Positions 1 through 64,000 of a stretch of DNA of 64,000 nt are shown one piece after another. The notes beneath the pieces were generated by a model. That model was not told where the DNA came from. It saw only the letters and a list, made by a program, of their open reading frames with translations, and searched no databases. The stretch is from an uncultured Pseudomonadales bacterium (GTDB lineage: Bacteria > Pseudomonadota > Gammaproteobacteria > Pseudomonadales > Azotimanducaceae), in the NCBI GenBank assembly GCA_958296195.1, contig OY282455.1, forward strand, positions 1,922,001-1,986,000, given 5' to 3'. The translations under genes and the position numbers were made by a program. How positions within the stretch are numbered: the first letter of the stretch is position 1; each line of letters starts with the position of its first letter.

Positions 1-936
1 GACCACATTCCGGTGGGCGGTGCCTGCGGGGTGGTGGCGTTGCGCCGGGCGGCGCGGGCGGTGCAGGCCGGGGACGCCAACGTCGTTGCCTGCCTGGCCG
101 GGGACACCAACCATGTGGACACCTTTCGGCAGACCTTGGGCAGCTTCAGCCAGTTCGCTAGGGATGCCGTCTATCCCTACGGCTCCGGCGGGCCGAACGC
201 TAGCTTCGCCTTCCTCACCGACCACTACATGCGCCAGCATGGCGCTACGCGGGAGGATTTCGGCAAGCTCTGCGTACAGCAACGCAGCAACGCCCTAGGG
301 TTTCCCCATGCCTTGTTCAAGAAGCCGCTGACGATGGCGCAATACCTGAACGCCCGGCCCATCACCAAGCCTTTGCACCTGTTCGACTGCGTGATGCCCT
401 GCGCCGGGGGCGAGGGGTTTTTGGTGATGTCCCGGCAGCGGGCGCAGCGGCTGGGCTTGCCTCATGCGCAGATTCTCTCCACCATCGAACGCCACAACGC
501 CTTCCCGGAGGATCCCATCCAGACGCGCGGCGGCTGGGCCTTGGACCGGGACGACCTCTACGCCTTGGCCGGAGTGGGGCCGGAGGACATGGACTTTGTG
601 CAAACCTACGATGACTACCCCGTCATCAACATGATGCAGTTGGAGGACTTGGGTTTCTGCGCCAAGGGCGAAGCGCCGGAGTTCGTCCGCCGCCACGACT
701 TCACTTGGCAGGGGGATTTCCCGCTGAACGTCTCCGGCGGCCAGCTGTCTGTGGGGCAGGCGGGCATGGCCGGCGGCTACTTGGGCTTGGTGGAGGCCAT
801 CCGCCAGTTGACCGACAGCGCGTTGGGCCACGCGGTGGCGAACGCCCGCCTGGCCTTGGTGAGCGGCTTCGGCATGATTAACTTCGACCGGGGACTGTGC
901 AGCGCCGCCGCGGTTCTAGGAAGGGCCAACAGATGA
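1..936 (+). CDS. Thiolase family protein, 5'-truncated by the window edge
   Basis: The reading frame is open from base 1, so the N-terminus with the nucleophilic Cys region is missing. The remaining ~311 residues carry thiolase-fold C-terminal features: a conserved YGSGGPNASFAF stretch, an HDFTW segment, and the LNVSGGQLSVGQAGMAGGYL segment that corresponds to the thiolase NxxGG...GH-type region, although the His of the classical GHP motif is not seen. It resembles SCP2/lipid-transfer type thiolases that pair with DUF35 proteins in beta-oxidation of alicyclic, sterol-like or aromatic acyl-CoAs. The next gene, a DUF35 protein, overlaps it by four bases (ATGA), which supports translational coupling and a two-subunit enzyme. 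The family call is firm; the substrate is unknown. Confidence 0.85.
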   Translation, partial: DHIPVGGACGVVALRRAARAVQAGDANVVACLAGDTNHVDTFRQTLGSFSQFARDAVYPYGSGGPNASFAFLTDHYMRQHGATREDFGKLCVQQRSNALGFPHALFKKPLTMAQYLNARPITKPLHLFDCVMPCAGGEGFLVMSRQRAQRLGLPHAQILSTIERHNAFPEDPIQTRGGWALDRDDLYALAGVGPEDMDFVQTYDDYPVINMMQLEDLGFCAKGEAPEFVRRHDFTWQGDFPLNVSGGQLSVGQAGMAGGYLGLVEAIRQLTDSALGHAVANARLALVSGFGMINFDRGLCSAAAVLGRANR

Positions 937-2174
937 CTGCGCCCCTAACGAAGCCGAAGCGCAAGAACCCCATCCTGCGCACCCGCTTGCCGGTGCTGCC
1001 GCCGGGCACCCGCAGCCGGGTGGCCCAAGGGGTGACGGCGGCGGCGGCGGAAGGGCGCTTCGCACTGCAAACTTGCGGCCATTGCGGCGTGGTTCAGTAC
1101 CCGCCCAGAGAAGCCTGCCGCCAGTGCCTCTCCGAGGATCTGCACTGGCGGGAGCAGGATGGTCGGGGCGAACTTCTGGCCCTCACCGAACTGCACCACA
1201 GCAATGACCTGTTCTTCCGCGAACGGCTGCCTTGGCGGCTGGGGCTGGTCAAGCTGCGCTCCGGCCCCAGCTTGGTGGCCCATCTGCACGGCGACGTGGC
1301 CGGCCCCGGTAAGGTGCGTCTGAGCGCCCGTCTGGACCGGGCCGGTCAAGCCGTGATAATCGCTTTTCCAGAGGAGGAGACGGCCCACATGGTGGACGAC
1401 AAGCAATTGCGGCAGATGACCTGCGACCCGAAATTCCGCCGAGCGCTGGTCACCGATGGCAAGACGGAGGTGGGCCAGGCGATGGTGCGGGCGCTGATCG
1501 ACGCCGAGGCGTCGTTGGTTTGGGTGGGTCATGCGGAGCCTTGGAAGAAGTTTCCCGGCTTTGAGGAACTGCAAGCCCTACCCCAAGTGACCTTGGTGGC
1601 GCTGGATTTGACCGACCCGCGCTCCGTGCGGGAAACCGCCGCCTCCATCGGCGGTCGGGTGGACATTCTCGTCAACACCGCCGAGGTTCACCGCACCCAC
1701 GGAATTTCCTCCCGCTATGGCACGGACGTTGCGCGGCTGGAGATGGACGTGAACTACTTTGGTCTGCTGCGGCTGGCCCAGGAATTCGGCCCGGCCATGC
1801 GTGGGCGCGGCGCGGACGGGCAGAACCACGCCGTGGCGTGGGTCAACCTGCTGAGCGTGTTTGCCCTGTCCAACTTCCCCGGCCATGGCACCTTCTCCGC
1901 CTCCAAGGCCGCCGCCTGGTCCCTCTCCCAATGCCTACGGGCGGAGATGGCCGAGGCCGGCATCCGCGTCCTCAACGCTTTCCCTGGCCCCATAGACGAC
2001 GAATGGAACCAGCAGTTGCCGCCGCCCAAGATCGCCCCGGAGCGCCTAGCGCGAGCGATCGTGAACGCGCTAAAGGATGGTGTGGAGGACCTCTACCCCG
2101 GCGACGTGGCCCAAGAATGGCGGGCGCGCTGGCGCGACAACCCAAAGGTGCTGGAACGGGAGTTGACGGGGTAG
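933..2174 (+). CDS. DUF35 (zinc-ribbon/OB-fold) - short-chain dehydrogenase fusion protein
   Basis: Residues ~45-135 form a DUF35 module: a rubredoxin-like zinc ribbon (CGHCG followed by CRQC 14 residues later) and an OB fold that usually binds acyl-CoA and pairs with a thiolase. The rest (~165-413) is an SDR Rossmann domain, with NTAEV in the NNAG position, a catalytic Ser in LLSVFALSN and a YxxxK-like site changed to FSASKAA, i.e. Phe in place of the catalytic Tyr. The N-terminal cofactor loop is also degenerate (VTDGKTEVGQAM). The SDR part may therefore be weakly active or structural. The start was placed at ATG 933, overlapping the thiolase stop and preceded by AGGAAG. Fusion of these two domains in one chain is unusual. 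Confidence 0.85.
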   Translation: MTAPLTKPKRKNPILRTRLPVLPPGTRSRVAQGVTAAAAEGRFALQTCGHCGVVQYPPREACRQCLSEDLHWREQDGRGELLALTELHHSNDLFFRERLPWRLGLVKLRSGPSLVAHLHGDVAGPGKVRLSARLDRAGQAVIIAFPEEETAHMVDDKQLRQMTCDPKFRRALVTDGKTEVGQAMVRALIDAEASLVWVGHAEPWKKFPGFEELQALPQVTLVALDLTDPRSVRETAASIGGRVDILVNTAEVHRTHGISSRYGTDVARLEMDVNYFGLLRLAQEFGPAMRGRGADGQNHAVAWVNLLSVFALSNFPGHGTFSASKAAAWSLSQCLRAEMAEAGIRVLNAFPGPIDDEWNQQLPPPKIAPERLARAIVNALKDGVEDLYPGDVAQEWRARWRDNPKVLERELTG

Positions 2175-2376
2175 CGCCCCCAGCAGCGGCGCTTGAGCGC
2201 CTGAAAGCGCCCATTCTGCGGAACGCGGAGCAGTGCTCTCGCTAACACATGAACGATGCTGTCACGGCGGTGTAAGTGGAAAGCTGCTTCGTGCTGGCAG
2301 GACTTCTTTGCTTCACCACCACGGCCTTATTCAAGTGGAATTTGCGTGGCTGATGTATCATGGAAAGGGCAGAAGC

Positions 2377-3159
2377 ATGGAGAAGAATTCGGTGCTCAGC
2401 CTTCGTTTGCCCTTGCATTTGTCCGCCGTGTTTGACGAGGCGGTTCGGCTGTTGTCCACTGGCTTGCCTGAAAACGGCTTGATTCTCAGTGGCGGCAGCG
2501 TCTTGCAGGCCCTTTGGGGGCATCGCGTGTCCACTGACTTGGATTTCTTCATCCCAAGTAAGGCATTGAGCAGCTACGCTGGGTTGGTGCGGGATCGCAT
2601 GAACATCGCTGCTCGGTCAGTGAAGGCAGCAGGCAATCCTGAGCCCATGCGCGACGCTGACGGCATGGAAGGCCAAATAGACGGCGTTAATTTCTCCGTG
2701 GGCGTGGCAAAATGGATGCATACGGAGTTTGGTCGCAGCTCCGTTCAAGGCTCTCGCACACAGGCGGCGGACATTGAGGAAATCTTCATCGGCAAGATCC
2801 ACGGTCGCCTCAGACATGGACGGCGGCGCGATGGGCGCGTTCCCATCCGCGACCTTTACGACATGGCCGTGTGCATGTGGGAGCGTCCCGATATACTGGA
2901 GAACCACTTTCGGCAGCTTCAGGACGACCAAGTGCGTATCTACGCCCAGAGGTTGCGCGGCATACCTGACAACTGGCACAAGTTGGACGAGGACCGTATC
3001 ATTGAACCTACCTACGCCATTGACCTGCACGGCATTCCACAAAAAGTGGCGGACGCGGTGGAGCGACGGGACGCCTCCTTCATTCCCATTGCGGAGCCGC
3101 CCGCACGGCCGAGCCATAGCCAGGCCGGCAGACGCAGTCAGGGCGATGGTGCCAAATGA
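2377..3159 (+). CDS. AbiEii/AbiGii-type nucleotidyltransferase (putative toxin)
   Basis: This is a roughly 260-residue protein with the nucleotidyltransferase signature GGSVLQALWGHRVSTDLDFF near residues 37-56. It matches the GG...HR.S.DLDFF pattern of the AbiEii/type IV toxin family, which modifies tRNA or other targets with nucleotides. A later IGKIHGRLRHGRRRDGRVPIRDLYD stretch matches the conserved K...R.K.RD.YDL region. ATG 2377 was chosen because GGAAAGG lies upstream; a longer frame begins at 2233 without conserved sequence. The next gene starts seven bases downstream and may be its partner or antitoxin. The pair interrupts an otherwise catabolic cluster. Confidence 0.75.
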   Translation: MEKNSVLSLRLPLHLSAVFDEAVRLLSTGLPENGLILSGGSVLQALWGHRVSTDLDFFIPSKALSSYAGLVRDRMNIAARSVKAAGNPEPMRDADGMEGQIDGVNFSVGVAKWMHTEFGRSSVQGSRTQAADIEEIFIGKIHGRLRHGRRRDGRVPIRDLYDMAVCMWERPDILENHFRQLQDDQVRIYAQRLRGIPDNWHKLDEDRIIEPTYAIDLHGIPQKVADAVERRDASFIPIAEPPARPSHSQAGRRSQGDGAK

Positions 3160-3166
3160 GCGGTCC

Positions 3167-4273
3167 ATGAGCTCTCAGCTTAGTTCAAGCGGCAGGCTGG
3201 GTTACGATCCGGCGGCGCTTTGGAAGCACTTCACCCCGCAAATACGCACGGGTGGCGACCTCTTGCCTGCCGACAGCTTTAACCACCCTAACTTGAAGGC
3301 TAGGCCGGACAACATCACGGACAGCCTCGCCGACCTATGCATGGATATTCAGATCGGGAAAGCCTGTGCAGGGCTGAACTACAAATACCGGGCCAGCGGC
3401 GCGGAAGTCCGAAGGGCTTTCAAGGTGCGCGATTTTCCACCCCAAGTGATGGAGAGCTTGCATTGGGGCGTCCCAAGCATGCGTGAGGAGCAGGTAGGGC
3501 GCATGATCGCCACCTGCGGGCTGTCGATCAGCGAACTTGCAGCAGGATTTCGCCGCGCCTTCGGGGACGGGGCCTGCGGCTACGCCGATTACCTGAACGG
3601 ATGGGCGTTCAGCCCCGAAAATCCACCAAGGCGACGTGACGTTTGGCTTTCCGTTCCCGAAGCTAACCTGATTGCGGGCGATGCACCGAATGCAATTTTC
3701 TCCGTCTGGGAAGGTCACCCACGCTGGATGCGCTACGCACGGACTGGCGAAGTGACCATAGCCTTGGACCATCTGCACTACTGCTTCGAACCGGACGTGC
3801 TGCGCCAAGCCCAAGAGAACTGGTTCAGACGCCAACGAATTCCGGCATTGATCCATCGGAGGTTAGCCAAGATGCTACCGAACATCGACTGCAGGATAAT
3901 CTGCGTTAGTGAACTCTCAAAGCCGTTTTCATCGGAAGACGGAACAAACGACTATGAGATTTTTGACGCGGTTAAGGGTCGTTACGGGGTATATGTTTTT
4001 GTTGATGAATCGAATGATTTCTTGTATGTGGGTGAAGCCCACTATCAGTCTTTGAAAGAGCGGATTACGCAAAACTATACTGAGAATGATACCGGCGGAA
4101 CATTTAGGGAAAATTGGTGCGAACAAGAAGGCGATTTTGGAGACTTCAAGAATAATTTAGGTAAGTGGAGAGTAGTGACGGTGTCGACGTCAATAGGGAA
4201 CGATGACTGGATCCAGCCGTTTGAAAGCGAATTGATTGAGCTACTTAAGCCGAAGTACAACGAAAGAAAGTAG
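3167..4273 (+). CDS. Uncharacterised protein with C-terminal GIY-YIG-like nuclease domain
   Basis: This 368-residue protein has two parts. The first ~245 residues have no domain I recognise. The last ~100 carry a GIY-YIG-like core: GVYVF, then YVGEA about 12 residues later, an Arg in ERI on the following helix, and a late Glu in ESELIELLKPKYN. These are the positions expected for a GIY-YIG endonuclease fold. Base composition changes inside the gene: from about 3880 to the stop it becomes clearly AT-richer than the first two thirds. It follows the AbiEii-like gene by seven bases, so the two are probably one operon. Whether this is an antitoxin, a nuclease effector or an independent gene cannot be told from sequence. 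Confidence 0.6.
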   Translation: MSSQLSSSGRLGYDPAALWKHFTPQIRTGGDLLPADSFNHPNLKARPDNITDSLADLCMDIQIGKACAGLNYKYRASGAEVRRAFKVRDFPPQVMESLHWGVPSMREEQVGRMIATCGLSISELAAGFRRAFGDGACGYADYLNGWAFSPENPPRRRDVWLSVPEANLIAGDAPNAIFSVWEGHPRWMRYARTGEVTIALDHLHYCFEPDVLRQAQENWFRRQRIPALIHRRLAKMLPNIDCRIICVSELSKPFSSEDGTNDYEIFDAVKGRYGVYVFVDESNDFLYVGEAHYQSLKERITQNYTENDTGGTFRENWCEQEGDFGDFKNNLGKWRVVTVSTSIGNDDWIQPFESELIELLKPKYNERK

Positions 4274-4448
4274 CGCCAGCTTCAAAAATTTGACGACGGC
4301 GCGACGGTGCGATGTAGATTGCCGAAAAACAGCGATCAAATAGGTGCTAAATTGCGCACGGTTATGGAACCGACAGGATTGGGGAATCGCAAAAAATCCG
4401 ATCTACAGAGGGTGGATGAAGGGTGCGTTGACGGAAAGGCGTTGAGGT

Positions 4449-5198
4449 GTGGAAACCGAACTGAGGGAAATGGTAGTGGATAAGACAGCCTGGGTCACCG
4501 GCGGCAGCGTTGGCATCGGTGCGCAGATTTGCCGCCGCTTGGTGGCGGACGGCTACCGGGTGTTCAGCTTGGCGCGGCGCAGGGCGGACGTGTCCGGGGT
4601 GGAGTCCGTAGAGGTCGATTTGGCGGATGCCACTGCCACGGCGCAGGCGGCGCGGGAGTTGGCCGCTCGCTACCCGGCCACCACCCTAGTCCACAATGCC
4701 GGCGCCATCCGCGAAAAGCTGGTTGAGGAGGTGACCCCGGAAGACTTGAATGCTCTCGCCAATCTGCATATCGGTGCCGCCATCGCGCTCCTGCAGGCCA
4801 ACTTGCCGGTCATGAAGGAAGCCCAATATGGCCGGGTCGTGCTGATGTCCACCCGCGCCATCGTCGGGCTGGCCAAGCGCACGGTTTATTCGGCCACCAA
4901 GGCGGGCTTGATCGGCATGGCCCGCACCTGGGCGCTGGAGCTTGCGCCGCACGGCATTACCGTGAACGCGGTGGCGCCCGGCCCCATCGCCGAAACAGAG
5001 ATGTTCGACGGAGTGATCCCCCCCGGCTCCCCGGCGCTGGACCGCGTGGCCGGCGCCATTCCAGTGGGCCGGGTAGGCCGTCCGGCGGATGTGGCACGGG
5101 CGGTCATGTTCTTTCTCGGCCCGGAGGCGGATTTCATAACCGGCCAAACCCTGTTCGTCTGCGGCGGTGCCTCCCTTGGCGGCCTGACGTTTCAATAG
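4449..5198 (+). CDS. Short-chain dehydrogenase/reductase (FabG-like)
   Basis: This is a complete classical SDR of about 249 residues: cofactor loop TGGSVGIG near the N-terminus, HNAG at the NNAG position, catalytic Ser in LMSTRA, YSATK (YxxxK), and PGPIAETEM after the active site. A C-terminal FITGQTLFVCGG segment is typical of FabG-like oxidoreductases. It probably oxidises or reduces a hydroxyacyl or cyclic alcohol intermediate together with the flanking thiolase and cyclase genes. The start is uncertain: GTG 4449 is given, and ATG 4470 behind GAGGGA is equally possible. Confidence 0.85.
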   Translation: METELREMVVDKTAWVTGGSVGIGAQICRRLVADGYRVFSLARRRADVSGVESVEVDLADATATAQAARELAARYPATTLVHNAGAIREKLVEEVTPEDLNALANLHIGAAIALLQANLPVMKEAQYGRVVLMSTRAIVGLAKRTVYSATKAGLIGMARTWALELAPHGITVNAVAPGPIAETEMFDGVIPPGSPALDRVAGAIPVGRVGRPADVARAVMFFLGPEADFITGQTLFVCGGASLGGLTFQ

Positions 5199-5214
5199 TG
5201 ATGAGAAATCTCGC

Positions 5215-6003
5215 ATGAGCAACGAACTACTGGCTCAACTAACGCAAGGCATCGGCGCTGGCGGCATCCGCGTCGTTGATCTGACGCAGACCTTGGCGCC
5301 GGAGTTCCCGCCCATCGTGCTGCCGCCGGAGTGGGGGCAGTCCTGGCCGTTCAGGATTGAGGAGATATCCCATTACGATGACCGCGGTCCCCCTTGCTAT
5401 TGGAACAACCTGTCCTTTGGCGAGCACACCGGCACCCACTTTGATGCGCCCATCCATTGGATTTCCGGGCGCAATCTGCCGAACAACGCCACGGACACCG
5501 TCCCCATTCAGGACATGATCGCCCCGGCCTGCGTCATCGACTGCTCCGCCGACGCCCAAGCGGATGCGGACTTCCTGCTGACCGTCGAGCGGTTGCGCCA
5601 ATGGGAGGCGGCGCACGGAGCCATCCCCACCCGCAGTTGGGTGTTGATGCGCACGGATTGGTCCAAGCGCGAGGACCCGGTTGCCATTCAGAACTTCGAC
5701 GAAACCGGCCAGCACACCCCAGGTCCAGACTCCGAAGCGGTTCAGTTCCTAGTCAATGAACGGGACGTCATCGGCTTCGGTTCCGAATGCATCGGCACCG
5801 ATGCCGGCCAAGGCTTCCACCTGAACCCACCCTACCCATGCCACTACTACATGCACGGCGCCGGCAAGTACGGCCTGCAATGCTTGGCCAACCTGGACCA
5901 GTTGCCCCCCGTCGGCGCGGTGCTTTTCGCCGCCCCCTTGAAGATCAAGCACGGCTCCGGCAGCCCCTTGCGCGTGCTGGCGCTGATCCCGGCGGGAGAT
6001 TGA
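5215..6003 (+). CDS. Cyclase family protein (kynurenine formamidase-like metal hydrolase)
   Basis: The protein is 262 residues long. The family signature HTGTHFDAPIHW (residues ~65-76) gives the metal-binding His-x3-His-x-Asp site of the cyclase/kynurenine formamidase superfamily, and DLTQTLAPEFPP near the N-terminus is the usual opening motif of these enzymes. They are metal-dependent hydrolases acting on amides or cyclic ketones or lactones. The gene begins 16 bases after the SDR stop, so it belongs to the same operon. A ring-opening or hydrolytic step in the local catabolic pathway is an inference; the substrate is unknown. Confidence 0.85.
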   Translation: MSNELLAQLTQGIGAGGIRVVDLTQTLAPEFPPIVLPPEWGQSWPFRIEEISHYDDRGPPCYWNNLSFGEHTGTHFDAPIHWISGRNLPNNATDTVPIQDMIAPACVIDCSADAQADADFLLTVERLRQWEAAHGAIPTRSWVLMRTDWSKREDPVAIQNFDETGQHTPGPDSEAVQFLVNERDVIGFGSECIGTDAGQGFHLNPPYPCHYYMHGAGKYGLQCLANLDQLPPVGAVLFAAPLKIKHGSGSPLRVLALIPAGD

Positions 6004-6010
6004 TGTCGCG

Positions 6011-6439
6011 TTAGGATGGCGGGAGGCCCGCCAACGCAATGCCGCGCCGATTGAATTCTTCCTTTATTGAATGAAAAACAGTCTGTGCAAGATCCAAGGC
6101 GTGTTGTGCATCTGATTCCGTTGGGAGCTCCCTTGGGTCGGCGTACCTGCCTCTGACGGCCCATTCTGTCAGGTCATGCAAGTGCAGCGTCACTTCGTGA
6201 ACGTCCCACCCGTCTGGCAGCAGTTCGCGCAACTCGTCTAAATCATGTAGAAACGGAAAATGCACCGCCTCCAGCGCCAGTGCTGCCTTAATTGCCTTTT
6301 CCGCCGCTTGTTGAGCGAAGAAGCACACATTGCGGAACCGTCCGCTTAGGTTGTGCGGCATGCGCTCCGCCGACTCCAGATCTTCAGCCGCAAGCCGCAT
6401 CCAGTTTCGCGCCGCCTCAATACGTTTCGGAGCGGTCAT
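6011..6439 (-). CDS. HEPN domain protein (HEPN/MNT toxin-antitoxin pair)
   Basis: This is a small helical protein of about 142 residues with the HEPN pattern: an N-terminal helix RNWMRLAAEDLESAERM, then FFAQQAAEKAIKAALAL followed by the HDLDELREL helix. This is the layout of HEPN proteins encoded beside minimal nucleotidyltransferases. A clear R-x4-6-H RNase motif is not evident, so it may be the non-catalytic or regulatory HEPN type. The start ATG 6439 lies inside the end of the upstream MNT gene (23-base overlap), which supports coexpression. The pair is AT-richer than its neighbours, consistent with recent transfer. Confidence 0.8.
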   Translation of the reverse strand: MTAPKRIEAARNWMRLAAEDLESAERMPHNLSGRFRNVCFFAQQAAEKAIKAALALEAVHFPFLHDLDELRELLPDGWDVHEVTLHLHDLTEWAVRGRYADPRELPTESDAQHALDLAQTVFHSIKEEFNRRGIALAGLPPS

Positions 6440-6824
6440 ACAGCACTTTGCCTTCACGCAGAGCCCAGTAGAAAACGTAGCACTCCAAGTCCCCGTAATA
6501 GGCCATGTCCTCCGGCGTCGCTACGATAATGTCCTTACCTACGGGCCTTTTTTTCTTGCCGGCGGGCCGAATATCCTTGAGGGCTTGGCGAATGGCGACT
6601 GCGGACTGGAACCGGCTGCTGGTCTCGGGCAACACCACAAGCATGTCCACATCGCTTTCTGGATGATGGTCCCCGCGGGCGCGCGAACCGAAGAGAATGA
6701 TTTGCAACGGATGGAACAACTCCACGATTCGGTGCGTCATGAGGGGAATCAAGGACGCTGTATGGTCGGTCTTTCGGCTGGTCTGCTCCATTGCGCTGCA
6801 ACGCTTGTTGAGGGTTTCGGACAC
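6417..6824 (-). CDS. Minimal nucleotidyltransferase (MNT), partner of the HEPN gene
   Basis: The protein has the MNT core: FGSRARGDHHPESDVDMLVVL, i.e. GSxARG followed by the SDxD metal-binding pair. In characterised HEPN/MNT modules the MNT protein AMPylates or otherwise neutralises the HEPN RNase. The C-terminal half (KDIIVATPEDMAYY, YWALREGKVLYD) fits this family. The coding region overlaps the HEPN gene by 23 bases. The translation start is not clear: GTG 6824 is the longest frame, with ATGs at 6791 and 6740, and none has a strong ribosome-binding site. Confidence 0.85.
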   Translation of the reverse strand: MSETLNKRCSAMEQTSRKTDHTASLIPLMTHRIVELFHPLQIILFGSRARGDHHPESDVDMLVVLPETSSRFQSAVAIRQALKDIRPAGKKKRPVGKDIIVATPEDMAYYGDLECYVFYWALREGKVLYDRSETY

Positions 6825-6858
6825 AGGTTACCACGGTCGAAAGGAAGGGGTTTGCCTC

Positions 6859-6883
6859 GGACCTGCCGCATTGCGGCAGGTCC
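6859..6883 (-). terminator. Strong hairpin downstream of the MBL hydrolase gene
   Basis: An 11-bp perfect inverted repeat (GGACCTGCCGC / GCGGCAGGTCC) with a three-base loop lies nine bases after the MBL hydrolase stop codon and before the divergent end of the MNT gene. It is placed like a transcription terminator for the MBL gene, but no clean T-run follows on the minus strand, so the exact function is inferred. Confidence 0.5.
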
Positions 6884-6891
6884 CGCAGGCG

Positions 6892-7806
6892 TCACTCGGA
6901 GGCTTTCTGCAAGTCCGTGGCTAGGATGTGGATCCAGCGTTCCTCGTTGATGAAGCCGGAACCCCATTCGGCGTAGTCCGGTCCCAATCCCTCGGCGATG
7001 ACCTCATCCAATGCGGCGCCGTTCGCCAGTGCGGCGGCCACCGCCTGTTGGGTGTTGCGCAGAACCTTGATGGTGGCCCGAACCTCGTCGAGGCCGCCGA
7101 GGGCGCCGTGGCCGGGGATGACCTTGACGTCCGGGGCGGCCCACTCCAGCACGGCCTCCAGGTTGGCGATGTACCCGGCCACGGTGCCGCCGGCCTCCAA
7201 GTCGATGTAGGGGAAGCGGCCGTTGAACAGTTGATCCCCCAAGTGCAGAACGTTGGCGTTGCGGAACCAAACGGCGCTGTCCCCGTCGGTGTGCCCGGCG
7301 GGCAAGTGCAGCAGGCGGATCTCATCGCCGTTGAAATGCACGCTTAGGGAGTCGGCGAAGGTGATGATCGGCAAGGCGGCTGGGGGCAAGCTGTCGTCGC
7401 CGAGCAGGCGCGCCCGCACGTTGTCGTGGGCGATGATGGTTCCCGCTTGGCCGAAGTGTGGATTGCCGCCCACATGGTCGCCGTGGTAGTGGGTGTTGAG
7501 GATGAACTTGGGCCGGTCGCCGCCTAGGGCGTCAATGGTCGTTTGAATGCGCTCCGCCAAGGGCAGGAATTGGTCATCGACGATCAACACGCCGTCATCG
7601 CCCACCGAGACGCCGATGTTGCCGCCGGCGCCGGTGAGCATGTACACAGGGCCGCCCACGGGAATGGCCTTGACTTCCACGTCTTCCTTGGAGAGGTCAG
7701 CGGCGGCGGCCAAGCCGGATGGCGCCGCCATGCACAGCGCTAGAAGCAGCAGTGCGGCGGCTGGTTTTTGGGTCGGCGACTTCGCCGCATGGAATTGCCC
7801 AGTCAT
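6892..7806 (-). CDS. Exported metallo-beta-lactamase-fold hydrolase
   Basis: ATG 7806 is preceded by AAGGAG and is preferred over the upstream frame. The first ~36 residues form a signal peptide (hydrophobic AAALLLLALCMAA, cleavage near GLAAAA), so the enzyme acts in the periplasm or outside the cell. The mature part has the MBL metal site: THYHGDHVGGN (HxHxDH), PAGHTDGD (third His), HLGDQLF (bridging Asp) and VIPGHG (last His). It is a general MBL-fold hydrolase. Sequence does not show whether it hydrolyses beta-lactams, lactones or thioesters, and it need not be a resistance enzyme. Confidence 0.88.
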   Translation of the reverse strand: MTGQFHAAKSPTQKPAAALLLLALCMAAPSGLAAAADLSKEDVEVKAIPVGGPVYMLTGAGGNIGVSVGDDGVLIVDDQFLPLAERIQTTIDALGGDRPKFILNTHYHGDHVGGNPHFGQAGTIIAHDNVRARLLGDDSLPPAALPIITFADSLSVHFNGDEIRLLHLPAGHTDGDSAVWFRNANVLHLGDQLFNGRFPYIDLEAGGTVAGYIANLEAVLEWAAPDVKVIPGHGALGGLDEVRATIKVLRNTQQAVAAALANGAALDEVIAEGLGPDYAEWGSGFINEERWIHILATDLQKASE

Positions 7807-8103
7807 CTGTTTCTCCTTGTTTTTCGGCAGCCGCCCGAGGCTCGCCTTTCGTCCGAGATCGCCATGCCCGGCTTGGTCAGCCACGCATGGGCTAGGCCCG
7901 GCCTGTCGCCCAAGCCTTCCTGCCTATGCGGGCCGGCGCCCAGGCTGCTAAGCACAGGGCGCAAGATAGGCCAGTAGCCGATGCCTGTAAAGGCGACGCC
8001 GCCTATGCGAACGCAAAGCGGAAAAGCCTTCTTTTGACCGTGCTGGAGGACGGCCGCATGTTGGAGGATTGGCTGTCGATGATCCGCAGGGAGTCGGACT
8101 CGC

Positions 8104-10212
8104 CTATCGAGTTGGCTGTTGCTCTTGCGGCTTCAGCATCGTCACCCCGCCGTTCTCCACTAGGTAGGCTTGGTCAGCCAGGGCGGCGAAATCCGGGTCG
8201 TGGGTGGCGACCACGCGGGTGCAGTCCAAGCGGGCGATCACTTGGTGAATGCCGCCCTTGGTGACCGGGTCCAGGTGGGCGGTGCCTTCGTCCAGAAACA
8301 GGAAGTTGGGACGGCGGTACAGGGCGCGGGCCAGCAGGATGCGCTGCATCTGGCCGCCGGAAAGGGCGGAGCCCATGTCGCCGACCAAGGTTTCAAAACC
8401 CATGGGCAGGCTGGCGATGAGATCTGCGACCGCGGCCAATTGACAGACTTCAGCCAGCCGCTGCAAATCGATGTTGGCGTCAAACAGGGAGATGTTGGCG
8501 GCGAGGCTGCCGGCGAACAGCGCATCGTCCTGCAGTACGCAGCCGGTGGAGAGGCGGTAGCGCTGCCGCCAGTCCCCGTCTATGGCGCGGCCGGCGGCCC
8601 GCGCCTCTCCCACGGTGGGCGTGGTCTGGCCCAGCAGCATCTTCAGCAAGGTGGTCTTGCCGCCGCCGGAAGGACCGACCATCGCAATGAAGGCACCCTT
8701 GGGGATGCTTAAGTCGATGTTCTGCAGCACCCAAGGCTCGCGCTCGCCATAGCGAAAGCCAGCCCCCGCCAACTTCAGGTCTCCCGCAATCGGTTCGGGT
8801 GGCGGTGTCTTTGTGGAAAGTTCGGGAACCGCGGAATAGGGGTCGGACAGCCGCTCCAAGTGGACACGCAGCAGGCGCAGTTCCAGGGCTTGGCCGATCA
8901 GGTCGGCGAAGCGGCCGGTAAAGCTGGCCTTGTAGCTGAGAAAGGCGTAGAGCATGCCGATGGAGAGCGCCCCGTCCAGTATGTGGATGGCGCCCAAGTA
9001 GATGACGGCGATGGTCTCCACGCCGAAGATCAGGGCCTGGGCGCCTTCGCCGATCAGAAACAACTTGGCCAGCCGGATGCCGGCGTTGAGGGTTTGGGCT
9101 TCGTGGTTTTGCCAGAGGTCCATGCGGCCCCGCTCCTGGCTGTAGGCGCGCACCGCCGGCATGGAGCGCATGGATTCCAAAAAGCTGGTCTCGGCCTTGG
9201 CGCCGGCGTGGATTTCGTCCATGGAGGTGCGCATCAGGGTGGGCAGCTGAACTAGCCGCGCCAGCATGTACAGGGCGCAGGCGCCGAGCACAATGGCCCC
9301 TAGGGAAGCGTCGTAGCCGAGCATCATGGCCAGCATGGCCAGCGCCATGAAGCCATCTACGCAGATCGTGACCAAGCCTTGCGTCAGCGCATCCTTGACC
9401 GGCCCCAAGGAGCCGAAGCGGGAGGTCAGATCGCCGAGATGCCGCTTCTCAAACCACTCCAAGGGCAGGCGCAGCATGTGCGCAAACAGGTTGCGGGCGA
9501 ACTCGAAGGCCACCAAGTGGGTCAAGCGGACGATCAACCAGCCGCGCAGCATCTGCGCCGCAAGTTGGATGGCCAACACGCAAAGAAAGCCCAACGCCAG
9601 CAAGGTGACCAGTTCTCGATCGGTATGCGCCACGCCTTGGTCGATCACCCACTGCATCTGCAACGGGGCGGCGATCAGCGTCACTTGCAGCAGAATGGAG
9701 AGAGCGAAAATGCTGGCTAGGTTGGCGTTCAGCCCTTCCGCGCCGCGCCAGAGGTCCCAGATTTTCAGCCTAGGAGCCGGTGCCTTGAGTTGAAAGCCGG
9801 GGGTCGGCTTAAGCTCCAAAGCAACGCCGGTGAAGTGGCGGGACACCTCATCCAAGGAAAGTTTCCTGCGCCCAAGAGCCGGGTCGTGAACCCACGCATG
9901 TTTGGCGCCGGCCTTGACTAGGACCACGAAGTGGTTGAGGTCCCAATGCAGAATGGCGGGTGCCTGCAGGTCGCGGAGATGCTCCATTTCCAGGCGCAGG
10001 CCGCGGGTCTTGAAACCTTCGGCTTCGGCGATCGCCGCCAAGTCGTTCAGCGTGGCGCCGCGGGCGCTGGCCAAACCTCTGCCGCGCAGTTCAGCCATGT
10101 CCAGATGGCGGCCGTGGTAGGCGGAAATCATGGCAATGCTCACTAGGCCGCACTCATGGGCCTCCGCCTGCAGAATCACCGGTGCCTTGCGGCGCCAATT
10201 GGCGTCGATCAT
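8104..10212 (-). CDS. Peptidase C39-containing ABC exporter (bacteriocin/double-glycine leader type)
   Basis: This is a 702-residue type I secretion ATPase with three parts. Residues ~10-130 are a C39 cysteine protease with the Cys in EAHECGLVSIAMI, catalytic His in HFVVLVKAG and Asp in VHDPALG. It is therefore a competent peptidase that would cut double-glycine leaders. Residues ~165-430 are six membrane segments. Residues ~475-690 are the nucleotide-binding domain with Walker A GPSGGGKTTL, signature LSGGQMQRILLARAL, Walker B FLFLDEGTAHLD and a switch His in VVATHDPD. It begins directly after the HlyD gene stop (TAG then ATG), so the two form one export machine. No small double-glycine precursor gene was recognised nearby. 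Confidence 0.92.
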   Translation of the reverse strand: MIDANWRRKAPVILQAEAHECGLVSIAMISAYHGRHLDMAELRGRGLASARGATLNDLAAIAEAEGFKTRGLRLEMEHLRDLQAPAILHWDLNHFVVLVKAGAKHAWVHDPALGRRKLSLDEVSRHFTGVALELKPTPGFQLKAPAPRLKIWDLWRGAEGLNANLASIFALSILLQVTLIAAPLQMQWVIDQGVAHTDRELVTLLALGFLCVLAIQLAAQMLRGWLIVRLTHLVAFEFARNLFAHMLRLPLEWFEKRHLGDLTSRFGSLGPVKDALTQGLVTICVDGFMALAMLAMMLGYDASLGAIVLGACALYMLARLVQLPTLMRTSMDEIHAGAKAETSFLESMRSMPAVRAYSQERGRMDLWQNHEAQTLNAGIRLAKLFLIGEGAQALIFGVETIAVIYLGAIHILDGALSIGMLYAFLSYKASFTGRFADLIGQALELRLLRVHLERLSDPYSAVPELSTKTPPPEPIAGDLKLAGAGFRYGEREPWVLQNIDLSIPKGAFIAMVGPSGGGKTTLLKMLLGQTTPTVGEARAAGRAIDGDWRQRYRLSTGCVLQDDALFAGSLAANISLFDANIDLQRLAEVCQLAAVADLIASLPMGFETLVGDMGSALSGGQMQRILLARALYRRPNFLFLDEGTAHLDPVTKGGIHQVIARLDCTRVVATHDPDFAALADQAYLVENGGVTMLKPQEQQPTR

Positions 10213-11439
10213 CTACAGATCCTCCAATGACTCCATGAGAGGCGTCAGCAGCCAACGCCACAGCGTTCGGGACTTGGTGACCACAAAGGCGTCCACCTGC
10301 ATGCCGCTGCGCTTCGGGAAGTCGTCGGGGAACTTGGCCACCTCCGCCCTGGCTCGAAACACGGGGCCGTTGACGGCGACCCAACTGTGCAATAGATGCG
10401 GCTTTTGCGGCGTCTGGCTGAGCTCCCGCACCTCTGCCAAGCCCACCGGGTTGCGCCGCCGGTGGCTGCTAAGGGCCTTGAAGCGAACTTCGTCGCCCAC
10501 CGCCATGTCAGTGGCCGTATTCGCGTCAGCCAGCAGCACGAGGTCGATGGCGCCGCCATCTGGCGTCACCGTCATCAACACCCATTCGGCGGCCACTTGG
10601 TCGCCCATCCCGAACTGCACGAAGGTGACGACCCCGCTCATGGGCGCGATGATGGCCGTTTGCCGTTGTTCGCCGAGTCGGGCTAGCTGCCTGGACAGGT
10701 CTGCCCGCTCTTGGTCAACCGCTAATTGCTGCGCCTCGCGCTCCCGGTCGATGCGCACCAGAGCCTCTCGCGCTTGGGCAATTTGGCGCTCGTTGGCTGC
10801 CAACGAGCGTTCGATCTGAATTTCCGCCTGTGCGGCGGCCAGCGTTCTCTGCCGCCCTTGCTCATAGCTGGCGCTGGCCGCCAAGCCTTCGCGCATCAGT
10901 TTCAGCAGACGATCCTCAGCCAAGCGAAGCAGCGTCCTTTGTTCGCTGGCGAGAGCCAATTCGTCCCGCAGCGCCACCCGCTCCCCGGTCAGATGATCCA
11001 ACTCCTCCTGCAGGGAGCGCCGTTCGGAATCCAGTTTCTCAGCGTTCGCCAAAGCCCGTTGCTGCAGCCGCTGCAAGGAGGCGCGCAAATAGCTGGCTTC
11101 CTCCAGATGCAATTGGCGGCCCTGTTCGCTGTAGCGGTCGTGGTCGAGCACTGCCAGGACCTGGCCGGCCCGCACCTGGTCCTCCTCCCCGACGTTCAGC
11201 GCGGCTATCCGGCCGCCGGCGGGGGCGGTCACTTCGGCGATGCCGGCGCGCGGCTCCAAGTAGCCGCTGACGCGCACCTTGCGGGCGTACTCCAAGCTCA
11301 ATACGGCCGCCAGCCCGGTGATGGCGACCAGCACCAAGGCAAGGCTCGCCCACTTAAGGGCGGGGGCGCGGGAAACGACCACGGTTCCCCAACGGGACAC
11401 CGTGCGCTCGGCTAGAACTTCGGAACGGAAAAGGGACAA
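10213..11439 (-). CDS. HlyD-family periplasmic adaptor of the C39 exporter
   Basis: The protein has 408 residues: a short cytoplasmic N-terminus, one membrane segment (~28-50, LALVLVAITGLAAVLSL), a split lipoyl/barrel-sandwich domain (VTAPAGGRIAALNVGEEDQV and IIAPMSGVVTFVQFGMGDQV), and between them a long coiled coil rich in Glu, Arg, Gln and Leu (~105-245). This is the classic membrane fusion protein architecture linking an inner-membrane ABC exporter to a TolC-type channel. The only in-frame start is TTG 11439, with a weak ribosome-binding site. It is cotranscribed with the ABC exporter. No outer-membrane channel gene is seen here. Confidence 0.88.
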   Translation of the reverse strand: MSLFRSEVLAERTVSRWGTVVVSRAPALKWASLALVLVAITGLAAVLSLEYARKVRVSGYLEPRAGIAEVTAPAGGRIAALNVGEEDQVRAGQVLAVLDHDRYSEQGRQLHLEEASYLRASLQRLQQRALANAEKLDSERRSLQEELDHLTGERVALRDELALASEQRTLLRLAEDRLLKLMREGLAASASYEQGRQRTLAAAQAEIQIERSLAANERQIAQAREALVRIDREREAQQLAVDQERADLSRQLARLGEQRQTAIIAPMSGVVTFVQFGMGDQVAAEWVLMTVTPDGGAIDLVLLADANTATDMAVGDEVRFKALSSHRRRNPVGLAEVRELSQTPQKPHLLHSWVAVNGPVFRARAEVAKFPDDFPKRSGMQVDAFVVTKSRTLWRWLLTPLMESLEDL

Positions 11440-11525
11440 TTGCGGGCGCCTTTGCGATGCAAGGCGCCCATGTTGAAGCTAGGGGAGGTCGAAAAACTAC
11501 GGCAAAACGGGCGGTTGCGCGTGGG

Positions 11526-12251
11526 TTATTCGCCCTTCAATCTTTGCATAAATTCGCCGATGCGCCGTGCGTTTGCGCCCAAGTCGCCTTGCCCTACCCG
11601 GGAGACGCTGCGCACGTCTATGCGGCTGCCTTGCCCGTCGGCTCTAACGCGCACCGCTACATCGTCCTTGAAGCCGAACCAGAAGGTGGTGGCGGTGGCC
11701 TCGATCAAGCCGCTGTCCGGATGCTCCGCAACGATCTCCAAGCCCATGTCCCGAAGCGCCGCCGCGGCCTCGGCGAAGGCGTCGGCGCTAGGGATCTCCA
11801 GACTTAGCGGTTTCACCCAAGGGTAGAACTGCGCTTGCAGGGGCGCAAGCTCCTCGGCGTCGAAGGCGAGGGGGTTCGCGTCGTCGCCGCGCCGCGCAAC
11901 GATGTCCATGAATTGCGGCGGATCTTCGATGTCCGTGGAGATGTTGTGAATGGGCGGAACCGAGGTTGCCTGCCAGAACAGGAAGCCTGCATAGGCTACG
12001 ATCAACACGCAAACGGTCAGGCCCAAGGCCGAGGCGCGCAAGTCGTCCGACAATGAGCGGCGGCGGGCTATGGTGACGGCGGCGATGCCGCCGGCCAAGC
12101 CCACGGCGGCCAAGGCGACGCCGATGGCCATGCACAGGAAGCCGATGCTGAAGCTCCAAAGGCCGAACCGCGCCCCCAGAGCGCCCAAGGGCCAAAACGC
12201 CGCCGCCGCCACGGCGCCGATGAGAATCGTCCGAGACCACCAAGTCGTCAT
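11526..12251 (-). CDS. DUF1499 family membrane protein
   Basis: ATG 12251 follows a strong GGAGG. Three hydrophobic stretches (~6-26, 30-56, 75-95) form an N-terminal membrane region. The following soluble domain has the DUF1499 hallmarks: [16 protein letters not shown] near the start, and [22 protein letters not shown] at the end. The family is widespread in proteobacteria and its biochemical function is unknown. The gene stands alone, between the exporter operon and the divergent glyS gene. Confidence 0.82.
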
Positions 12252-12396
12252 CTTTACCTCCAAAGCAAACAGGCCAGCCGGCATGGTACTCCAAAGCGAC
12301 GGCCCCTAGCCCGCATACAGTATCGCCCCGAAGCATACTCCTCTCCGGGCCGTTCCGAAGTTGTCCGCGTCAATCGACAGCGAGATGGGACCGCTC

Positions 12397-12427
12397 TTGG
12401 GCGCTGGCCGGCGGCATCGTTTATAGT
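12397..12427 (+). promoter_or_regulatory. Possible sigma70-type promoter for glyS
   Basis: TATAGT at 12422-12427 is a good -10 match. TTGGGC at 12397-12402 is the only -35-like hexamer, with a long 19-base spacer. It lies in the divergent region between the DUF1499 gene and glyS, about 58 bases before the glyS start. Confidence 0.3.
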
Positions 12428-12484
12428 GCGCCCTCGTTGCGCTGCTGGTCAGCATCAATCCATCAGACTGGAAGGAGAGCTTGG

Positions 12485-13849
12485 GTGCCCGCCAAGTCCA
12501 TGGACGAACTGGTTTCCCTGTGCAAGCGCCGGGGCTTCATCTTTCAGTCCAGCGAAATCTATGGCGGCCTGCAGGGCCTGTACGACTACGGGCCGCTTGG
12601 GGTCGAACTTAAGCGCAATCTCAAGGCCGCTTGGTGGCGGGCCATGGTGCATGAGCGCGACGACGTGGAGGGGTTGGACGCCGCGTTGCTCACCCATCGC
12701 CTAGTGCTGCGCCATTCCGGCCATGAGGACACGTTTTCGGACCCCTTGGTTGATTGCCGGCAGTGCAAGAGCCGCTGGCGGGCGGACCAAATCGGCACCG
12801 CCTGCCCGTCCTGCGGCGCCCGCGACCTCACCGAGCCGCGCCCCTTCAACCTCATGTTCAAAACCGCCGTTGGGCCAGTGGAGGACGGCGCCTCCTTCGC
12901 CTACCTGCGCCCGGAGACCGCCCAAGGCATCTTCACCAACTTCAAGAACGTGCTGGACGCCACCTCCCGCCGCCTGCCGTTCGGCATCGCCCAGATGGGC
13001 AAGGCGTTCAGGAACGAGATCACGCCCCGCAACTTCGTCTTCCGCACCCGGGAGTTCGAGCAGATGGAGCTGGAGTTCTTCGTGGCCCCGGGTGAGGACG
13101 AGGCTTGGCACCGGAGCTGGCTGGAGAGCCGGCTGAATTGGTGGGAGGCCCAGGGGGTGCCGAAGGAGGCCCTGACCGTTTATGAGGTGCCGCCGGAGGA
13201 GTTGGCCCACTATTCAAAGGCGACCTATGACCTGATGTACCGCTTTCCCCACGGCGTGGAGGAGCTTGAAGGCATCGCCAACCGCACCGACTTCGACTTG
13301 GGCGCCCACTCCAAGGATGCCTCCGAGCTGGGCTTGAGCGCCCAGGTGGGAGAGAACCCGGACTCCACTGCCAAGCTGGCCATTCGGGATGCGGTCTCCG
13401 GTGAATGGCGGGTGCCCTATGTGATCGAACCGTCCGCCGGGGTGGACCGGGGTGTGCTGGCCGTCATGAACGAAGCCTTCGCCGAGCAGGAGTTGGACAA
13501 TGGAACCAAGCGCACCCTGTTGCGCCTCAAGCCCCACTTGGCGCCGATCAAGGCCGCCGTCCTGCCGCTGAAGCGCAACCATGAGGGCATCGTTGCCAAG
13601 GCCCGGCGCATCAAGCGGGATCTGCAGTCCCTCGGCCTCGGCCGCATTTTCTATGAGGACACCGGCAACATCGGCAAGGGCTACCGCCGCCACGACGAAG
13701 TGGGCACCCCGATGTGCGTCACCGTGGACTTCCAAACCCTTGAAGGGGATGACAGCGTGACCGTGCGCGACCGGGACAGCATGGCGCAGGTCCGGGTGCC
13801 AACCGCCGAGCTTGGGGACTTTGTCCAGGAAAGGCTGGTGGGCGGTTGA
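12485..13849 (+). CDS. glyS: Glycyl-tRNA synthetase, single-chain (alpha2) type
   Basis: The enzyme charges tRNA-Gly with glycine. It is a class II synthetase of about 454 residues with the GlyRS opening [23 protein letters not shown], motif 2 around [21 protein letters not shown] and motif 3 around [12 protein letters not shown], and a C-terminal anticodon-binding domain starting near [12 protein letters not shown] zinc-finger-like insertion CRQCKSRW...CPSCGARD sits at ~85-112. GTG 12485 was chosen because GGAGAG precedes it; ATG 12500 is the alternative. This is the homodimeric enzyme known from Gram-positives, archaea and eukaryotes, not the glyQ/glyS heterotetramer usual in gammaproteobacteria. 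Confidence 0.95.
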
Positions 13850-14064
13850 TGCATTGCCGCCGACTGGCCGGCGATTGCGGACATCGACCCTAGTTTAGAA
13901 GGGCTGCTTTCCTACACGAAGTGAGGAAAACGCCTCTTGGGGCGGGGCGATGTAAGTCAATAAGCTCAGGCGATGGTTTTTTCGCCGCCAGCTTTGCCCT
14001 TGCGTTCGCCAGCTTGGCGCGGTCCCGTATGGGTTGCGGAAGCGGTTCGCCCGGCCAGTGCGCC

Positions 14065-14295
14065 ATGACCGCCCGGAACGTCACCGTCAAGGTGGATGAG
14101 CGGGTCTTCCGAATCGTCCGCAACTATGCGGCGCGGCGCAACCTGAGCGTCCCCGACTTGGTGGAGCAGTTCCTGACCAACCTAGCGGACGGTGAACAAC
14201 GAGCGCTGGCCACCAGGGCGCAGATCCGCGCCCTGAACACCAACCGCCCAGTCTCCATAGACCCGCCCCACCGCCCCGATGAAGACGATGGCTGA
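14065..14295 (+). CDS. Small ribbon-helix-helix-like protein (putative regulator or antitoxin)
   Basis: This is a 76-residue protein from ATG 14065: an N-terminal strand NVTVKVDERVFRIVRNYAARRNLSVPDLVEQFL looks like a ribbon-helix-helix fold (VKVDE strand, then two helices with the NLSVPDLVE turn). An acidic tail ends in RPDEDDG. Such proteins are usually DNA-binding antitoxins or operon regulators. It sits ahead of the restriction-modification genes and could control them, but no toxin partner is obvious. A longer frame from 13921 lacks conserved sequence. Confidence 0.5.
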   Translation: MTARNVTVKVDERVFRIVRNYAARRNLSVPDLVEQFLTNLADGEQRALATRAQIRALNTNRPVSIDPPHRPDEDDG

Positions 14296-14417
14296 GGCGG
14301 CGTCGCTTGCCGCCGGCGACTCAATCTATTCGCCTAGCTGAAGGCTGCATCCATACTTGACCTGCCGCCGCCAAGCTCGTCTAATTGTCCCGTCTCCGCT
14401 TTCCGCCAAACCCAACA

Positions 14418-15002
14418 ATGAGCCCTGATCCACTCCCCCCTTTTATTCGAGAGCACTACGAAGTGCATGAGTGTAGGCATGCCTGTGCGATCCTCAAGAG
14501 CGACTTTCCTGATGAGTGGTGTGATGTCATTTCGGTTTTGACCGAGTTTCGATTGAGGAGGAGCTGGATTACGCACCCAGGCGGCAGGAAGTCCAAGGTC
14601 TCAGAGTTTATCGACAATTATTTGCATCAGCGTGGATGGGAGGAGAAGAAGTTTCAGACTCGAGTTGTTGTGGATGACGAAACCAAGAAAACCCCGACGC
14701 ATAAGGTGGATTGCTTTCGGAATCGCGTTGCGCTTGAAATCGAGTGGAACAACAAGGATCCGTTCTATGACCGTGATCTGAACAACTTCAGGCTGTTGTT
14801 CGACCTGAGAGCAATCAGCGTTGGCGTCATCGTCACGCGATGTGACGATCTTCAGACTGTATTCAACGAAAATGGGCGCGGCTCATCCTACGGTGCTTCA
14901 ACTACTCATATGAGCAAGCTGCTGCCGAGAATTGCAGGTGGCGGCGGTGGCTGCCCATTGCTGGTTTTCGGCATCACCAAGAAGTTGTGCCTGGAGGATT
15001 GA
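14418..15002 (+). CDS. BglII/BstYI-family type II restriction endonuclease
   Basis: The roughly 194-residue protein matches the BglII/BstYI restriction enzyme family. The catalytic arrangement is visible as VDCFRNRVALEIEWNNKDP: an Asp, eight residues, Glu, one residue, then a second acidic residue, equal to the D-x8-E-x-Q/E site of this family. It is followed by FYDRDLNNFRLLFD, another family block. Enzymes of this family cut sites with a GATC core (AGATCT, RGATCY); the site here is not known. The methyltransferase gene starts three bases after the stop, giving a standard restriction-modification operon. Confidence 0.85.
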   Translation: MSPDPLPPFIREHYEVHECRHACAILKSDFPDEWCDVISVLTEFRLRRSWITHPGGRKSKVSEFIDNYLHQRGWEEKKFQTRVVVDDETKKTPTHKVDCFRNRVALEIEWNNKDPFYDRDLNNFRLLFDLRAISVGVIVTRCDDLQTVFNENGRGSSYGASTTHMSKLLPRIAGGGGGCPLLVFGITKKLCLED

Positions 15003-15005
15003 CCA

Positions 15006-15659
15006 ATGAGCTTGGGGAATGAGTTTCTTGATGGGATTGGCGGAAGGAAGTTCGCCACGATTCTTGCGGATCCGCCTTGGCGGTTTCACAACAAGACGGG
15101 AAAGATGGCGCCGGAGCACAAGCGTCTATCCCGCTATCGGACCTTGTCCTTTGCGGAAATCGAAGCGCTGCCCGTCGAAGCCGTTGTCGGAGACACTGCG
15201 CATCTCTATCTGTGGGTGCCGAATGCGCTGTTGCCTCAGGGCTTGAATGTGATGGCGCAGTGGGGGTTTCAATACAAAACGAATTTGGTTTGGTACAAGG
15301 TTCGGAAAGACGGCGGCCCAGACAGAAGAGGAGTGGGCTTCTATTTCAGAAACGTCACCGAAATGATCCTATTCGGCGTTAAAGGCAAGAACGCAAGAAC
15401 TTTGCCGCCGGGCAGAAGTCAAGAAAACATCATCAGTTCCAGGAAGAGGGAGCACAGCAGAAAGCCCGACGAGCAATATGGGCTCATTGAGGCTTGCAGC
15501 CCCGGCCCCTATCTTGAACTTTTCGCCCGCGGCCGGCGAAGTAATTGGTTTTCCTGGGGCAACCAATCAGAAGAATACGCGCCCGACTGGGCCACCTACG
15601 CCAACCATTCCCGATCCGCCGCCGCCAATGGGCAAGCCGAGCTTTTGCAGGAGGGGTGA
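15006..15659 (+). CDS. MT-A70 family adenine-specific DNA methyltransferase
   Basis: The 217-residue protein contains motif IV DPPWRF near residue 23 (N6-adenine methyltransferase), then the MT-A70 pattern HLYLWVPNALLPQGLNVMAQWGFQ, NLVWYK, and NVTEMILFGVKG, and a C-terminal ELFARG with W (SAM-binding FxG-like region). It would methylate adenine in the recognition site of the adjacent BglII-type nuclease, protecting host DNA. A three-base gap to the endonuclease gene supports coexpression. The C-terminus after NWFSWGNQ is a family-typical ending followed by ~30 extra residues. Confidence 0.9.
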   Translation: MSLGNEFLDGIGGRKFATILADPPWRFHNKTGKMAPEHKRLSRYRTLSFAEIEALPVEAVVGDTAHLYLWVPNALLPQGLNVMAQWGFQYKTNLVWYKVRKDGGPDRRGVGFYFRNVTEMILFGVKGKNARTLPPGRSQENIISSRKREHSRKPDEQYGLIEACSPGPYLELFARGRRSNWFSWGNQSEEYAPDWATYANHSRSAAANGQAELLQEG

Positions 15660-15750
15660 AGGCGGTGTGCGGCGGTGCTTGCGGTTCTCTGGTCGGTGGT
15701 ATCATCCGCGCCCGATTTTCCCCCCTTTTGCTGGATAGGAACTCACCGCC

Positions 15751-16638
15751 ATGCCTAAGATCACGGAGCTTGCCCTGTCTGGTCGGTTTCTTGTAACGAG
15801 CGAACTCACTCCCCCGAAGGGCGTTGATCTTGGCCCGTTGCTGGAGGCCGCCCGCAATCTCGCGCCCTATGTGGACGCCTTTAACCTGACGGACTCCCAC
15901 AGCGCCCGCATGAGCATGGCGCCCATCGGCGCGGCGCGGCGGCTGTTGGAGGCGGGGGTGGAGCCCATCCTGCAAATGACGGCGCGGGACCGCAACCGCA
16001 TCGCCATCCAAGCGGACCTGCTGGCTGCGGCTTCCCTTGGCGTCTCCAACGTGGTGCTGATGGGCGGGGATGCACCGACCCAAGGCGACCACCCGGACGC
16101 CAAGGGGGTCTTTGACTTGGGTACGGTGGAGATCATCGCCGCGGCGCAGGGGCTGAACGAGGGGCGGGACTTGGCCGGCAAGGCCCTGAAGGGCACGCCG
16201 GATCTATGCGTCGGCGCGGTGGTCAATCCTGGCAGTTCGGACCTTGGCAAGGAACTGGACCGCATGGCCGCCAAGGTGGAGGCCGGTGCCCGCTTCTTCC
16301 AAACCCAGGCGGTGTACGACGTGGCCGCGTTCGAGCGCTTCGCCGAGAACTTGGCGCGTTTTGCAGGGTTGGGCGTGGCGGTCATCGCCGGCGTCATCCC
16401 CATCAAGTCGGTGCGGATGGCCCGCTACCTCAATGAGAACGTACCGGGAATAGACGTGCCGGAGGCCCTGATCGGCGAGATTGCCGAGGCGTCGGACGTG
16501 GCGGCGACCAGCGCCGCCATTGCGGCCCGCACCATTGCTGGGCTTAGGTCGCTTTGCCAGGGGGTGCATCTAATGGCCCTCGGCCAAGAGGCGCTTATTC
16601 CCACCATCGTTGAACAAGCGGGCATTCCCGGCAAGTAG
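15751..16638 (+). CDS. Methylenetetrahydrofolate reductase family protein (MetF-like)
   Basis: The 295-residue TIM-barrel protein has the features of the MetF family: VTSELTPPKGVD near the start, DSHSARMS, QMTARDRNR, VVLMGGDAPTQGDH (folate/flavin region), FFQTQAVYD and VIAGVIPIKS. It belongs to the group of MetF-like proteins often found with one-carbon or corrinoid pathways, and lacks the extra C-terminal zinc domain. It probably reduces methylenetetrahydrofolate or a related pterin, but could act in a methyltransferase system. It stands alone after the restriction-modification cassette. Confidence 0.82.
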   Translation: MPKITELALSGRFLVTSELTPPKGVDLGPLLEAARNLAPYVDAFNLTDSHSARMSMAPIGAARRLLEAGVEPILQMTARDRNRIAIQADLLAAASLGVSNVVLMGGDAPTQGDHPDAKGVFDLGTVEIIAAAQGLNEGRDLAGKALKGTPDLCVGAVVNPGSSDLGKELDRMAAKVEAGARFFQTQAVYDVAAFERFAENLARFAGLGVAVIAGVIPIKSVRMARYLNENVPGIDVPEALIGEIAEASDVAATSAAIAARTIAGLRSLCQGVHLMALGQEALIPTIVEQAGIPGK

Positions 16639-16732
16639 CTCCGGCAATCCAGCGCCGCTGCGGGTGCCGGCGGCTGCCGGCCAGCACGGGTGCGCTGGTG
16701 TAGCGCTTTGTCCGCTTGGGTGGAGCGGCCGG

Positions 16733-17200
16733 CTAGGCTTTGCGGGGCCAACGCCGCCGGCGCAGGTTGACCACATTGCTCGCCCTGACGGTGTCCTGCT
16801 GCAAGGAAAAGGCCAGCTCCCAAGTCAGGGTATGGCCCCGCTCGCGCAGGAAGCCGCGCAGGCCGTAGCCGTTGGCGACCGGAAACAAAGTGAAGGCCGC
16901 ATGCAGGCCGCCGTCGGCGTTCCACAGCAGCCCCAAGTTGGGGGCGCTCTCCAACTTCGCCACGCCGTCAACGCGCACTTCGCCGATGTGGGCATCCACG
17001 ACATAGGTGCCCACTTCGTCCGCCGCAATGCGGATTGACAGCTTCAAGGTCGGGGATTGCGCGATGCTCAAGGCCCCGCTTAGAGTCATGCCGCCGCTGT
17101 CCTCTTCGGCGACCAGGTCGCATTCGATTCGCTCGCCGAGGCTTGCGCCTTCCGGCAGCAAGCTGCCGCGGCCCAGCCAGTGCCCAGCCTTCAGGAGCAT
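16733..17200 (-). CDS. Hypothetical protein, coupled to the acetyl-CoA hydrolase gene
   Basis: This 155-residue protein has no domain I recognise. It has no signal peptide or membrane segment and contains many short beta-prone stretches (LKLSIRIAADEVGTYVVDAHIGEVRVDGVAKL), then a basic end NLRRRRWPRKA. The start ATG overlaps the stop of the upstream acetyl-CoA hydrolase gene as TGATG, so the two are translationally coupled. That coupling is the main support for it being a real gene. Confidence 0.6.
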   Translation of the reverse strand: MLLKAGHWLGRGSLLPEGASLGERIECDLVAEEDSGGMTLSGALSIAQSPTLKLSIRIAADEVGTYVVDAHIGEVRVDGVAKLESAPNLGLLWNADGGLHAAFTLFPVANGYGLRGFLRERGHTLTWELAFSLQQDTVRASNVVNLRRRRWPRKA

Positions 17201-18429
17201 CAGCGGCGCCCGCCTAAGGCGTCGGTCTTTGCGCCCCGCAACTCGTCGCGGAACTGCGGGGCGGCGATGGCGATCAGCGCCTCGGCCCGCGCCTCCAAGG
17301 GCAGGTTGCGCAACCGCGCCACGCCGTATTCGGTCACCACGATGTCCACATCCGTGCGCAGGGCGGTGACGACCTCCACTCTGGGAACGATGCGCGAGAC
17401 GGTCCCGCCCCGCGCCGTGGCGTTCATGGCGATTATGGAGCGGCCGCCGGGGCTGGCCCTCGCCCCCCGCATGAAATCGACGGAGCCGCCGGTGCCGGAA
17501 ATTTGCCGCCCCCCGACCGCTTCCCCGTTCACTTGGCCCATGAGGTCCACTGCAACGGCGGAGTTGATGGAGACGAATTGCGGCAACTGACTGATGACGC
17601 CCACTTCGTGGGTGTGGTCCGCACTTCTGAAGACCACTTCCGGCGTCTCCGCCAGCCAGTCAACAAGCGTTTGCGAGCCCAAGGCCATGCCCGTCACATG
17701 CAGGCCACGGTCTATGGGCTTGTTGGCGCCGGTGACCACTCCACCGCGAATGAGCGCCATGCCGCCATCGTCGATCAGGCCGCCGTGCAGGCCAAGGTCG
17801 TTCTTGTCCTGCAGCGCGGATAGTATGGCTGCAGGAATGGCGCCGATGCCGGTTTGAACGCAGTCGCCGTCATCAATCAGGCTCGCCGTTAGCTGGCCGA
17901 TGGCTTCCGCCTCGGCGTCAACCCTCGGGGCCGGAAACTCAAACAGAGGACGATGGGTGGTCAGGGTCGAGCCGAGGCGCTTTGCGTCGATTAGCGGACA
18001 TCCCGCCGGCGCTTGGAATGCCTCGTTGCACTCCGCAAGCACGACTTCAGCGTTGGCCAGCACCGCCGCCAAGAAATCCACGTTTGGCCCAAGCCGCAGC
18101 CGCCCGTCCCGGTCCCGCGCCACCTGAATGAGCGCCACGTCAATGCCGCGCCGCAGGTGTTCATGCACCGCCCGCATCCCCATCGGCAGGAAGTGCAGAC
18201 GGCCCTGGTCCGCTTGCCGCAAATGGGGCGCCATGAACGGCGTGGTCATCTGATAGGTGGGATGCCAAGCCGTGAAGTCGGTTTGGTTGTAGCCGGGCAG
18301 CGGGAACTGAAAGAAGTGCAGCCTCTCCGGCAGTTGCGCATCCGCCAAGGCCGCCAACAGTCCCGTAGGTTCGCCGCTGCCGCCGCTGACGAAGATGCGC
18401 TGGTCGGGTTTGAGGTAAAAGAGGTCCAT
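17200..18429 (-). CDS. Acetyl-CoA hydrolase/transferase family protein
   Basis: The 409-residue protein carries family I CoA-transferase features: VSGGSGEPTGLL near the N-terminus, TGIGAIPAAILSAL, LGLHGGLIDDGGM, and the C-terminal ISGTGGSVDFMRGA and RIVPRVEVVTALRTDVDIVVTEYGVARLRN blocks. The family moves CoA between acids (for example acetyl-CoA:butyrate or 4-hydroxybutyrate transferases) or hydrolyses acyl-CoA. The product is cytoplasmic. It lies between the sulfatase and a coupled hypothetical gene on the same strand. The specific acid is not predictable from sequence. Confidence 0.87.
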   Translation of the reverse strand: MDLFYLKPDQRIFVSGGSGEPTGLLAALADAQLPERLHFFQFPLPGYNQTDFTAWHPTYQMTTPFMAPHLRQADQGRLHFLPMGMRAVHEHLRRGIDVALIQVARDRDGRLRLGPNVDFLAAVLANAEVVLAECNEAFQAPAGCPLIDAKRLGSTLTTHRPLFEFPAPRVDAEAEAIGQLTASLIDDGDCVQTGIGAIPAAILSALQDKNDLGLHGGLIDDGGMALIRGGVVTGANKPIDRGLHVTGMALGSQTLVDWLAETPEVVFRSADHTHEVGVISQLPQFVSINSAVAVDLMGQVNGEAVGGRQISGTGGSVDFMRGARASPGGRSIIAMNATARGGTVSRIVPRVEVVTALRTDVDIVVTEYGVARLRNLPLEARAEALIAIAAPQFRDELRGAKTDALGGRR

Positions 18430-18438
18430 GACCTTGGA

Positions 18439-20112
18439 CTAGTTCGACCAGTAAACGTATTCGTCCCCAGGCGCGTCCGCTTGGCTGAGGTCTCGGTCGA
18501 TGTTGATCGGCGAGGAGAGTTGCGAAGGCCAAAGCGGTGGCGTCTGCTCCGCGTTGTGGGTGTCCAGCGCATTGCGCAGTTCGGCCAGCTTGTCCGGCAT
18601 CTGTGCGGCCAGATTGCGGCGTTCGCTGAGGTCCGCGGCAAGGTCGAAGAGCCACTCCTGCCTAGGCAAGCCTTCCGGGGCGCTGACGTTCAGCTTCCAG
18701 CGCCCCATGCGCACGCTTTGGGAGGCGCCGCTGCGCCAGAACAGGGCTTGGTGTGGCGCACCGGCAAGCTCCTGGCGAACGTAGGGCAGCAGATCCACGC
18801 CGTCCATCTTGCGGTCCGTCGGCATGGGGGCGCCGGCTGCCGCCGCCGCCGATGCGTACAGGTCGAAGTGATGCACGGGTTGATCGTAGGTGGCGCCCGG
18901 TTGCAGCTTGGCCGGCCACTTGACGAAGAAAGGCACATGAACGCCGCCTTCAAACATGGACATCTTCCAGCCCCGGAACGGCTTGTTGACGTCCGGCAGG
19001 CCGATGTATCCGGCGCCGCCGTTGTCGGAGGTGAACATCACCAAGGTGTTCTCCTCCAGCCCGTGTTGGCGCAGGGCGTCGAGCACCCGGCCCACGCCGC
19101 GGTCCAAGGCGCGAATCATCGCCGCATAGACCCGTTCCCGGTGCAGTTCCACTTGGGAAAGGGCTGCGTAGTCCTCCCGGGTCGCTTGCAGTGGCGTGTG
19201 CGGCGCGAAGTGCGCCAAATACAGAAAGAACGGACGGTTCTTGTTGGCGTCGATGACCTTGACCGCTTCGTCGGTGTAGTAATCGGTCAGGTACTGCGGC
19301 GGTTCAAACACGGGTCCGCCATCGTGCTGGGCAGCGAATTTCAATGCCCGCCACAGGAACAGGTCGATGGGGTCGAAGTCTTGACGGGCCTGCACGATGT
19401 TGGGATCGTCCTTGCGTCCGTACAGCCCGCTGGTCATCAGCAGGCTTTCGTCGAATCCTTGATCCTGCGGCGCCATGCCGTTGCTGCGCCCCAAGTGCCA
19501 CTTGCCGATGTGGACGCTGTGGTAGCCGCGACCTTGGAGCAGTTCCGCTAGGGTGACCTCGCCGGAGGGCATGCCCATGTCCTCGTAGGGCAGGCTGATT
19601 GCTTCGTCGTTGTAAACGGCCGGCGGCGTGTTGCGGTCGCTGGCGTTGCTGACAATGCGCAGCATGGGCATCATGCTCTCCGGGGTGGGAGTGAACTCGA
19701 ATCCGAAGCGGGTGCTGTAGCGGCCTGACAGCAAGGCGGCGCGGGAAGGCGCACAGGTGGCGTTGGCGGCGTATCCCTGGGTGAAGTTGACGCCCTCGGC
19801 GGCGATGGAGTCTATGTGCGGCGTTGGCGCGGTGCCCTTGGCCACGCCTCCGCCGTTGAAGGAAAGGTCGTTCCAGCCTAGATCGTCCGCCACGATGAGC
19901 ACGATGTTGGGCGGCCGGTCCGCCGCCGGCGCTTGGGCTGTGGCTGGTCCACGCCGCCAACTCACCTGCCGCGTGGGGCCGACGGGCGTTCTGATGTCGG
20001 CCATCAACTCGACGCCGGCCAGCAGCAGCTCCACCCGCAAGAGCCAGCCCGAGACGCCGACGATGATCAGCAAAACCGCCCCGGCCAGCGCTATCTTGGT
20101 CCCTGTTCGCAT
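18439..20112 (-). CDS. Exported or membrane-anchored arylsulfatase-type sulfatase
   Basis: ATG 20112 follows GAAGGAG. Residues ~5-30 form one hydrophobic segment (LAGAVLLIIVGVSGWLL), a signal anchor. The catalytic domain has PPNIVLIVADDLGWND (metal-binding Asp pair) and CAPSRAALLSGRYSTRFG, the C-x-P-S-R sulfatase signature whose Cys becomes formylglycine. HIGKWHLG and FTSDNGG (further metal and substrate residues) are present. The protein therefore looks like an active periplasmic sulfatase needing a formylglycine-generating or anaerobic maturase, neither of which is seen in this window. The substrate, such as a sulfated glycan or sterol, is unknown. Confidence 0.92.
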   Translation of the reverse strand: MRTGTKIALAGAVLLIIVGVSGWLLRVELLLAGVELMADIRTPVGPTRQVSWRRGPATAQAPAADRPPNIVLIVADDLGWNDLSFNGGGVAKGTAPTPHIDSIAAEGVNFTQGYAANATCAPSRAALLSGRYSTRFGFEFTPTPESMMPMLRIVSNASDRNTPPAVYNDEAISLPYEDMGMPSGEVTLAELLQGRGYHSVHIGKWHLGRSNGMAPQDQGFDESLLMTSGLYGRKDDPNIVQARQDFDPIDLFLWRALKFAAQHDGGPVFEPPQYLTDYYTDEAVKVIDANKNRPFFLYLAHFAPHTPLQATREDYAALSQVELHRERVYAAMIRALDRGVGRVLDALRQHGLEENTLVMFTSDNGGAGYIGLPDVNKPFRGWKMSMFEGGVHVPFFVKWPAKLQPGATYDQPVHHFDLYASAAAAAGAPMPTDRKMDGVDLLPYVRQELAGAPHQALFWRSGASQSVRMGRWKLNVSAPEGLPRQEWLFDLAADLSERRNLAAQMPDKLAELRNALDTHNAEQTPPLWPSQLSSPINIDRDLSQADAPGDEYVYWSN

Positions 20113-20586
20113 GGATTCTCCTTCCCCCAGCGTCGGCCGTCGCTGAGCGCCGCACCCCGGAGTGTCGCCATCAACCCGAGGCTCGGCGCTCAGTGAACCG
20201 CTGTTCGGCCCAATCATTGGTGGATGGCCTTCAGCCAAGCCGCCTTGCAGCAGCTAGGCTGGAGGGTGCCTATGTGCGCATAGAGATCACGCGCTTCCGC
20301 AAAGCGGCCCTGCATCCGGCAAACGTCGCCAAGCCGCATCTGCGCCCGCGGATCCTAGGGGCAGCATACCCGTTTTTTGCCGTGCCGGACCAGTGACCTT
20401 CGGAACTATTAGGCAAGTGGGCAAAACGCCGCAGGAACCGGGAATTTCGGGAGACCGACATCGACAGGTAACTGCAGTTGGCCTATCCTGCGTCCGCAAC
20501 CAACTGCGCTGGTGCGGCGCCTCCGCACTAACGCGCTGAGGGCATGTTCAAGTTTGCGTCGGCAAGAGTCTTACGAGGGGTACGCA
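20113..20586 (+). other. 474-bp divergent intergenic region without a supported gene
   Basis: This gap lies between the sulfatase (leftward) and the molybdenum hydroxylase operon (rightward). Short frames inside it have no conserved character. It must hold the promoters of both transcription units, but I see no convincing -35/-10 pair. A GAGGGG at 20575-20580 serves as ribosome-binding site for the following gene. Confidence 0.4.
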
Positions 20587-21084
20587 GTGATCAAATTCAC
20601 CCTGAATGGAGAGTCCGTCAGCACCGAAGATAGCCCGGACACACCGTTGCTCTGGGCGGTGCGGGACACCTTTAAGTTGAAGGGTTCCAAGTACGGCTGC
20701 GGCGCCGGTCTGTGCGGCGCCTGCACCATGCATGTCGAAGGCAGGGCGGCGCGAAGCTGCGTTTTGCCGGTTGCGGCGGTTGCCGGCAAGCGGGTCACCA
20801 CCATCGAGGGGCTTGGCGCACCGGAGTCGCTGCATCCCCTGCAAGCCGCTTGGGTGGCGCAAAGCGTTTCCCAGTGCGGCTATTGCCAGTCCGGGCAGAT
20901 CATGTCCGCCGCCGCCTTGTTGATGGCCAAGGCTGCACCTTCCGAAGAGGAGGTCAATGAGGCGATGGCCGGCAACATCTGCCGTTGCGGCTGCTATCCG
21001 CGCATCAAGCAAGCCATTCTGTCCGTGGTGGCGCGAGAGGATGACAGCCAGGCGGTTGGCGCGGCGACGGAGGTGAGCGCATGA
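20587..21084 (+). CDS. (2Fe-2S)-binding small subunit of a molybdenum hydroxylase
   Basis: The protein is about 165 residues from GTG 20587 (GAGGGG seven bases upstream). The N-terminal ferredoxin-type cluster site is GCGAGLCGACTM plus a Cys in ARSCVLPV; the C-terminal all-helical domain binds the second [2Fe-2S] with QCGYCQSGQIMSAAALL and NICRCGCYPRIKQAI. This is the small subunit of xanthine dehydrogenase/isoquinoline 1-oxidoreductase-like enzymes, passing electrons from the molybdenum centre. It overlaps the large-subunit gene by four bases (ATGA). Confidence 0.95.
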   Translation: MIKFTLNGESVSTEDSPDTPLLWAVRDTFKLKGSKYGCGAGLCGACTMHVEGRAARSCVLPVAAVAGKRVTTIEGLGAPESLHPLQAAWVAQSVSQCGYCQSGQIMSAAALLMAKAAPSEEEVNEAMAGNICRCGCYPRIKQAILSVVAREDDSQAVGAATEVSA

Positions 21085-23363
21085 GCACTCGTCTCGGCCG
21101 CGGCCTAACTGCACAAGTGGACCAGACTTCCCCGCAACAACGCTTTCCCACTGACTTGGAGCGCCGTCTCCATAGGAACTATTCCCGGCGCCGCTTTCTG
21201 CGCACCGCCGGCATCGCCGGCGGGGGCTTGGTGGTCGGGTTTTCGCTCGGCGGCTGCAGCCCCGGAGCACCGCCGCTGAAGGCCATTGCCGGGGCGTTCG
21301 CGCCCAACGCCTTCCTCCAGATAACGCCGGACAGCTTGGTTCGGTTCTACTGCCCGCGGGACGAGATGGGGCAAGGCGTGACGACCGGCCTCACCACACT
21401 CGTGGCGGAGGAGCTCGATGTCGCCCCATCGAACCTGTACGTCGAGTTCGCCGGCGTCCACTCGGACTACGCCAACCCCGAATACGGCTTTCAAGGAACG
21501 GGAGGCAGCACCTCCGTCAAGGCGCACTACCAGCAGTTGCGGCAAGTAGGCGCCGATGTGCGGGCCGTGCTGCTTGAAGCCGCCGCGCTTGACCTTGGGG
21601 TCGCTAGGGAGCGATTGGCCACCGACGACGGCCATGTCGTCATCGACGGTCGGCGGCTGCCCTACGGGCAGTTCGTCGCCAGCGCCGCCAAGCTAACTGT
21701 GCCGGAAGGCAGTCCCCTAAAAAAACCCAGTGAATTCAAGTACATCGGCAAGTCGTTCCCGCGTTTGGACGGCTTGGCCAAGGCCACCGGCACTGCGGTT
21801 TACGGCATTGATGTCGAGGTGCCGGGCATGCATCACGCCGTGGTGAAAAGAAGCCCCGTCGCCGGGGGCCTGCTCAAGTCCGCTGATGTGCGCAAGGCCG
21901 AGGCCATGCCGGGCGTGACCGACGTGGTGACCATCGCCTCCGGCGTGGCCGTGGTGGCCAAGAAGCACTGGCAGGCCAAGGTGGCTGCGGACGCCTTGGA
22001 TCTTGAATGGAACCTGCCGGCTTTGGCGCAAGTCAGCACGGAGCAGGTCAAGGCGGACTATGCTGCGGCCATGGTCGCGGAGGAAGGCGAATCCGCCGCC
22101 GCCCAAGGCGATGCGCATGGCGCTTTCGATGCCGCGCAGACGGTGCTGGAGAACGAATATTGGGCGCCTTACTTGGCTCATGCGCCCATGGAGCCCATGA
22201 ACGCGGTGGTCCGCGTTGAAAACGGGGAGGCCGACGTTTGGACGGGCTCCCAAGGGCCGCCCGCGGCGCAGGGGTTGGTGGCGCGTTATGCGGGGCTCGA
22301 TGTGGAGCAGGTGCGTTCCCATCAGACCCACCTCGGCGGTGCCTTTGGCCGTCGCGCAACCCTCACCCATGTGATCGAAGCCACTCAGATCGCCGTGGCG
22401 ACCAAGAAGCCCATCCATTTGCTGTGGTCCCGCGAGGACGACCTGAAGGGCGGCGTTTACCGGCCGGCTTCGTTGGTGAAGTTGAAGGCCGGCTTGGACA
22501 GCGCAGGCAAGATCAACGCATGGGTCGCCAAGCGCGTCGGCGGCAACATTACGCCCGATACGCTGGGCAGGATGTTGCCGGCGCTGCTCCCCGGTTTGGG
22601 TGATGGGCTGATCGATTGGTCGGCGGGCTTGGCCAGTGGCCTGTTTGATGGCTGGGTGGTGGACCCCTTGAGCGTGGAGGGCCTTAACGGGGACTATGAT
22701 CTGCCCAACCACGAAGTCCTGCACGTCACCAAGGATCATGGCCTGCCGCTGACCTTCTGGCGCTCCGTGGGCCACTCCTTCACCGCCTTTGCCAAGGAGA
22801 CGATGGTGGACGAACTGGCGGAGAAAGGGGGGATCGACGGCGTTGAACTGCGTTTGCGGAACACCCGCAACAACCTTCGGTTGAACAACGTCATCAGGGT
22901 GGCGGGCGAGCGCATGGGCACAATGCAGCCCGGGGCGGGGCGTACACTGGGCTTCGCGGCGCACAGCTCATTCGGCACTTACGTTGCTGAGGTCGCCGAA
23001 GTTTCCGTGGCGCAAGGCGGAATCAAAGTGCATAAGGTGTTTTGCGTGGTGGATTGCGGCCGAGCGATCAACCCCGACATCGTGCGGGCGCAGATGGAAG
23101 GCGCCGTCATGTACGGCCTGACGGCGGCGCTGCACGGCAACTTGGAGCTCGAGAACGGGGAGATTCGGCAAAGTAACTTCCACGACTACCCCATCCTGCG
23201 CATGGACGCAGCGCCGGCTGTCGAAGTGGCGATCATCGACAGCGACGAGGCCCCCACCGGAGTGGGAGAACCGGGTCTGCCGCCCATCGCCCCGGCAGTG
23301 GCCAACGCGGTTTACCGAGCGACGGGCCAAAGGCTGAAGTCATTGCCTTTGCGGGTGGTCTAG
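21081..23363 (+). CDS. Molybdopterin-binding large subunit, isoquinoline 1-oxidoreductase (IorB)-like
   Basis: This 760-residue xanthine-dehydrogenase-family subunit has a Tat signal around residues 30-62 ([26 protein letters not shown]), so the holoenzyme is probably exported folded; the Cys at the end of the hydrophobic stretch could even be lipidated. Conserved features include [26 protein letters not shown], and [18 protein letters not shown] with the catalytic Glu near the C-terminus. Such aldehyde or N-heterocycle hydroxylases use molybdopterin cytosine dinucleotide. It is coupled to the 2Fe-2S subunit. No flavin subunit is present, so electrons must go to a cytochrome or other acceptor. 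Confidence 0.92.
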
Positions 23364-23370
23364 TAGGGCT

Positions 23371-24883
23371 TCACATGCCCCAAACTTCGACAGCAACGCC
23401 GTTCTTCGACCGCCGTTGCTCGTGGAACAGCTTGTCCTCCCAAGCCCGGTTCTCCCGTTGGTCGAAGATTACTAAATGCCCGGATTCGGGGGCGCAGCGT
23501 TTCATGTAGCCGGCCGTCTGCTCCACCCCTTTGTCAGTGAGGCCCTCCAGGCTCCGCCCTTCGCGGAGCACCTTGCACTCCACCACGAACTCTTGGTTGC
23601 GCGTCCCTAGGGGCCAGACGATCAGCAGGTCCACCCGGCCCCGGCCCAAGCCGTACTCCCGCTCCATGCGCCCGCCGCCGTTCACCACGCGCTGCAGGAA
23701 AGCCTGCAGCAAGAGCTGCGGCCAGGCCTCCGGGTAGTCGAAGCGGTTGCGCCAATGTTCAGAATGACGGCGGAAGAAGTCTTGGAAGGCGGCCAGCAGC
23801 TTGGCGATGTCGAGGCCGCCGTTGGGGTCCAAGTACCAAGCCCTTTCCTGGTCCAGCGTCTCCTGCGCCACCCAAGCCAGCTCCCGAGGCAGAACCTCCG
23901 CGTAGATTGGGTTGGCGATGCGCACCGGGGCGTCCTTGGCGATCAGGCCCAAGTCTCGGACGTATTCAATGTCGCGCCCGCCCGAGTCCCATTTCTCCGC
24001 GCCACTGAGCATCGGCCCGACCACTCGCCGCACCCGCTCCTCCTTGAGCTTGTCCGCCAACTGGTCCAAGTGGGTCACCCGGCGCAGAATGAGCTCCTCG
24101 CGGGCCGCAAAGATGTCCGCCTCGGACACCGGCCGCGCGAGGTCCCGAACGGCGCCGCTCTTGAAGCAGGTCAGGTCCGCCAGCGCGTTCACCAGCCAGG
24201 GCTGGCCTTGGGTTTGCGCCCACACCGCTTGCAGCACCTCTGGGGCGAAGGCCTGCCCGGTCGCCTCCGTATGCTGGCCTAGCAACGCCGAGGTCTCCTC
24301 CCGCGTGAAGTCCCCCAGCCGCAGTGACTTGGCGGCGATGTTGAACGGGCTTCCCATGGACTCGATGCGGTAGTCGCGCATGTCCCGCAGGCCGCATAGG
24401 ACCACGCATTGCGGAAAGTGCGCCGGCCGCATGGGGTAGCCGGCCCGTAGTTGCTGCAGCACGGAAAGCAGCGAGTCCCCCTGCAGGGTGTCGATCTCGT
24501 CGATCAGCAGCACCAGCGGCTTGGGGGACGCCTCCGCCCAAAGCGTCAGCGCTTCGCCCCAAGCCGCGTCTGGGCCGACCCTTTCAAGAATGCCCGGCCA
24601 GGCGTCCTGCAGGAAGCTGTCGCCCAGCATTGACCGCGCCCCGGAAGCCAGCCCCGCGAGCGGTTTCCACAGTGGCGTACACGCAGTGGTAGCCTTGACC
24701 GTTCAGGAGATCGCGCAGCGCCAGCAGGGCGGAGGTCTTGCCCGTTTGCCGGGGAGCGTGCAGCGTGAAGTACTTTTTGCCATGCACCAGGCCGGGCAGT
24801 TCATTAAGGTCAAACCGCTCCAGTGGCGGGATGTGGTAGTGGTCCTCCGGAACAATGGGACCCGCGGTGTTGAAGGTGCGCAT
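23371..24883 (-). pseudogene. AAA-like ATPase with C-terminal PD-(D/E)xK-type domain, frameshifted
   Basis: Two frames add up to one protein of a common ATPase family. The first (24883 to ~24640) has the start and Walker A (APRQTGKTSAL). The second (open from ~24655 to 23371) has Walker B (LVLLIDEIDTL) and a C-terminal nuclease-like region (REYGLGRGRVDLLIVWP, EFVVECKVL). At the junction the first frame ends in YATVETA and the second can be read back as LASGARSMLGDSFL; the usual helix linking these is missing, so a short deletion of some tens of bases probably caused the shift. A sequencing error alone would not remove that segment. The C-terminal fragment lacks a P-loop, so the gene is likely dead. 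Confidence 0.75.
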
Positions 24884-25320
24884 GGCTCGGCTCCTTTGCG
24901 TGGCGGCGCCCCGGTGCCCGCCGCCAACTAGCAGATCGCTAGTATGACCGCTTTCACCAACCCATGCGCAGGATTGGCGGCGGGATTTGGCCCTCCAATG
25001 CCAAGGTGGTCGAGTTGGGAAGCTCGGCGAATGACGGCTCTACTCGGTCGGCGAGTCCGCAAGATGATTTCGGTGCGAGTGCAGTTCCCGCAGGCACGAC
25101 GGGCCGCATGGTCAATTTCGATTTTGAACTCATTGATTTTAGTGGAAAAAATATCCTGCCTCGCGTTCCGGGGTTGCGGTGGGAGTGGGCGCTTGGTGTT
25201 CGCCTGAGGCGGGCGTCGCCCCCACAAACCCTTGCAAAAAGCGAGTTTCAGCGGGCCTTGGAGCGGCGGTTTCAATCGCCCCATTCACCCTGCAAAATAG
25301 TGCCTTGTTGCACCGAATTC
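24884..25320 (+). other. 437-bp divergent region upstream of dnaA
   Basis: The region separates the broken ATPase gene from dnaA. No coding sequence is supported. The stretch 25108-25160 is distinctly AT-rich compared with its surroundings. I looked for DnaA boxes of the form TTATNCACA on both strands and found none, so I see no evidence for a replication origin here. Confidence 0.4.
25124..25154 (+). promoter_or_regulatory. Possible promoter upstream of dnaA
   Basis: TTGAAC (25124-25129) and AAATAT (25149-25154) lie 19 bases apart in the only AT-rich patch before dnaA. Both hexamers are imperfect, so this is a weak call. Confidence 0.25.
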
Positions 25321-26727
25321 ATGTGGGAGGAAGCTGTGCTTGATTGGGGGACCATTCTGCTTAAGTTGGGGGAGGAAGTGCCTGCCGAAGCCTTCAATCG
25401 CTGCCTTAAGACCTTGCAGGCGTGGGAGGACGATGGAGCGCTGGTGCTGTTTGCGCCGAACGCCTACAACCGAGGGGTAGTTGTGAAGGCGCACCTGCCG
25501 CGCATCCGGGAGCTTCGAGGCGGCCTGGTCAAGGTCCAAGTTGGGGCATCGCCCAAAGAAGAGGCGCTGGGGCCGTTGCGGGCGGGCGCTCCGAGCCGTG
25601 CATCCTCCGTCCCCACGACTAAACTGGCCGCCGCCAAGACATTCGAGATATTCGTTCCGAGCGGTTGCAACAAGGCGGCCTTGAAGTCTGCGCAGGACAT
25701 GGCGGACGGACGGGATTGCGAACCCGGCATACTGGTTCTGCACGGGCCAGTCGGGGTTGGCAAGACCCATTTGCTGTGCGCCATTGGCCACCTTGCCCTG
25801 CAGATGCATCCGAACTGGGTGGTGGAGTGCTGGCGCGCCCACTCGTTCATGGCCTACTTCGGTGGGGCGTTCCGGAAAAGTGCAGCCGAAGGCGGGGCTG
25901 CGGCGGAGAGGTTGCGGCAGTCTCTCCGCGCCATTGACGTGCTGCTGTTTGACGACGCGCATCTGATCGTCCAAGGGAACAAGCCGAGAATGCAGGAGGA
26001 GCTCCGCCGGCTGGTTGACGTCGTTTTGGAGCAAGGGGGACGGATGGTCTTGGCCAGCAAGTTGCATCCAAACGAGTTTCCCCATCATTCGGACGAGGAC
26101 TTGCGGGCGAGACTGGCCAGTTGCCTAAACGTGCGGCTGCATATTCCGGGGCGGGATGCAAGCGCCCGCATCCTTGCGCAAATGGTGGAGAACATGCGTG
26201 CCGGACTGCGCCTAAGACCCGAAATTGTGGAGTGCATCCTAGATGAATCCTCCTCAATGCCGGGATGGGAGGGCAATTGCCGGCAATTGGAGGGTTCGGT
26301 TCGCAGCGTTCTTCAGGCGGCCAAGGCGAACGGTTGGAAAGTGACGAAAAAGCTCGTCAGGGGTGCCCTGCGTGTTTCGCCTGCCGCGCATCGGCCCATT
26401 GCGCTGGACGACATCCACGCCGAAATTGCCCACTACTACCAAGTGTCGAGCGGTGACGTCCGGTCGAAACGGAAAACGCAAGCGCTGGTGCGCGCCCGGC
26501 ACATGGGCATGTACTTGGCGCGGCAACTAACCAACTGCTCCTACGCCGACATCGCCAACGCTTGGGGCAACAGGCACCACACGACGGTGAAAAGCGCCTA
26601 CGACCGCATGGACGCGCAGGTCAAAAAGGATAGGAACGCGGCGCATGAGGCCCGTAGGCTGCAAGTCCGCATCAAGGCGCGGGCCAGCCAGGACAAACCG
26701 CCGCAACTGCTGGACTCAGCCGCCTAG
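25321..26727 (+). CDS. dnaA: DnaA-family replication initiator (no dnaN or recF neighbour)
   Basis: The protein is about 468 residues from ATG 25321. Domain I is visible as DWGTILLKLGEEVPAEAFNRCLKTLQAWEDDGALVLFAPNAY. The AAA+ domain has Walker A GPVGVGKTHLL and Walker B DVLLFDDAHLI. The C-terminal DNA-binding domain has the DnaA pattern RSKRKTQALVRARHMGMYLARQLTN...GNRHHTTVKSA. The last motif differs from the canonical G.RDHTTV..A (His instead of Asp). The gene is not followed by dnaN and recF but by an Lhr helicase, and no DnaA boxes are seen, so it could be the main initiator displaced from the origin or a divergent paralogue. Confidence 0.88.
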   Translation: MWEEAVLDWGTILLKLGEEVPAEAFNRCLKTLQAWEDDGALVLFAPNAYNRGVVVKAHLPRIRELRGGLVKVQVGASPKEEALGPLRAGAPSRASSVPTTKLAAAKTFEIFVPSGCNKAALKSAQDMADGRDCEPGILVLHGPVGVGKTHLLCAIGHLALQMHPNWVVECWRAHSFMAYFGGAFRKSAAEGGAAAERLRQSLRAIDVLLFDDAHLIVQGNKPRMQEELRRLVDVVLEQGGRMVLASKLHPNEFPHHSDEDLRARLASCLNVRLHIPGRDASARILAQMVENMRAGLRLRPEIVECILDESSSMPGWEGNCRQLEGSVRSVLQAAKANGWKVTKKLVRGALRVSPAAHRPIALDDIHAEIAHYYQVSSGDVRSKRKTQALVRARHMGMYLARQLTNCSYADIANAWGNRHHTTVKSAYDRMDAQVKKDRNAAHEARRLQVRIKARASQDKPPQLLDSAA

Positions 26728-26972
26728 AACCATCCCCGCTCCGCCCGCCTTAGAGATCTGCAGCACTTTGCTTGGAAGTGCGGGGTGCCATCCCGCTGCT
26801 GGCGGCGTGCGTTCGCGCCCGTGGCATGACGCATCAGCCGCTCATCGGTTGGCTGAACCAGTTCGCCGCCCCGCCGTGGGCGTGACGAAGTTCTTTAGGG
26901 CGGGTCAAGCAGGTCGGTTGGGCTGTTTCGGGCTTGCATGATGGGGAGTGGGGTTCTAGGTTCCTCACCTAG

Positions 26973-29900
26973 ATGAATGGGCTCGATCAATTTCACCCGT
27001 CGCTCCGGGCTTGGTTCGCTGGCCGCTTCGCCGCGCCGACGGATGTTCAGGCCAAGGCTTGGCCGCGCATCGCCGCCGGGGCGCATGTACTGGCCACGGC
27101 GCCGACCGGCAGCGGCAAGACGCTGACGGCGTTTCTTTGGGCGCTGAACCAGTTTGCGGCCGGCGTTTGGCGACCCGGCAGGACGCGGGTGCTGTATGTT
27201 TCGCCCCTCAAGGCGCTCAACAACGACATTCAGCGCAATCTCTTGGCGCCCTTGAGCGAACTGCGGGAAAGCCAGGGGTTTCCCCGCATTCGGGTGCAAA
27301 CCCGTTCTGGCGACACGCCGCAGAGTGAGCGTCAGAAGATGCTGCGGCAGCCGCCGGACATTCTCATCACCACCCCGGAGAGCCTGTTGCTGCTGCTGAC
27401 CACCGCCCGCGGCCGGGCCGCCTTGGCGACAGTCGAGACCGTCGTCCTTGATGAGGTCCACGCCCTGGTGGACAACCGCCGCGGGGTGCAGCTCATGGTG
27501 TCCTTGGAGCGCTTGTCGCGCTTGGCCGGCGAACTGCAGCGCATCGCGCTGTCCGCCACCGTTCGCCCCCTTGACACAGTGGCCGCCTACGTTGGCGGTC
27601 ATGGCCCGAACGGTGCCGCCCGACAAGTCGTCGTCGTTGCCGGCGGCGGGGTGGAGCAAGGGGTGCGCAGTCGGGGCGGACTTCCCAGCCAGCCGGACAA
27701 GCAAATCGACTTGCGCGTGTTCTTTCCGGAGGAAGTCCTGAATGCGGCGGCGAACGGGGAGAACATTTGGGGGCCTCTGGCGGCCAATTTCAAGGCGCGA
27801 ATCGAGAGCAACCGGGCGACGCTCCTGTTCACCAACAGCCGCCAACTGGCGGAGAAGATCACCTTGAAGATCAATGAGGAGGAGCTTGCCCCTATAGCCT
27901 ACGCGCATCACGGCTCGCTGGCCCGGGACATTCGCAGCGAAGTGGAAAGGCGCCTGAAGGCCGGCGAGATGAAGGCGATTGTCGCCACCAGTTCCTTGGA
28001 GATGGGCATCGACATCGGCAGCTTGGACGAGGTCCTGCTGGTGCAGACGCCGCCTTCCATCGCCGCCGCCCTGCAGCGTCTAGGCCGCGCCGGCCACGGC
28101 GTCGGCGAGGTCAGCCGGGGTGCCCTCTATCCCACCCACAGCCAGGACTTGTTGGATGCGGCGGCGCTTGCCGAGGCGGTGGCGGAGCGCGACATCGAAC
28201 CGCAAGCCATCTTGGAGAACCCTTTGGACGTGCTGTGCCAGACGATCATCTCCATGTGCGCGGACGAGGATTGGCCGGTGGAGGAAGTCTTCGCCACCGT
28301 CCGGGCCAGCGCTCCCTACCATAGGTTGCCTAGGGAGCAGTTCGACTTGGTGCTCGAAATGCTTGCCGGACGCTACGCCGGCGCCAGGGTGCGGGAGCTC
28401 GAACCTCGGGTGGCCTTCGACCGCATCAACGGCCGGGTGCGCGCCCGCCGCAGCGCGGTGTTCGCCCTTTACAACGCCGGCGGCGCCATACCGGACCGCG
28501 GCTACTACCAACTGCGCCATGAGGACACCGGCGCCGTCATCGGCGAACTCGATGAGGAGTTCGTGTGGGAAGCCAGCATCGGGCAGGTGTGTACCCTCGG
28601 CACCCAGAGCTGGCAGATTCTGCGCATCACCCACAATGACGTCATCGTGCGGGCGGCGCAGCGCAACGCCACCGGCCCGCCGTTTTGGCGCAACGAGGCA
28701 TTGAACCGCAGCTATCACTTCGCGGAACGGGTGGGCCGCTTTCTGGAAGCCGCCGAAACGGACCTCAGCGTCGGCCGTCAGGACGCCCTTAAGGCCAAGC
28801 TCATCGAACAAGCCAATTTTGACGAGACCGCGGCGGTCGAGCTCTGCGCCCACCTTGAGCGGCAGCGGCGGCACACCGGCGCCGCCTTGCCCCATCGCCA
28901 TCATCTGCTGCTGGAGCAGGTGCAGTCCGGGCCGGGCGGCTACCAAGGGCCGGATGCGCCTAGGCAGATGGTCATCCACAGCTTTTGGGGCGGGCGTCTC
29001 AACCGCCCTTGGGCGCTGGCTCTGGAGTCCGCTTGGCGGGAGGCTTACGGCACCGTGCCGGAGATGCATGCGGACAACAACGCCATCGTCGTGCAGTTCA
29101 AGAACGCACTGAAGCCGGAGGAACTGTTGGGCTTGGTGACGCCGGAGAACTTGGACAGCCATTTGCGCCAGTCCTTGGAGCGCTCCGGCTTCTTTGGCGC
29201 CCGCTTTCGGGAGTGCGCCGGCCGTGCCCTGCTGCTCACCCGCAAGCGTTTCAACCAGCGCCTGCCCCTGTGGATGAGCCGGCTGCAAGCCAAGAAGCTG
29301 CTGACGGCCACCAAGAAATACAGGGATTTTCCGGTGTTGCTGGAAACTTGGCGCACCTGCTTAGCGGACGAGTTCGATCTGCCGACTCTCAGGGCGCTGC
29401 TAGGGGATTTGCACGATGGCGCCTTGCCTTGGACCTGCATCAGCACCTCCACGCCCAGCCCCTTCGCCCGCAATGTGGCCTTCGATCAGATCAGCCGCTA
29501 CATGTATGCGGACGACCAGCCGGAGCGCGACGACCTCAGCGCCCTCAGCGACGACCTGATTCAACGGGCCGTGCGCGACGACAGCCTGCGTCCGCGCCTG
29601 CGCTTGGAAGTGGTGGTGGCGTTTGAAGCCAAACGGCAACGGCGGGCGGAGGGCTATGAACCCCGCAGCCTGGAAGACTGGTTGGAGTGGGCCAAGGAGC
29701 GGGTGCTGACGCCGGAGCCGGAGTGGCCGCCGGAGGTTGAGCATGACCATCTGGTTCGGTTTTCCTCGGGCCAGCGGACTTGGGTGGCGCATTTGGAGTT
29801 GGCCCATGCGTTAGTGGACAGCGGCTTTTGCGCGGGACTGGTCGGCCCCGTGGACCCGCCTGTGGTCCACGATCCCCGCAGCGCCGCGGCTTTCGCAAGC

Positions 29901-31373
29901 GAGATGCTGTCCTTCTATGGCCCGCGCACCTTGGCGCAGATCGAAGCGCTGTTGCCGCCAGCCGTTGGGCGGGATGGTGCGGATGATCCGGCGCAATTAT
30001 CCGCGGCGGAGGGCGCCGCCGCGCCCGACTCCCCCGCCCCCGGCGGTTTGGCGGCCTGGCTTGCCGGCAGCGACGCCTTCATAGCGGGCCAATTGGTCGA
30101 AGGCAGCGACGAGATTCACTTCTGCGACCTGGACAATCTGGAGGCGCTGTTGCGCTTTCAACGGGCCGCCAACCGCTCCGCGTTGGCCGCCAAGCCCATG
30201 CGGGAACTGCCGGGCTTTCTGGCCGCTTGGCAGAGCTTCGGTCGGCCTTGGAGCGCCGCCGCGGCGCCGGCGTTGGAGAAGCTGTGCGGCTATGCAGCGC
30301 CCGTGGCCGCTTGGCTCCATGACTTCCTGTCGGCAAGGTTCGAGGATTTCAGCGACCATCTGCTCGATGAACTGATCGTCGAACAGCAATTTGCGTGGCT
30401 CGGCGTCGGCAAACAGCAGATCACCCTTTGCTATGCGGAGGAGTTGCCGTTGCACCGACGCGAGGCGAGCGCCGCTTGGGAAACGGAGCTGACCTCCTTG
30501 TTTCTCGACCGGCAGGCCCGCTACGGCTACCACCAACTCAGCGACCGGGCCGCCGGGGACTCGGCGCAGTTCAACGAGCTTTGGTGGCGGGCGGTGTGGG
30601 CCGGCGCCATTGCCGCAGACAGCTTGGCGCCTTTGCGGTTGGGCGCTTTGCGGAACTATCGGCTTGGCGAAGCTGAGTCCTCCAGCCGTCGCCGCGCCCG
30701 CGCCGCGGCCCAAGGGTGGCCGGGCAATTGGCGTTTGGTGGATTCGCCGGCTTTTCCGGAAGACGCCTTGGAGCGATTGGAGGACGCGAAGGAGCGGGTT
30801 CGGGCGCTGCTCCACCGTTACGGCTTCGTCAGCCGGGAAATCGTCAATCGGGAAGCGCCGCCGGACGGCGCATCGCATCGGGAGAGGCGCTGGGCGCATC
30901 TGTTCAAGGCGCTGCGGGTGATGGAGCTGTCGGGCGAAGTGATCGCCGGCTACTTCTTTGCCGGCCTTTCCGGGCCGCAGTTCATCGCGCCGGGTGCGCT
31001 GCACGGCTTCCGAGCCCACCAAGCCTCCAGCAGTTTCTGGATGAGCGCCTTGGATCCGGCCTCGCCCTGCGGCCTGTCCTTGGACTGGCCGGAACTGCCG
31101 CCGCGTCGGGCCGGCAACTATCTCGGCTTCCTGCGGGGCGTCTTGGCGCTGACCGTTGAGAGCTATGGGCAGCGCCTGCGCTTCTTCGTGCCGCCAAGCC
31201 AAGAGGACATCGACGCCCTCACCGCGCCGCTCTGGCATTTGGCGGGTTTGCGCAAGCGCATTCGGGTGGTGACCATCAATGGTCAGCCCGCCAAGGCCAG
31301 CCCTTACTTGGAAACCCTGGACCGGTGCCTGACCCGCCGAGCCGATCATCGGCATCTGTACTATGAGCGCTGA
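26973..31373 (+). CDS. lhr: Lhr-type DEAD/DEAH-box ATP-dependent helicase
   Basis: This is a 1466-residue superfamily 2 helicase. N-terminal motifs: Q-like FAAPTDVQAKAWP, motif I APTGSGKTLTAFLW, motif Ia YVSPLKALNND, motif II DEVH (VVLDEVHALVDNRRG), motif III LSATVRPLD. The second RecA domain contains AYAHHGSLARDIR, TSSLEMGIDIG and QRLGRAGH. A winged-helix/beta-barrel Lhr core and a long C-terminal extension follow, the full length of the E. coli-type Lhr (~1500 residues). Lhr unwinds DNA and RNA:DNA hybrids 3'-5' and is linked to DNA repair. The gene has its own ATG with no partner in the same operon. Confidence 0.93.
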   Translation: MNGLDQFHPSLRAWFAGRFAAPTDVQAKAWPRIAAGAHVLATAPTGSGKTLTAFLWALNQFAAGVWRPGRTRVLYVSPLKALNNDIQRNLLAPLSELRESQGFPRIRVQTRSGDTPQSERQKMLRQPPDILITTPESLLLLLTTARGRAALATVETVVLDEVHALVDNRRGVQLMVSLERLSRLAGELQRIALSATVRPLDTVAAYVGGHGPNGAARQVVVVAGGGVEQGVRSRGGLPSQPDKQIDLRVFFPEEVLNAAANGENIWGPLAANFKARIESNRATLLFTNSRQLAEKITLKINEEELAPIAYAHHGSLARDIRSEVERRLKAGEMKAIVATSSLEMGIDIGSLDEVLLVQTPPSIAAALQRLGRAGHGVGEVSRGALYPTHSQDLLDAAALAEAVAERDIEPQAILENPLDVLCQTIISMCADEDWPVEEVFATVRASAPYHRLPREQFDLVLEMLAGRYAGARVRELEPRVAFDRINGRVRARRSAVFALYNAGGAIPDRGYYQLRHEDTGAVIGELDEEFVWEASIGQVCTLGTQSWQILRITHNDVIVRAAQRNATGPPFWRNEALNRSYHFAERVGRFLEAAETDLSVGRQDALKAKLIEQANFDETAAVELCAHLERQRRHTGAALPHRHHLLLEQVQSGPGGYQGPDAPRQMVIHSFWGGRLNRPWALALESAWREAYGTVPEMHADNNAIVVQFKNALKPEELLGLVTPENLDSHLRQSLERSGFFGARFRECAGRALLLTRKRFNQRLPLWMSRLQAKKLLTATKKYRDFPVLLETWRTCLADEFDLPTLRALLGDLHDGALPWTCISTSTPSPFARNVAFDQISRYMYADDQPERDDLSALSDDLIQRAVRDDSLRPRLRLEVVVAFEAKRQRRAEGYEPRSLEDWLEWAKERVLTPEPEWPPEVEHDHLVRFSSGQRTWVAHLELAHALVDSGFCAGLVGPVDPPVVHDPRSAAAFASEMLSFYGPRTLAQIEALLPPAVGRDGADDPAQLSAAEGAAAPDSPAPGGLAAWLAGSDAFIAGQLVEGSDEIHFCDLDNLEALLRFQRAANRSALAAKPMRELPGFLAAWQSFGRPWSAAAAPALEKLCGYAAPVAAWLHDFLSARFEDFSDHLLDELIVEQQFAWLGVGKQQITLCYAEELPLHRREASAAWETELTSLFLDRQARYGYHQLSDRAAGDSAQFNELWWRAVWAGAIAADSLAPLRLGALRNYRLGEAESSSRRRARAAAQGWPGNWRLVDSPAFPEDALERLEDAKERVRALLHRYGFVSREIVNREAPPDGASHRERRWAHLFKALRVMELSGEVIAGYFFAGLSGPQFIAPGALHGFRAHQASSSFWMSALDPASPCGLSLDWPELPPRRAGNYLGFLRGVLALTVESYGQRLRFFVPPSQEDIDALTAPLWHLAGLRKRIRVVTINGQPAKASPYLETLDRCLTRRADHRHLYYER

Positions 31374-31406
31374 GGCAGCGGCTGCACCTTTTCCTTGGCG
31401 AAGGCT

Positions 31407-31412
31407 TATACT
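31407..31412 (+). promoter_or_regulatory. Possible -10 element of the ndk operon
   Basis: TATACT lies 92 bases before the ndk start in the short gap after lhr. No good -35 hexamer is seen at the usual distance, so only the -10 match is reported. Confidence 0.25.
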
Positions 31413-31503
31413 GCCCGCCTAGATGTCCGTCGGCGCTGTGGCGGGCGGATACTTGGCGCACGACGTTTGTTGTTGGGTTATGAAGACATTGGCGGAGACG
31501 GGT

Positions 31504-31932
31504 ATGCCTGTGGAGCGCACGCTATCGATACTGAAGCCGGATGCGGTTGCCCGCAACCTCATTGGCGAGATCTACTCGCGCTTCGAGCGGGAGGGCTTGA
31601 TGGTGGTCGCCGCCAAGATGCTGCGCTTGGACCAGGCGGCGGCGGCGGGCTTCTATGCGGAACATGAGGGCAAGCCGTTTTTCGAGGCCCTTTGCGCGTA
31701 CATGACTTCCGGGCCGATCATGGTGCAGGTGCTTGAAGGCGAAGGCGCCGTCGGCGCCAACCGCAGGTTGATGGGCGTCACCAATCCGGCGGAAGCGGCC
31801 CCCGGCACCATCCGTGCGGACTTCGCCAAAACGGTGGACGCCAATGCGGTGCATGGCTCGGACTCGGCGGCGTCCGCACAACGCGAGATCGCCTATTTCT
31901 TCGCCACCACCGAGATTTGCGCGCGCCCCTAG
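31504..31932 (+). CDS. ndk: Nucleoside diphosphate kinase
   Basis: The cytoplasmic enzyme transfers phosphate from ATP to other nucleoside diphosphates through a phospho-histidine. The 142-residue sequence has the family start [42 protein letters not shown] and the active-site His in [19 protein letters not shown] 31504 follows GGAGACGG; a longer frame from 31423 is not needed. It opens the housekeeping block and rlmN starts 22 bases after its stop. Confidence 0.96.
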
Positions 31933-31954
31933 CGGGCCGGCCTTGGCCTTCCGC

Positions 31955-33067
31955 ATGACCAATTTGTTCAACCATGATCGGGCCGGCCTAGAACGCCATT
32001 TTGAAGCGGCTGGGCATCGGCCCTTTCGCGCCCGCCAGATCATGAAGTGGATATATCACCGGGGATGCTTGGACTTTGACCGCATGACGGATCTGGCCAA
32101 GAGCTTGCGAGCCTGGCTTGGCGAAACTGCGTCATTGGACGTCCCGCAAGTGGTGTCGCAGCGACGTTCAGCCGACGGGTCCATCAAATGGGCGGTGCGC
32201 GCCGGCGCTGGGGACTGCGTGGAGAGCGTTCTCATACCGGAAAGGGGGCGCAACACCCTGTGCGTGTCCTCGCAGGTCGGCTGCATGCTCGATTGCAGTT
32301 TTTGCGCCACCGGCAAGCAGGGCTTCAACGGCAATTTGACGACCGCCGAAATCATCGGCCAGGTCTGGTTGGCGAATCAGGAGCTCAGGGCGCAGGGCCA
32401 GAGCGTCAGCAACGTGGTCCTGATGGGGATGGGCGAACCCCTGCTGAATTTCGATGCCGTCCTCGCCGCCGTCAATCTCATGCTTGATGACTTGGGCTTC
32501 GGCATATCGAAGCGTCGGGTGACCATTTCCACGGCCGGCGTGGTGCCGGCGATCCACCAGCTAGCCAAGGTTGCCGACGTGTCCTTGGCGGTGTCCCTGC
32601 ACGCGCCTACGGACGCCTTGCGCGACCAACTAGTGCCCATCAACCGCAAATATCCCTTGGCGGAGTTGTTGGACGCCTGCCGACAGTACATTAACGGCTT
32701 GGGGGAGAGACGTGCGTTGACTATGGAATACACCCTAATCAAGGGAGTCAACGACAGTCCCAGCCAAGCACGGGAGCTGGCGCGGCTGTTGCGGGGCCTG
32801 CGCTGTAAGATCAACCTCATCCCGTTCAATTCGTTCCCCGGTTCCGGTTTTGAGCGGCCGGCGGCGCCGGCGGTGCGCACGTTTCAAACCACTCTCATGG
32901 ACTCCGGCTACGCCGCCATGCTGCGCACGACGCGCGGCGACGACATTGACGCCGCTTGCGGGCAATTGGTCGGCTCGGTGGCGGACCGAACCAAGAGGCA
33001 AGCCCGTTACCGGGCCCGTCTGGAGACTGGGGGAGAAACCATCGTCGGGCCTTTGCATCATGGTTGA
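31955..33067 (+). CDS. rlmN: 23S rRNA (adenine2503-C2)/tRNA methyltransferase RlmN
   Basis: This radical SAM enzyme methylates C2 of A2503 in 23S rRNA and A37 of some tRNAs. The 370-residue protein has the radical SAM triad in [35 protein letters not shown], and [22 protein letters not shown], then the C-terminal region with the methylated cysteine in [17 protein letters not shown]...[11 protein letters not shown]. It follows ndk, as in gammaproteobacteria. The rodZ start overlaps its last eight bases. Confidence 0.96.
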
Positions 33068-34052
33068 GGAAGCTCAGGGTGCGCAGGGTTTAGGGCCGGC
33101 CCTGAGGGAGGCGCGGGAGGCGCGGGGGCTTTCCTTGGAGGATGTGGCGAAAGCCCTGATGTTGTCGAATTCCACGATACGACGGCTAGAGAACGAGGAC
33201 TGGGAGGGTATGCAGGCACCGGTGTATGTGCGCGGATACATCGGCTCCTATGCACGCCTCGTTGGTTTGGATGAGGACTCTCTATTGAGCTTGTACAAGG
33301 TCGTTGACGTGCGTTCCGCCAACGAGCCGCTCATTGAGTTGACATCGGTTGATGGCGGCCATAGTGGTTCCCGCGCCTCTTGGGTTTTCGCCGGCGCCGC
33401 CTTGGCGGTGGCGGCGGTGGTCGCGGTTGGCCTGTTGCTCATTTTGCCGGAGGTCGAAGAGAGTGTGGTTGAGGATGGCGTTGCCGAGACGGGCGAAGCC
33501 GCTCAAGCAGAAGCTCAGGAAGAGGACGCGACGCTGGCTGTCCCGGCAATCCAAGAAGCCTTCCAGAGCACCGTTGTTCAAGATGAACCCGAAGCCGCCG
33601 CAACCCAGGAAGCCATCCCCCTGGCGCCAACGCCGGCTGCCGCCGTGGAGGAGGCTGGGGTTGAGGAGCCTGAGGTGGTCGCTGAACAAGCTGGGGAAAC
33701 GGCGGATGAGGGCTTCATGCCCCAGTTCGACGCGGACGAATCGGCGCCTGTCGATGCGCTGGAAAGTCCGCCAGCGGAGGAGGTGGGCGCCGTTAGGCTG
33801 ACGCCCCTAGGCGATGACGAAATAGAGTTCGTGTTTAGCGACACCTGTTGGGTGGAGGTGAAGGATCTGGATGGAAACTACCTCCACGCATCCCTCGGCG
33901 AACCGAATGGGACGCTCCTGCTGGTTGGCCAAGGGCCTTTCGACATCAAGCTGGGCTATGTGCCCGGGGTGGTGCTGAGATTCAACGGCGCACCCGTTCC
34001 CTTGGCCCCGCACTCCCGGGAGCAAGTCGCCTCCCTAGTGCTTGGTCGATAG
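33060..34052 (+). CDS. rodZ: RodZ-like cytoskeletal protein
   Basis: RodZ links MreB to the elongation machinery and keeps rod shape. The ~330-residue product has an N-terminal HTH_25 domain ([48 protein letters not shown]), one membrane segment (~105-130, [21 protein letters not shown]), a long Ala/Glu/Pro-rich acidic linker (~135-245) and a C-terminal DUF4115 domain ([39 protein letters not shown]). It overlaps rlmN by eight bases, replacing the pilF gene that often lies between them. Confidence 0.92.
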
Positions 34053-34054
34053 CC

Positions 34055-35326
34055 GTGATCCGCTCGCTACGAGGCATGCGGGATGTTCTGCCGGAGGAGG
34101 CCCGGCGCTGGCGCATCGTGGAGGACGCCATCGTCGATGTTCTTGAACGCTTCGCCTACGAGGAGGTCCGCCTGCCCCTGCTCGAAGCCACCGATCTGTT
34201 CAGCCGCAGCATAGGCGCCGCTACGGACATCGTCGAAAAGGAGATGTTCAGCCTGACGGACCGGGACGGAGACAGCATTTCCCTGCGCCCGGAAGGCACG
34301 GCTTCCTGCATGCGCGCCCTGCTTGAGCACGGCCTCCTGCACAATCAGTCCCAGCGCGTCTTCTATCGCGGCCCCATGTTCCGCTACGAGCGGCCGCAGT
34401 TGGGCCGCCACCGGCAGTTCCACCAGATTGGGGCGGAGGCGTTCGGCATGGCCGGCCCGGATGTGGACGCGGAGCTCATTCAGCTGGGAGCGGAAATCTG
34501 GCGGGCCTTGGGCATCGATGGCGAAATCCGGCTGGAGATCAACACCCTGGGCTCCGCGGTGGCCCGCGCCGCTTGGCGCGACCGCTTGGTGGGCTATTTG
34601 CGGCGCCGCAGCGCCGAGCTTGACGCGGACAGCGTACAGCGCTTGAACCGCAATCCCTTGCGCATTCTCGACAGCAAGTCCAGCGCAACCCGGAGCGTCT
34701 TGGCGGATGCGCCGAAATTTTCCGACTACATTGACGAAGCCAGCGCTCGGCACTTTGCGGAGCTGAAGCAGATGCTCGATGCGCTTGGCATCGCCTATGT
34801 GGAGAATCCATTGCTGGTGCGCGGCTTGGACTACTACGGCAAGACCGTATTCGAATGGATTACACAGCGTTTAGGCGCTCAAGGCACGGTTTGCGCTGGC
34901 GGGCGCTACGACGGCTTGGCGGAGGTCCTGGGCGGCAAGGCTGTCGCCGGCGCCGGCTTTGCTTTGGGGCTGGAGCGGACTTTGCTGCTGCACGAAGCCG
35001 TGCATGGGGTTCCGCAAACGTCGCCGGTGGATGTTTATTGCTGCATCCTGCAGCCGGAGCAGCAAGGCTTTGCCTTGGCGCGAGTGCAGCAACTGCGTGA
35101 TGGCGCCAGCAGTCTTCGCTTTCGGGTTCATGTCGGCGGTGGCAAGCTGGGAAATCAGTTAAAGCGGGCCGATCGGTGCGGCGCCCGCTGGGCGTTGTTG
35201 TTTGGAGATGACGAACTGAGGGAAAATCGCGTTGCCCTCAAGGACTTGGCCACTGGGGCGCAGGAGACCTTGAGTTTTGCCGCGGTGATTGAACGTTTGC
35301 GCGGCTGCGGCGAGCAATGCACTTGA
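34055..35326 (+). CDS. hisS: Histidyl-tRNA synthetase
   Basis: The cytoplasmic class II synthetase charges tRNA-His. The protein is ~423 residues with the opening RGMRDVLPEEA, motif 2 FYRGPMFRYERPQLGRHRQFHQ, HisA motif VRGLDYYGKTVFEW and AGGRYDGLAEVLGG, and a C-terminal anticodon-binding domain. GTG 34055, two bases after the rodZ stop, gives the usual short N-terminus; ATG 34076 is the alternative. ispG, which commonly precedes hisS in this operon, is absent. Confidence 0.96.
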   Translation: MIRSLRGMRDVLPEEARRWRIVEDAIVDVLERFAYEEVRLPLLEATDLFSRSIGAATDIVEKEMFSLTDRDGDSISLRPEGTASCMRALLEHGLLHNQSQRVFYRGPMFRYERPQLGRHRQFHQIGAEAFGMAGPDVDAELIQLGAEIWRALGIDGEIRLEINTLGSAVARAAWRDRLVGYLRRRSAELDADSVQRLNRNPLRILDSKSSATRSVLADAPKFSDYIDEASARHFAELKQMLDALGIAYVENPLLVRGLDYYGKTVFEWITQRLGAQGTVCAGGRYDGLAEVLGGKAVAGAGFALGLERTLLLHEAVHGVPQTSPVDVYCCILQPEQQGFALARVQQLRDGASSLRFRVHVGGGKLGNQLKRADRCGARWALLFGDDELRENRVALKDLATGAQETLSFAAVIERLRGCGEQCT

Positions 35327-35342
35327 GAACTTGGAGGCCCCT

Positions 35343-35969
35343 GTGTCCGATTACCTGACCGAGGAGGAGCAGCTCGACCGGCTTAAGAGATGGTGGCGCG
35401 AAAACGGCACCTTCTTGATGGTTGGAACGGTTCTGCTGGTTTCGGGAGTGGCCGGCTGGCGCTGGTATCAGGCCGCCGACCTCGCCGACCGGGAGACCGC
35501 GTCGGATCTGTACGCAGACTATTTGGCGGTCGGCGCTGAAGACCGCGCCGCCCTGGTCGAGCAGGTTGACGCGGAGATTCCGGGCACCTCCTACCATGCC
35601 TTCACGCTTCTGCATCGGGCCAACGAAGCCGTGCGGAGCGGTGACATAGACGCCGCCATAGACGCACTGGGCAGGATTGTCGATGCCGATGTCCGCGAAC
35701 CGCTGCGCGATGTCGCCCGCATTCGCCAAGCACGGCTGCACCAGCAGACTGGGGACAGCGAGGCGGCTCTCGCTGTCTTGGCCGAGGTGCACGGCGAGGG
35801 CTTCAGATGGCAGGTGCAGGAACTCAAGGGGGACATCCATCTCGCCCTTGGAGAACGAGGCAAGGCGCACGAAGCCTATGCTTCGGCCTTGCGGGAGGCC
35901 GGAGATGAACTCACTCTACCGATTCTGGAGATGAAGGCCAATGACACGGCGCCGATCGATGCAACCTAA
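35343..35969 (+). CDS. yfgM: YfgM family periplasmic chaperone-like protein
   Basis: The ~208-residue protein begins with GTG 35343 behind TTGGAGG. It has the family N-terminus LTEEEQLDRLKRWWRENG, one membrane anchor (~22-42, FLMVGTVLLVSGVAGWRWYQ) and a periplasmic TPR-like helical domain. YfgM is an ancillary SecYEG-associated protein and lies upstream of bamB in gammaproteobacteria. Its end overlaps the bamB start by 29 bases. Confidence 0.9.
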   Translation: MSDYLTEEEQLDRLKRWWRENGTFLMVGTVLLVSGVAGWRWYQAADLADRETASDLYADYLAVGAEDRAALVEQVDAEIPGTSYHAFTLLHRANEAVRSGDIDAAIDALGRIVDADVREPLRDVARIRQARLHQQTGDSEAALAVLAEVHGEGFRWQVQELKGDIHLALGERGKAHEAYASALREAGDELTLPILEMKANDTAPIDAT

Positions 35970-37266
35970 GCTGGCTTATTGCCCCGGCCTTTTGGAAAGC
36001 CGACCTAGGCGCGGCTTGCGCCGGCTGGCGGTGATGCTGGCGTTGAGCTTGCTTGCCGGGGGATGCAGCTGGTTCTCTTGGGTGCCCGGCATCGGCGGCA
36101 AGGACGAGAAGAAGGAGGCGTTGGAGCCGGCCAAACTGGTGGACTTCGTTGCGGAGGCGCAAATCGAGCGGCGCTGGCGGGCCAGCATCGGCGCTGGCCT
36201 TGGGCGCAAGTACCTGCGCCTGAATCCGGTGATTGTGGCGGACCGCATCTATGCGGCGGACGGCTACGGGGTGGTGGAGGCGCGGGACCGCTTTTCCGGC
36301 AAGCGGGTTTGGCGCACCGAGGTCGGCAAGGCCCGCAAGGGGCGTTCGGGCCGTTTTCGCATGATCCCCCGCTTGGGTTTTTTTGACCGCCGGGATGTCA
36401 GCTTCGTTAGCGGCGGCGTTGGCGCCGGAGATGGCTTTGTGCTCTTGGGAACCACGAACGGCGAACTGGTGGCCCTCTCTGCTGCTGACGGCAGCGAGCA
36501 GTGGCGGGCCTATGTGGGCAGCGAGATTCTCTGCCGGCCGGCAGTCGGCGACGGCGCCGTGCTGGTTCAAACCATCGACGGACGGCTGCTAGCCTTGGAG
36601 CAGGAGGACGGCGCCGTCCGCTGGAGCTTTGACAATCAGGTGCCGATTCTGACCTTGCGCGGCAGCGCATCGCCCCTGTTCGACGGAAATGCCGTTTACG
36701 CCGGATTCGCCAACGGCATGGTCAGCGCCGTGCGGGCCGACAATGGCGAGCCGCTTTGGGAGCATCGGGTCATGCTGCCCGAAGGCCGCTCCGAATTGGA
36801 TCGGATGGTGGATGTGGACGGCTCGCCCCTGCTTGATGGGCCGCTGCTGTACGCGGTTTCCTATCAGGGGCGGTTGAAGGCCCTGCGTCGCGCCGACGGT
36901 GCGCCGCTGTGGCAGCACGAGATATCCAGCTATTTGGACTTGGCTTCCGGCTACGGCCACATTTATGCGGTGGATGAGGCCGACCATGTGGTGGCCATCG
37001 ATCAGCAGACTTCCGAAGTGGTCTGGCGCCAAGAGGGGCTGCAACGGCGCAAGCTGTCCAGCCCGGCGGCGTTCAGCAACTATCTCGTGGTCGGGGACGA
37101 CGAAGGCTATCTGCATGTGCTGGCGCAAAGCGACGGGCGCTTCTTGGCGCGGCGCAAGCTGGACGGCAAGGGCATTCGCTCCGGCATGGCGGTGGCGGAT
37201 GGGCGCACCCTCTATGTGCTCACCAATTCCGGTGCGCTGCACGCCTTGGAGATTGAAACGCGGTGA
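35941..37266 (+). CDS. bamB: Outer-membrane assembly lipoprotein BamB
   Basis: BamB is a beta-propeller lipoprotein of the BAM complex that inserts outer-membrane proteins. The 441-residue protein has a signal peptide with lipobox LLAGGC (Cys at ~41), followed by repeated PQQ-like blades (RWRASIGAGLGRKYLRL, VEARDRFSGKRVWRTEVG, LSAADGSEQWRAYVG, LALEQEDGAVRWSFDNQ, VRADNGEPLWEHRV, LRRADGAPLWQHEI). It overlaps yfgM and ends overlapping the der start. Confidence 0.94.
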   Translation: MTRRRSMQPKLAYCPGLLESRPRRGLRRLAVMLALSLLAGGCSWFSWVPGIGGKDEKKEALEPAKLVDFVAEAQIERRWRASIGAGLGRKYLRLNPVIVADRIYAADGYGVVEARDRFSGKRVWRTEVGKARKGRSGRFRMIPRLGFFDRRDVSFVSGGVGAGDGFVLLGTTNGELVALSAADGSEQWRAYVGSEILCRPAVGDGAVLVQTIDGRLLALEQEDGAVRWSFDNQVPILTLRGSASPLFDGNAVYAGFANGMVSAVRADNGEPLWEHRVMLPEGRSELDRMVDVDGSPLLDGPLLYAVSYQGRLKALRRADGAPLWQHEISSYLDLASGYGHIYAVDEADHVVAIDQQTSEVVWRQEGLQRRKLSSPAAFSNYLVVGDDEGYLHVLAQSDGRFLARRKLDGKGIRSGMAVADGRTLYVLTNSGALHALEIETR

Positions 37267-38657
37267 CGCCGCAATTGGCGTTGGTGGGCCGGCCCAACGT
37301 CGGCAAGTCAACCCTGTTCAACAAGCTGACCCGCGCCCGCAACGCCTTGGTTGCCGATGTGCCGGGCTTGACCCGAGACCGGCAATACGGGCGGGCGGTG
37401 CTCGGCGACAAGCCCTGCATCCTGATCGACACCGGCGGCCTTGACGCCGAAGGCCAATTTGCGGATTTGGTTGGCCGCCAAACCCAGGCCGCCATAGCCG
37501 ATGCGTCCTGTGTACTGTTCATCGTGGACGCTCAGGCGGGGTTGACCGTCGGCGATCAGGTGATCGCTGACGATCTGCGGCGCAGCGGCCGCCAAGTCGT
37601 TCTAGTCGTCAACAAGATCGATGGGTTGGACGCTGCGGCCGCGTCGGCGGAGTTCAGCCAACTGGGGTTTGCTAGCTTGGCCCGGATTTCAGCCACGCAG
37701 GGGCGCGGCTTGGCCGCCCTGCAGGACCTTCTGGCCGGCCTGTTGCCAACGGCGCCTGCGGGGCCGGACGATGCGGCGCCCGACCAAATCCGCACGGCGA
37801 TTGTCGGTCGGCCCAACGTGGGCAAGTCCACCCTCATCAACTGGCTGGTGGGTCAGGAGCGCCAAATCGTCTTTGACCGCCCGGGCACGACTCGAGACGC
37901 CATTGAAGTGCCTTGCCGCCGAGGCGGCGACCAGTACCTTCTGATCGACACCGCCGGCGTTCGGCGCAAGGGGCGGGTCGAGGGCGTGGTGGAGAAGTTC
38001 TCGGTGGTCAAGGCCCTGCAGGCCGTGGAGCGAGCGCATGTGGCGGTGCTGGTGATCGATGCGTGGGAGGGCTTGGTGGACCAAGATCTGCATGTGCTCA
38101 AGATCGCAGTTGACGCCGGCGCCGGCTTGGTGATGGCCGTCAACAAGTGGGACGCCTTGGGCGAAGCCGAGAAACGTCGTTGCCGGGCCGCCTTGGACCG
38201 CCGTCTTGAATTTGCGCCTTGGATGCCGTTGCGGTTCGTTTCGGCCCTTGAAGGCGTTGGCGTGGGCCGCTTGATGGCGGAAGTCAAGGCGGTTTTTCGA
38301 GCGGGACGGTTCGAGGTCAGCACCACTCTCCTGAACAGGACGCTGCAGCACCTAGTTCACGAGCATCCGCCGCCGGCTGTGCGCGGCCGTCGCATCAAGC
38401 TGCGCTACGCGCACCGTCTTGGCGCCCACCCACCGCGCATCGGCATTCACGGCAATCAGACGGAAGCGCTGCCGAAAAGCTACATCAGATACTTGGAGAA
38501 TGGGTTCCGGGAGGCGTTCAACCTCGTCGGCAGCCCCGTTCGCATTGGGCTTAAGACCAGCGCCAACCCCTACGCCGGCAAGCGCAACCCCCTAACCCCC
38601 CGCCAGCAGCGCAAGCGGCGGCGAATCGTGCGTCACCGCGTTGGTCGAGGACGCTGA
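37263..38657 (+). CDS. der: Ribosome biogenesis GTPase Der (EngA)
   Basis: Der is a tandem-GTPase needed for 50S subunit assembly. The 464-residue protein has two G domains: GRPNVGKSTL near residues 8 and ~181, DTGGLD and DTAGVRRKG as switch II, NKIDGL and NKWDAL for guanine recognition, then a C-terminal KH domain (LKTSANPYAGKRNPLTPRQQRKRRR). The start is GTG 37263, overlapping the bamB stop by four bases. Confidence 0.96.
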   Translation: MTPQLALVGRPNVGKSTLFNKLTRARNALVADVPGLTRDRQYGRAVLGDKPCILIDTGGLDAEGQFADLVGRQTQAAIADASCVLFIVDAQAGLTVGDQVIADDLRRSGRQVVLVVNKIDGLDAAAASAEFSQLGFASLARISATQGRGLAALQDLLAGLLPTAPAGPDDAAPDQIRTAIVGRPNVGKSTLINWLVGQERQIVFDRPGTTRDAIEVPCRRGGDQYLLIDTAGVRRKGRVEGVVEKFSVVKALQAVERAHVAVLVIDAWEGLVDQDLHVLKIAVDAGAGLVMAVNKWDALGEAEKRRCRAALDRRLEFAPWMPLRFVSALEGVGVGRLMAEVKAVFRAGRFEVSTTLLNRTLQHLVHEHPPPAVRGRRIKLRYAHRLGAHPPRIGIHGNQTEALPKSYIRYLENGFREAFNLVGSPVRIGLKTSANPYAGKRNPLTPRQQRKRRRIVRHRVGRGR

Positions 38658-38689
38658 ATTGCGGGAGTCAGCCATCCCCGTAAGTGCAG

Positions 38690-38712
38690 ACTGCGCCGGC
38701 TAGCGGCGCAGT
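38690..38712 (+). terminator. Hairpin after der
   Basis: An 8-bp inverted repeat (ACTGCGCC / GGCGCAGT) with a seven-base loop GGCTAGC lies 33 bases after the der stop, in the convergent gap. No T-run follows on either strand, so it is a possible factor-assisted terminator only. Confidence 0.4.
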
Positions 38713-38751
38713 TGCCCGTCTGCTTGCTCCGATTCCCTTCCCGCCAAACCC

Positions 38752-40710
38752 TTATTGGGGATTGGGGACGAAATCTGCTGACCAAACTCGATGACCTGGC
38801 CCAGGGACGTACTGGCCAGTGGCAATGCGTGCGATGTCGTAGCTTGGCAGGCGCCTAGTCGCCACGCAGGTGCCGTCCAACATGGTGCCCCACCTGTCGA
38901 AGTCAAAATCCAGATTGTCGAAGCCGTGCCGCCGCCGTTCTTCGGGAAAGGCGGGATCGTCAATGTCCGAAGGAAACAGATGCAGAAAGAACCTTGTTCG
39001 CACATCCGTGCGAACGCAGGGCGTTTTTGCGTAAATCAGCTCCCGCCCGTTGATATGCAAGTCAAAGTTGGAACGAATGACGGGCTTGTTCAACGCAATG
39101 AACTGAGATGCATTTCCTTGAGCGTCGCCGTCGTCGTCGCGGTTGACCTCCTTGACCTTGAAGATGGCCCCGTCGGGGAATTCGCCAATCACTTCAAGCT
39201 CCGGAAATCCCCGCAAGTCGGAAAGACCGTAGTCCCTTTTGGAGAGCTCCTTGGAGGGTATGTGGAAATAGACAACAAGATCTCCCATGGCGATCGATTG
39301 CTGAAGCTGCCGCTTGGAATACGGTAACCATTGGCTGTTAAAATTGTTTTTCGGTGCGCCCACAAAGAAATCTGTGACGCGCCGTGCGTTTGTAAAGATC
39401 TGACCATCTAGGTTTTGTCTCCGCAACGATGCAAGAGTCTGGGACTCCTGCCAATATCGCACGGACCATACGCCTGCTGGACCAGTCGCAGCAGCCAGCG
39501 TCCCACTAAGGCCGTCTCGGACGAGCAGAGCCATCCACAGGCAAAGCACGGCCGTTAAAACCGCCGGCAGGGCTTGCGACTTCGCCTTCCTCCATCCTTT
39601 CGACAAGCCTCCCCCGGGGCGTTTCTGAACCGTCCAAGTCCGCCAGCGCAGCAGAATTCAGTCCATGACCAAAACAGCCGTGAACAACATGGGCAGGTAC
39701 ACGGGCGACAGGTAGCGGTTGTCCATCTCAGTCAGGCTGGTGCCGGTTGCCGCGGCGGTCATAAGAGCAATGTAGAACAACGCGAAGCCGCCGTTCACCA
39801 CAACGAAGTTGGTGCTCTCCCCCGGCCGGCGAATGAAGGCCCAGACTACGAGCCCTAACATCGCCAACATCAGAACGCTGGTTATGCTGGTGGCGATGCT
39901 GCCTAGGCCTTGCGTGATGGCAGGGGGCATCCACTCCGTTAGAACCTCCAAAATCCGTTGCACGTTTTCTGAAAGATCTCTGCTTGCGGGTTGTCTGATT
40001 CCTGCAAGCGTTTCAGTGGCCAAGTAGTTTCTTATCAGCCAAGTGCCGATTGGCGCAGCGGCTACAAGGGCGTAAACGGCCATGCGCTGCAGCTTCTCCT
40101 GCATTGCGGTGCCGCGCTGGAAGAGCAGCGCCGCAAGCGTGAATGCGATGAGGGTAACGCCAATGTATCGGGTCATGCAGGCTAACGCGGTGAAGACCGC
40201 TGCCCAAATTAGGGATGAGCGCCTTGATGCACTCAGGAATTTGTCAACCTGAAGTAAGGCGAGCGTCGTGAACAGGATGAAAGTGGGTTCCGACCAAAAG
40301 TAGTGAGCGGTCTTGGCCACGACGGGCGTAAACGCAATGGCTAGGCAGGCCCACGCCGCCAAAAAACGGGATTCGACCTTCTGGCTTAACCACCGCCCGC
40401 CAAAGAATATTGCCAACCCCAGCGCCGCCGCATTCACCCACCCGGCCGCTTGCAGAGGCGCGAATGAGACAAGGCCGGCGGCGGCTAGCAGAGCGGAGAA
40501 CAGGGGCGGTCGTCTAGCGTAGGCTTGGCCTTCAAGGGTCGCGAAACCTAGGCCGTCCAACAGGTTGTTCGCCGCCGCGATGTAAAAGATGGAATCTCCG
40601 TCCATCCGCGGACCGTGCGCAAGCACTCTGGCTAGGACCAGCGCGGCACCCAAGGCGGCGATGCAAGCCACCAGCAGGGTGAAGCCGTGAGGATTCAGCC
40701 GAGGCCACAT
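38752..40710 (-). pseudogene. Polytopic membrane glycosyltransferase (GT39/ArnT-like), split by an in-frame TGA
   Basis: From ATG 40710 the frame encodes a polytopic membrane protein with ~9 hydrophobic segments and features of GT-C glycosyltransferases (an acidic luminal loop GPRMDGDSIFYIAAANNLLDGLGF after the first segment, MTRYIG, and RYLSPVYLPML near the end of the membrane part). It stops at TGA 39660-39658 right after TAVLVMD. The frame then continues without another stop: a basic loop LLRWRTWTVQKRPGGG, another membrane segment ALPAVLTAVLCLWMALLV, and a periplasmic domain ending at 38752. The two halves together (~652 codons) match the expected architecture, so a single nonsense change is the simplest reading. 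The second half could alternatively be a separate gene starting at TTG 39606. Confidence 0.65.
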
Positions 40711-40825
40711 CAACGATAGTTTTCTTGCCACCTCTTCCCTCGCCTCAAACAGACCGGCAGCCTGCCCCCGAGTCGTAATCGCCGTACGGATTACGCACGA
40801 ACCGTTCCCGGCCCGCCTTGTCGGT

Positions 40826-41659
40826 TCAAGGCCCATCTCCCATGGCCCCGCCGCCATCGTCGTCGTCCAAGGCCGGCATCGGCTCCCCAACCTCAGAGCG
40901 GGGGCGCAGCAGCGCGTCTAGGCGTTCGGTCAGCACTAGCCATGTCTCCATAAAGTCAGCGCGGGACATGATGGGGTCCTCTGAGAACAGTGTCTCCCAA
41001 TTAGATTCTTCATTAGGCGAAAGGTTGTTGGCGTATGCATCGAGACGGCGCAAACTATCGCGGGCGACGCATTGCGGGTGGTTGCACAGAATCCAAGCGG
41101 CGTCGTAGAGGTCCCGCGCCTGCTGCCGTGTATGCTCGCCCACGAGTGTATTGAGCTTCTTGGCGATCAGCACGTCCCGCTTGTAAATTGGTGCGCCATC
41201 CACCCAAGCCACGCTGTTCGGGTCGATGCCGTTGGGCCGCGCCTCCCAGTGCGGGTGCGCTCGCCCGCCATCGCACACCTGCATGTCGATTTTCGTCTCA
41301 AGCATGTCCTCCAATTCCTCTCGGCGCATCCACAACCTCATGTAGCCCCGCCCATGCTGCTTGACGTCGCACCGCTCCACAGCAATGCCCGGCAGCCCTC
41401 CGGCAATCTCCCGAACCGCATCCGCAAGCGCCGCCGGCGTCAAGCTGCGCTTGGAGACGTCAATGTCCAAATCGGTGGACGGACGGGTGAGGCCGAGTCC
41501 CATCACCATCCCAGTGCCGCCCTTTACGGCGAGCGGCGCTTCGCCGGGCGGGGAGCCGTGAAACAGGCGATGCGTGGCCAGTTGGTGCGCTATGGCGGTG
41601 AGTGCGTCCATCAGCGCTTGCTCGCCCGGCTCCGGCTTGATGGGGCGGAGCGTGGTCAT
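40826..41659 (-). CDS. AbiEii-type nucleotidyltransferase (putative toxin), second locus
   Basis: The ~277-residue protein has the nucleotidyltransferase core PLAVKGGTGMVMGLGLTRPSTDLDIDVS (GGT followed by STDLDID) and a downstream KKLNTLVGEHTRQQARDLYDAAWIL block matching the conserved K...R.RDLYD region of AbiEii proteins. A Gly/Asp-rich tail closes the protein. The start ATG 41659 is eight bases after the stop of the preceding gene, so the pair forms an operon like AbiEi/AbiEii toxin-antitoxin systems, although the partner is not an AbiEi-type protein. Confidence 0.75.
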   Translation of the reverse strand: MTTLRPIKPEPGEQALMDALTAIAHQLATHRLFHGSPPGEAPLAVKGGTGMVMGLGLTRPSTDLDIDVSKRSLTPAALADAVREIAGGLPGIAVERCDVKQHGRGYMRLWMRREELEDMLETKIDMQVCDGGRAHPHWEARPNGIDPNSVAWVDGAPIYKRDVLIAKKLNTLVGEHTRQQARDLYDAAWILCNHPQCVARDSLRRLDAYANNLSPNEESNWETLFSEDPIMSRADFMETWLVLTERLDALLRPRSEVGEPMPALDDDDGGGAMGDGP

Positions 41660-41667
41660 GGCGGGCT

Positions 41668-42399
41668 TTAGACTAGCCCCATGGCCTGCGCCGGCGACTG
41701 AAAGGTGGTCCACTCGGCGTCCATCGACAGTTCGCTGCGCCACAAGTCCCAGCCGTGCATGGATGCGGCGGGCACATGGGGCGTCAACCGCTCAAGCAAC
41801 GCTTGGAGGCTGTCCAGTTGGGATTCGTCCCACAGCCATTCCGCCACCGTGGGTGCATGCAGGCACTTGAGGTAGCCGCCGCGGAAGGCGCTCATCACGA
41901 AGTGCCAAGCCAAGTCGGCAATGGCCCGGTCATGGTGAGCGCACCAGACGGGAGCGTTGCGGCGGGCGGCGGGGTGCCGCTCCATCGACAGTCTCTCGCG
42001 TGCGTCGTACAGGCGCTCGTCACCTAGGATGTGGACGGTGGAGAACCGCCCTCGGTCGGCCGACATGGCCGCGCAGTTGACCCAAGGGCGCTCCGCGTCG
42101 TACGGCCCCCACCAGCCGGCATGATGCCAATCCCCCCCGGAGGGCCATTCCGGGTCGGACAAGTTGAGTGACGACCAGCCCGTAAGGTAGTCCTGCCGGC
42201 TGCTGAGCCGAATGAGCCTAGGCATGCGCACCTGTCCCGTGTCGGCGTCCACATAGGGCGCATCTGGTGGCGGTGCGTTGTAGCTATGCCTCGGCCGGGA
42301 CAGGTCGAAGTCGGCGCACTCCGGCGAGCGCCACTGCGCGTTTCGGTCGTCGGGGTCCCGAGTCTCCGGGGTGCGGGGCTGCATCGTCAATCGGCGCAT
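41668..42399 (-). CDS. Hypothetical protein upstream of the AbiEii-type toxin (possible partner)
   Basis: The ~243-residue protein has no family I recognise. It is Trp-rich (SGGDWHHAGWWGPYDAERPW, WCAHHDRAIADLAWHFVMSAF, WLWDESQLDSL) with several His clusters. No signal or membrane segments are visible. It precedes the nucleotidyltransferase gene by eight bases, so it could be an antitoxin or a second module component. The start is uncertain (ATG 42399 or ATG 42384). Confidence 0.55.
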   Translation of the reverse strand: MRRLTMQPRTPETRDPDDRNAQWRSPECADFDLSRPRHSYNAPPPDAPYVDADTGQVRMPRLIRLSSRQDYLTGWSSLNLSDPEWPSGGDWHHAGWWGPYDAERPWVNCAAMSADRGRFSTVHILGDERLYDARERLSMERHPAARRNAPVWCAHHDRAIADLAWHFVMSAFRGGYLKCLHAPTVAEWLWDESQLDSLQALLERLTPHVPAASMHGWDLWRSELSMDAEWTTFQSPAQAMGLV

Positions 42400-42744
42400 G
42401 TTGGCCAGCTCGTGTTTTGCGCCGCTCCCATGGCGCTGTCGCCAAGCATTGTAGCATCGCCCGCGCCTCGCACTTCGGGAGCGGATCGGGGTTTGGGAAA
42501 AATCACGGATGCGGGTTGACCGAGGTGGGCGGAGTCGCTTGGGCAAAGACGGGGACGGCGCATTCTTGTCGTGCTGGAAGGCGGTGACAAAGCGTTGATT
42601 TTATTGGATTTAACGAAAATTGGGCGAAAGGCGGGCGATGCTTTATGGGTGAAATACGCCCAAAAATTCCGAACGGTTATGGAAATCAGGCATCCTTACA
42701 CAAGGTTGCGTTGGAGCTGACGGACGCCGGCTTTGGCGGCTGCC
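42400..42744 (+). other. 345-bp intergenic region, partly AT-rich
   Basis: The region lies between the start of the hypothetical gene and the 3' end of the M23 peptidase gene. No gene is supported. The stretch 42594-42690 is clearly more AT-rich than the surroundings and could contain a leftover of transferred DNA. Confidence 0.4.
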
Positions 42745-43587
42745 TCACCCGGCGTTGAGAACCGCCATGATCTGGATGGGGTCCACGCGGTTGCCGTTCA
42801 GGCTGACCGACCAGTGCAGATGGGGGCCGGTGGTGCGGCCGGTCATGCCCACTTGGCCGACCACTTGGCCCCGTGCAACTGCGTCGCCCTCGCGCACTGC
42901 TATGGAGCTAAGGTGGCAGTACATGGTCACCAGTCCTTGGCCGTGGTTCAGGAACAGGGTCTTGCCGTTGAAGTAGAGTTCCCCGGTCATCGTCACCGTC
43001 GCCGGCGCCGGTGCTTGCACCGGGGTGCCGGCGTCCGCCGCGAGGTCCAGCCCGGAGTGGGGGTTCCTAGGTTGCCCGTTCAGCACCCGGCGCTGTCCGA
43101 ATACGCTGGATATGCGGCCGGCGACGGGCTGATTGAACGGCGTCAAGTCAAGTGTGCGCATCGTGAAGCGGCGGTACTGGGCCAGTTGCCGTTCGGTTTC
43201 TGAGCGGATGCGGACGAGGCTGGCTTCTGTGGGATGCACCATGCGTTCGTTGGCGATGGTCAAATGCTCCTCGGGATATTGCTTGGGTGCCACGGTGAAG
43301 CGATGGATTTGGGTGCCGGTGGATGCCTTGAGGCTGAGGGCATGTTTGCCCGGCGCTGCGTCTATGGGTATGCCGACCAAGGCGCGGCGGCGGTACACCA
43401 ACACCCGTCGGCCTTGATAGCTGGCAGAATCGACTGCGGCCGGCAGCGGCAGCATGTAAACGCCTCCCGGCACGGCGCTGGCGGCCGGGGCTGGTGCTGG
43501 TGCGTCTGATTGGCTGATGGCGGGGAACGCCACCCCGAAGAGGACGCCGACGGCCGCCGTGAACGCGCAGAGTTTCAGGAGATTCAT
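42745..43587 (-). CDS. M23 family metallopeptidase (LytM-domain peptidoglycan hydrolase)
   Basis: The 280-residue protein has a cleavable signal (~1-26, FTAAVGVLFGVAFPAISQ) and an Ala/Pro linker. The C-terminal LytM/M23 domain has GQRRVLNGQPRNPHSGLDLAADAGTPV with the first zinc ligands (H, D), GLVTMYCHLSS, and TGRTTGPHLHWSV with the HxH pair. All four metal ligands are present, so it is probably an active periplasmic endopeptidase of peptidoglycan. The start overlaps the xseA stop by four bases (ATGA). Confidence 0.92.
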   Translation of the reverse strand: MNLLKLCAFTAAVGVLFGVAFPAISQSDAPAPAPAASAVPGGVYMLPLPAAVDSASYQGRRVLVYRRRALVGIPIDAAPGKHALSLKASTGTQIHRFTVAPKQYPEEHLTIANERMVHPTEASLVRIRSETERQLAQYRRFTMRTLDLTPFNQPVAGRISSVFGQRRVLNGQPRNPHSGLDLAADAGTPVQAPAPATVTMTGELYFNGKTLFLNHGQGLVTMYCHLSSIAVREGDAVARGQVVGQVGMTGRTTGPHLHWSVSLNGNRVDPIQIMAVLNAG

Positions 43588-44948
43588 TGCAAATCTTCTG
43601 CCGGCGTCCGCCAGCGTTGTGGCAAGGGGTGCCGCCGTTTCGCCAGCGCTTCAATGGCGCCGTCGTGGAAATTTACTTCAATAGCCTGGTTTAGTGGACT
43701 TTGCTCGGAGCGGGTGATGGCTTCGCCGCTAGCGCGGGTGACGATGGCGAAACCGCGCTCCAGAGCGTTGAGAGGGCTGACCGCCCCTAGAGTGCGGGCC
43801 AATGCCTCCACCCGCTCTTGGTCCTGCCGCAACTGCGCATCCATCATGCGTTTGGCGTTTTCCAGCAGGATGCGCACGGTGGCGGCGGATTCGGTAATGC
43901 GGGACTTCGGGTGCCGCCAGAACAGCCGCTGGCGCAGCCCATTGCAGTGGCCGCGCAGCTGGGCGAGCCGCTGCGCCAGGCTGCGCTGCAAGCGCTCGTC
44001 CAGGTCGTCGGCCCGCTGCATCAACCGCTGCAGGTGATGGCGTGGACTGATCAGGCGCGCCCGCAGGCCGGCCAGCCGATGCTCGGACAACTCTAGGCGA
44101 ATAGCGGCGGCGCGGGCGAGCCGCTGCCGCCAGAGCTCGAAATCTTCGGCCAAGGCGTTGCTGTCCGGCGTAATCAACTCCGCCGCTGCCGAAGGCGTCG
44201 GCGCTCGCAAGTCCGCCACGAAATCCGCGATGGTGAAGTCCGTTTCGTGGCCAACTGCCGCTACGGTCGGCCTTGGGCAGCGGGCGATGGCCCGGGCCAC
44301 GGCTTCGGAGTTGAAGGCGGCGAGGTCCTCCAAGTTGCCGCCGCCCCGGGTCAGCAGAACCACGTCCGGTGCCGCTTTCGCCACTTGGGAAAGCGCTTGG
44401 ACGATTTGCGCCGGCGCCTCCGCGCCCTGCACGGCAACCGGCAGCACCCGCACCTCAAGCAACGGGAAGCGGCGGTCAATGACGCTCAGCACGTCCTTTA
44501 GCGCTGCCCCGGAGAGAGATGAAATTACGGCTAGGCGCTTGGGAAAGCTCGGCAAGGCGCGTTTGCGCTCCGGCGCAAACAGGCCCTCCGCCTCAAGACG
44601 CTCCTTTAAGGCCGCGAACGCCAACCGCAAGGCGCCGTCCCCGGCTGCTTCGAGATGCTCCACGATCACTTGGAATTCGCCCCGCTCCCCATACAGGCTG
44701 ACGTGCCCCCGCAAGAGGACCTCCAAGCCGTCCGCCGGCTGCATCCGGCTGTAGCGGTTGCGGTTGACGAACATGGCGCAACGCACCTGCGCCCGCTCGT
44801 CCTTCAGGGTGAAGTACCAGTGCCCAGACCCCGGCCGCCGATAGTTGGATATCTCGCCGCGAATCCAAACCAAGCCGAAGCTCTGCTCCAGCATAAGCCG
44901 CGCCCTCTCGTTGAGGGTGCTGACGGTGAAAATAGGGGATTCAACCAT
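43584..44948 (-). CDS. xseA: Exodeoxyribonuclease VII large subunit
   Basis: XseA forms, with several XseB subunits, a nuclease that degrades single-stranded DNA. The ~454-residue protein has the OB-fold N-terminus (FTVSTLNERARLMLEQSFGLVWIRGEISNYRRPGSGHWYFTLKDERAQVRCAMF), the central catalytic region (RLAVISSLSGAALKDVLSVIDRRFP, LLTRGGGNLEDLAAFNSE, VAAVGHETDFTIADFVADLRAPTPSAAAE) and a C-terminal coiled coil. It is known from gammaproteobacteria beside guaB. Here it is separated from guaB by the whole CRISPR locus. Confidence 0.96.
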   Translation of the reverse strand: MVESPIFTVSTLNERARLMLEQSFGLVWIRGEISNYRRPGSGHWYFTLKDERAQVRCAMFVNRNRYSRMQPADGLEVLLRGHVSLYGERGEFQVIVEHLEAAGDGALRLAFAALKERLEAEGLFAPERKRALPSFPKRLAVISSLSGAALKDVLSVIDRRFPLLEVRVLPVAVQGAEAPAQIVQALSQVAKAAPDVVLLTRGGGNLEDLAAFNSEAVARAIARCPRPTVAAVGHETDFTIADFVADLRAPTPSAAAELITPDSNALAEDFELWRQRLARAAAIRLELSEHRLAGLRARLISPRHHLQRLMQRADDLDERLQRSLAQRLAQLRGHCNGLRQRLFWRHPKSRITESAATVRILLENAKRMMDAQLRQDQERVEALARTLGAVSPLNALERGFAIVTRASGEAITRSEQSPLNQAIEVNFHDGAIEALAKRRHPLPQRWRTPAEDLQ

Positions 44949-45062
44949 TACGGGGCGCTTGGGCGTTTTCCAGCCTGTCCGTTGTGACCCGCCAACAGGG
45001 TCGTGCTTGGGGAGACCATCCGGGGGGTGTTTGGGCGTTATCCGGCCTGTTCGTTGTGACCC
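44946..45062 (-). repeat. Tandem duplication at the xseA start
   Basis: Two ~33-base near-identical segments lie 72 bases apart (44958-44990 and 45030-45062; four mismatches), both containing TTGGGCGTT and CCTGT.CGTTGTGACCC on the plus strand. Each is preceded at the lower-coordinate side by ACCAT, which in the proximal copy contains the xseA ATG. The leader of xseA therefore looks duplicated, start codon included. Confidence 0.7.
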
Positions 45063-45278
45063 CATTGGGCTGCATGACAATGTACTCCATCCGCCCCAAT
45101 GCGCAAGTTTGCATTCTGGGCCGGGACGAAAGGGGATCTCAACCGCGCTTGCTCCCCACACGTCGAATTTGGGCATGGTTGGTGGCGTCCAGTGGGACGA
45201 GTGACAGGGTGGCGCCCAGGGTCACTCCTAGCGGATGGGCTATGACTTTCGCTGTCGGATATCGCCTCCGGGGCCTCG

Positions 45279-45805
45279 GTCCTAGTCCCTTCTTCGTCAG
45301 GGCGTGGGTTCAGACCTATGAAACCAATCAAGGACTGGAGCGAAGGATGGTCTTAATCCCTTCTTCATCAGGGCGTGGGTTTGAACCCAAGATGTACGTT
45401 CCTTGGCTCAAGGCGGACACGTCTTAATCCCTTCTTCATCAGGGCATGGGTTTGAACATACAACGGTTATCCCATCCGAATTTGTGACGCGTCTTAATCC
45501 CTTCTTCATCAGGGCATGGGTTTGAACCAACGCGGCTGCTGTTTGGATCGGGAAAGAGAGTCTTAATCCCTTCTTCATCAGGGCATGGGTTTGAACCCAT
45601 CGTCGCCGGCTATCCGTTCAAGCGGGAGTTGTCTTAATCCCTTCTTCATCAGGGCATGGGTTTGAACCAAGCTCATGATCCAGGAATGGGAGCTTGAAGG
45701 TCTTAATCCCTTCTTCATCAGGGCATGGGTTTGAACTTTCGACCTATGGTGATGGGGCAACTAATCGCGTCTTAATCCCTTCTTCATCAGGGCATGGGTT
45801 TGAAC
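45279..45805 (-). CRISPR. CRISPR array, 8 repeats of 37 bases, 7 spacers of 32-34 bases
   Basis: Repeats begin at 45279, 45350, 45421, 45491, 45560, 45631, 45700 and 45769, each 37 bases, from GTCTTAATCCCTTCTTCATC to GGGTTTGAAC on the plus strand. Spacers are 34, 34, 33, 32, 34, 32 and 32 bases. The repeat has a short CCCT/AGGG inner stem. The first repeat (45279-45315) has seven changes and the second one change shared with it (G at position 26); the others are identical. The decayed end marks the trailer, so the leader is on the high-coordinate side next to the cas genes and the array is probably transcribed on the minus strand. Confidence 0.97.
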
Positions 45806-46083
45806 CGCCTTCGATTATTTCCCCTTTTTCTTCAATAGGTTGCAAACTGGGTTGCTAGGAAATGAGAACAGCGCGAGGCTGGCTGCCCATAGCCTCACTT
45901 TCGTCTCACCCGACCGCAGTGGAGCATTTTATTAAAGAACGAGCGTTTCCTAAGCACTAAGCAACCCTAAACCTGTTGGCAGTCATCTGTCAACGGTGTC
46001 TTTATGGCGTGGCCGGCACCGCTTTGAACGCCATACACGGTCGCCAACTGGTGCCGGGATTCATTGCGTAGCCAGTGGCGGTT
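45806..46083 (-). promoter_or_regulatory. Probable CRISPR leader
   Basis: This 278-base region between the last intact repeat and the cas2-like gene holds no gene. It contains AT-rich patches (around 45812-45845 and 45925-45965) against a GC-rich background, as expected of a leader on the cas side of the array. No exact promoter can be assigned. Confidence 0.5.
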
Positions 46084-46488
46084 TCAGCGGTCGCCTCCTC
46101 CCTTCCGGCTTGCATCAACTCTGAGCGGTCCATGATGTTGACTCGTATTGGCCTTGCTAGCGGCCCGCTCGCCGGCCGGCAAATCACCCAAGAACGTTTC
46201 TAGCTGGTCAAAGAACAACACCCCGTCCGGGAGGCAAGGGGGGCCGTAAATTAGGTGGCGGCCGTTTGTAGATAGCGGGTAGGCACGGACGTCGTCGCTT
46301 TTTGGGTCAATCAAGACCTCGATTTTCCCCATCAGCCCTTCAACCTGCGGGCGGGTCGCCGTCATGCGGAAGACGGAGCGCTGCAATGGCTCGGCGGACT
46401 GGCATACGGCGCGATGTACCCTTTGCAGGCGGTTCGTGGCTGCGATGTCGTAGGCGATGAGCCAAGGCGTGCGCCGATTTGACGGCAT
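46084..46488 (-). CDS. Divergent second Cas2-like protein
   Basis: The 134-residue protein opens with the Cas2 ferredoxin-like core: PWLIAYDIAATNRLQRVHRAVCQSAEPLQRSVFRM, with the conserved Asp after IAY. The second half (VLIDPKSDDVRAYPLSTNGR) also matches Cas2. It differs from the other cas2 in this locus: ATNR replaces the ADPRR segment after the conserved Asp, and there is a ~40-residue C-terminal tail rich in Lys, Arg and Gly. It starts two bases after the cas1 stop. It may replace or heterodimerise with the other Cas2, or be a non-catalytic paralogue. Confidence 0.75.
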   Translation of the reverse strand: MPSNRRTPWLIAYDIAATNRLQRVHRAVCQSAEPLQRSVFRMTATRPQVEGLMGKIEVLIDPKSDDVRAYPLSTNGRHLIYGPPCLPDGVLFFDQLETFLGDLPAGERAASKANTSQHHGPLRVDASRKGGGDR

Positions 46489-46489
46489 G

Positions 46490-47476
46490 TCATTCGCCCC
46501 TGCCTTCGTGCGGGCAAGTAGTTAGACCGCGGCCCCGCTGCTCCAACTCTCGGGCTGATCGGGCAAGTTGTTGTCGGAATAGACGGCGCAGTGCGCGGCC
46601 AAGGGGGTTGAACCTGCCGTAAAAGTGCCTGCGACCAGCTTTGCCCAACAGCATCCCGTCGTTGGTCTCCCGAAATGCCTCTTTGGTGAGAACGCGGTTG
46701 CGGAACAGGGCCCACACCCATTCGTCAACATGGGGTCGGAATGGTTCGACAATATCGGCTGCTAAGGACTCGCGGCCGTACGCGGGCTCGTGATAAAGGC
46801 CCAGCAGCGGGTCAAGACCGGCGGCATGGCAGGCGAGGGTGGCCTCAAAGTGCAGCAAGGTGTAACCAAGCGACAGGCAGGCGTTCACCGGGTCGCGGGG
46901 AGGTCGCCGGTTGCGGCGGTCAAAACCTAGTGAGGGCGGGAACAGCGCTGTAAATGCCTTAAAGTAAGTCGCGGCGGCCGCCCCTTCAATTCCGCGTAAG
47001 CTAGGGATGTCCAGCCGCGTCCCGTCTTGCACCGTGCGGGCCTGCAGGGCGTCAAGTTGGGCGATGGCGCGGGTAAGTTTGCTCCGTTTGCCCGGGCGTG
47101 TATTCAGCGCCTTTTCCAGCAGACGCCTCTGTGCGTGGACTTTTGCCGAAATCAGATCTAAGGCCCATTGGGTTCTTGCGCGGGGGTCTTGGTAGGCGTC
47201 GAATTGGCCCAGCCGTCGCAAAACATCGTTGTGGGGCCGCCCAACGCATGTTGCGAGGTGGCGGTTTTGCCTTCCGCTCAGCACTAGAATGCCGGCGCCG
47301 GCGTCGGTGATGGCTCCAAGGGCAGAAGTGGAGACTTTCGCCCGCCCACGCAGAACCACCCGTTCGAGTCGAGCGAGGGGAACTGTGCCGCGCCGTCCGG
47401 TTGGTTCGCGAATCTCTATGACGCCATTGGAGACATCTAGCTCAATATCCTTGCGATCGATGTAAAGCGTAGTCAT
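46490..47476 (-). CDS. cas1: CRISPR-associated endonuclease Cas1
   Basis: Cas1 inserts new spacers as a complex with Cas2. The ~328-residue protein starts TTLYIDRKDIELDV and has the catalytic residues: Glu in GIEGAAAATYF, His in GLYHEPAYGRESLAADIVEPFRP and the following acidic position. The basic C-terminal domain is present. The start is given as ATG 47476; ATG 47482 would overlap the cas2 stop as TGATG. It lies between two Cas2-type genes on the same strand. Confidence 0.95.
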   Translation of the reverse strand: MTTLYIDRKDIELDVSNGVIEIREPTGRRGTVPLARLERVVLRGRAKVSTSALGAITDAGAGILVLSGRQNRHLATCVGRPHNDVLRRLGQFDAYQDPRARTQWALDLISAKVHAQRRLLEKALNTRPGKRSKLTRAIAQLDALQARTVQDGTRLDIPSLRGIEGAAAATYFKAFTALFPPSLGFDRRNRRPPRDPVNACLSLGYTLLHFEATLACHAAGLDPLLGLYHEPAYGRESLAADIVEPFRPHVDEWVWALFRNRVLTKEAFRETNDGMLLGKAGRRHFYGRFNPLGRALRRLFRQQLARSARELEQRGRGLTTCPHEGRGE

Positions 47477-47481
47477 GCCCA

Positions 47482-47766
47482 TCACCCAATATATTGAAAA
47501 TCAGGATGCACGGCAGGAGTGGCGGTTCCCAAGAGTACCGACTTGGTTCTCTCCTCAACTTGCAACAGTGCAAAGCGGTCCTTGCCTTCGTCAATGATGG
47601 AGAGCGCCCGCACGGTCAGTTCATGGTGCGCCGCAGATGTCAAAAAGCACTCGAATACTGACTTTTGGCCGCCCGTGGCGTGTTGCCTGACCGCTTGGCG
47701 CAGCCTGTACAAACGCCGTGGGTCGGCTATGTCGTAAGTTGCGATGTATAGTCTAGTCGTGGCCAT
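47482..47766 (-). CDS. cas2: CRISPR-associated protein Cas2
   Basis: This ~94-residue canonical Cas2 has RLYIATYDIADPRRLYRLRQAVRQHATGGQKSVFECFL: the conserved Asp in YDI, the ADPRR turn, and the strand after QKSVFEC. ATG 47766 begins the protein proper; the frame extends upstream without conservation. It is followed by cas1 after five bases. Confidence 0.93.
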   Translation of the reverse strand: MATTRLYIATYDIADPRRLYRLRQAVRQHATGGQKSVFECFLTSAAHHELTVRALSIIDEGKDRFALLQVEERTKSVLLGTATPAVHPDFQYIG

Positions 47767-47841
47767 TTGGCACCTGTGGCGTCCGCAAGCGTTCATGCGG
47801 CGCAGCAGCCTTTCGCCGATTGTCGCTGTAGCCGCCGAATC

Positions 47842-48990
47842 TCAGCCGCCGATGAACTTCATCACTGTCACTTCGCCGCTGAAGCTTAGGTTTTGCTTGT
47901 CTGCCAAGGCACGGGCTAGCAACGGTCTGAGTTGGGCTAGGGCTTGTGAGCGGGGCAATTCCAGCACAGGGCGCATGTCGTGATGACGAGTGTTGGAAAG
48001 ACAACCGTACAGATGGCCGTTGGAGGCAAGTCGCAGCCGGGTGCAAGTGCTGCAGAATGGTGCGCTCTCGTTGGCGCAGAAACCGAAGACGCCCCTGCCC
48101 GGCACCTCAAAGCGCACTGTGGTGGAGTCCCAAGGGGCGTCGGTGCTGGCGTACTCGTAGTGTTGCCCGATGAGCGCTAGGACGTCGTCCATGCCGAGGA
48201 ATTCCTTACGAAACAGATTGCCAGTGCGCAGATGTCCCATGTTCATCAGTTCAATGAAACGCAGTTCGATGCCCTGCTCGAAGCAGTAGTTCAGCATGGG
48301 CAGGATTTGGTCGGCATTGCGGCAGAGCATCGCGACCATGTTGATCTTGACCTTTAGGCCGGCGTCCAACATCCGCTGGACACCCGACAGCACCGTGGCA
48401 AGATCGCCACCGTGTGCGATGTCGCGGAAGGACGCAGCGTCCAAGGTATCCAAGCTGATGTTGACCCGGCGCAGCCCGGCGGCGATGAGTAGGTCGGCCT
48501 TCCGCGCCAGCATTTGGCCGTTGGTGGTGATGCAGACGTCCTTAAAGGGTAGTTTCATGAATGCCGGCAGCAGCTCGTCGAACTTGGGCGACACCAGCGG
48601 TTCGCCGCCGGTGATGTGTAATTTTTCAATGCTGGCCGCCTCAGTCAGCAGGGTCACAGCGTCCCGCATCTCTGTTGCGCTCAACTCGTCCGCTACTGCC
48701 TGCAGCCGCCGACCGTTGGGTACGCAATAGGTGCAGGCGTAATTGCAGGCGGCGGTGAGGCTCAGGCGCAACTTGCGGAAGCGCCGCTTCTGAGCATCGA
48801 CGATCACCGGCAATCGCCCATTCGCATGGCTCTTTTTGGTGTTACGCCCCCGTGCCTTTCGGAGAATGTCCATGTCCACCACCGGTATGGCCGCCGTGTA
48901 TGTGGGCGACACGCCGTCCGAAATCGCGGTCGCACTGGCGGCTTCCGTTTTGATCCGCCTCCCGTTCCTCTTTTTGCCGGCTGTATTCAT
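47842..48990 (-). CDS. MoaA-like radical SAM protein inside the CRISPR locus
   Basis: The ~382-residue protein has a ~75-residue basic N-terminal extension, then a radical SAM core (SLTAACNYACTYCVPNGRRL with CxxxCxxC; ITGGEPLVSP; ITTNG; NISLDTLDAASF), and the second cluster of MoaA-type enzymes (PFCSTCTRLRLASNGHLYGCL) with the C-terminal GG (VMKFIGG). These are features of GTP 3',8-cyclase (MoaA), which starts molybdopterin synthesis. It lies between the CRISPR adaptation genes and the glycine-zipper gene on the same strand. It could serve the molybdenum hydroxylase at 20.6-23.4 kb or have a role in defence. ATG 48990 follows GAGG by eight bases; ATG 48996 is possible. Confidence 0.85.
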   Translation of the reverse strand: MNTAGKKRNGRRIKTEAASATAISDGVSPTYTAAIPVVDMDILRKARGRNTKKSHANGRLPVIVDAQKRRFRKLRLSLTAACNYACTYCVPNGRRLQAVADELSATEMRDAVTLLTEAASIEKLHITGGEPLVSPKFDELLPAFMKLPFKDVCITTNGQMLARKADLLIAAGLRRVNISLDTLDAASFRDIAHGGDLATVLSGVQRMLDAGLKVKINMVAMLCRNADQILPMLNYCFEQGIELRFIELMNMGHLRTGNLFRKEFLGMDDVLALIGQHYEYASTDAPWDSTTVRFEVPGRGVFGFCANESAPFCSTCTRLRLASNGHLYGCLSNTRHHDMRPVLELPRSQALAQLRPLLARALADKQNLSFSGEVTVMKFIGG

Positions 48991-49042
48991 CTGCATAGCC
49001 TCGTTCTTCTTCTGCCGCAAATGCGTTGCAGTGCGTCTTAGA

Positions 49043-49099
49043 GGGCATTTAGGCACGAATGCCGCGGATTCAAGCAAGCCGCAAGGTTGCGGAGGCGGG
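49043..49099. repeat. 3'-flank repeat of the glycine-zipper gene, copy 1
   Basis: About 57 bases downstream of the intact gene match 50729-50787 with few changes. Shared blocks include TTTAGGCACGAATGCCGC, GATTCAAGCAAGC and GCAAGGTTGCGGAG. The copies show that the gene end and its flank were duplicated. Confidence 0.85.
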
Positions 49100-49110
49100 A
49101 AGTGGAGCGT

Positions 49111-50571
49111 TTACTCTGCGGTTTTGGCTAGGCTCTCCACTTGGCGGCGAAAGAGCATGGCCGACGGCGGCGTGACCTTCTGCCGCCGTTTGGCGATTTT
49201 CTTGAACTCTTGATTGAACTTGCGACGCACGAAACGGCGCCCCGGTTCGTTGCGGCCGCTGGTCTCCTTGTACATGCTGCGCAGCCATTCGGCGTCGGCC
49301 GTGTTGCGGACCACGACTATGATCTGTTCCACCTCCCACTCGCTAAGCATGTATTCCAGAGACAGTCTGCGCAGTTCCTTTTCCAGCACCCTAGTCAAAG
49401 CTTCCGCATCGTCCTCGACCATCTCATCGGCGATGCTCTTCGTTAATTTGCCGGCGGCGACCCCGCCGCCCAAGGAGCCTAGAACCCCACCGATGATCCC
49501 GCCTGCCGCTGTACCCACAATGGGTACGGCGGAGCCGATTGCGGCACCGGCAGCGGCACCCCCCATCCACCCTCCCACACCTCCAGCAACGCTGGCGACG
49601 TTGACCGCGCTGCTTTTGGTGAACTGTTGCCAAGAGATCGATTTGTCGAACGCCGCTCGGTAGAAATCCGGCGCACACATAACGGCGGCCGTCACGCCTC
49701 CAGTCACAGCGTTGGAGCGGAACAGCTTGCTGACGTGATTGACCGCCGCTGCGCCATGCACGGACTTGCGTAGAGAGGCTTTGGCGATGCCTTCAACGGC
49801 CTTCTTCCCGATCGAGGTGCGGGCGGCGGCCCGTACGCCTTGGCGAACTGCGGTGGTTCCCACGGCGGCGGCCCTGGTCCGTAGCAGTTGTGCGCTAACT
49901 AAATGCGTGACCAGCGTCGCGGACCCGGTGCAAAGCGCCTCTTGAAACGCCGCCTTGGTGGCTTCAGCATTCTCCAACCCCTGCCAGCGCCCTCGCGCAT
50001 AGCTGATCGCGAAGGAGAGCCCAAAGGCCCCACTGGATACCGCAGCACCGGTCTTGATGTCGAACTTAACCGAGTCAATGTTGCCGGCGCGGGCGATGTT
50101 CCGCGCCTGTCTGAACGTCACCGTTCCCTTCTTTACCAGCTTCTCGGCGCCGGCCGGGTCGGTGTGGCCCGGCACTTGGCCTTTGCTGATGCGCTCCCGC
50201 ATCAGTTCTACACATTGATCGTATTGATCCTTGGGCACTTCCAGCACTTGTCCCGAATAGCGGTACTCGCCGCCTTGCGGTTCGAAGGCGGACCGCATCG
50301 TGGTGGCGGGGTTCTCGTAGTACTTCGACTGTACGCGGACGTCGTTGACCAGCCGGTCCGCGCCGTGCAGATCGTTGGACTGACCGACCACCTTCGCGTC
50401 TTGGCCGCGCAAGCGGTCCGCGAGATTGTTCGCGTCCTCCGCCGCGAAGCCGTGTCCGCCCTTGGTGTGGTACTTGCCGATCTGCGTCCGCTCCAAGGCC
50501 GCCGCGATCTCTGGTGCCACCACCAACAGGGGTGCGTTGTTGCCCTTTCCACTGTTTTTGCGTTTTTTCAT
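49111..50571 (-). CDS. Unidentified glycine-zipper membrane protein in the type III-B locus (candidate effector)
   Basis: I do not recognise a named family. The ~486-residue protein has (1) a basic N-terminus KKRKNSGKGNN; (2) a soluble segment (~25-160) with HTKGGHGFAAEDANNLADRL, VGQSNDLHGADR, YRYSGQVLEVPKDQYDQCVELM; (3) an Ala/Arg-rich helical part; (4) a strongly Gly/Ala-rich zipper region (~325-377: AGGVGGWMGGAAAGAAIGSA, AAGGIIGGVLGSLGGGVAAG) that looks membrane-inserting; and (5) a basic C-terminus ending RRQVESLAKTAE. ATG 50571 follows AAGGAGAA. Glycine zippers occur in pore-forming or membrane-disrupting proteins. A decayed second copy lies immediately upstream. A membrane effector controlled by the type III system is an inference. 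Confidence 0.7.
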   Translation of the reverse strand: MKKRKNSGKGNNAPLLVVAPEIAAALERTQIGKYHTKGGHGFAAEDANNLADRLRGQDAKVVGQSNDLHGADRLVNDVRVQSKYYENPATTMRSAFEPQGGEYRYSGQVLEVPKDQYDQCVELMRERISKGQVPGHTDPAGAEKLVKKGTVTFRQARNIARAGNIDSVKFDIKTGAAVSSGAFGLSFAISYARGRWQGLENAEATKAAFQEALCTGSATLVTHLVSAQLLRTRAAAVGTTAVRQGVRAAARTSIGKKAVEGIAKASLRKSVHGAAAVNHVSKLFRSNAVTGGVTAAVMCAPDFYRAAFDKSISWQQFTKSSAVNVASVAGGVGGWMGGAAAGAAIGSAVPIVGTAAGGIIGGVLGSLGGGVAAGKLTKSIADEMVEDDAEALTRVLEKELRRLSLEYMLSEWEVEQIIVVVRNTADAEWLRSMYKETSGRNEPGRRFVRRKFNQEFKKIAKRRQKVTPPSAMLFRRQVESLAKTAE

Positions 50572-50728
50572 TTTCCAAAGTTCTCCTTGTTTGCTCTCCA
50601 CCATCTTGGCGATTCGGCTACGTCACCCGTGAAGTGGACGGCCTAGGAAGATGGTGAATTTTGACACCCCGCGGGCGGTCAAGGTGGTTTGGCAAGGTTG
50701 CCGTCTCTGCCCTGCGGCCCGTGTTGAG

Positions 50729-50787
50729 GGGTATTTAGGCACGAATGCCGCCGATTCAAGCAAGCTGCAAGGTTGCGGAGTTGGGAA
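50729..50787. repeat. 3'-flank repeat of the glycine-zipper gene, copy 2
   Basis: Second copy of the element at 49043-49099. It sits on the downstream side of the decayed gene remnant, ahead of the intact gene in the minus-strand reading direction. Confidence 0.85.
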
Positions 50788-50990
50788 ACGCGGTTGCCGG
50801 CCGGGCGGAACTGGGAAGCGGTGGGAAGACGGGGAGATGCCACGGGCATTCGCCGGCTTCCTCCGACGGAGCGTTTACCCGGTAGTTTCTCCCTCCGTGG
50901 TTTTGGCTAAGCTCTTTACCTCACGGCGAAAGCGCATGGCCGTCGGCGAAGCGACTTTCGGCGCACACATGACGACCGCCATCACGCCAT
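50729..50990 (-). pseudogene. Decayed duplicate of the glycine-zipper gene, internally deleted
   Basis: Reading the minus strand from about 50987 gives GVMAVVMCAP directly joined to KVASPTAMRFRREVKSLAKTTE. The first part matches GGVTAAVMCAP in the middle of the intact gene (coded near 49669-49697), and the second matches KVTPPSAMLFRRQVESLAKTAE at its C-terminus. About 160 codons are missing between them, and the 5' half is absent. The 3' flank is also shared (50729-50787). The right border coincides with the truncated hepT gene near 50985. Confidence 0.8.
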
Positions 50991-51101
50991 GTGGGACTGA
51001 AAAAAGACGCATCGCCCGCCGCTAGTGTATTCCTGAATGCGCTCAATGCGTTCGCGAATGTGCTGCAGGAGCACTTTGTCGGACTGGCCATCTTTCCTCA
51101 T
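50982..51101 (-). pseudogene. Truncated HepT/DUF86 HEPN gene fragment
   Basis: This short frame starts ATG 51101, overlapping the MNT stop by four bases (ATGA), and encodes ~39 residues that match the start of DUF86 HEPN toxins: LLQHIRERIERIQEYTSGGR followed by FFQSHM. Full-length members are about 110-140 residues. Here the match ends abruptly near 50988, where the remnant of the glycine-zipper gene begins. The R-x4-H RNase motif, which lies further on, is lost, so the toxin should be inactive. Confidence 0.8.
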
Positions 51102-51382
51102 AGAGGCTGTGCCTCCTGCAACACGCGGTCGCGTAGCGTGGGATGCAGAGCCCCTTCCGTGACTAAGTCCACGCGCCGCTGCAGCAGATCCTGAACATCC
51201 ATCAACAGATCGCCTAAAGCCAATCCAGTCTTGTCTGGGGGAAGGGTAACCAAGAGATCCACATCACTCCTCTCGTCCGCTTCGCCGCGGGCCATAGAGC
51301 CGAACACCCGCACGTTGCGGACGCCGTGACGGTCAGCCAAGGCGAGAATCTCATCTCGGTACAATTCAACTAATGGATGCAT
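51098..51382 (-). CDS. MNT-type nucleotidyltransferase (antitoxin of a truncated HepT)
   Basis: The 94-residue protein carries the core VRVFGSMARGEADERSDVDLLVTL (GSxARG then SDVD) and VDLVTEGALHPTLRDRVLQEA, typical of MntA antitoxins coupled to HepT. The gene lies between cmr6 and the truncated hepT, on the same strand as the cas genes. With its toxin broken it has lost its usual partner; it may survive as a remnant or be recruited by the locus. Confidence 0.88.
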   Translation of the reverse strand: MHPLVELYRDEILALADRHGVRNVRVFGSMARGEADERSDVDLLVTLPPDKTGLALGDLLMDVQDLLQRRVDLVTEGALHPTLRDRVLQEAQPL

Positions 51383-51448
51383 CGCTCTTCCGCTTGGCCG
51401 GGAGTTGCAATTGCGCCCCCGTCTCTAGAAATTTGCTGGGTGGGAACA

Positions 51449-52471
51449 TCAGTCACCCTCCCACTCATCATAGATCACTTTGGCATCTCGTGCCGCCCTG
51501 CCGGGTGGCGGGGTCTCCCACCATCCATTCTTCTCCCAACGGGAGCGGATGTCCTGATATGCCTCCTTTTTGAGCGCCGGGTCTGCTATTTCAGCCCAAG
51601 CCTTGGCGAGCCTTCTGCCTCGTAGCGTTTGTTCCTCGGTGGATGTATGCCCGCTTGACAAGCCAGCAATGGTTTCGTCCACCCAAGCGCAGCTTGGTTC
51701 GGGTTCGACCACGGCCATCGGCTCGAACAAGCCGTAGCCGGAGCGCGTCTTGGCGCCCGCGCCGCGGCTGGACAAAGCGTCAACCAGCATTTGCTCCGCC
51801 AGATCAAGCCACGCAGGGGGACCCTCCAGCACGAACAGAAATCTTCCTTGGACGGCGATTTGGGCGTTGGGCACTGGGCTGTCGAAATCCGTAGCGGGCA
51901 CTTTTCCGTCTTTGCCGTAGTATTCAGGATGATGGGTCGTGACGACTTCGAGCACGAACGGGCGTTGGTCCGAGTTGGGTGTCCACCAAGCATCGTGGAA
52001 GGAGACAAGCCCTGCCAACCCGGCCGGTCGGCCTTCGGTGGCCGGCGCTCCGAAAATTTCGTTGCAGATGGCGTCCCCGTTGTCGGCATTGCGGAATTTT
52101 TCGCGCACATGGGCATTGACGACGCCTTTGACGCTGGACCCCGGGATGTACGGCGCACCGTAACTGTGGCTTATGGCGCAGCCGGTTTCCAACATGCCGC
52201 CGCCGGCCAATCCAGCGAACAGCCGGGTTTTTAGCTGAAGGGTGGTTGATCTAAAGCGCGACTTGTCGGAGGTGGCCTCCCTCCACCGCTTGTAGGCGCC
52301 TCGGTAGAGGTCGCCCATGTCCGTTTTGCACACGCGCTCTATGAGTTCCGTTTTGTTTGCGCCATCCTCATCGTGCATCTTTAAGCCATGCTGAAGCAAC
52401 AAGCCGGGATGGGCATCCGCAGCATCCCTGTAAACTTGGCGCAGACGACTGCGCATTAGCTGTGTCCTCAT
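51449..52471 (-). CDS. cmr6: Type III-B effector subunit Cmr6
   Basis: Cmr6 is a RAMP protein capping the 3' end of the crRNA in the Cmr complex. The ~340-residue product has SHSYGAPYIPGSSVKGVVNAHVREKF (the RAMP strand-loop) and the glycine-rich loop GAGAKTRSGYGLFEP. ATG 52471 overlaps the cmr5 stop by four bases, so a longer frame is rejected. It is the last Cmr subunit gene of the operon. Confidence 0.93.
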   Translation of the reverse strand: MRTQLMRSRLRQVYRDAADAHPGLLLQHGLKMHDEDGANKTELIERVCKTDMGDLYRGAYKRWREATSDKSRFRSTTLQLKTRLFAGLAGGGMLETGCAISHSYGAPYIPGSSVKGVVNAHVREKFRNADNGDAICNEIFGAPATEGRPAGLAGLVSFHDAWWTPNSDQRPFVLEVVTTHHPEYYGKDGKVPATDFDSPVPNAQIAVQGRFLFVLEGPPAWLDLAEQMLVDALSSRGAGAKTRSGYGLFEPMAVVEPEPSCAWVDETIAGLSSGHTSTEEQTLRGRRLAKAWAEIADPALKKEAYQDIRSRWEKNGWWETPPPGRAARDAKVIYDEWEGD

Positions 52472-52887
52472 TGCGAGCCTCCATGCGGCTGCAAGGCGCC
52501 ATTGGCGTTCTGTTCGCTTACGCTTAACACCGCTTGGGCGTAGCGCTTGATCCAACCGCTTGCCTCCAAGGACCGGCGCGTGAGATTAACTGCCTCTTGG
52601 AGGCCGCTTTCGATGACGGCTTCGTGCAGCGCCGGCCCATCCTCTGTGGTTGTGGCCTGGGCGGCGCGGAGCACTGCATTCAAGTCATTGAGTAGAGCGC
52701 GGTGCTCGTCCTTGCCCTTGGCGAGTAGGAATCCCGTCGCTTGGGCAAGTCCAGATTGAAGGATCATCCCCGGCAGTTTGTGCGCCAAGGTGCCGTACTC
52801 CCTCTCTCTTGGACTGCGGCGGTGCGCTGCAACGCGCTCGTAAGCCGCCTTGGCGACTGCGTGGGTACGGGTCTCGGTCATGCTCAT
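52468..52887 (-). CDS. cmr5: Type III-B effector subunit Cmr5
   Basis: Cmr5 is the small, all-helical subunit of the Cmr complex. The ~139-residue product contains AKAAYERVAAHRRSPREREYGTLAHKLPGMILQSGLAQATGFLLAKG, typical of Cmr5. ATG 52887 overlaps the cmr4 stop (ATGA) and follows GGAGG; a second ATG lies six bases on. Neighbouring genes are cmr4 and cmr6. Confidence 0.92.
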   Translation of the reverse strand: MSMTETRTHAVAKAAYERVAAHRRSPREREYGTLAHKLPGMILQSGLAQATGFLLAKGKDEHRALLNDLNAVLRAAQATTTEDGPALHEAVIESGLQEAVNLTRRSLEASGWIKRYAQAVLSVSEQNANGALQPHGGSQ

Positions 52888-53772
52888 GCTTCCTCCGAGG
52901 TGAGAAAACGCACCAGCCCGCGCCCAACGCCGGCCTTGCCGCCAAGTTGCAGCAGCGTGTTGGAATGGGGCATTGCCTTTGCCAGCTCTGCTTCGGACCT
53001 GGAGTCGTCCTTGTTGTTGGAAGCGGAGACCGCAAACAGGCCCCAGAGCACGGCCTCGGCGGGCAGATTCTCCTCGTACCAAAGCGCTCCCTTAAGAACC
53101 GTTCCTGTGTTTTGATCTATGGCGATGCGGGCGCGAACCTCGGTGGCGGTTTCCGAAAGGAAATCCATTATTTCGTCCGGCAGAAGCGTAAATCGCTTAA
53201 CGAATTCACTTTGCGCCTCGGAATCGCCGGGATGCACCGCTTGGGCGATGCATTTTGCCCACTCCGTTAGCGAGGCATCCTCCCGTGCCGTCAAATCGAG
53301 GTCCTCCAGCACGAGTTTGCGCCTATTCTCTTTAGCAATGCAGTTGATGGACTCGGGCGGGACCAGCGCCTCCTCTGAAGTGAGCTTGGATGGCGTCCTT
53401 GGTGCGGATGCGCCGGAACGCTTCAGGTCGCGGGCGTAACGGTGCAGAATGAAGGGTGCGGTGACGTAGCTGACAATGCCCGCCAGGCAGCGCACCGGCA
53501 AGGCCAGCAGATGGGCATCCCCAATCGCCAAGGCTCCAGCGAAGGAGTTCGAGTCGCCGCTGCCGAACTCAGGGGCCGAACAATGTCCTTTCATCGTTCG
53601 GGTGACTGATGGCGACCTGCTGCCGCAGCACCCCGCGCAGAGATGATCCCGGAACGATGGGGAGCTTCGTGGCCCGGGCGCGAGCGATCGGCAAGTCCAC
53701 CACGCCTACGGACTGGCCGGTTCCGCAGTGCAGAGCGGAGAGGGCATGGAGATGAAACAGTCTTGCTTGCAT
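52884..53772 (-). CDS. cmr4: Type III-B backbone subunit Cmr4, requiring a +1 frameshift at CCC-TGA
   Basis: Cmr4 is the repeated backbone RAMP that cuts target RNA every six bases. The first frame (53772-53569) gives FHLHALSALHCGTGQSVGVVDLPIARA...GSSLRGVLRQQV...DERTLFGP and stops at TGA 53571-53569. The second frame continues exactly there as EFGSGDSNSFAGALAIGDAHLLALPVR to the stop at 52884. Joined by a +1 shift the product is ~295 residues, the normal Cmr4 length with nothing missing. The last codon before the stop is CCC (53574-53572), and sliding one base gives CCT, also proline. This can be programmed frameshifting or a one-base insertion; the sequence alone does not decide. Unshifted, the product would be a 67-residue fragment. 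Confidence 0.85.
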
Positions 53773-53796
53773 GGGAATTTTTCCTCGATTGGCGAG

Positions 53797-55107
53797 TTAA
53801 CGGGCTGTAATTGGTGGTTTCCATGAACTGGGCAAAGCAAGCCCGAAACCATCGCGACGGCGCAGGTCGCTGACGCTGGCCAGCCACAGCGCCTTCAAGT
53901 CGCTGGCGTCCACATTGCCAAGAATTCGGAACCAATAGACTGTGCCGGCTGGGGCCAACTTGCGGGTTTGTCGAGGCCGCCGCTCAGCGAGATTCCAGCC
54001 GGAATGCGGCTGCCAACGCTCCACCGCTGCGGCGCACAGGCGCAGCCGCAGCCCTGACAGACCGGGCGGATTGCCGGTCAGGTCGGCATCAAGCCAGCCG
54101 GGGCGATACCCGTTGGAGAAAATGGCCGGGGTCAGCAAGGTCAAGCAGAGGCCGCCGGTATGAGCGATTTCCTCCAGCCAATGCTGCGGCGGCACTGGCC
54201 AAATCCGTTCTGGTTCCGGTTGCAAGGCCGCTAGGCGGCGTTCGCCCCCGAGATGCACTAAACCCTTGTCCAAGGCTTCGCTGCAATGCGCCAAAAGACG
54301 GAAGCCGTTCGCTGCCGTCTTCCAGCGCTCTTTGACGGGAAGGTCCCCGTTCTCCGTTGCGCTTGGTGCGTTGAGATCAAGTCCCTCGGTCTGAAAGAGA
54401 TGCCCGGCCTCGGCGGTTCCGGTTTTCGGGTTGATTGCCACATGGGTGCGACGGTCTCCCGCCGGCGGTGACCAGCCATTCCTGCATAGCTGCGCATGGG
54501 AAACTGCCTGCCCCTGGCGAAAATTCAGCAAATCGTCCCATACCCACCAAGTCGGACCGTTGCCGGGCTTGCCGATTTCAGCCTCAGCCAACCGCACTGG
54601 CAGCAGGCCGTCGGGCAGGTCGGCGTCGCAGCCGGCCTCGAATTCACGCGGTTCGATACGCTGTACGTTCGGCCCCGATGCGCCGTGACCGAAGTACAGT
54701 GCGTCCGCGGGCTTCGGTGCCAAGATTTGGCTGTCTCCCTTCACCAGCAGAGGCCCGGCCACATTCAGTTCCATGGCCTCTTGGAATTTTTGCTTAAGCC
54801 CTAGCCCCGAAGGCTCGCCCGAGGTCCGCGCCCATGCCGTGCGCAGGCACCCCGCCACGGTCGAAGGCGGTGGAAGGCGAGCTGGATCCACGATGGACAG
54901 ATCGTCAAAAGGACGCCCGGAACGAACTATGATGGGCGCAAGCGGGTCCAAGCTCAAAACCCTGCTGGGGCCGTGTTGTTCCGGTAGGCTCGTCGAATCA
55001 GCTTCGCTTTTCAGGCTCTCCCGCCCTGTTTGCGCTCTGGCTCGTTTGCGGTAATTGGGCCGCTGGTTCTTCCGCTTGCCCCGTCTGTTTTTCTTGGGCG
55101 GGCTCAT
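53797..55107 (-). CDS. cmr3: Type III-B effector subunit Cmr3
   Basis: Cmr3 is the RAMP subunit next to Cas10 that holds the crRNA 5' tag. The ~436-residue product opens with a basic tail (PPKKNRRGKRKNQRPNYRKR) followed by LSLDPLAPIIVRSGRPFDD and LPPPSTVAGCLRTAW, typical of Cmr3. HVAINPKTGTAEAGHLFQTEGLDL and the C-terminal LGNVDASDLKALWLASVSDLRRRDGFGLALP fit. ATG 55107 overlaps the cas10 stop by four bases. Confidence 0.9.
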   Translation of the reverse strand: MSPPKKNRRGKRKNQRPNYRKRARAQTGRESLKSEADSTSLPEQHGPSRVLSLDPLAPIIVRSGRPFDDLSIVDPARLPPPSTVAGCLRTAWARTSGEPSGLGLKQKFQEAMELNVAGPLLVKGDSQILAPKPADALYFGHGASGPNVQRIEPREFEAGCDADLPDGLLPVRLAEAEIGKPGNGPTWWVWDDLLNFRQGQAVSHAQLCRNGWSPPAGDRRTHVAINPKTGTAEAGHLFQTEGLDLNAPSATENGDLPVKERWKTAANGFRLLAHCSEALDKGLVHLGGERRLAALQPEPERIWPVPPQHWLEEIAHTGGLCLTLLTPAIFSNGYRPGWLDADLTGNPPGLSGLRLRLCAAAVERWQPHSGWNLAERRPRQTRKLAPAGTVYWFRILGNVDASDLKALWLASVSDLRRRDGFGLALPSSWKPPITAR

Positions 55108-56921
55108 GTGCGCTCTCCGATGTCGCTGGCGGTTCGGGCGGAAAGCCAACGTGCAATGATCAGCGTGTCGGCTAGATCTCTAAGTGATTGGACTTGCGCC
55201 CGCTGCGCGACTAATTCTTGCAGTTCTTTGGGAACTTGGCCGCTGCCGCCTTTAGTGCGAGCCCGATCAAGCATGCGTCCCACTTCCGCCTTCCGCATGT
55301 CCTGCGCCGTGGAGCCGTCGTCTTTACGGAGCCAAGCAAGGCGCAGATCGATGTCCCGCAGATCATAGGCTGCACGGGTCGGCAGCTCGCCGTTTCGGAA
55401 CGCAGCAGTCATCTGATCAAGCGCTTTGAACGCCTCGTCATCGCTCCACCGATTGCGCCAGCACAGTTCCGCTCCCGAGCGAATGCCGAGTGCGATGGCC
55501 AAGGCGTTGCGTTGCGCGTCGGTAGAGTCTCCCTTCGCCAAGTGTTCCGCCCGTTCCGCACGGTCGCGCAGTGCGCCCAACGGCTCCATGAAATGGCCGA
55601 CGCCTAAACCGACGGACAGTGTCGGGCGGTCCTCATGCAAAATATTCATTTCCCCGGCGATTTCGCTCAGCGAATTCTCAAATTTTTCCGCCAACGCCTT
55701 TGAGCAGCTCACCGCCTGCGCCAGCGGCATGAGCGCAAGAACGTCATCGCCGCCGGCGTACACGGCATGGCCCCGATGTTTGCGGACGACTTCAGGCACA
55801 TGCAATGCGAACTCGTGCAATGCGCGGGAAATTTGCCGAGCGCGGTCCACGCTGTCCGCACGGGAAAGAAATGCCCCCATGCGGTCGCCATCGGCCTTCA
55901 GGATGGCGGCATAGGGTACGGGCTTGCCCACTGACTTGCCGGCATCCGTCTGCTCCTGCACGATTTGCTTGATGCACTGTCGAAGGCCGGAAAGCGCTTC
56001 CTTTTCGGATGGATCGCTTGCCTGTGAAAGCGCGTTTCCCAGCCTGAATTCATAGAGCATCTGCGCGTCGAACGGCAATGCGCTGTAGATTCCCCCGTTG
56101 CCGCTGGTGCGCGTGGCGAGTTCCAAGGGAACCAGCGGCTCGTAGGCGGCACGAAGGCGTTGCTGCTGCACTGCACTGAGTTGCTCGATCCACGAATCTG
56201 CGGCAATGCGGGAATAGGCGGTGAATTGCTCCGATTGGCCGGCTAGGCGCTTGGTCACGCCGAGCGCATCAAGCTGTTCGCCTTTGGACAGCCGGAGCTT
56301 GCGCCGGGCTCGCTCGGTAGCCGGCCATTTCGGCAATACGGTTTCCAATGCGCCGTCAAGAGAGGATTTCGGCAGCCCTTCCACGACGAGCTCCTCGCAA
56401 GCCTGGAAGTTTCGGGTGGCCTTTCTGGCACCTAATATCTCACGAACCCGCCTGCTGGCTTGCGCGTAGTCATCCGCGACGGCGGCAAACGACACCCAAG
56501 CTGCGAACCCTTCCAAGATGTCGCTGACTTGCGCCTGCCAGACTTCTTCCCGCACGGTCCTTCCCAGTTTGCCGCGCGCCTGATCCCCCAGCTCCGCCAA
56601 CCGCGAGACAGCAGAGGCTTTGGCCTCGTCGCAGAGCGAGCGCACGGCTGCGGCGTCAGGCAAGCTAACTTCGACGCGCAGGATATTCGCAATGTTGGCA
56701 GCGTCGGCTGGCCCATTTTGCGGTGCCAAGTCTTCTTTGGGGTTTTCGAGGTGCGGAAAAATCAAGCAGCCTGGATGCCGGTCATGGAGTTTTTTGGCAG
56801 CGGCTCGCACTGCTTCCGACAGAAGGTAGGAGCCACACCAAAGATCGCGAGTGCGTCGGGCGGCCCCGATCAAGCTCTGCACCGGCCCTAGGGACAGGGT
56901 GACGAGGAAGCGTTCCATCAC
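55104..56921 (-). CDS. cas10: Type III-B Cas10 (Cmr2) with GGDD cyclase motif, no HD domain
   Basis: Cas10 is the large subunit that makes cyclic oligoadenylates on target RNA binding. The 605-residue protein has HAVYAGGDDVLALMP with the GGDD palm motif (~390-393) and PYAAILKADGDRMGAFLSRAD in the first palm. It begins at once with FLVTLSLGPVQSLIGAARRTRDLWCGSYLLSE, which in longer Cmr2 proteins follows the ~200-residue N-terminal HD nuclease. The HD domain is thus absent, not degenerate. A cleft-binding helical part and a C-terminal domain follow. The start (ATG 56921 or 56918) overlaps the cmr1 stop. Confidence 0.93.
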   Translation of the reverse strand: MMERFLVTLSLGPVQSLIGAARRTRDLWCGSYLLSEAVRAAAKKLHDRHPGCLIFPHLENPKEDLAPQNGPADAANIANILRVEVSLPDAAAVRSLCDEAKASAVSRLAELGDQARGKLGRTVREEVWQAQVSDILEGFAAWVSFAAVADDYAQASRRVREILGARKATRNFQACEELVVEGLPKSSLDGALETVLPKWPATERARRKLRLSKGEQLDALGVTKRLAGQSEQFTAYSRIAADSWIEQLSAVQQQRLRAAYEPLVPLELATRTSGNGGIYSALPFDAQMLYEFRLGNALSQASDPSEKEALSGLRQCIKQIVQEQTDAGKSVGKPVPYAAILKADGDRMGAFLSRADSVDRARQISRALHEFALHVPEVVRKHRGHAVYAGGDDVLALMPLAQAVSCSKALAEKFENSLSEIAGEMNILHEDRPTLSVGLGVGHFMEPLGALRDRAERAEHLAKGDSTDAQRNALAIALGIRSGAELCWRNRWSDDEAFKALDQMTAAFRNGELPTRAAYDLRDIDLRLAWLRKDDGSTAQDMRKAEVGRMLDRARTKGGSGQVPKELQELVAQRAQVQSLRDLADTLIIARWLSARTASDIGERT

Positions 56922-58147
56922 CCGGCCCTCGTCTTTAGGGTTTCTCGGAAGTAGTGCATGAATGCCGAAAGTGCATCAGAGCCTCTGCCGACTATGGGCT
57001 TGATGCTTTCCGCCCGCCACTCGCGCTCGCGAGAGTCTTCCGGCCACGCGGGTTTCCCTTGGCGCGAGTTGAAATGCACTGGGGTGCTGATGCGCTTCTC
57101 CCAGCCGGGCAGAAGCAGCGCCATCGGCCGGTATTGCCGTCCATCGAAATAGGGTCGCAGGATCAGAGGGCTGGCCATACGGTCGTGGCCTTCAGGATTG
57201 AGCACCAAGCTATCGCTGTCCTGCCCTCTCGGGTCACCGTCGTTCTTGTCTTTGAAATGGAAGACCAGCGGCAGCCCGAAAGCGGCCCGCGGGTAAAATC
57301 CGTCAACTGGGTGTTCCGGTTTATGCATTGGTGCATGTGTGTTGGTGGCCCGCCGGATCGTATCCGCCTCCGGCCAGCGGCTGCGACCGGGACGATTGCC
57401 CAGCAGCCCTTGATTCCGCCCCATCTCCACTCCTTGACGGAAGTGCTGCAACGCATCGACGGCACCATTCCATGCTTGGACCGCAGTGGTTGTTGGCTGA
57501 CCGGCCACCATCCAGCCGCCCCGCGCCTTGACTTCTTCGGCAGTCACCGGCTTCAACGCCATATTGTCGCCAACTACCTTGACGGCGCCGAGTCCGCGCC
57601 GCGTTCGCGCACCCACGCCGCCAAAGTTCGCCCACCAGCGGAGGGCTTCGACCACCCCCTCCCGCTGCGCGGGCGTGACCTCCTCTTTGAAGCGCAGCAC
57701 CAATTTGAAGCTGTAATCCGCTTGCACAAGAAACGGATCGTCGCCCCTTTCCAGAATCAGCGCGTAGGTGGGAATATCCAGCTCGCTTTTGCGCTTCAAT
57801 TGCTGCTCGCCGGCTGGAGCGCCCTCGACTTGCACCGCCACTTTGCTAGCTTGAGGCCCGTCGCTGGAAATGCCGCCCCAAAGGGCGGACTCGTCAATGA
57901 ACAGATCAGTCGAATCCCAGCCAGCGCCATGCAGCAGGCGCCACCAGAAACGCAGCTGACCCCGCAGGGCGCTGGCCCGTATGGGCATGTCGTGGTCCAC
58001 TTCGCCGGGCTTCACGCCGCCGCCGTACATCGGCGTGATCAGCTTGCAACTAGCGATCACCACCGATTCGGCATCCTCGGCGGGCCGCGCCGCGTTCCAA
58101 GCTGCGAGGGCAGCTTCCGGCGAGATATCCTGATTTGGTTTCCTCAT
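56918..58147 (-). CDS. cmr1: Type III-B effector subunit Cmr1
   Basis: Cmr1 is a two-RAMP subunit capping the Cmr complex. The 409-residue product contains VIASCKLITPMYGGGVKPGEVDHDMPIRASALRGQLRFWWRLLHG, the typical first RAMP, and ALRWWANFGGVGARTRRGLGAV, the glycine-rich loop. A second RAMP-like half (FDGRQYRPMALLLPGW, FMHYFRETL) follows. It is the first gene of the cmr run and has a 98-base gap upstream to the CARF-HEPN gene. Confidence 0.93.
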   Translation of the reverse strand: MRKPNQDISPEAALAAWNAARPAEDAESVVIASCKLITPMYGGGVKPGEVDHDMPIRASALRGQLRFWWRLLHGAGWDSTDLFIDESALWGGISSDGPQASKVAVQVEGAPAGEQQLKRKSELDIPTYALILERGDDPFLVQADYSFKLVLRFKEEVTPAQREGVVEALRWWANFGGVGARTRRGLGAVKVVGDNMALKPVTAEEVKARGGWMVAGQPTTTAVQAWNGAVDALQHFRQGVEMGRNQGLLGNRPGRSRWPEADTIRRATNTHAPMHKPEHPVDGFYPRAAFGLPLVFHFKDKNDGDPRGQDSDSLVLNPEGHDRMASPLILRPYFDGRQYRPMALLLPGWEKRISTPVHFNSRQGKPAWPEDSREREWRAESIKPIVGRGSDALSAFMHYFRETLKTRAG

Positions 58148-58245
58148 CCTTGGTCTTTCCGGTTCGCTTGGCTTTATTTGTACCGCCTTTACGCCCTCAT
58201 TTCACCTAAAGCGCACAGCGTACTGCAAGGGCGGCAAGGTTGCCG

Positions 58246-59475
58246 CTATCTCAACAGAAGGTCGTCTAAGGCGTCCTGCAGTATCTGCCGGAGGCGCTCA
58301 GGGTTCCGAAGCGCCTTTTTTGCGGCGCTAGATGGAGGTGCAGTGCCGTGCGCCAAGGAGTTGCGTAGCTGCTTGAGCGTCCAGTAGTGTTGGGACCGCC
58401 GTTTGGAACCAGTGTCTTTCAGCCCCTCTTCGTATTGGTCAACGGCCTCTTTGCGCTCTTCGCTGTATTTAACCGTGGTCACTCCCCACTCCTCACAAAT
58501 TCGAGACACCACCGCTTCCCAACCGAACATCGCGGCCCGAACGAAATCCCGCCGCTCCAAGTATTGAAGGGCCAGCGAGTGCTGCTTCTTGGACATGCTT
58601 GCCTGCTCCACCCAACGCAACCTGCTGCTCAAGCGTTCCTGAAAAAGGCCGGACGCTCCGGTCAGGGGGCCATCCATTGCCCTTAGAAACGCTAGGAACG
58701 TCTCGATCTTCCGCGCCGCGTCCCGCACATTGAAGGTGCGTTCGCAAAAGGCAGCGTCCGCCAAGCAATTGGCCTTGTCCTCGGGAACGCCATCGTCGAT
58801 CAGAAGCGGCGCGAATACGCCGTAGTCGCCCGTGGCGTCAAACCTATTCAGTGCATCCAACCAGTGGCGTACGCGCGTCAGGCCGTCAAGCCTCAATACT
58901 GGGGCCACGCCGTCGCGCATCATGTCGAGAGCGCCGTACCACAGGCCTCGGACCCTCAAACTCTTTTCGTGGATGCGCTCCAGCATGAACGCCGAAAGGA
59001 ACCCGATCATGCCAATGTGCCGGAAACCGTGGGTGAGATCGAAGCTGACCGCGCCATCTGACGGCACAACCTCGGCCACGGCTTGCAGAATGGCGTATTG
59101 GTCATCGACGTCACGGCCGAAAGGAATGAGGTGCGGGATAACTTCGCAGTTAACCGCCCTTCGCATGAGCGGCTTCACTTGGTCAAGCAGATGTTGGGTC
59201 ACCGTGCCGACCACTTCGGCGTCGATCAGCTGCAACCGCGCTTCCTCATCGCCCGTCTCCCCGGCCAAGTGCTCGACCAGAACGCTCCACTGGCTGCCGC
59301 ATGTGCCGAGGATGACAATGACATCAGGCTTGGGCTTGAGATGCCGCGACAGCGCCAAGCCAAAGAACGGGGTTTGTTCCTGCTTCCCGTCGGGAAACCT
59401 GTAAACCGCCTGTCGGTATCCCGTTTCCTTGCTCTCCCGGCTCCTGCCGAGGATGGTTACCAAGGTGTGAGTCAT
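58246..59475 (-). CDS. TM1812-family CARF-HEPN ribonuclease (Csx1/Csx2-like)
   Basis: The ~409-residue protein begins THTLVTILGRSRESKETGYRQAVYRF, the TM1812 opening, with VIVILGTCGSQWS and SFDLTHGFRHIGMIGFLS forming the CARF ligand-binding sheet. The C-terminal third is helical and ends with a HEPN RNase motif: LRNSLAHGT (R-x4-H, ~372-377). It should bind cyclic oligoadenylate from Cas10 and cut RNA nonspecifically. The start at ATG 59475 is four bases after the upstream stop; ATG 59502 would overlap it. Confidence 0.88.
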   Translation of the reverse strand: MTHTLVTILGRSRESKETGYRQAVYRFPDGKQEQTPFFGLALSRHLKPKPDVIVILGTCGSQWSVLVEHLAGETGDEEARLQLIDAEVVGTVTQHLLDQVKPLMRRAVNCEVIPHLIPFGRDVDDQYAILQAVAEVVPSDGAVSFDLTHGFRHIGMIGFLSAFMLERIHEKSLRVRGLWYGALDMMRDGVAPVLRLDGLTRVRHWLDALNRFDATGDYGVFAPLLIDDGVPEDKANCLADAAFCERTFNVRDAARKIETFLAFLRAMDGPLTGASGLFQERLSSRLRWVEQASMSKKQHSLALQYLERRDFVRAAMFGWEAVVSRICEEWGVTTVKYSEERKEAVDQYEEGLKDTGSKRRSQHYWTLKQLRNSLAHGTAPPSSAAKKALRNPERLRQILQDALDDLLLR

Positions 59476-59479
59476 GTGA

Positions 59480-60628
59480 TCACCGGCTTCCATTTGGGTC
59501 ATCGTTGTCTTTTAGAGGCTCGAAACGGATGGCATCTGGAGGAATGTCCAAACCGTGCAGCCAAATGCGTTCCTTACGTTTTGAGATCAAGTATGGCGCA
59601 GCCGCCTGCGGTCCTAGCGCTGTGTTCAGACTTCGATGCAGCCTGCTTTTCGTCTGAGAGAAAAAGCTCGCCGACATGCCGTCCTTTAGCCCCGTCTCGG
59701 TGCGTTGGTTGCACTTCGTGGCTCTGTATTCGAGCAAAAACGCCTCGGCATGACCGCGCTCAGGAACGCTCTCAACCGGACACCCCAGCCATTTCGAGCC
59801 ATTCTTCTGCCGTCGAGCGAGCCAAGCGAGGAACGCTAACCGTGCTGAGGAAAGCGAGACAATTCGGCCTCCGGCACACAAAAGTTCGCTGGATAAATCA
59901 ATGATGAGCTCTTTCGGGCCAATGGCCCGTTGAGCGGCGTCAACCGCGTCAATGAATCGGGTCTTGCCGTCTAGAAGCCCTTCGGGCAGCTCGCCTCGAA
60001 GCCGAACGAACGGAATCTCCGCCAGCGTCACCTTGGCGTCCCGAGCGTCGTGGAACTCGTTGTTGCGGTCTTGGATCAATTCGCTCTGCGGCGTCGGGTA
60101 GAAGAAGCCTGGATGCGACTCGTAGGGCGCGTTGACCAGCACATGGGAGAGCCTGTCTTGGATGCGCCCATACAGCGAAAGGGCGTAGCCGAGGTAGAAC
60201 CCCATGGTCTTGCGCCCGCCGGCGATGGAGACATGCAGTGCGCTGCCGTCGTCGCCGGTCAGTTCTCGCATCAGCTCAGTGATGGCGTCGGCGGCGGCAA
60301 TGTTGTCCGCCTCGCTGCGGATGTCGCCTAGCGGGTTGCCGTCGCCATCCGTCAACTCATGAATTTGCTCAGGCCCGAACGCGATGGATGGCAATCCGCA
60401 ATCCGTGCGCAGGCGATGAAACCAGCGGTCCTCATGCAGGAGGGACTGCTTCGCTTTTTGAGCGCCTTGCTGGGTGGTGATAAGCCGCACCTCGGTGGGA
60501 ATGAACGGCGGGTTCTTCTCAACCGCGAGGGCGTACAGCGTCTCGGTGACTATCTGCGGGGACAGTCCCGTAACAGCCACTAAGATGCGGCGCGGGTAGC
60601 TTTCCGGATTCGTGTTTTTTGGTTTCAT
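59480..60628 (-). CDS. NE0113-family (TIGR02584) CARF protein, ring-nuclease type
   Basis: The ~382-residue protein has the NE0113-family opening RRILVAVTGLSPQIVTETLYALA and the CARF-type motif SALHVSIAGGRKTMGFYLGYALSLYGR, LSHVLVNAPYES. The C-terminal domain (FSQTKSRLHRSLNTALGP, AAPYLISKRKERIWLHGL) looks like a small winged-helix part. Members of this family are annotated as CRISPR ring nucleases or Csm6-like. Here it may sense or degrade cyclic oligoadenylate, switching off the neighbouring HEPN RNase. ATG 60628 was chosen as the start of conserved sequence. Confidence 0.85.
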   Translation of the reverse strand: MKPKNTNPESYPRRILVAVTGLSPQIVTETLYALAVEKNPPFIPTEVRLITTQQGAQKAKQSLLHEDRWFHRLRTDCGLPSIAFGPEQIHELTDGDGNPLGDIRSEADNIAAADAITELMRELTGDDGSALHVSIAGGRKTMGFYLGYALSLYGRIQDRLSHVLVNAPYESHPGFFYPTPQSELIQDRNNEFHDARDAKVTLAEIPFVRLRGELPEGLLDGKTRFIDAVDAAQRAIGPKELIIDLSSELLCAGGRIVSLSSARLAFLAWLARRQKNGSKWLGCPVESVPERGHAEAFLLEYRATKCNQRTETGLKDGMSASFFSQTKSRLHRSLNTALGPQAAAPYLISKRKERIWLHGLDIPPDAIRFEPLKDNDDPNGSR

Positions 60629-60641
60629 GGCGGTAGCAGCC

Positions 60642-61688
60642 CTACAGTCGATTTGGCGTAGGCCATTGCGGTTGTTTGGATTCTGGGCTGTCACCTTGGC
60701 CAACCGACTCCAATGCATACCGGCCCAAACCCATTGTGCAGCCCTTGCCGAGATGGGTCCATTGCCCAAGCTGGAGGCAGGGCCAGAAGGGTGTGAGTTC
60801 CGGGGATTCGATCTCGAAGGTTCCAACCAGCCCGCCCATGGGGATTTTCGCGCCTTGGCGGGAGGAGCGGCGCGACCATTCCCGCCAGCTAAGGTCGGAG
60901 TTGGCAATTGGGATGTTCTCTGCTTGCCGAACGAGGCCGGCAAAGTCCGTCTCCCAAGGCGCGTCGCCGAAGAAGTAGGTCAGCAGGGAGATGCGGCGCA
61001 GCAGATTGCCGGCGAAGGCGCGGAAGCTGAACGCCGAGGGGCCGACTAAGCGATCGTTCCGCCGAATCCGCAACGGCGAGATCAGCCGGATATTGACGGA
61101 TGAGGGAACCGGCTGCGCCTGGTCGGAGGGAGTCGCCCTCAAGCTGTCGCCCAAGTCGTGTGCAGCCTGCCAGTCGTCGCCCGGGTCTGGGAATTCGGCC
61201 TGAACGTCCAGCAGCTCCAGTTTCACCCGTCGGGCAGTCAGTCCACCGCGGCCCGCCAGCTTTAGCGCCTCGACGATGTGCGGAATCTGGGCATTCGCCC
61301 GTCCGAATAGGGTGAGCCCCAGATTGACAGTCTCGCCATCTAAGTCGTAGGCATGATCGGCTGGCTCCAAGACGTAGGGGTTGGGAGTGCGTGGATAGAG
61401 CGCTAGCTTCTTCGTGTCGGGCGGCGTTCTGTTTTCGAAGACAAAGGGGTAGGGGCAGGAGTGGAGCAGGGCACAGGCACCGCAGTCGGACAGCCCTGTG
61501 ACGCATATGCTCTGCTTGAGCGCATGGCCGAACGCGCCCCGCCAAGCGGACCCTGAATAACCAATGTGGGGCGACCGCAGCGAAGGCTGGCCTCCGGGAC
61601 TGCGTTCCTGAAACCGCAGGCGATATCGCCTCAGCCCCAGCAGTGGCGGGGCGCCTAGCTGCAACCAGGGAATGTTCTTGTCCGGCAT
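60642..61688 (-). CDS. cas6: CRISPR pre-crRNA processing endoribonuclease Cas6
   Basis: Cas6 cuts the repeat RNA to make crRNAs. The ~348-residue RAMP protein has [39 protein letters not shown] (a cysteine cluster seen in many Cas6 proteins of this type), [17 protein letters not shown] and the C-terminal glycine-rich loop [15 protein letters not shown]. It heads the cas operon and lies divergently from guaB. ATG 61688 was taken as start; a frame from 61730 exists. Confidence 0.9.
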
Positions 61689-61855
61689 GGCGATCAAGCT
61701 GCTTTGAGGTTCGATTTGGCAACAATACACCGATCAAAGCCGCCGTGGTGGAGGGCGCGAGGTTGCGGCGCAACCGGAGGTCACGGCCCAGCAATCCCCG
61801 GGAAAATCCAGCGGTGGCCGCCAAGAAACCGGAAAGGGGAAATTTCTGCTTTGGT

Positions 61856-61884
61856 TTGACACTGCGCTCGGAGGTGTTTACAGC
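61856..61884 (+). promoter_or_regulatory. Probable sigma70 promoter of guaB
   Basis: A perfect -35 TTGACA at 61856-61861 is followed after 17 bases by TACAGC (61879-61884), a weak -10. The guaB start lies 43 bases downstream of it, at the usual distance. Confidence 0.5.
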
Positions 61885-61927
61885 CGCCTGCCGCCGCTGT
61901 AGCATTCGCCTTTTGCGGGGTTTGGAA

Positions 61928-63397
61928 ATGTTGCGAATCGCCTCCGATGCGCTCACGTTCGATGATGTACTGCTGCTCCCTGCCCATTCCCAACTGCTGC
62001 CTTCCGAAGTTGACCTCAAGACCCGGCTGACTCGGGAGATCAGTCTCAGCATCCCCATCATGTCCTCCGCCATGGACACCGTGACCGAGGCGCGGCTCGC
62101 CATCGCCGTCGCCCAGGAGGGCGGCATCGGCATTGTCCACAAGAACATGAGCATTGAGTCGCAGATGCAGGAGGTTCGGGCGGTGAAGAAATTCGAGACC
62201 GGCATCATCCGGGACCCGATCACCATAGAGCCACACCGAACCGTGGCGGAGCTGCTTGCCTTGACCCAGGAAAACCGCATCTCCGGCGTCCCGGTGGTGG
62301 AGGGAGACGCCTTGGTGGGCATCGTCACCGCCCGGGACATTCGCTTTGAGAAGCGCTTGGACGCCCGCGTTCGGGATGCAATGACGCCCAAGGAGCGGTT
62401 GGTCACCGCCCCGGAGAACGCCACCTTTAATGAGGTCACCAAGCTCCTGCACGAGCACCGCATCGAAAAGATATTGCTGGTCAACAGCGCCTTTCAGTTG
62501 AAGGGCATGGTGACCGTGAAGGACATCCACAAGTCCCAGGCGTTTCCGGACGCCTGCAAGGACGAGGCTGGGCAGTTGCGGGTGGGCGCCGGGGTGGGCG
62601 CCGCCGCCGACACCAATGACCGGGTGGATGCCCTCATTGAGGCTGGGGCGGACGTCATCGTGGTCGATACCGCCCACGGCCATGCGCAGAGCGTCCTTAA
62701 CCAAGTTAGCCTGATCAAGCAACGCTATCCGCACATGCAGGTGGTCGGCGGCAATGTGGCCACCCGCGGCGGCGCCCAGGCGATGCTGGCGGCTGGGGCG
62801 GACGCCATCAAGGTCGGCATCGGCCCCGGCTCCATCTGCACCACCCGCATCATCGCCGGCATCGGCGTGCCCCAGGTCACCGCGGTCTCAGAGGCGGCGG
62901 CGGCGGCGAACGAAGTGGATGTGCCGGTCATCGCCGATGGCGGCATCCGCTATTCGGGGGACATCGCCAAGGCTGTGGCGGCCGGCGCCAGTTCGGTGAT
63001 GGTGGGCAGCTTGCTGGCCGGCACTGAGGAGGCGCCCGGCGAAGTGGAGCTCTACCAAGGCCGCACCTACAAGTCCTACCGCGGCATGGGCTCCCTAGGC
63101 GCCATGGGCGACCGGCACGGCTCCAGCGATCGGTATTTTCAACAGGTTGAGGGCGATGGCGGCAAGCTGGTGCCGGAAGGCATTGAAGGCCGAGTGCCCT
63201 TTCGCGGGCCGGTGGGGCCGATCATCCATCAGTTGCTCGGGGGGTTGCGGGCATCCATGGGCTACACCGGCTCGGCGGACATCGAAGCGATGCGCACTAA
63301 CCCGGAGTTCATCCGCATCAGCGCCGCCAGCATGGCCGAAAGCCATGTTCACGACGTGGCGATCACCAAGGAAGCGCCGAACTACCCGTTGCGCTGA
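61928..63397 (+). CDS. guaB: Inosine-5'-monophosphate dehydrogenase
   Basis: GuaB oxidises IMP to XMP with NAD+, the rate-limiting step toward GMP. The 489-residue protein has [13 protein letters not shown], two CBS domains ([44 protein letters not shown]), the catalytic Cys in [20 protein letters not shown], and the flap [21 protein letters not shown] 61928 follows GGAAA. guaA follows 77 bases downstream, the standard gua operon. Confidence 0.97.
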
Positions 63398-63474
63398 AAT
63401 GTCGCCCCATTCCTCAGGTGTGGACCAGTCGGCTAGTCTTCACATGTGGCCGCACGGTTCTGGCGAATCGCAAT

Positions 63475-64000
63475 ATGCCGGCTAGTGGGCCCATTGCGGC
63501 GGCGGGCATTCAGAGCCAGCGGCTGCTCATCATCGACTTCGGCTCCCAGTACACGCAGCTAATCGCCCGTCGGGTGCGGGAGGCCGGCGTCTATTCGGAG
63601 ATACTGCCCAGCACGGTTGACGCCGCGGCCTTGGCCACCTGTGGCGCCCGGGGCCTGATTCTGTCCGGCGGGCCGGAATCCGTTGCTGCCGAGGGCGGCC
63701 CCGGATTGCCGGAGGGCCTGTTTGACTTGGGTGTTCCTGTCTTGGGAATTTGCTACGGGATGCAGGCCATGGCGGTCCACTTTGGCGGCGGCGTGGCTGG
63801 TTCATCGAAACGGGAGTTCGGGCCGGCGGAGATCAAAGTCCATGGGCCTTCCCGGCTGCTTTCAGAACTCAAGCTGAGCGCCTCGGATGGCCTGGCGGTT
63901 TGGATGAGCCACGGCGACAAGGTGGTTGCGCCGCCGCCGGGGTTTCGCGTTACGGCGTCCACCGGCAGCGCTCCCATCGCCGCTATGGAGCACGCCACCC
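63475..64000 (+). CDS. guaA: GMP synthase, N-terminal part (truncated by window edge)
   Basis: GuaA aminates XMP to GMP using glutamine. The visible 175 codons are the class I glutamine amidotransferase domain: [35 protein letters not shown], and the nucleophile in [12 protein letters not shown], then VWMSHGDKV. An N-terminal extension of ~15 residues ([14 protein letters not shown]) precedes the usual start. The ATP pyrophosphatase domain lies beyond the window. Confidence 0.95.

What the first reader, a model, noticed from the sequence alone, without database searches (positions are those of the whole stretch)
53560..53600. cmr4 is split exactly at a CCC-TGA +1 frameshift site
The first cmr4 frame ends CCC TGA and the second continues directly after the intervening base with no lost residue; the joined protein has normal Cmr4 length. 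Proline tRNA can slip from CCC to CCT, and TGA in the A site favours this. CCC-TGA is a known programmed +1 frameshift site (described in Listeria phage PSA structural genes), and the same logic drives prfB. If programmed, abundance of the main target-RNA-cleaving subunit would be set by frameshifting, which I do not know to be described for Cmr4. The alternative is an inactivating one-base insertion or sequencing error in a run of four C.
Basis: partly seen in the sequence, partly recalled or inferred. Interest (0 to 1): 0.8.

Follow-up and report, generated by a model that had tools for sequence, protein, structure and literature searches.

The report
One-base break in a CRISPR gene
A CRISPR gene, cmr4, is interrupted by a one-base frame change at a codon where ribosomes can slip, but the relatives examined lack the break, so it is probably an ordinary mutation or sequence error, not a control switch.

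Summary
On the minus strand cmr4 reads 67 codons to GGC CCC TGA (stop 53569-53571) and continues one base later; read across, it is a 295-residue Cmr4 (TIGR02580, 215 bits, cut-off 87). A programmed +1 shift is not supported. Seven close relatives read through this place uninterrupted, as do hits in 49 further genomes of wider searches; one of those, G424, changes frame a few codons later. The site lacks visible aids: no Shine-Dalgarno-like hexamer as close upstream as in this genome's prfB, no unusual downstream fold (z = +0.6). The genome's RF2 is of the efficient Ala type. Elsewhere in this genome a perfect 47-bp tandem duplication and losses of tens to 200 nt break frames that are open in a same-genus genome. 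The part of cmr4 after the break is as conserved as among relatives, so the lesion is recent or a consensus error. Against chance: CCC-TGA falls exactly at the shift in only about 1 in 1,000 to 1 in 2,800 simulated insertions. Some unprogrammed slippage could leak full-length Cmr4. No relative closer than about 67% was found, so a young site is not excluded. Ordinary; low interest.

The parts
53572..53772 (-). first cmr4 frame, 67 codons, holds Asp26
53569..53574 (-). CCC TGA, where the frame changes by +1
52884..53570 (-). rest of cmr4 in the +1 frame; its stop overlaps the cmr5 start (ATGA)
52468..52887 (-). cmr5, open frame
   Evidence: TIGR01881 40.6 bits, cut-off 27.9 (scanned from two codons further upstream)
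51449..52438 (-). cmr6, open frame (start taken at 52438 for the scan; the ORF can start earlier)
   Evidence: TIGR01898 80.1 bits, cut-off 51.1
53797..55149 (-). cmr3-like, open frame
   Evidence: TIGR01888 84.8 bits, under its cut-off of 100.4; best stretch covers profile 199-342 of 346
55104..56921 (-). cas10/cmr2, open frame, with GGDD
   Evidence: TIGR02577 163.9 bits
56918..58147 (-). cmr1, open frame
   Evidence: TIGR01894 41.3 bits
58246..59502 (-). TIGR02221 family CRISPR-associated protein
   Evidence: 133.7 bits
59480..60943 (-). Cas_NE0113 family protein
   Evidence: PF09623 153.6 bits
60642..61730 (-). cas6-like
   Evidence: PF10040 56.9 bits
45266..45805 (.). CRISPR array, 8 copies at 69-71 nt spacing, the copy at 45266 diverged
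46084..47796 (-). cas2, cas1, cas2

Best explanation
cmr4 of this type III-B CRISPR locus carries a recent, unprogrammed one-base lesion (net +1) in or next to the CCCC run at its codon 67. It is either a real indel in this strain (about 53%) or a consensus error (about 35%). As deposited, the gene makes a 67-residue stub that holds the catalytic loop and lacks most of the protein, and stopping early would probably also reduce translation of cmr5, whose start overlaps the cmr4 stop. If the base is real in the cell, the stop happens to sit behind an intrinsically slippery proline codon, so a small unprogrammed leak of full-length Cmr4 is plausible. Shown: the frame change, uninterrupted relatives, open neighbouring cmr genes, undiminished conservation downstream. 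Inferred: recent origin, polar effect, leak, and the split between mutation and error.
For: Seven close relatives are uninterrupted here: Chromatium okenii, an Acidobacteria MAG, Thiohalocapsa ML1, Allochromatium vinosum and A. tepidum plasmids, G210, G226. In the wider searches a hit crosses residue 67 in one frame without a stop in the 9 other matching genomes of the family (G210 and G226 among them, 206 searched), in the 28 other matching genomes of the class sample (369 searched; G351 by a 22-bit hit only), and in the 14 other genomes above the TIGR02580 cut-off of the phylum sample (398 searched). G424 changes frame between residues 74 and 78, in a G run, in the opposite sense and without a stop there, which looks like an accident of the same kind. 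Identity to six relatives after the site is 57-60%, as among those relatives (53-61%, apart from three Chromatium/Allochromatium pairs at 69-88%), so there is no sign of decay. Against G001 (same genus), a perfect 47-bp tandem duplication (L014), a loss of about 41-44 nt (window 24.65 kb) and one of about 194 nt (L015) break frames within about 82 kb of compared sequence. Antonov et al. 2013 (one section read) expect BLASTp-validated singleton frame transitions to be sequencing errors rather than indels.
Against: CCC-TGA exactly at the shift arises in only 0.04-0.1% of simulated insertions, so chance has to be invoked. Single-base breaks look rare: among 49 of the 61 ORFs given to Pfam (9 without any match) I saw no other neighbouring pair sharing one family. 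That control is insensitive, though: it would not have shown the broken ATPase gene at 24.65 kb. One further one-base difference from G001 lies in a C run near a gene end (L014). No relative closer than about 67% was found, so a young lineage-specific site cannot be excluded.
Confidence: 0.88

Rival explanations
1. Programmed +1 frameshifting at CCC_UGA sets how much Cmr4 is made.
For: The site is identical to documented +1 shift sites (CCC_UGA in tsh of three Listeria phages; pheL in E. coli K-12, 15%; passages of PMC5009743; 52% estimated for pheL in a legend of PMC5373646). A tRNA-Pro with anticodon GGG is present, which can pair with CCC and CCU (recalled). This genome's prfB carries the classical +1 site. 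The frame after the site is as conserved as in relatives. Chance seldom places CCC-TGA at the shift.
Against: Absent in the relatives examined. The nearest SD-like hexamer (AAAGGA) ends 11 nt before the CCC, against 3 nt in this genome's prfB. The downstream 106 nt fold no better than shuffles (z = 0.60, 141 of 200 at least as stable; pseudoknots are not covered). RF2 is Ala-type; in E. coli no shifted PheL was seen with Ala-type RF2, but the legend says that no PheL product at all was seen in those strains, so this is weak; CCC_UGA shifted 1.9% in Salmonella. CCC before TGA is about as common as expected at ORF ends here, 3 against 3.8, small numbers. Cmr4 is a multi-copy backbone subunit (recalled), so a bottleneck there is an odd design.
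Confidence: 0.06
2. Two separate proteins: the stub and a 236-aa piece started by re-initiation at the ATG at 53592-53594.
For: That ATG is in the second frame, with 20 nt between it and the first frame's stop; the piece alone scores 142 bits for Cmr4.
Against: I see no Shine-Dalgarno-like sequence just before it (by eye), its first residues would not be Cmr4 sequence, and the relatives are not split here.
Confidence: 0.03

Closest known systems
Singleton frame transitions in bacterial genomes (GeneTack survey, PMC3711429) and frameshifted cas1/cas2 genes in Sulfolobales (passage of PMC7694759)
   Same: One genome carries a frame change in a gene that is open in relatives.
   Different: The stop here happens to follow a slippery proline codon.
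CCC_UGA +1 frameshifting in tsh of Listeria phages PSA, A118, A500
   Same: Same codon and stop.
   Different: There it is shared by three phages, preceded by AAA, and gives a second product; here it is seen in one genome and would be needed for any full-length protein.
pheL of E. coli K-12, incidental +1 shifting at CCC_UGA
   Same: Same codon and stop; unprogrammed leak.
   Different: pheL shifting was reported with the weak Thr246 RF2 of K-12; this genome has the Ala form, and the codon before CCC is Gly, not Phe.
prfB +1 frameshift
   Same: +1 change at a TGA.
   Different: prfB of this genome has an SD-like element 3 nt upstream and CTT TGA C; cmr4 has CCC TGA G and no such element.

Membership tests
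Cmr4 (type III-B RAMP) | Match to the family profile | tested here: met
   TIGR02580, 215.1 bits read across, cut-off 87; pieces 65.9 and 142.4 bits
Cmr4 (type III-B RAMP) | Conserved Asp26 needed for target RNA cleavage | tested here: met
   Residue 26 is Asp; role from a passage of PMC5576922
Cmr4 (type III-B RAMP) | One uninterrupted frame | tested here: not met
Cmr4 (type III-B RAMP) | Lies in a cmr operon | tested here: met
   cmr1, cas10, cmr3-like, cmr5, cmr6 open around it
Programmed +1 frameshift | Slippery codon followed by a stop, same protein continued in +1 | tested here: met
   CCC TGA
Programmed +1 frameshift | Site and both frames conserved among relatives | tested here: not met
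   none closer than about 67% identity
Programmed +1 frameshift | Stimulating element (close SD-like sequence or downstream structure) | tested here: not met
   pseudoknots and nascent-peptide effects were not testable
Programmed +1 frameshift | Measured shifting in the cell | not testable with these tools
   needs a reporter or mass spectrometry
Sequencing or consensus error | Reads disagree with the consensus | not testable with these tools
   no reads held

The most novel reading that the evidence does not exclude
A young, lineage-specific programmed (or selectively retained) +1 frameshift at CCC_UGA throttles the target-cleaving backbone subunit of a type III-B CRISPR complex, tying its supply to RF2 and proline tRNA.
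Probability: 0.06. Interest if true: 0.7.

Novelty: already known. Interest (0 to 1): 0.12.

Why it matters
If programmed, it would be, as far as I know, the first recoding control of a CRISPR effector. Searches of the open-access library that paired frameshift words with Cmr4 or cas-gene words listed 0, 5 and 4 papers; in passages of two of the five the frameshifts were about other things, the rest I saw as listings only. As it stands, the case shows that a slippery motif at a break is not evidence of programming without conservation, and that such a break in a defence gene may still leak some product.

Tried and rejected
A de novo coding-frame scan of 464 kb gave 13 transitions, most of which look like ordinary gene junctions by their start positions or, for some of the five translated, by their translations; its planted control recovered only 26 of 151 insertions, so I did not use it for a rate and turned to homology with G001. 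The first homology pass also counted ORFs on the opposite strand; the filtered pass is. Its candidate at L014:11298, a one-base difference in a C run near a gene end, was left undecided; L023 looks antisense and L027 probably lies between genes, and neither is counted as a broken gene. Viral contigs gave no relative. My motif pattern for reading codons caught 9 of the 56 loci scanned, so the wider statement about relatives rests on the one-frame hits listed. In one search my search for G226 failed; it was read and is not in the identity table. Of 50 plasmid records with a match, 2 were opened. tRNA anticodons were read for 30 of 46 tRNA loci. No structure model was made, since it would not decide the question. 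A paper search on CCCTGA listed nothing on bacterial cas genes with that motif among the 20 shown. Papers: PMC5009743, PMC5373646, PMC5576922 and PMC7694759, passages only; PMC3711429, abstract, passages and one section; others as listings only.

Full report
On the minus strand cmr4 starts at 53772 and reads 67 codons to CCC TGA (stop 53569-53571); the same protein continues one base on, to a stop at 52884-52886 that overlaps the cmr5 start. Read across, it is 295 residues whose best family match is cas_RAMP_Cmr4 at 215.1 bits (cut-off 87); the pieces score 65.9 and 142.4 bits. Residue 26 is the Asp that a passage of PMC5576922 names as needed for target RNA cleavage. The neighbouring cmr1, cas10, cmr5 and cmr6 genes are open and above their family cut-offs; the cmr3-like gene is open and below its cut-off.

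Relatives decide most of the case. The closest found are C. okenii, an Acidobacteria MAG and Thiohalocapsa ML1, A. vinosum and A. tepidum plasmids, and G210 and G226. These seven read through LFGP and on in one frame, with the codons CCT-AAG, CCC-CGT, CCG-AAA, CCC-CGA, CCC-CGC, CCA-AGC and CCC-GAG in that order. In the wider searches a hit crosses residue 67 in one frame without a stop in the 9 other matching genomes of the family, G210 and G226 included (10 of 206 with a match, own genome included), the 28 other matching genomes of the class sample (29 of 369; G351 only by a 22-bit hit), and the 14 other genomes above cut-off in the phylum sample (15 of 398). That makes 49 genomes beyond the seven. 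One of them, G424, changes frame between residues 74 and 78, in a G run, in the opposite sense and with no stop there. Most of the hits are only 33-39% identical, so they test the family, not the immediate kin.

The part after the break is not decaying. The window protein is 57-60% identical to six relatives after the site, and those are 53-61% identical to each other apart from three Chromatium/Allochromatium pairs at 69-88%; before the site the values are 78-82% and 70-81%, apart from the A. vinosum/A. tepidum pair at 96% (G226 is not in that table). So the break is young or not real, or the protein is still made.

Could it be programmed? For: CCC_UGA is a documented +1 site (passages of PMC5009743), a tRNA-Pro with anticodon GGG exists, prfB in this genome has the classical GGGGGTATCTTTGAC site, and chance puts CCC-TGA exactly at the shift in only 11 of 11,448 or 410 of 1,130,130 simulated insertions. 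Against: no conservation in the relatives found; no SD-like element as close as in prfB; downstream folding no better than 200 shuffles (z = 0.60). Weaker points against: CCC before TGA is about as common as expected at ORF ends here, 3 seen and 3.8 expected among 186 TGA ends; and RF2 is of the Ala type (RASGAGGQ). In E. coli no shifted PheL was seen with Ala-type RF2, but the legend adds that no PheL product of any kind was seen in those strains, so that comparison is limited. The review says that in half of the 19 E. coli K-12 genes ending in CCC_UGA shifting exceeds 1%, and that the figure for the pheL site is 15% in E. coli K-12 and 1.9% in Salmonella; so a small leak is plausible without programming.

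Mutation or error? Compared with 800 kb of G001, about 82 kb of the 464 kb examined from this genome could be checked at 40% identity or more. Seven candidate rows were listed. Two concern one ATPase-like gene in the window (23374-24886, loss of about 41-44 nt); one is a perfect 47-bp tandem duplication (L014), one a loss of about 194 nt (L015), one a 77-nt difference that probably lies between genes (L027), one a one-base difference in a C run near a gene end (L014), and one an apparent antisense ORF (L023). In the reverse comparison, over about 101 kb of G001, four rows were listed: three concern the same L014 and L015 places and one is another place in G001, not resolved. So frame-breaking changes do occur in this genome. 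Single-base breaks look rarer: Pfam on 49 of 61 window ORFs showed no other split family, although this control would have missed the ATPase gene. I lean to a real indel but cannot exclude a consensus error; Antonov et al. expect validated singletons to be sequencing errors.

Verdict: most likely an ordinary one-base break of cmr4 at a slippery codon.

Noticed in passing
47845-49077 (-) and 49114-50604 (-): A MoaA-like radical SAM protein and a 497-aa protein without a Pfam match lie between cas1/cas2 and the cmr operon; A. vinosum and A. tepidum plasmids carry radical SAM and EcsC genes beside their Cmr operons.
   Followed up: no
49013-49101 and 50699-50787: Two 89-nt direct repeats, 80% alike, 1,686 nt apart, lie on either side of the 497-aa gene.
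   Followed up: no
46087-46488 and 47485-47796 (-): Two cas2 genes flank one cas1.
   Followed up: no
23374-24886 (-): A gene with an ATPase-like start and a weak PDDEXK_9 match is broken by a loss of about 41-44 nt relative to G001.
   Followed up: partly
24964-26724 (+): A 587-aa DnaA-like protein; whether it is the only DnaA of the genome was not checked.
   Followed up: no
L014, about 16351-16446: A perfect 47-bp tandem duplication breaks a gene that is open in G001.
   Followed up: partly
L067, about 5890-5900: G424's cmr4-like gene changes frame by one base in a G run a few codons after the position of the window's break.
   Followed up: partly
14385-15656 (+): A BglII-type endonuclease gene next to an MT-A70 methylase gene.
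   Followed up: no
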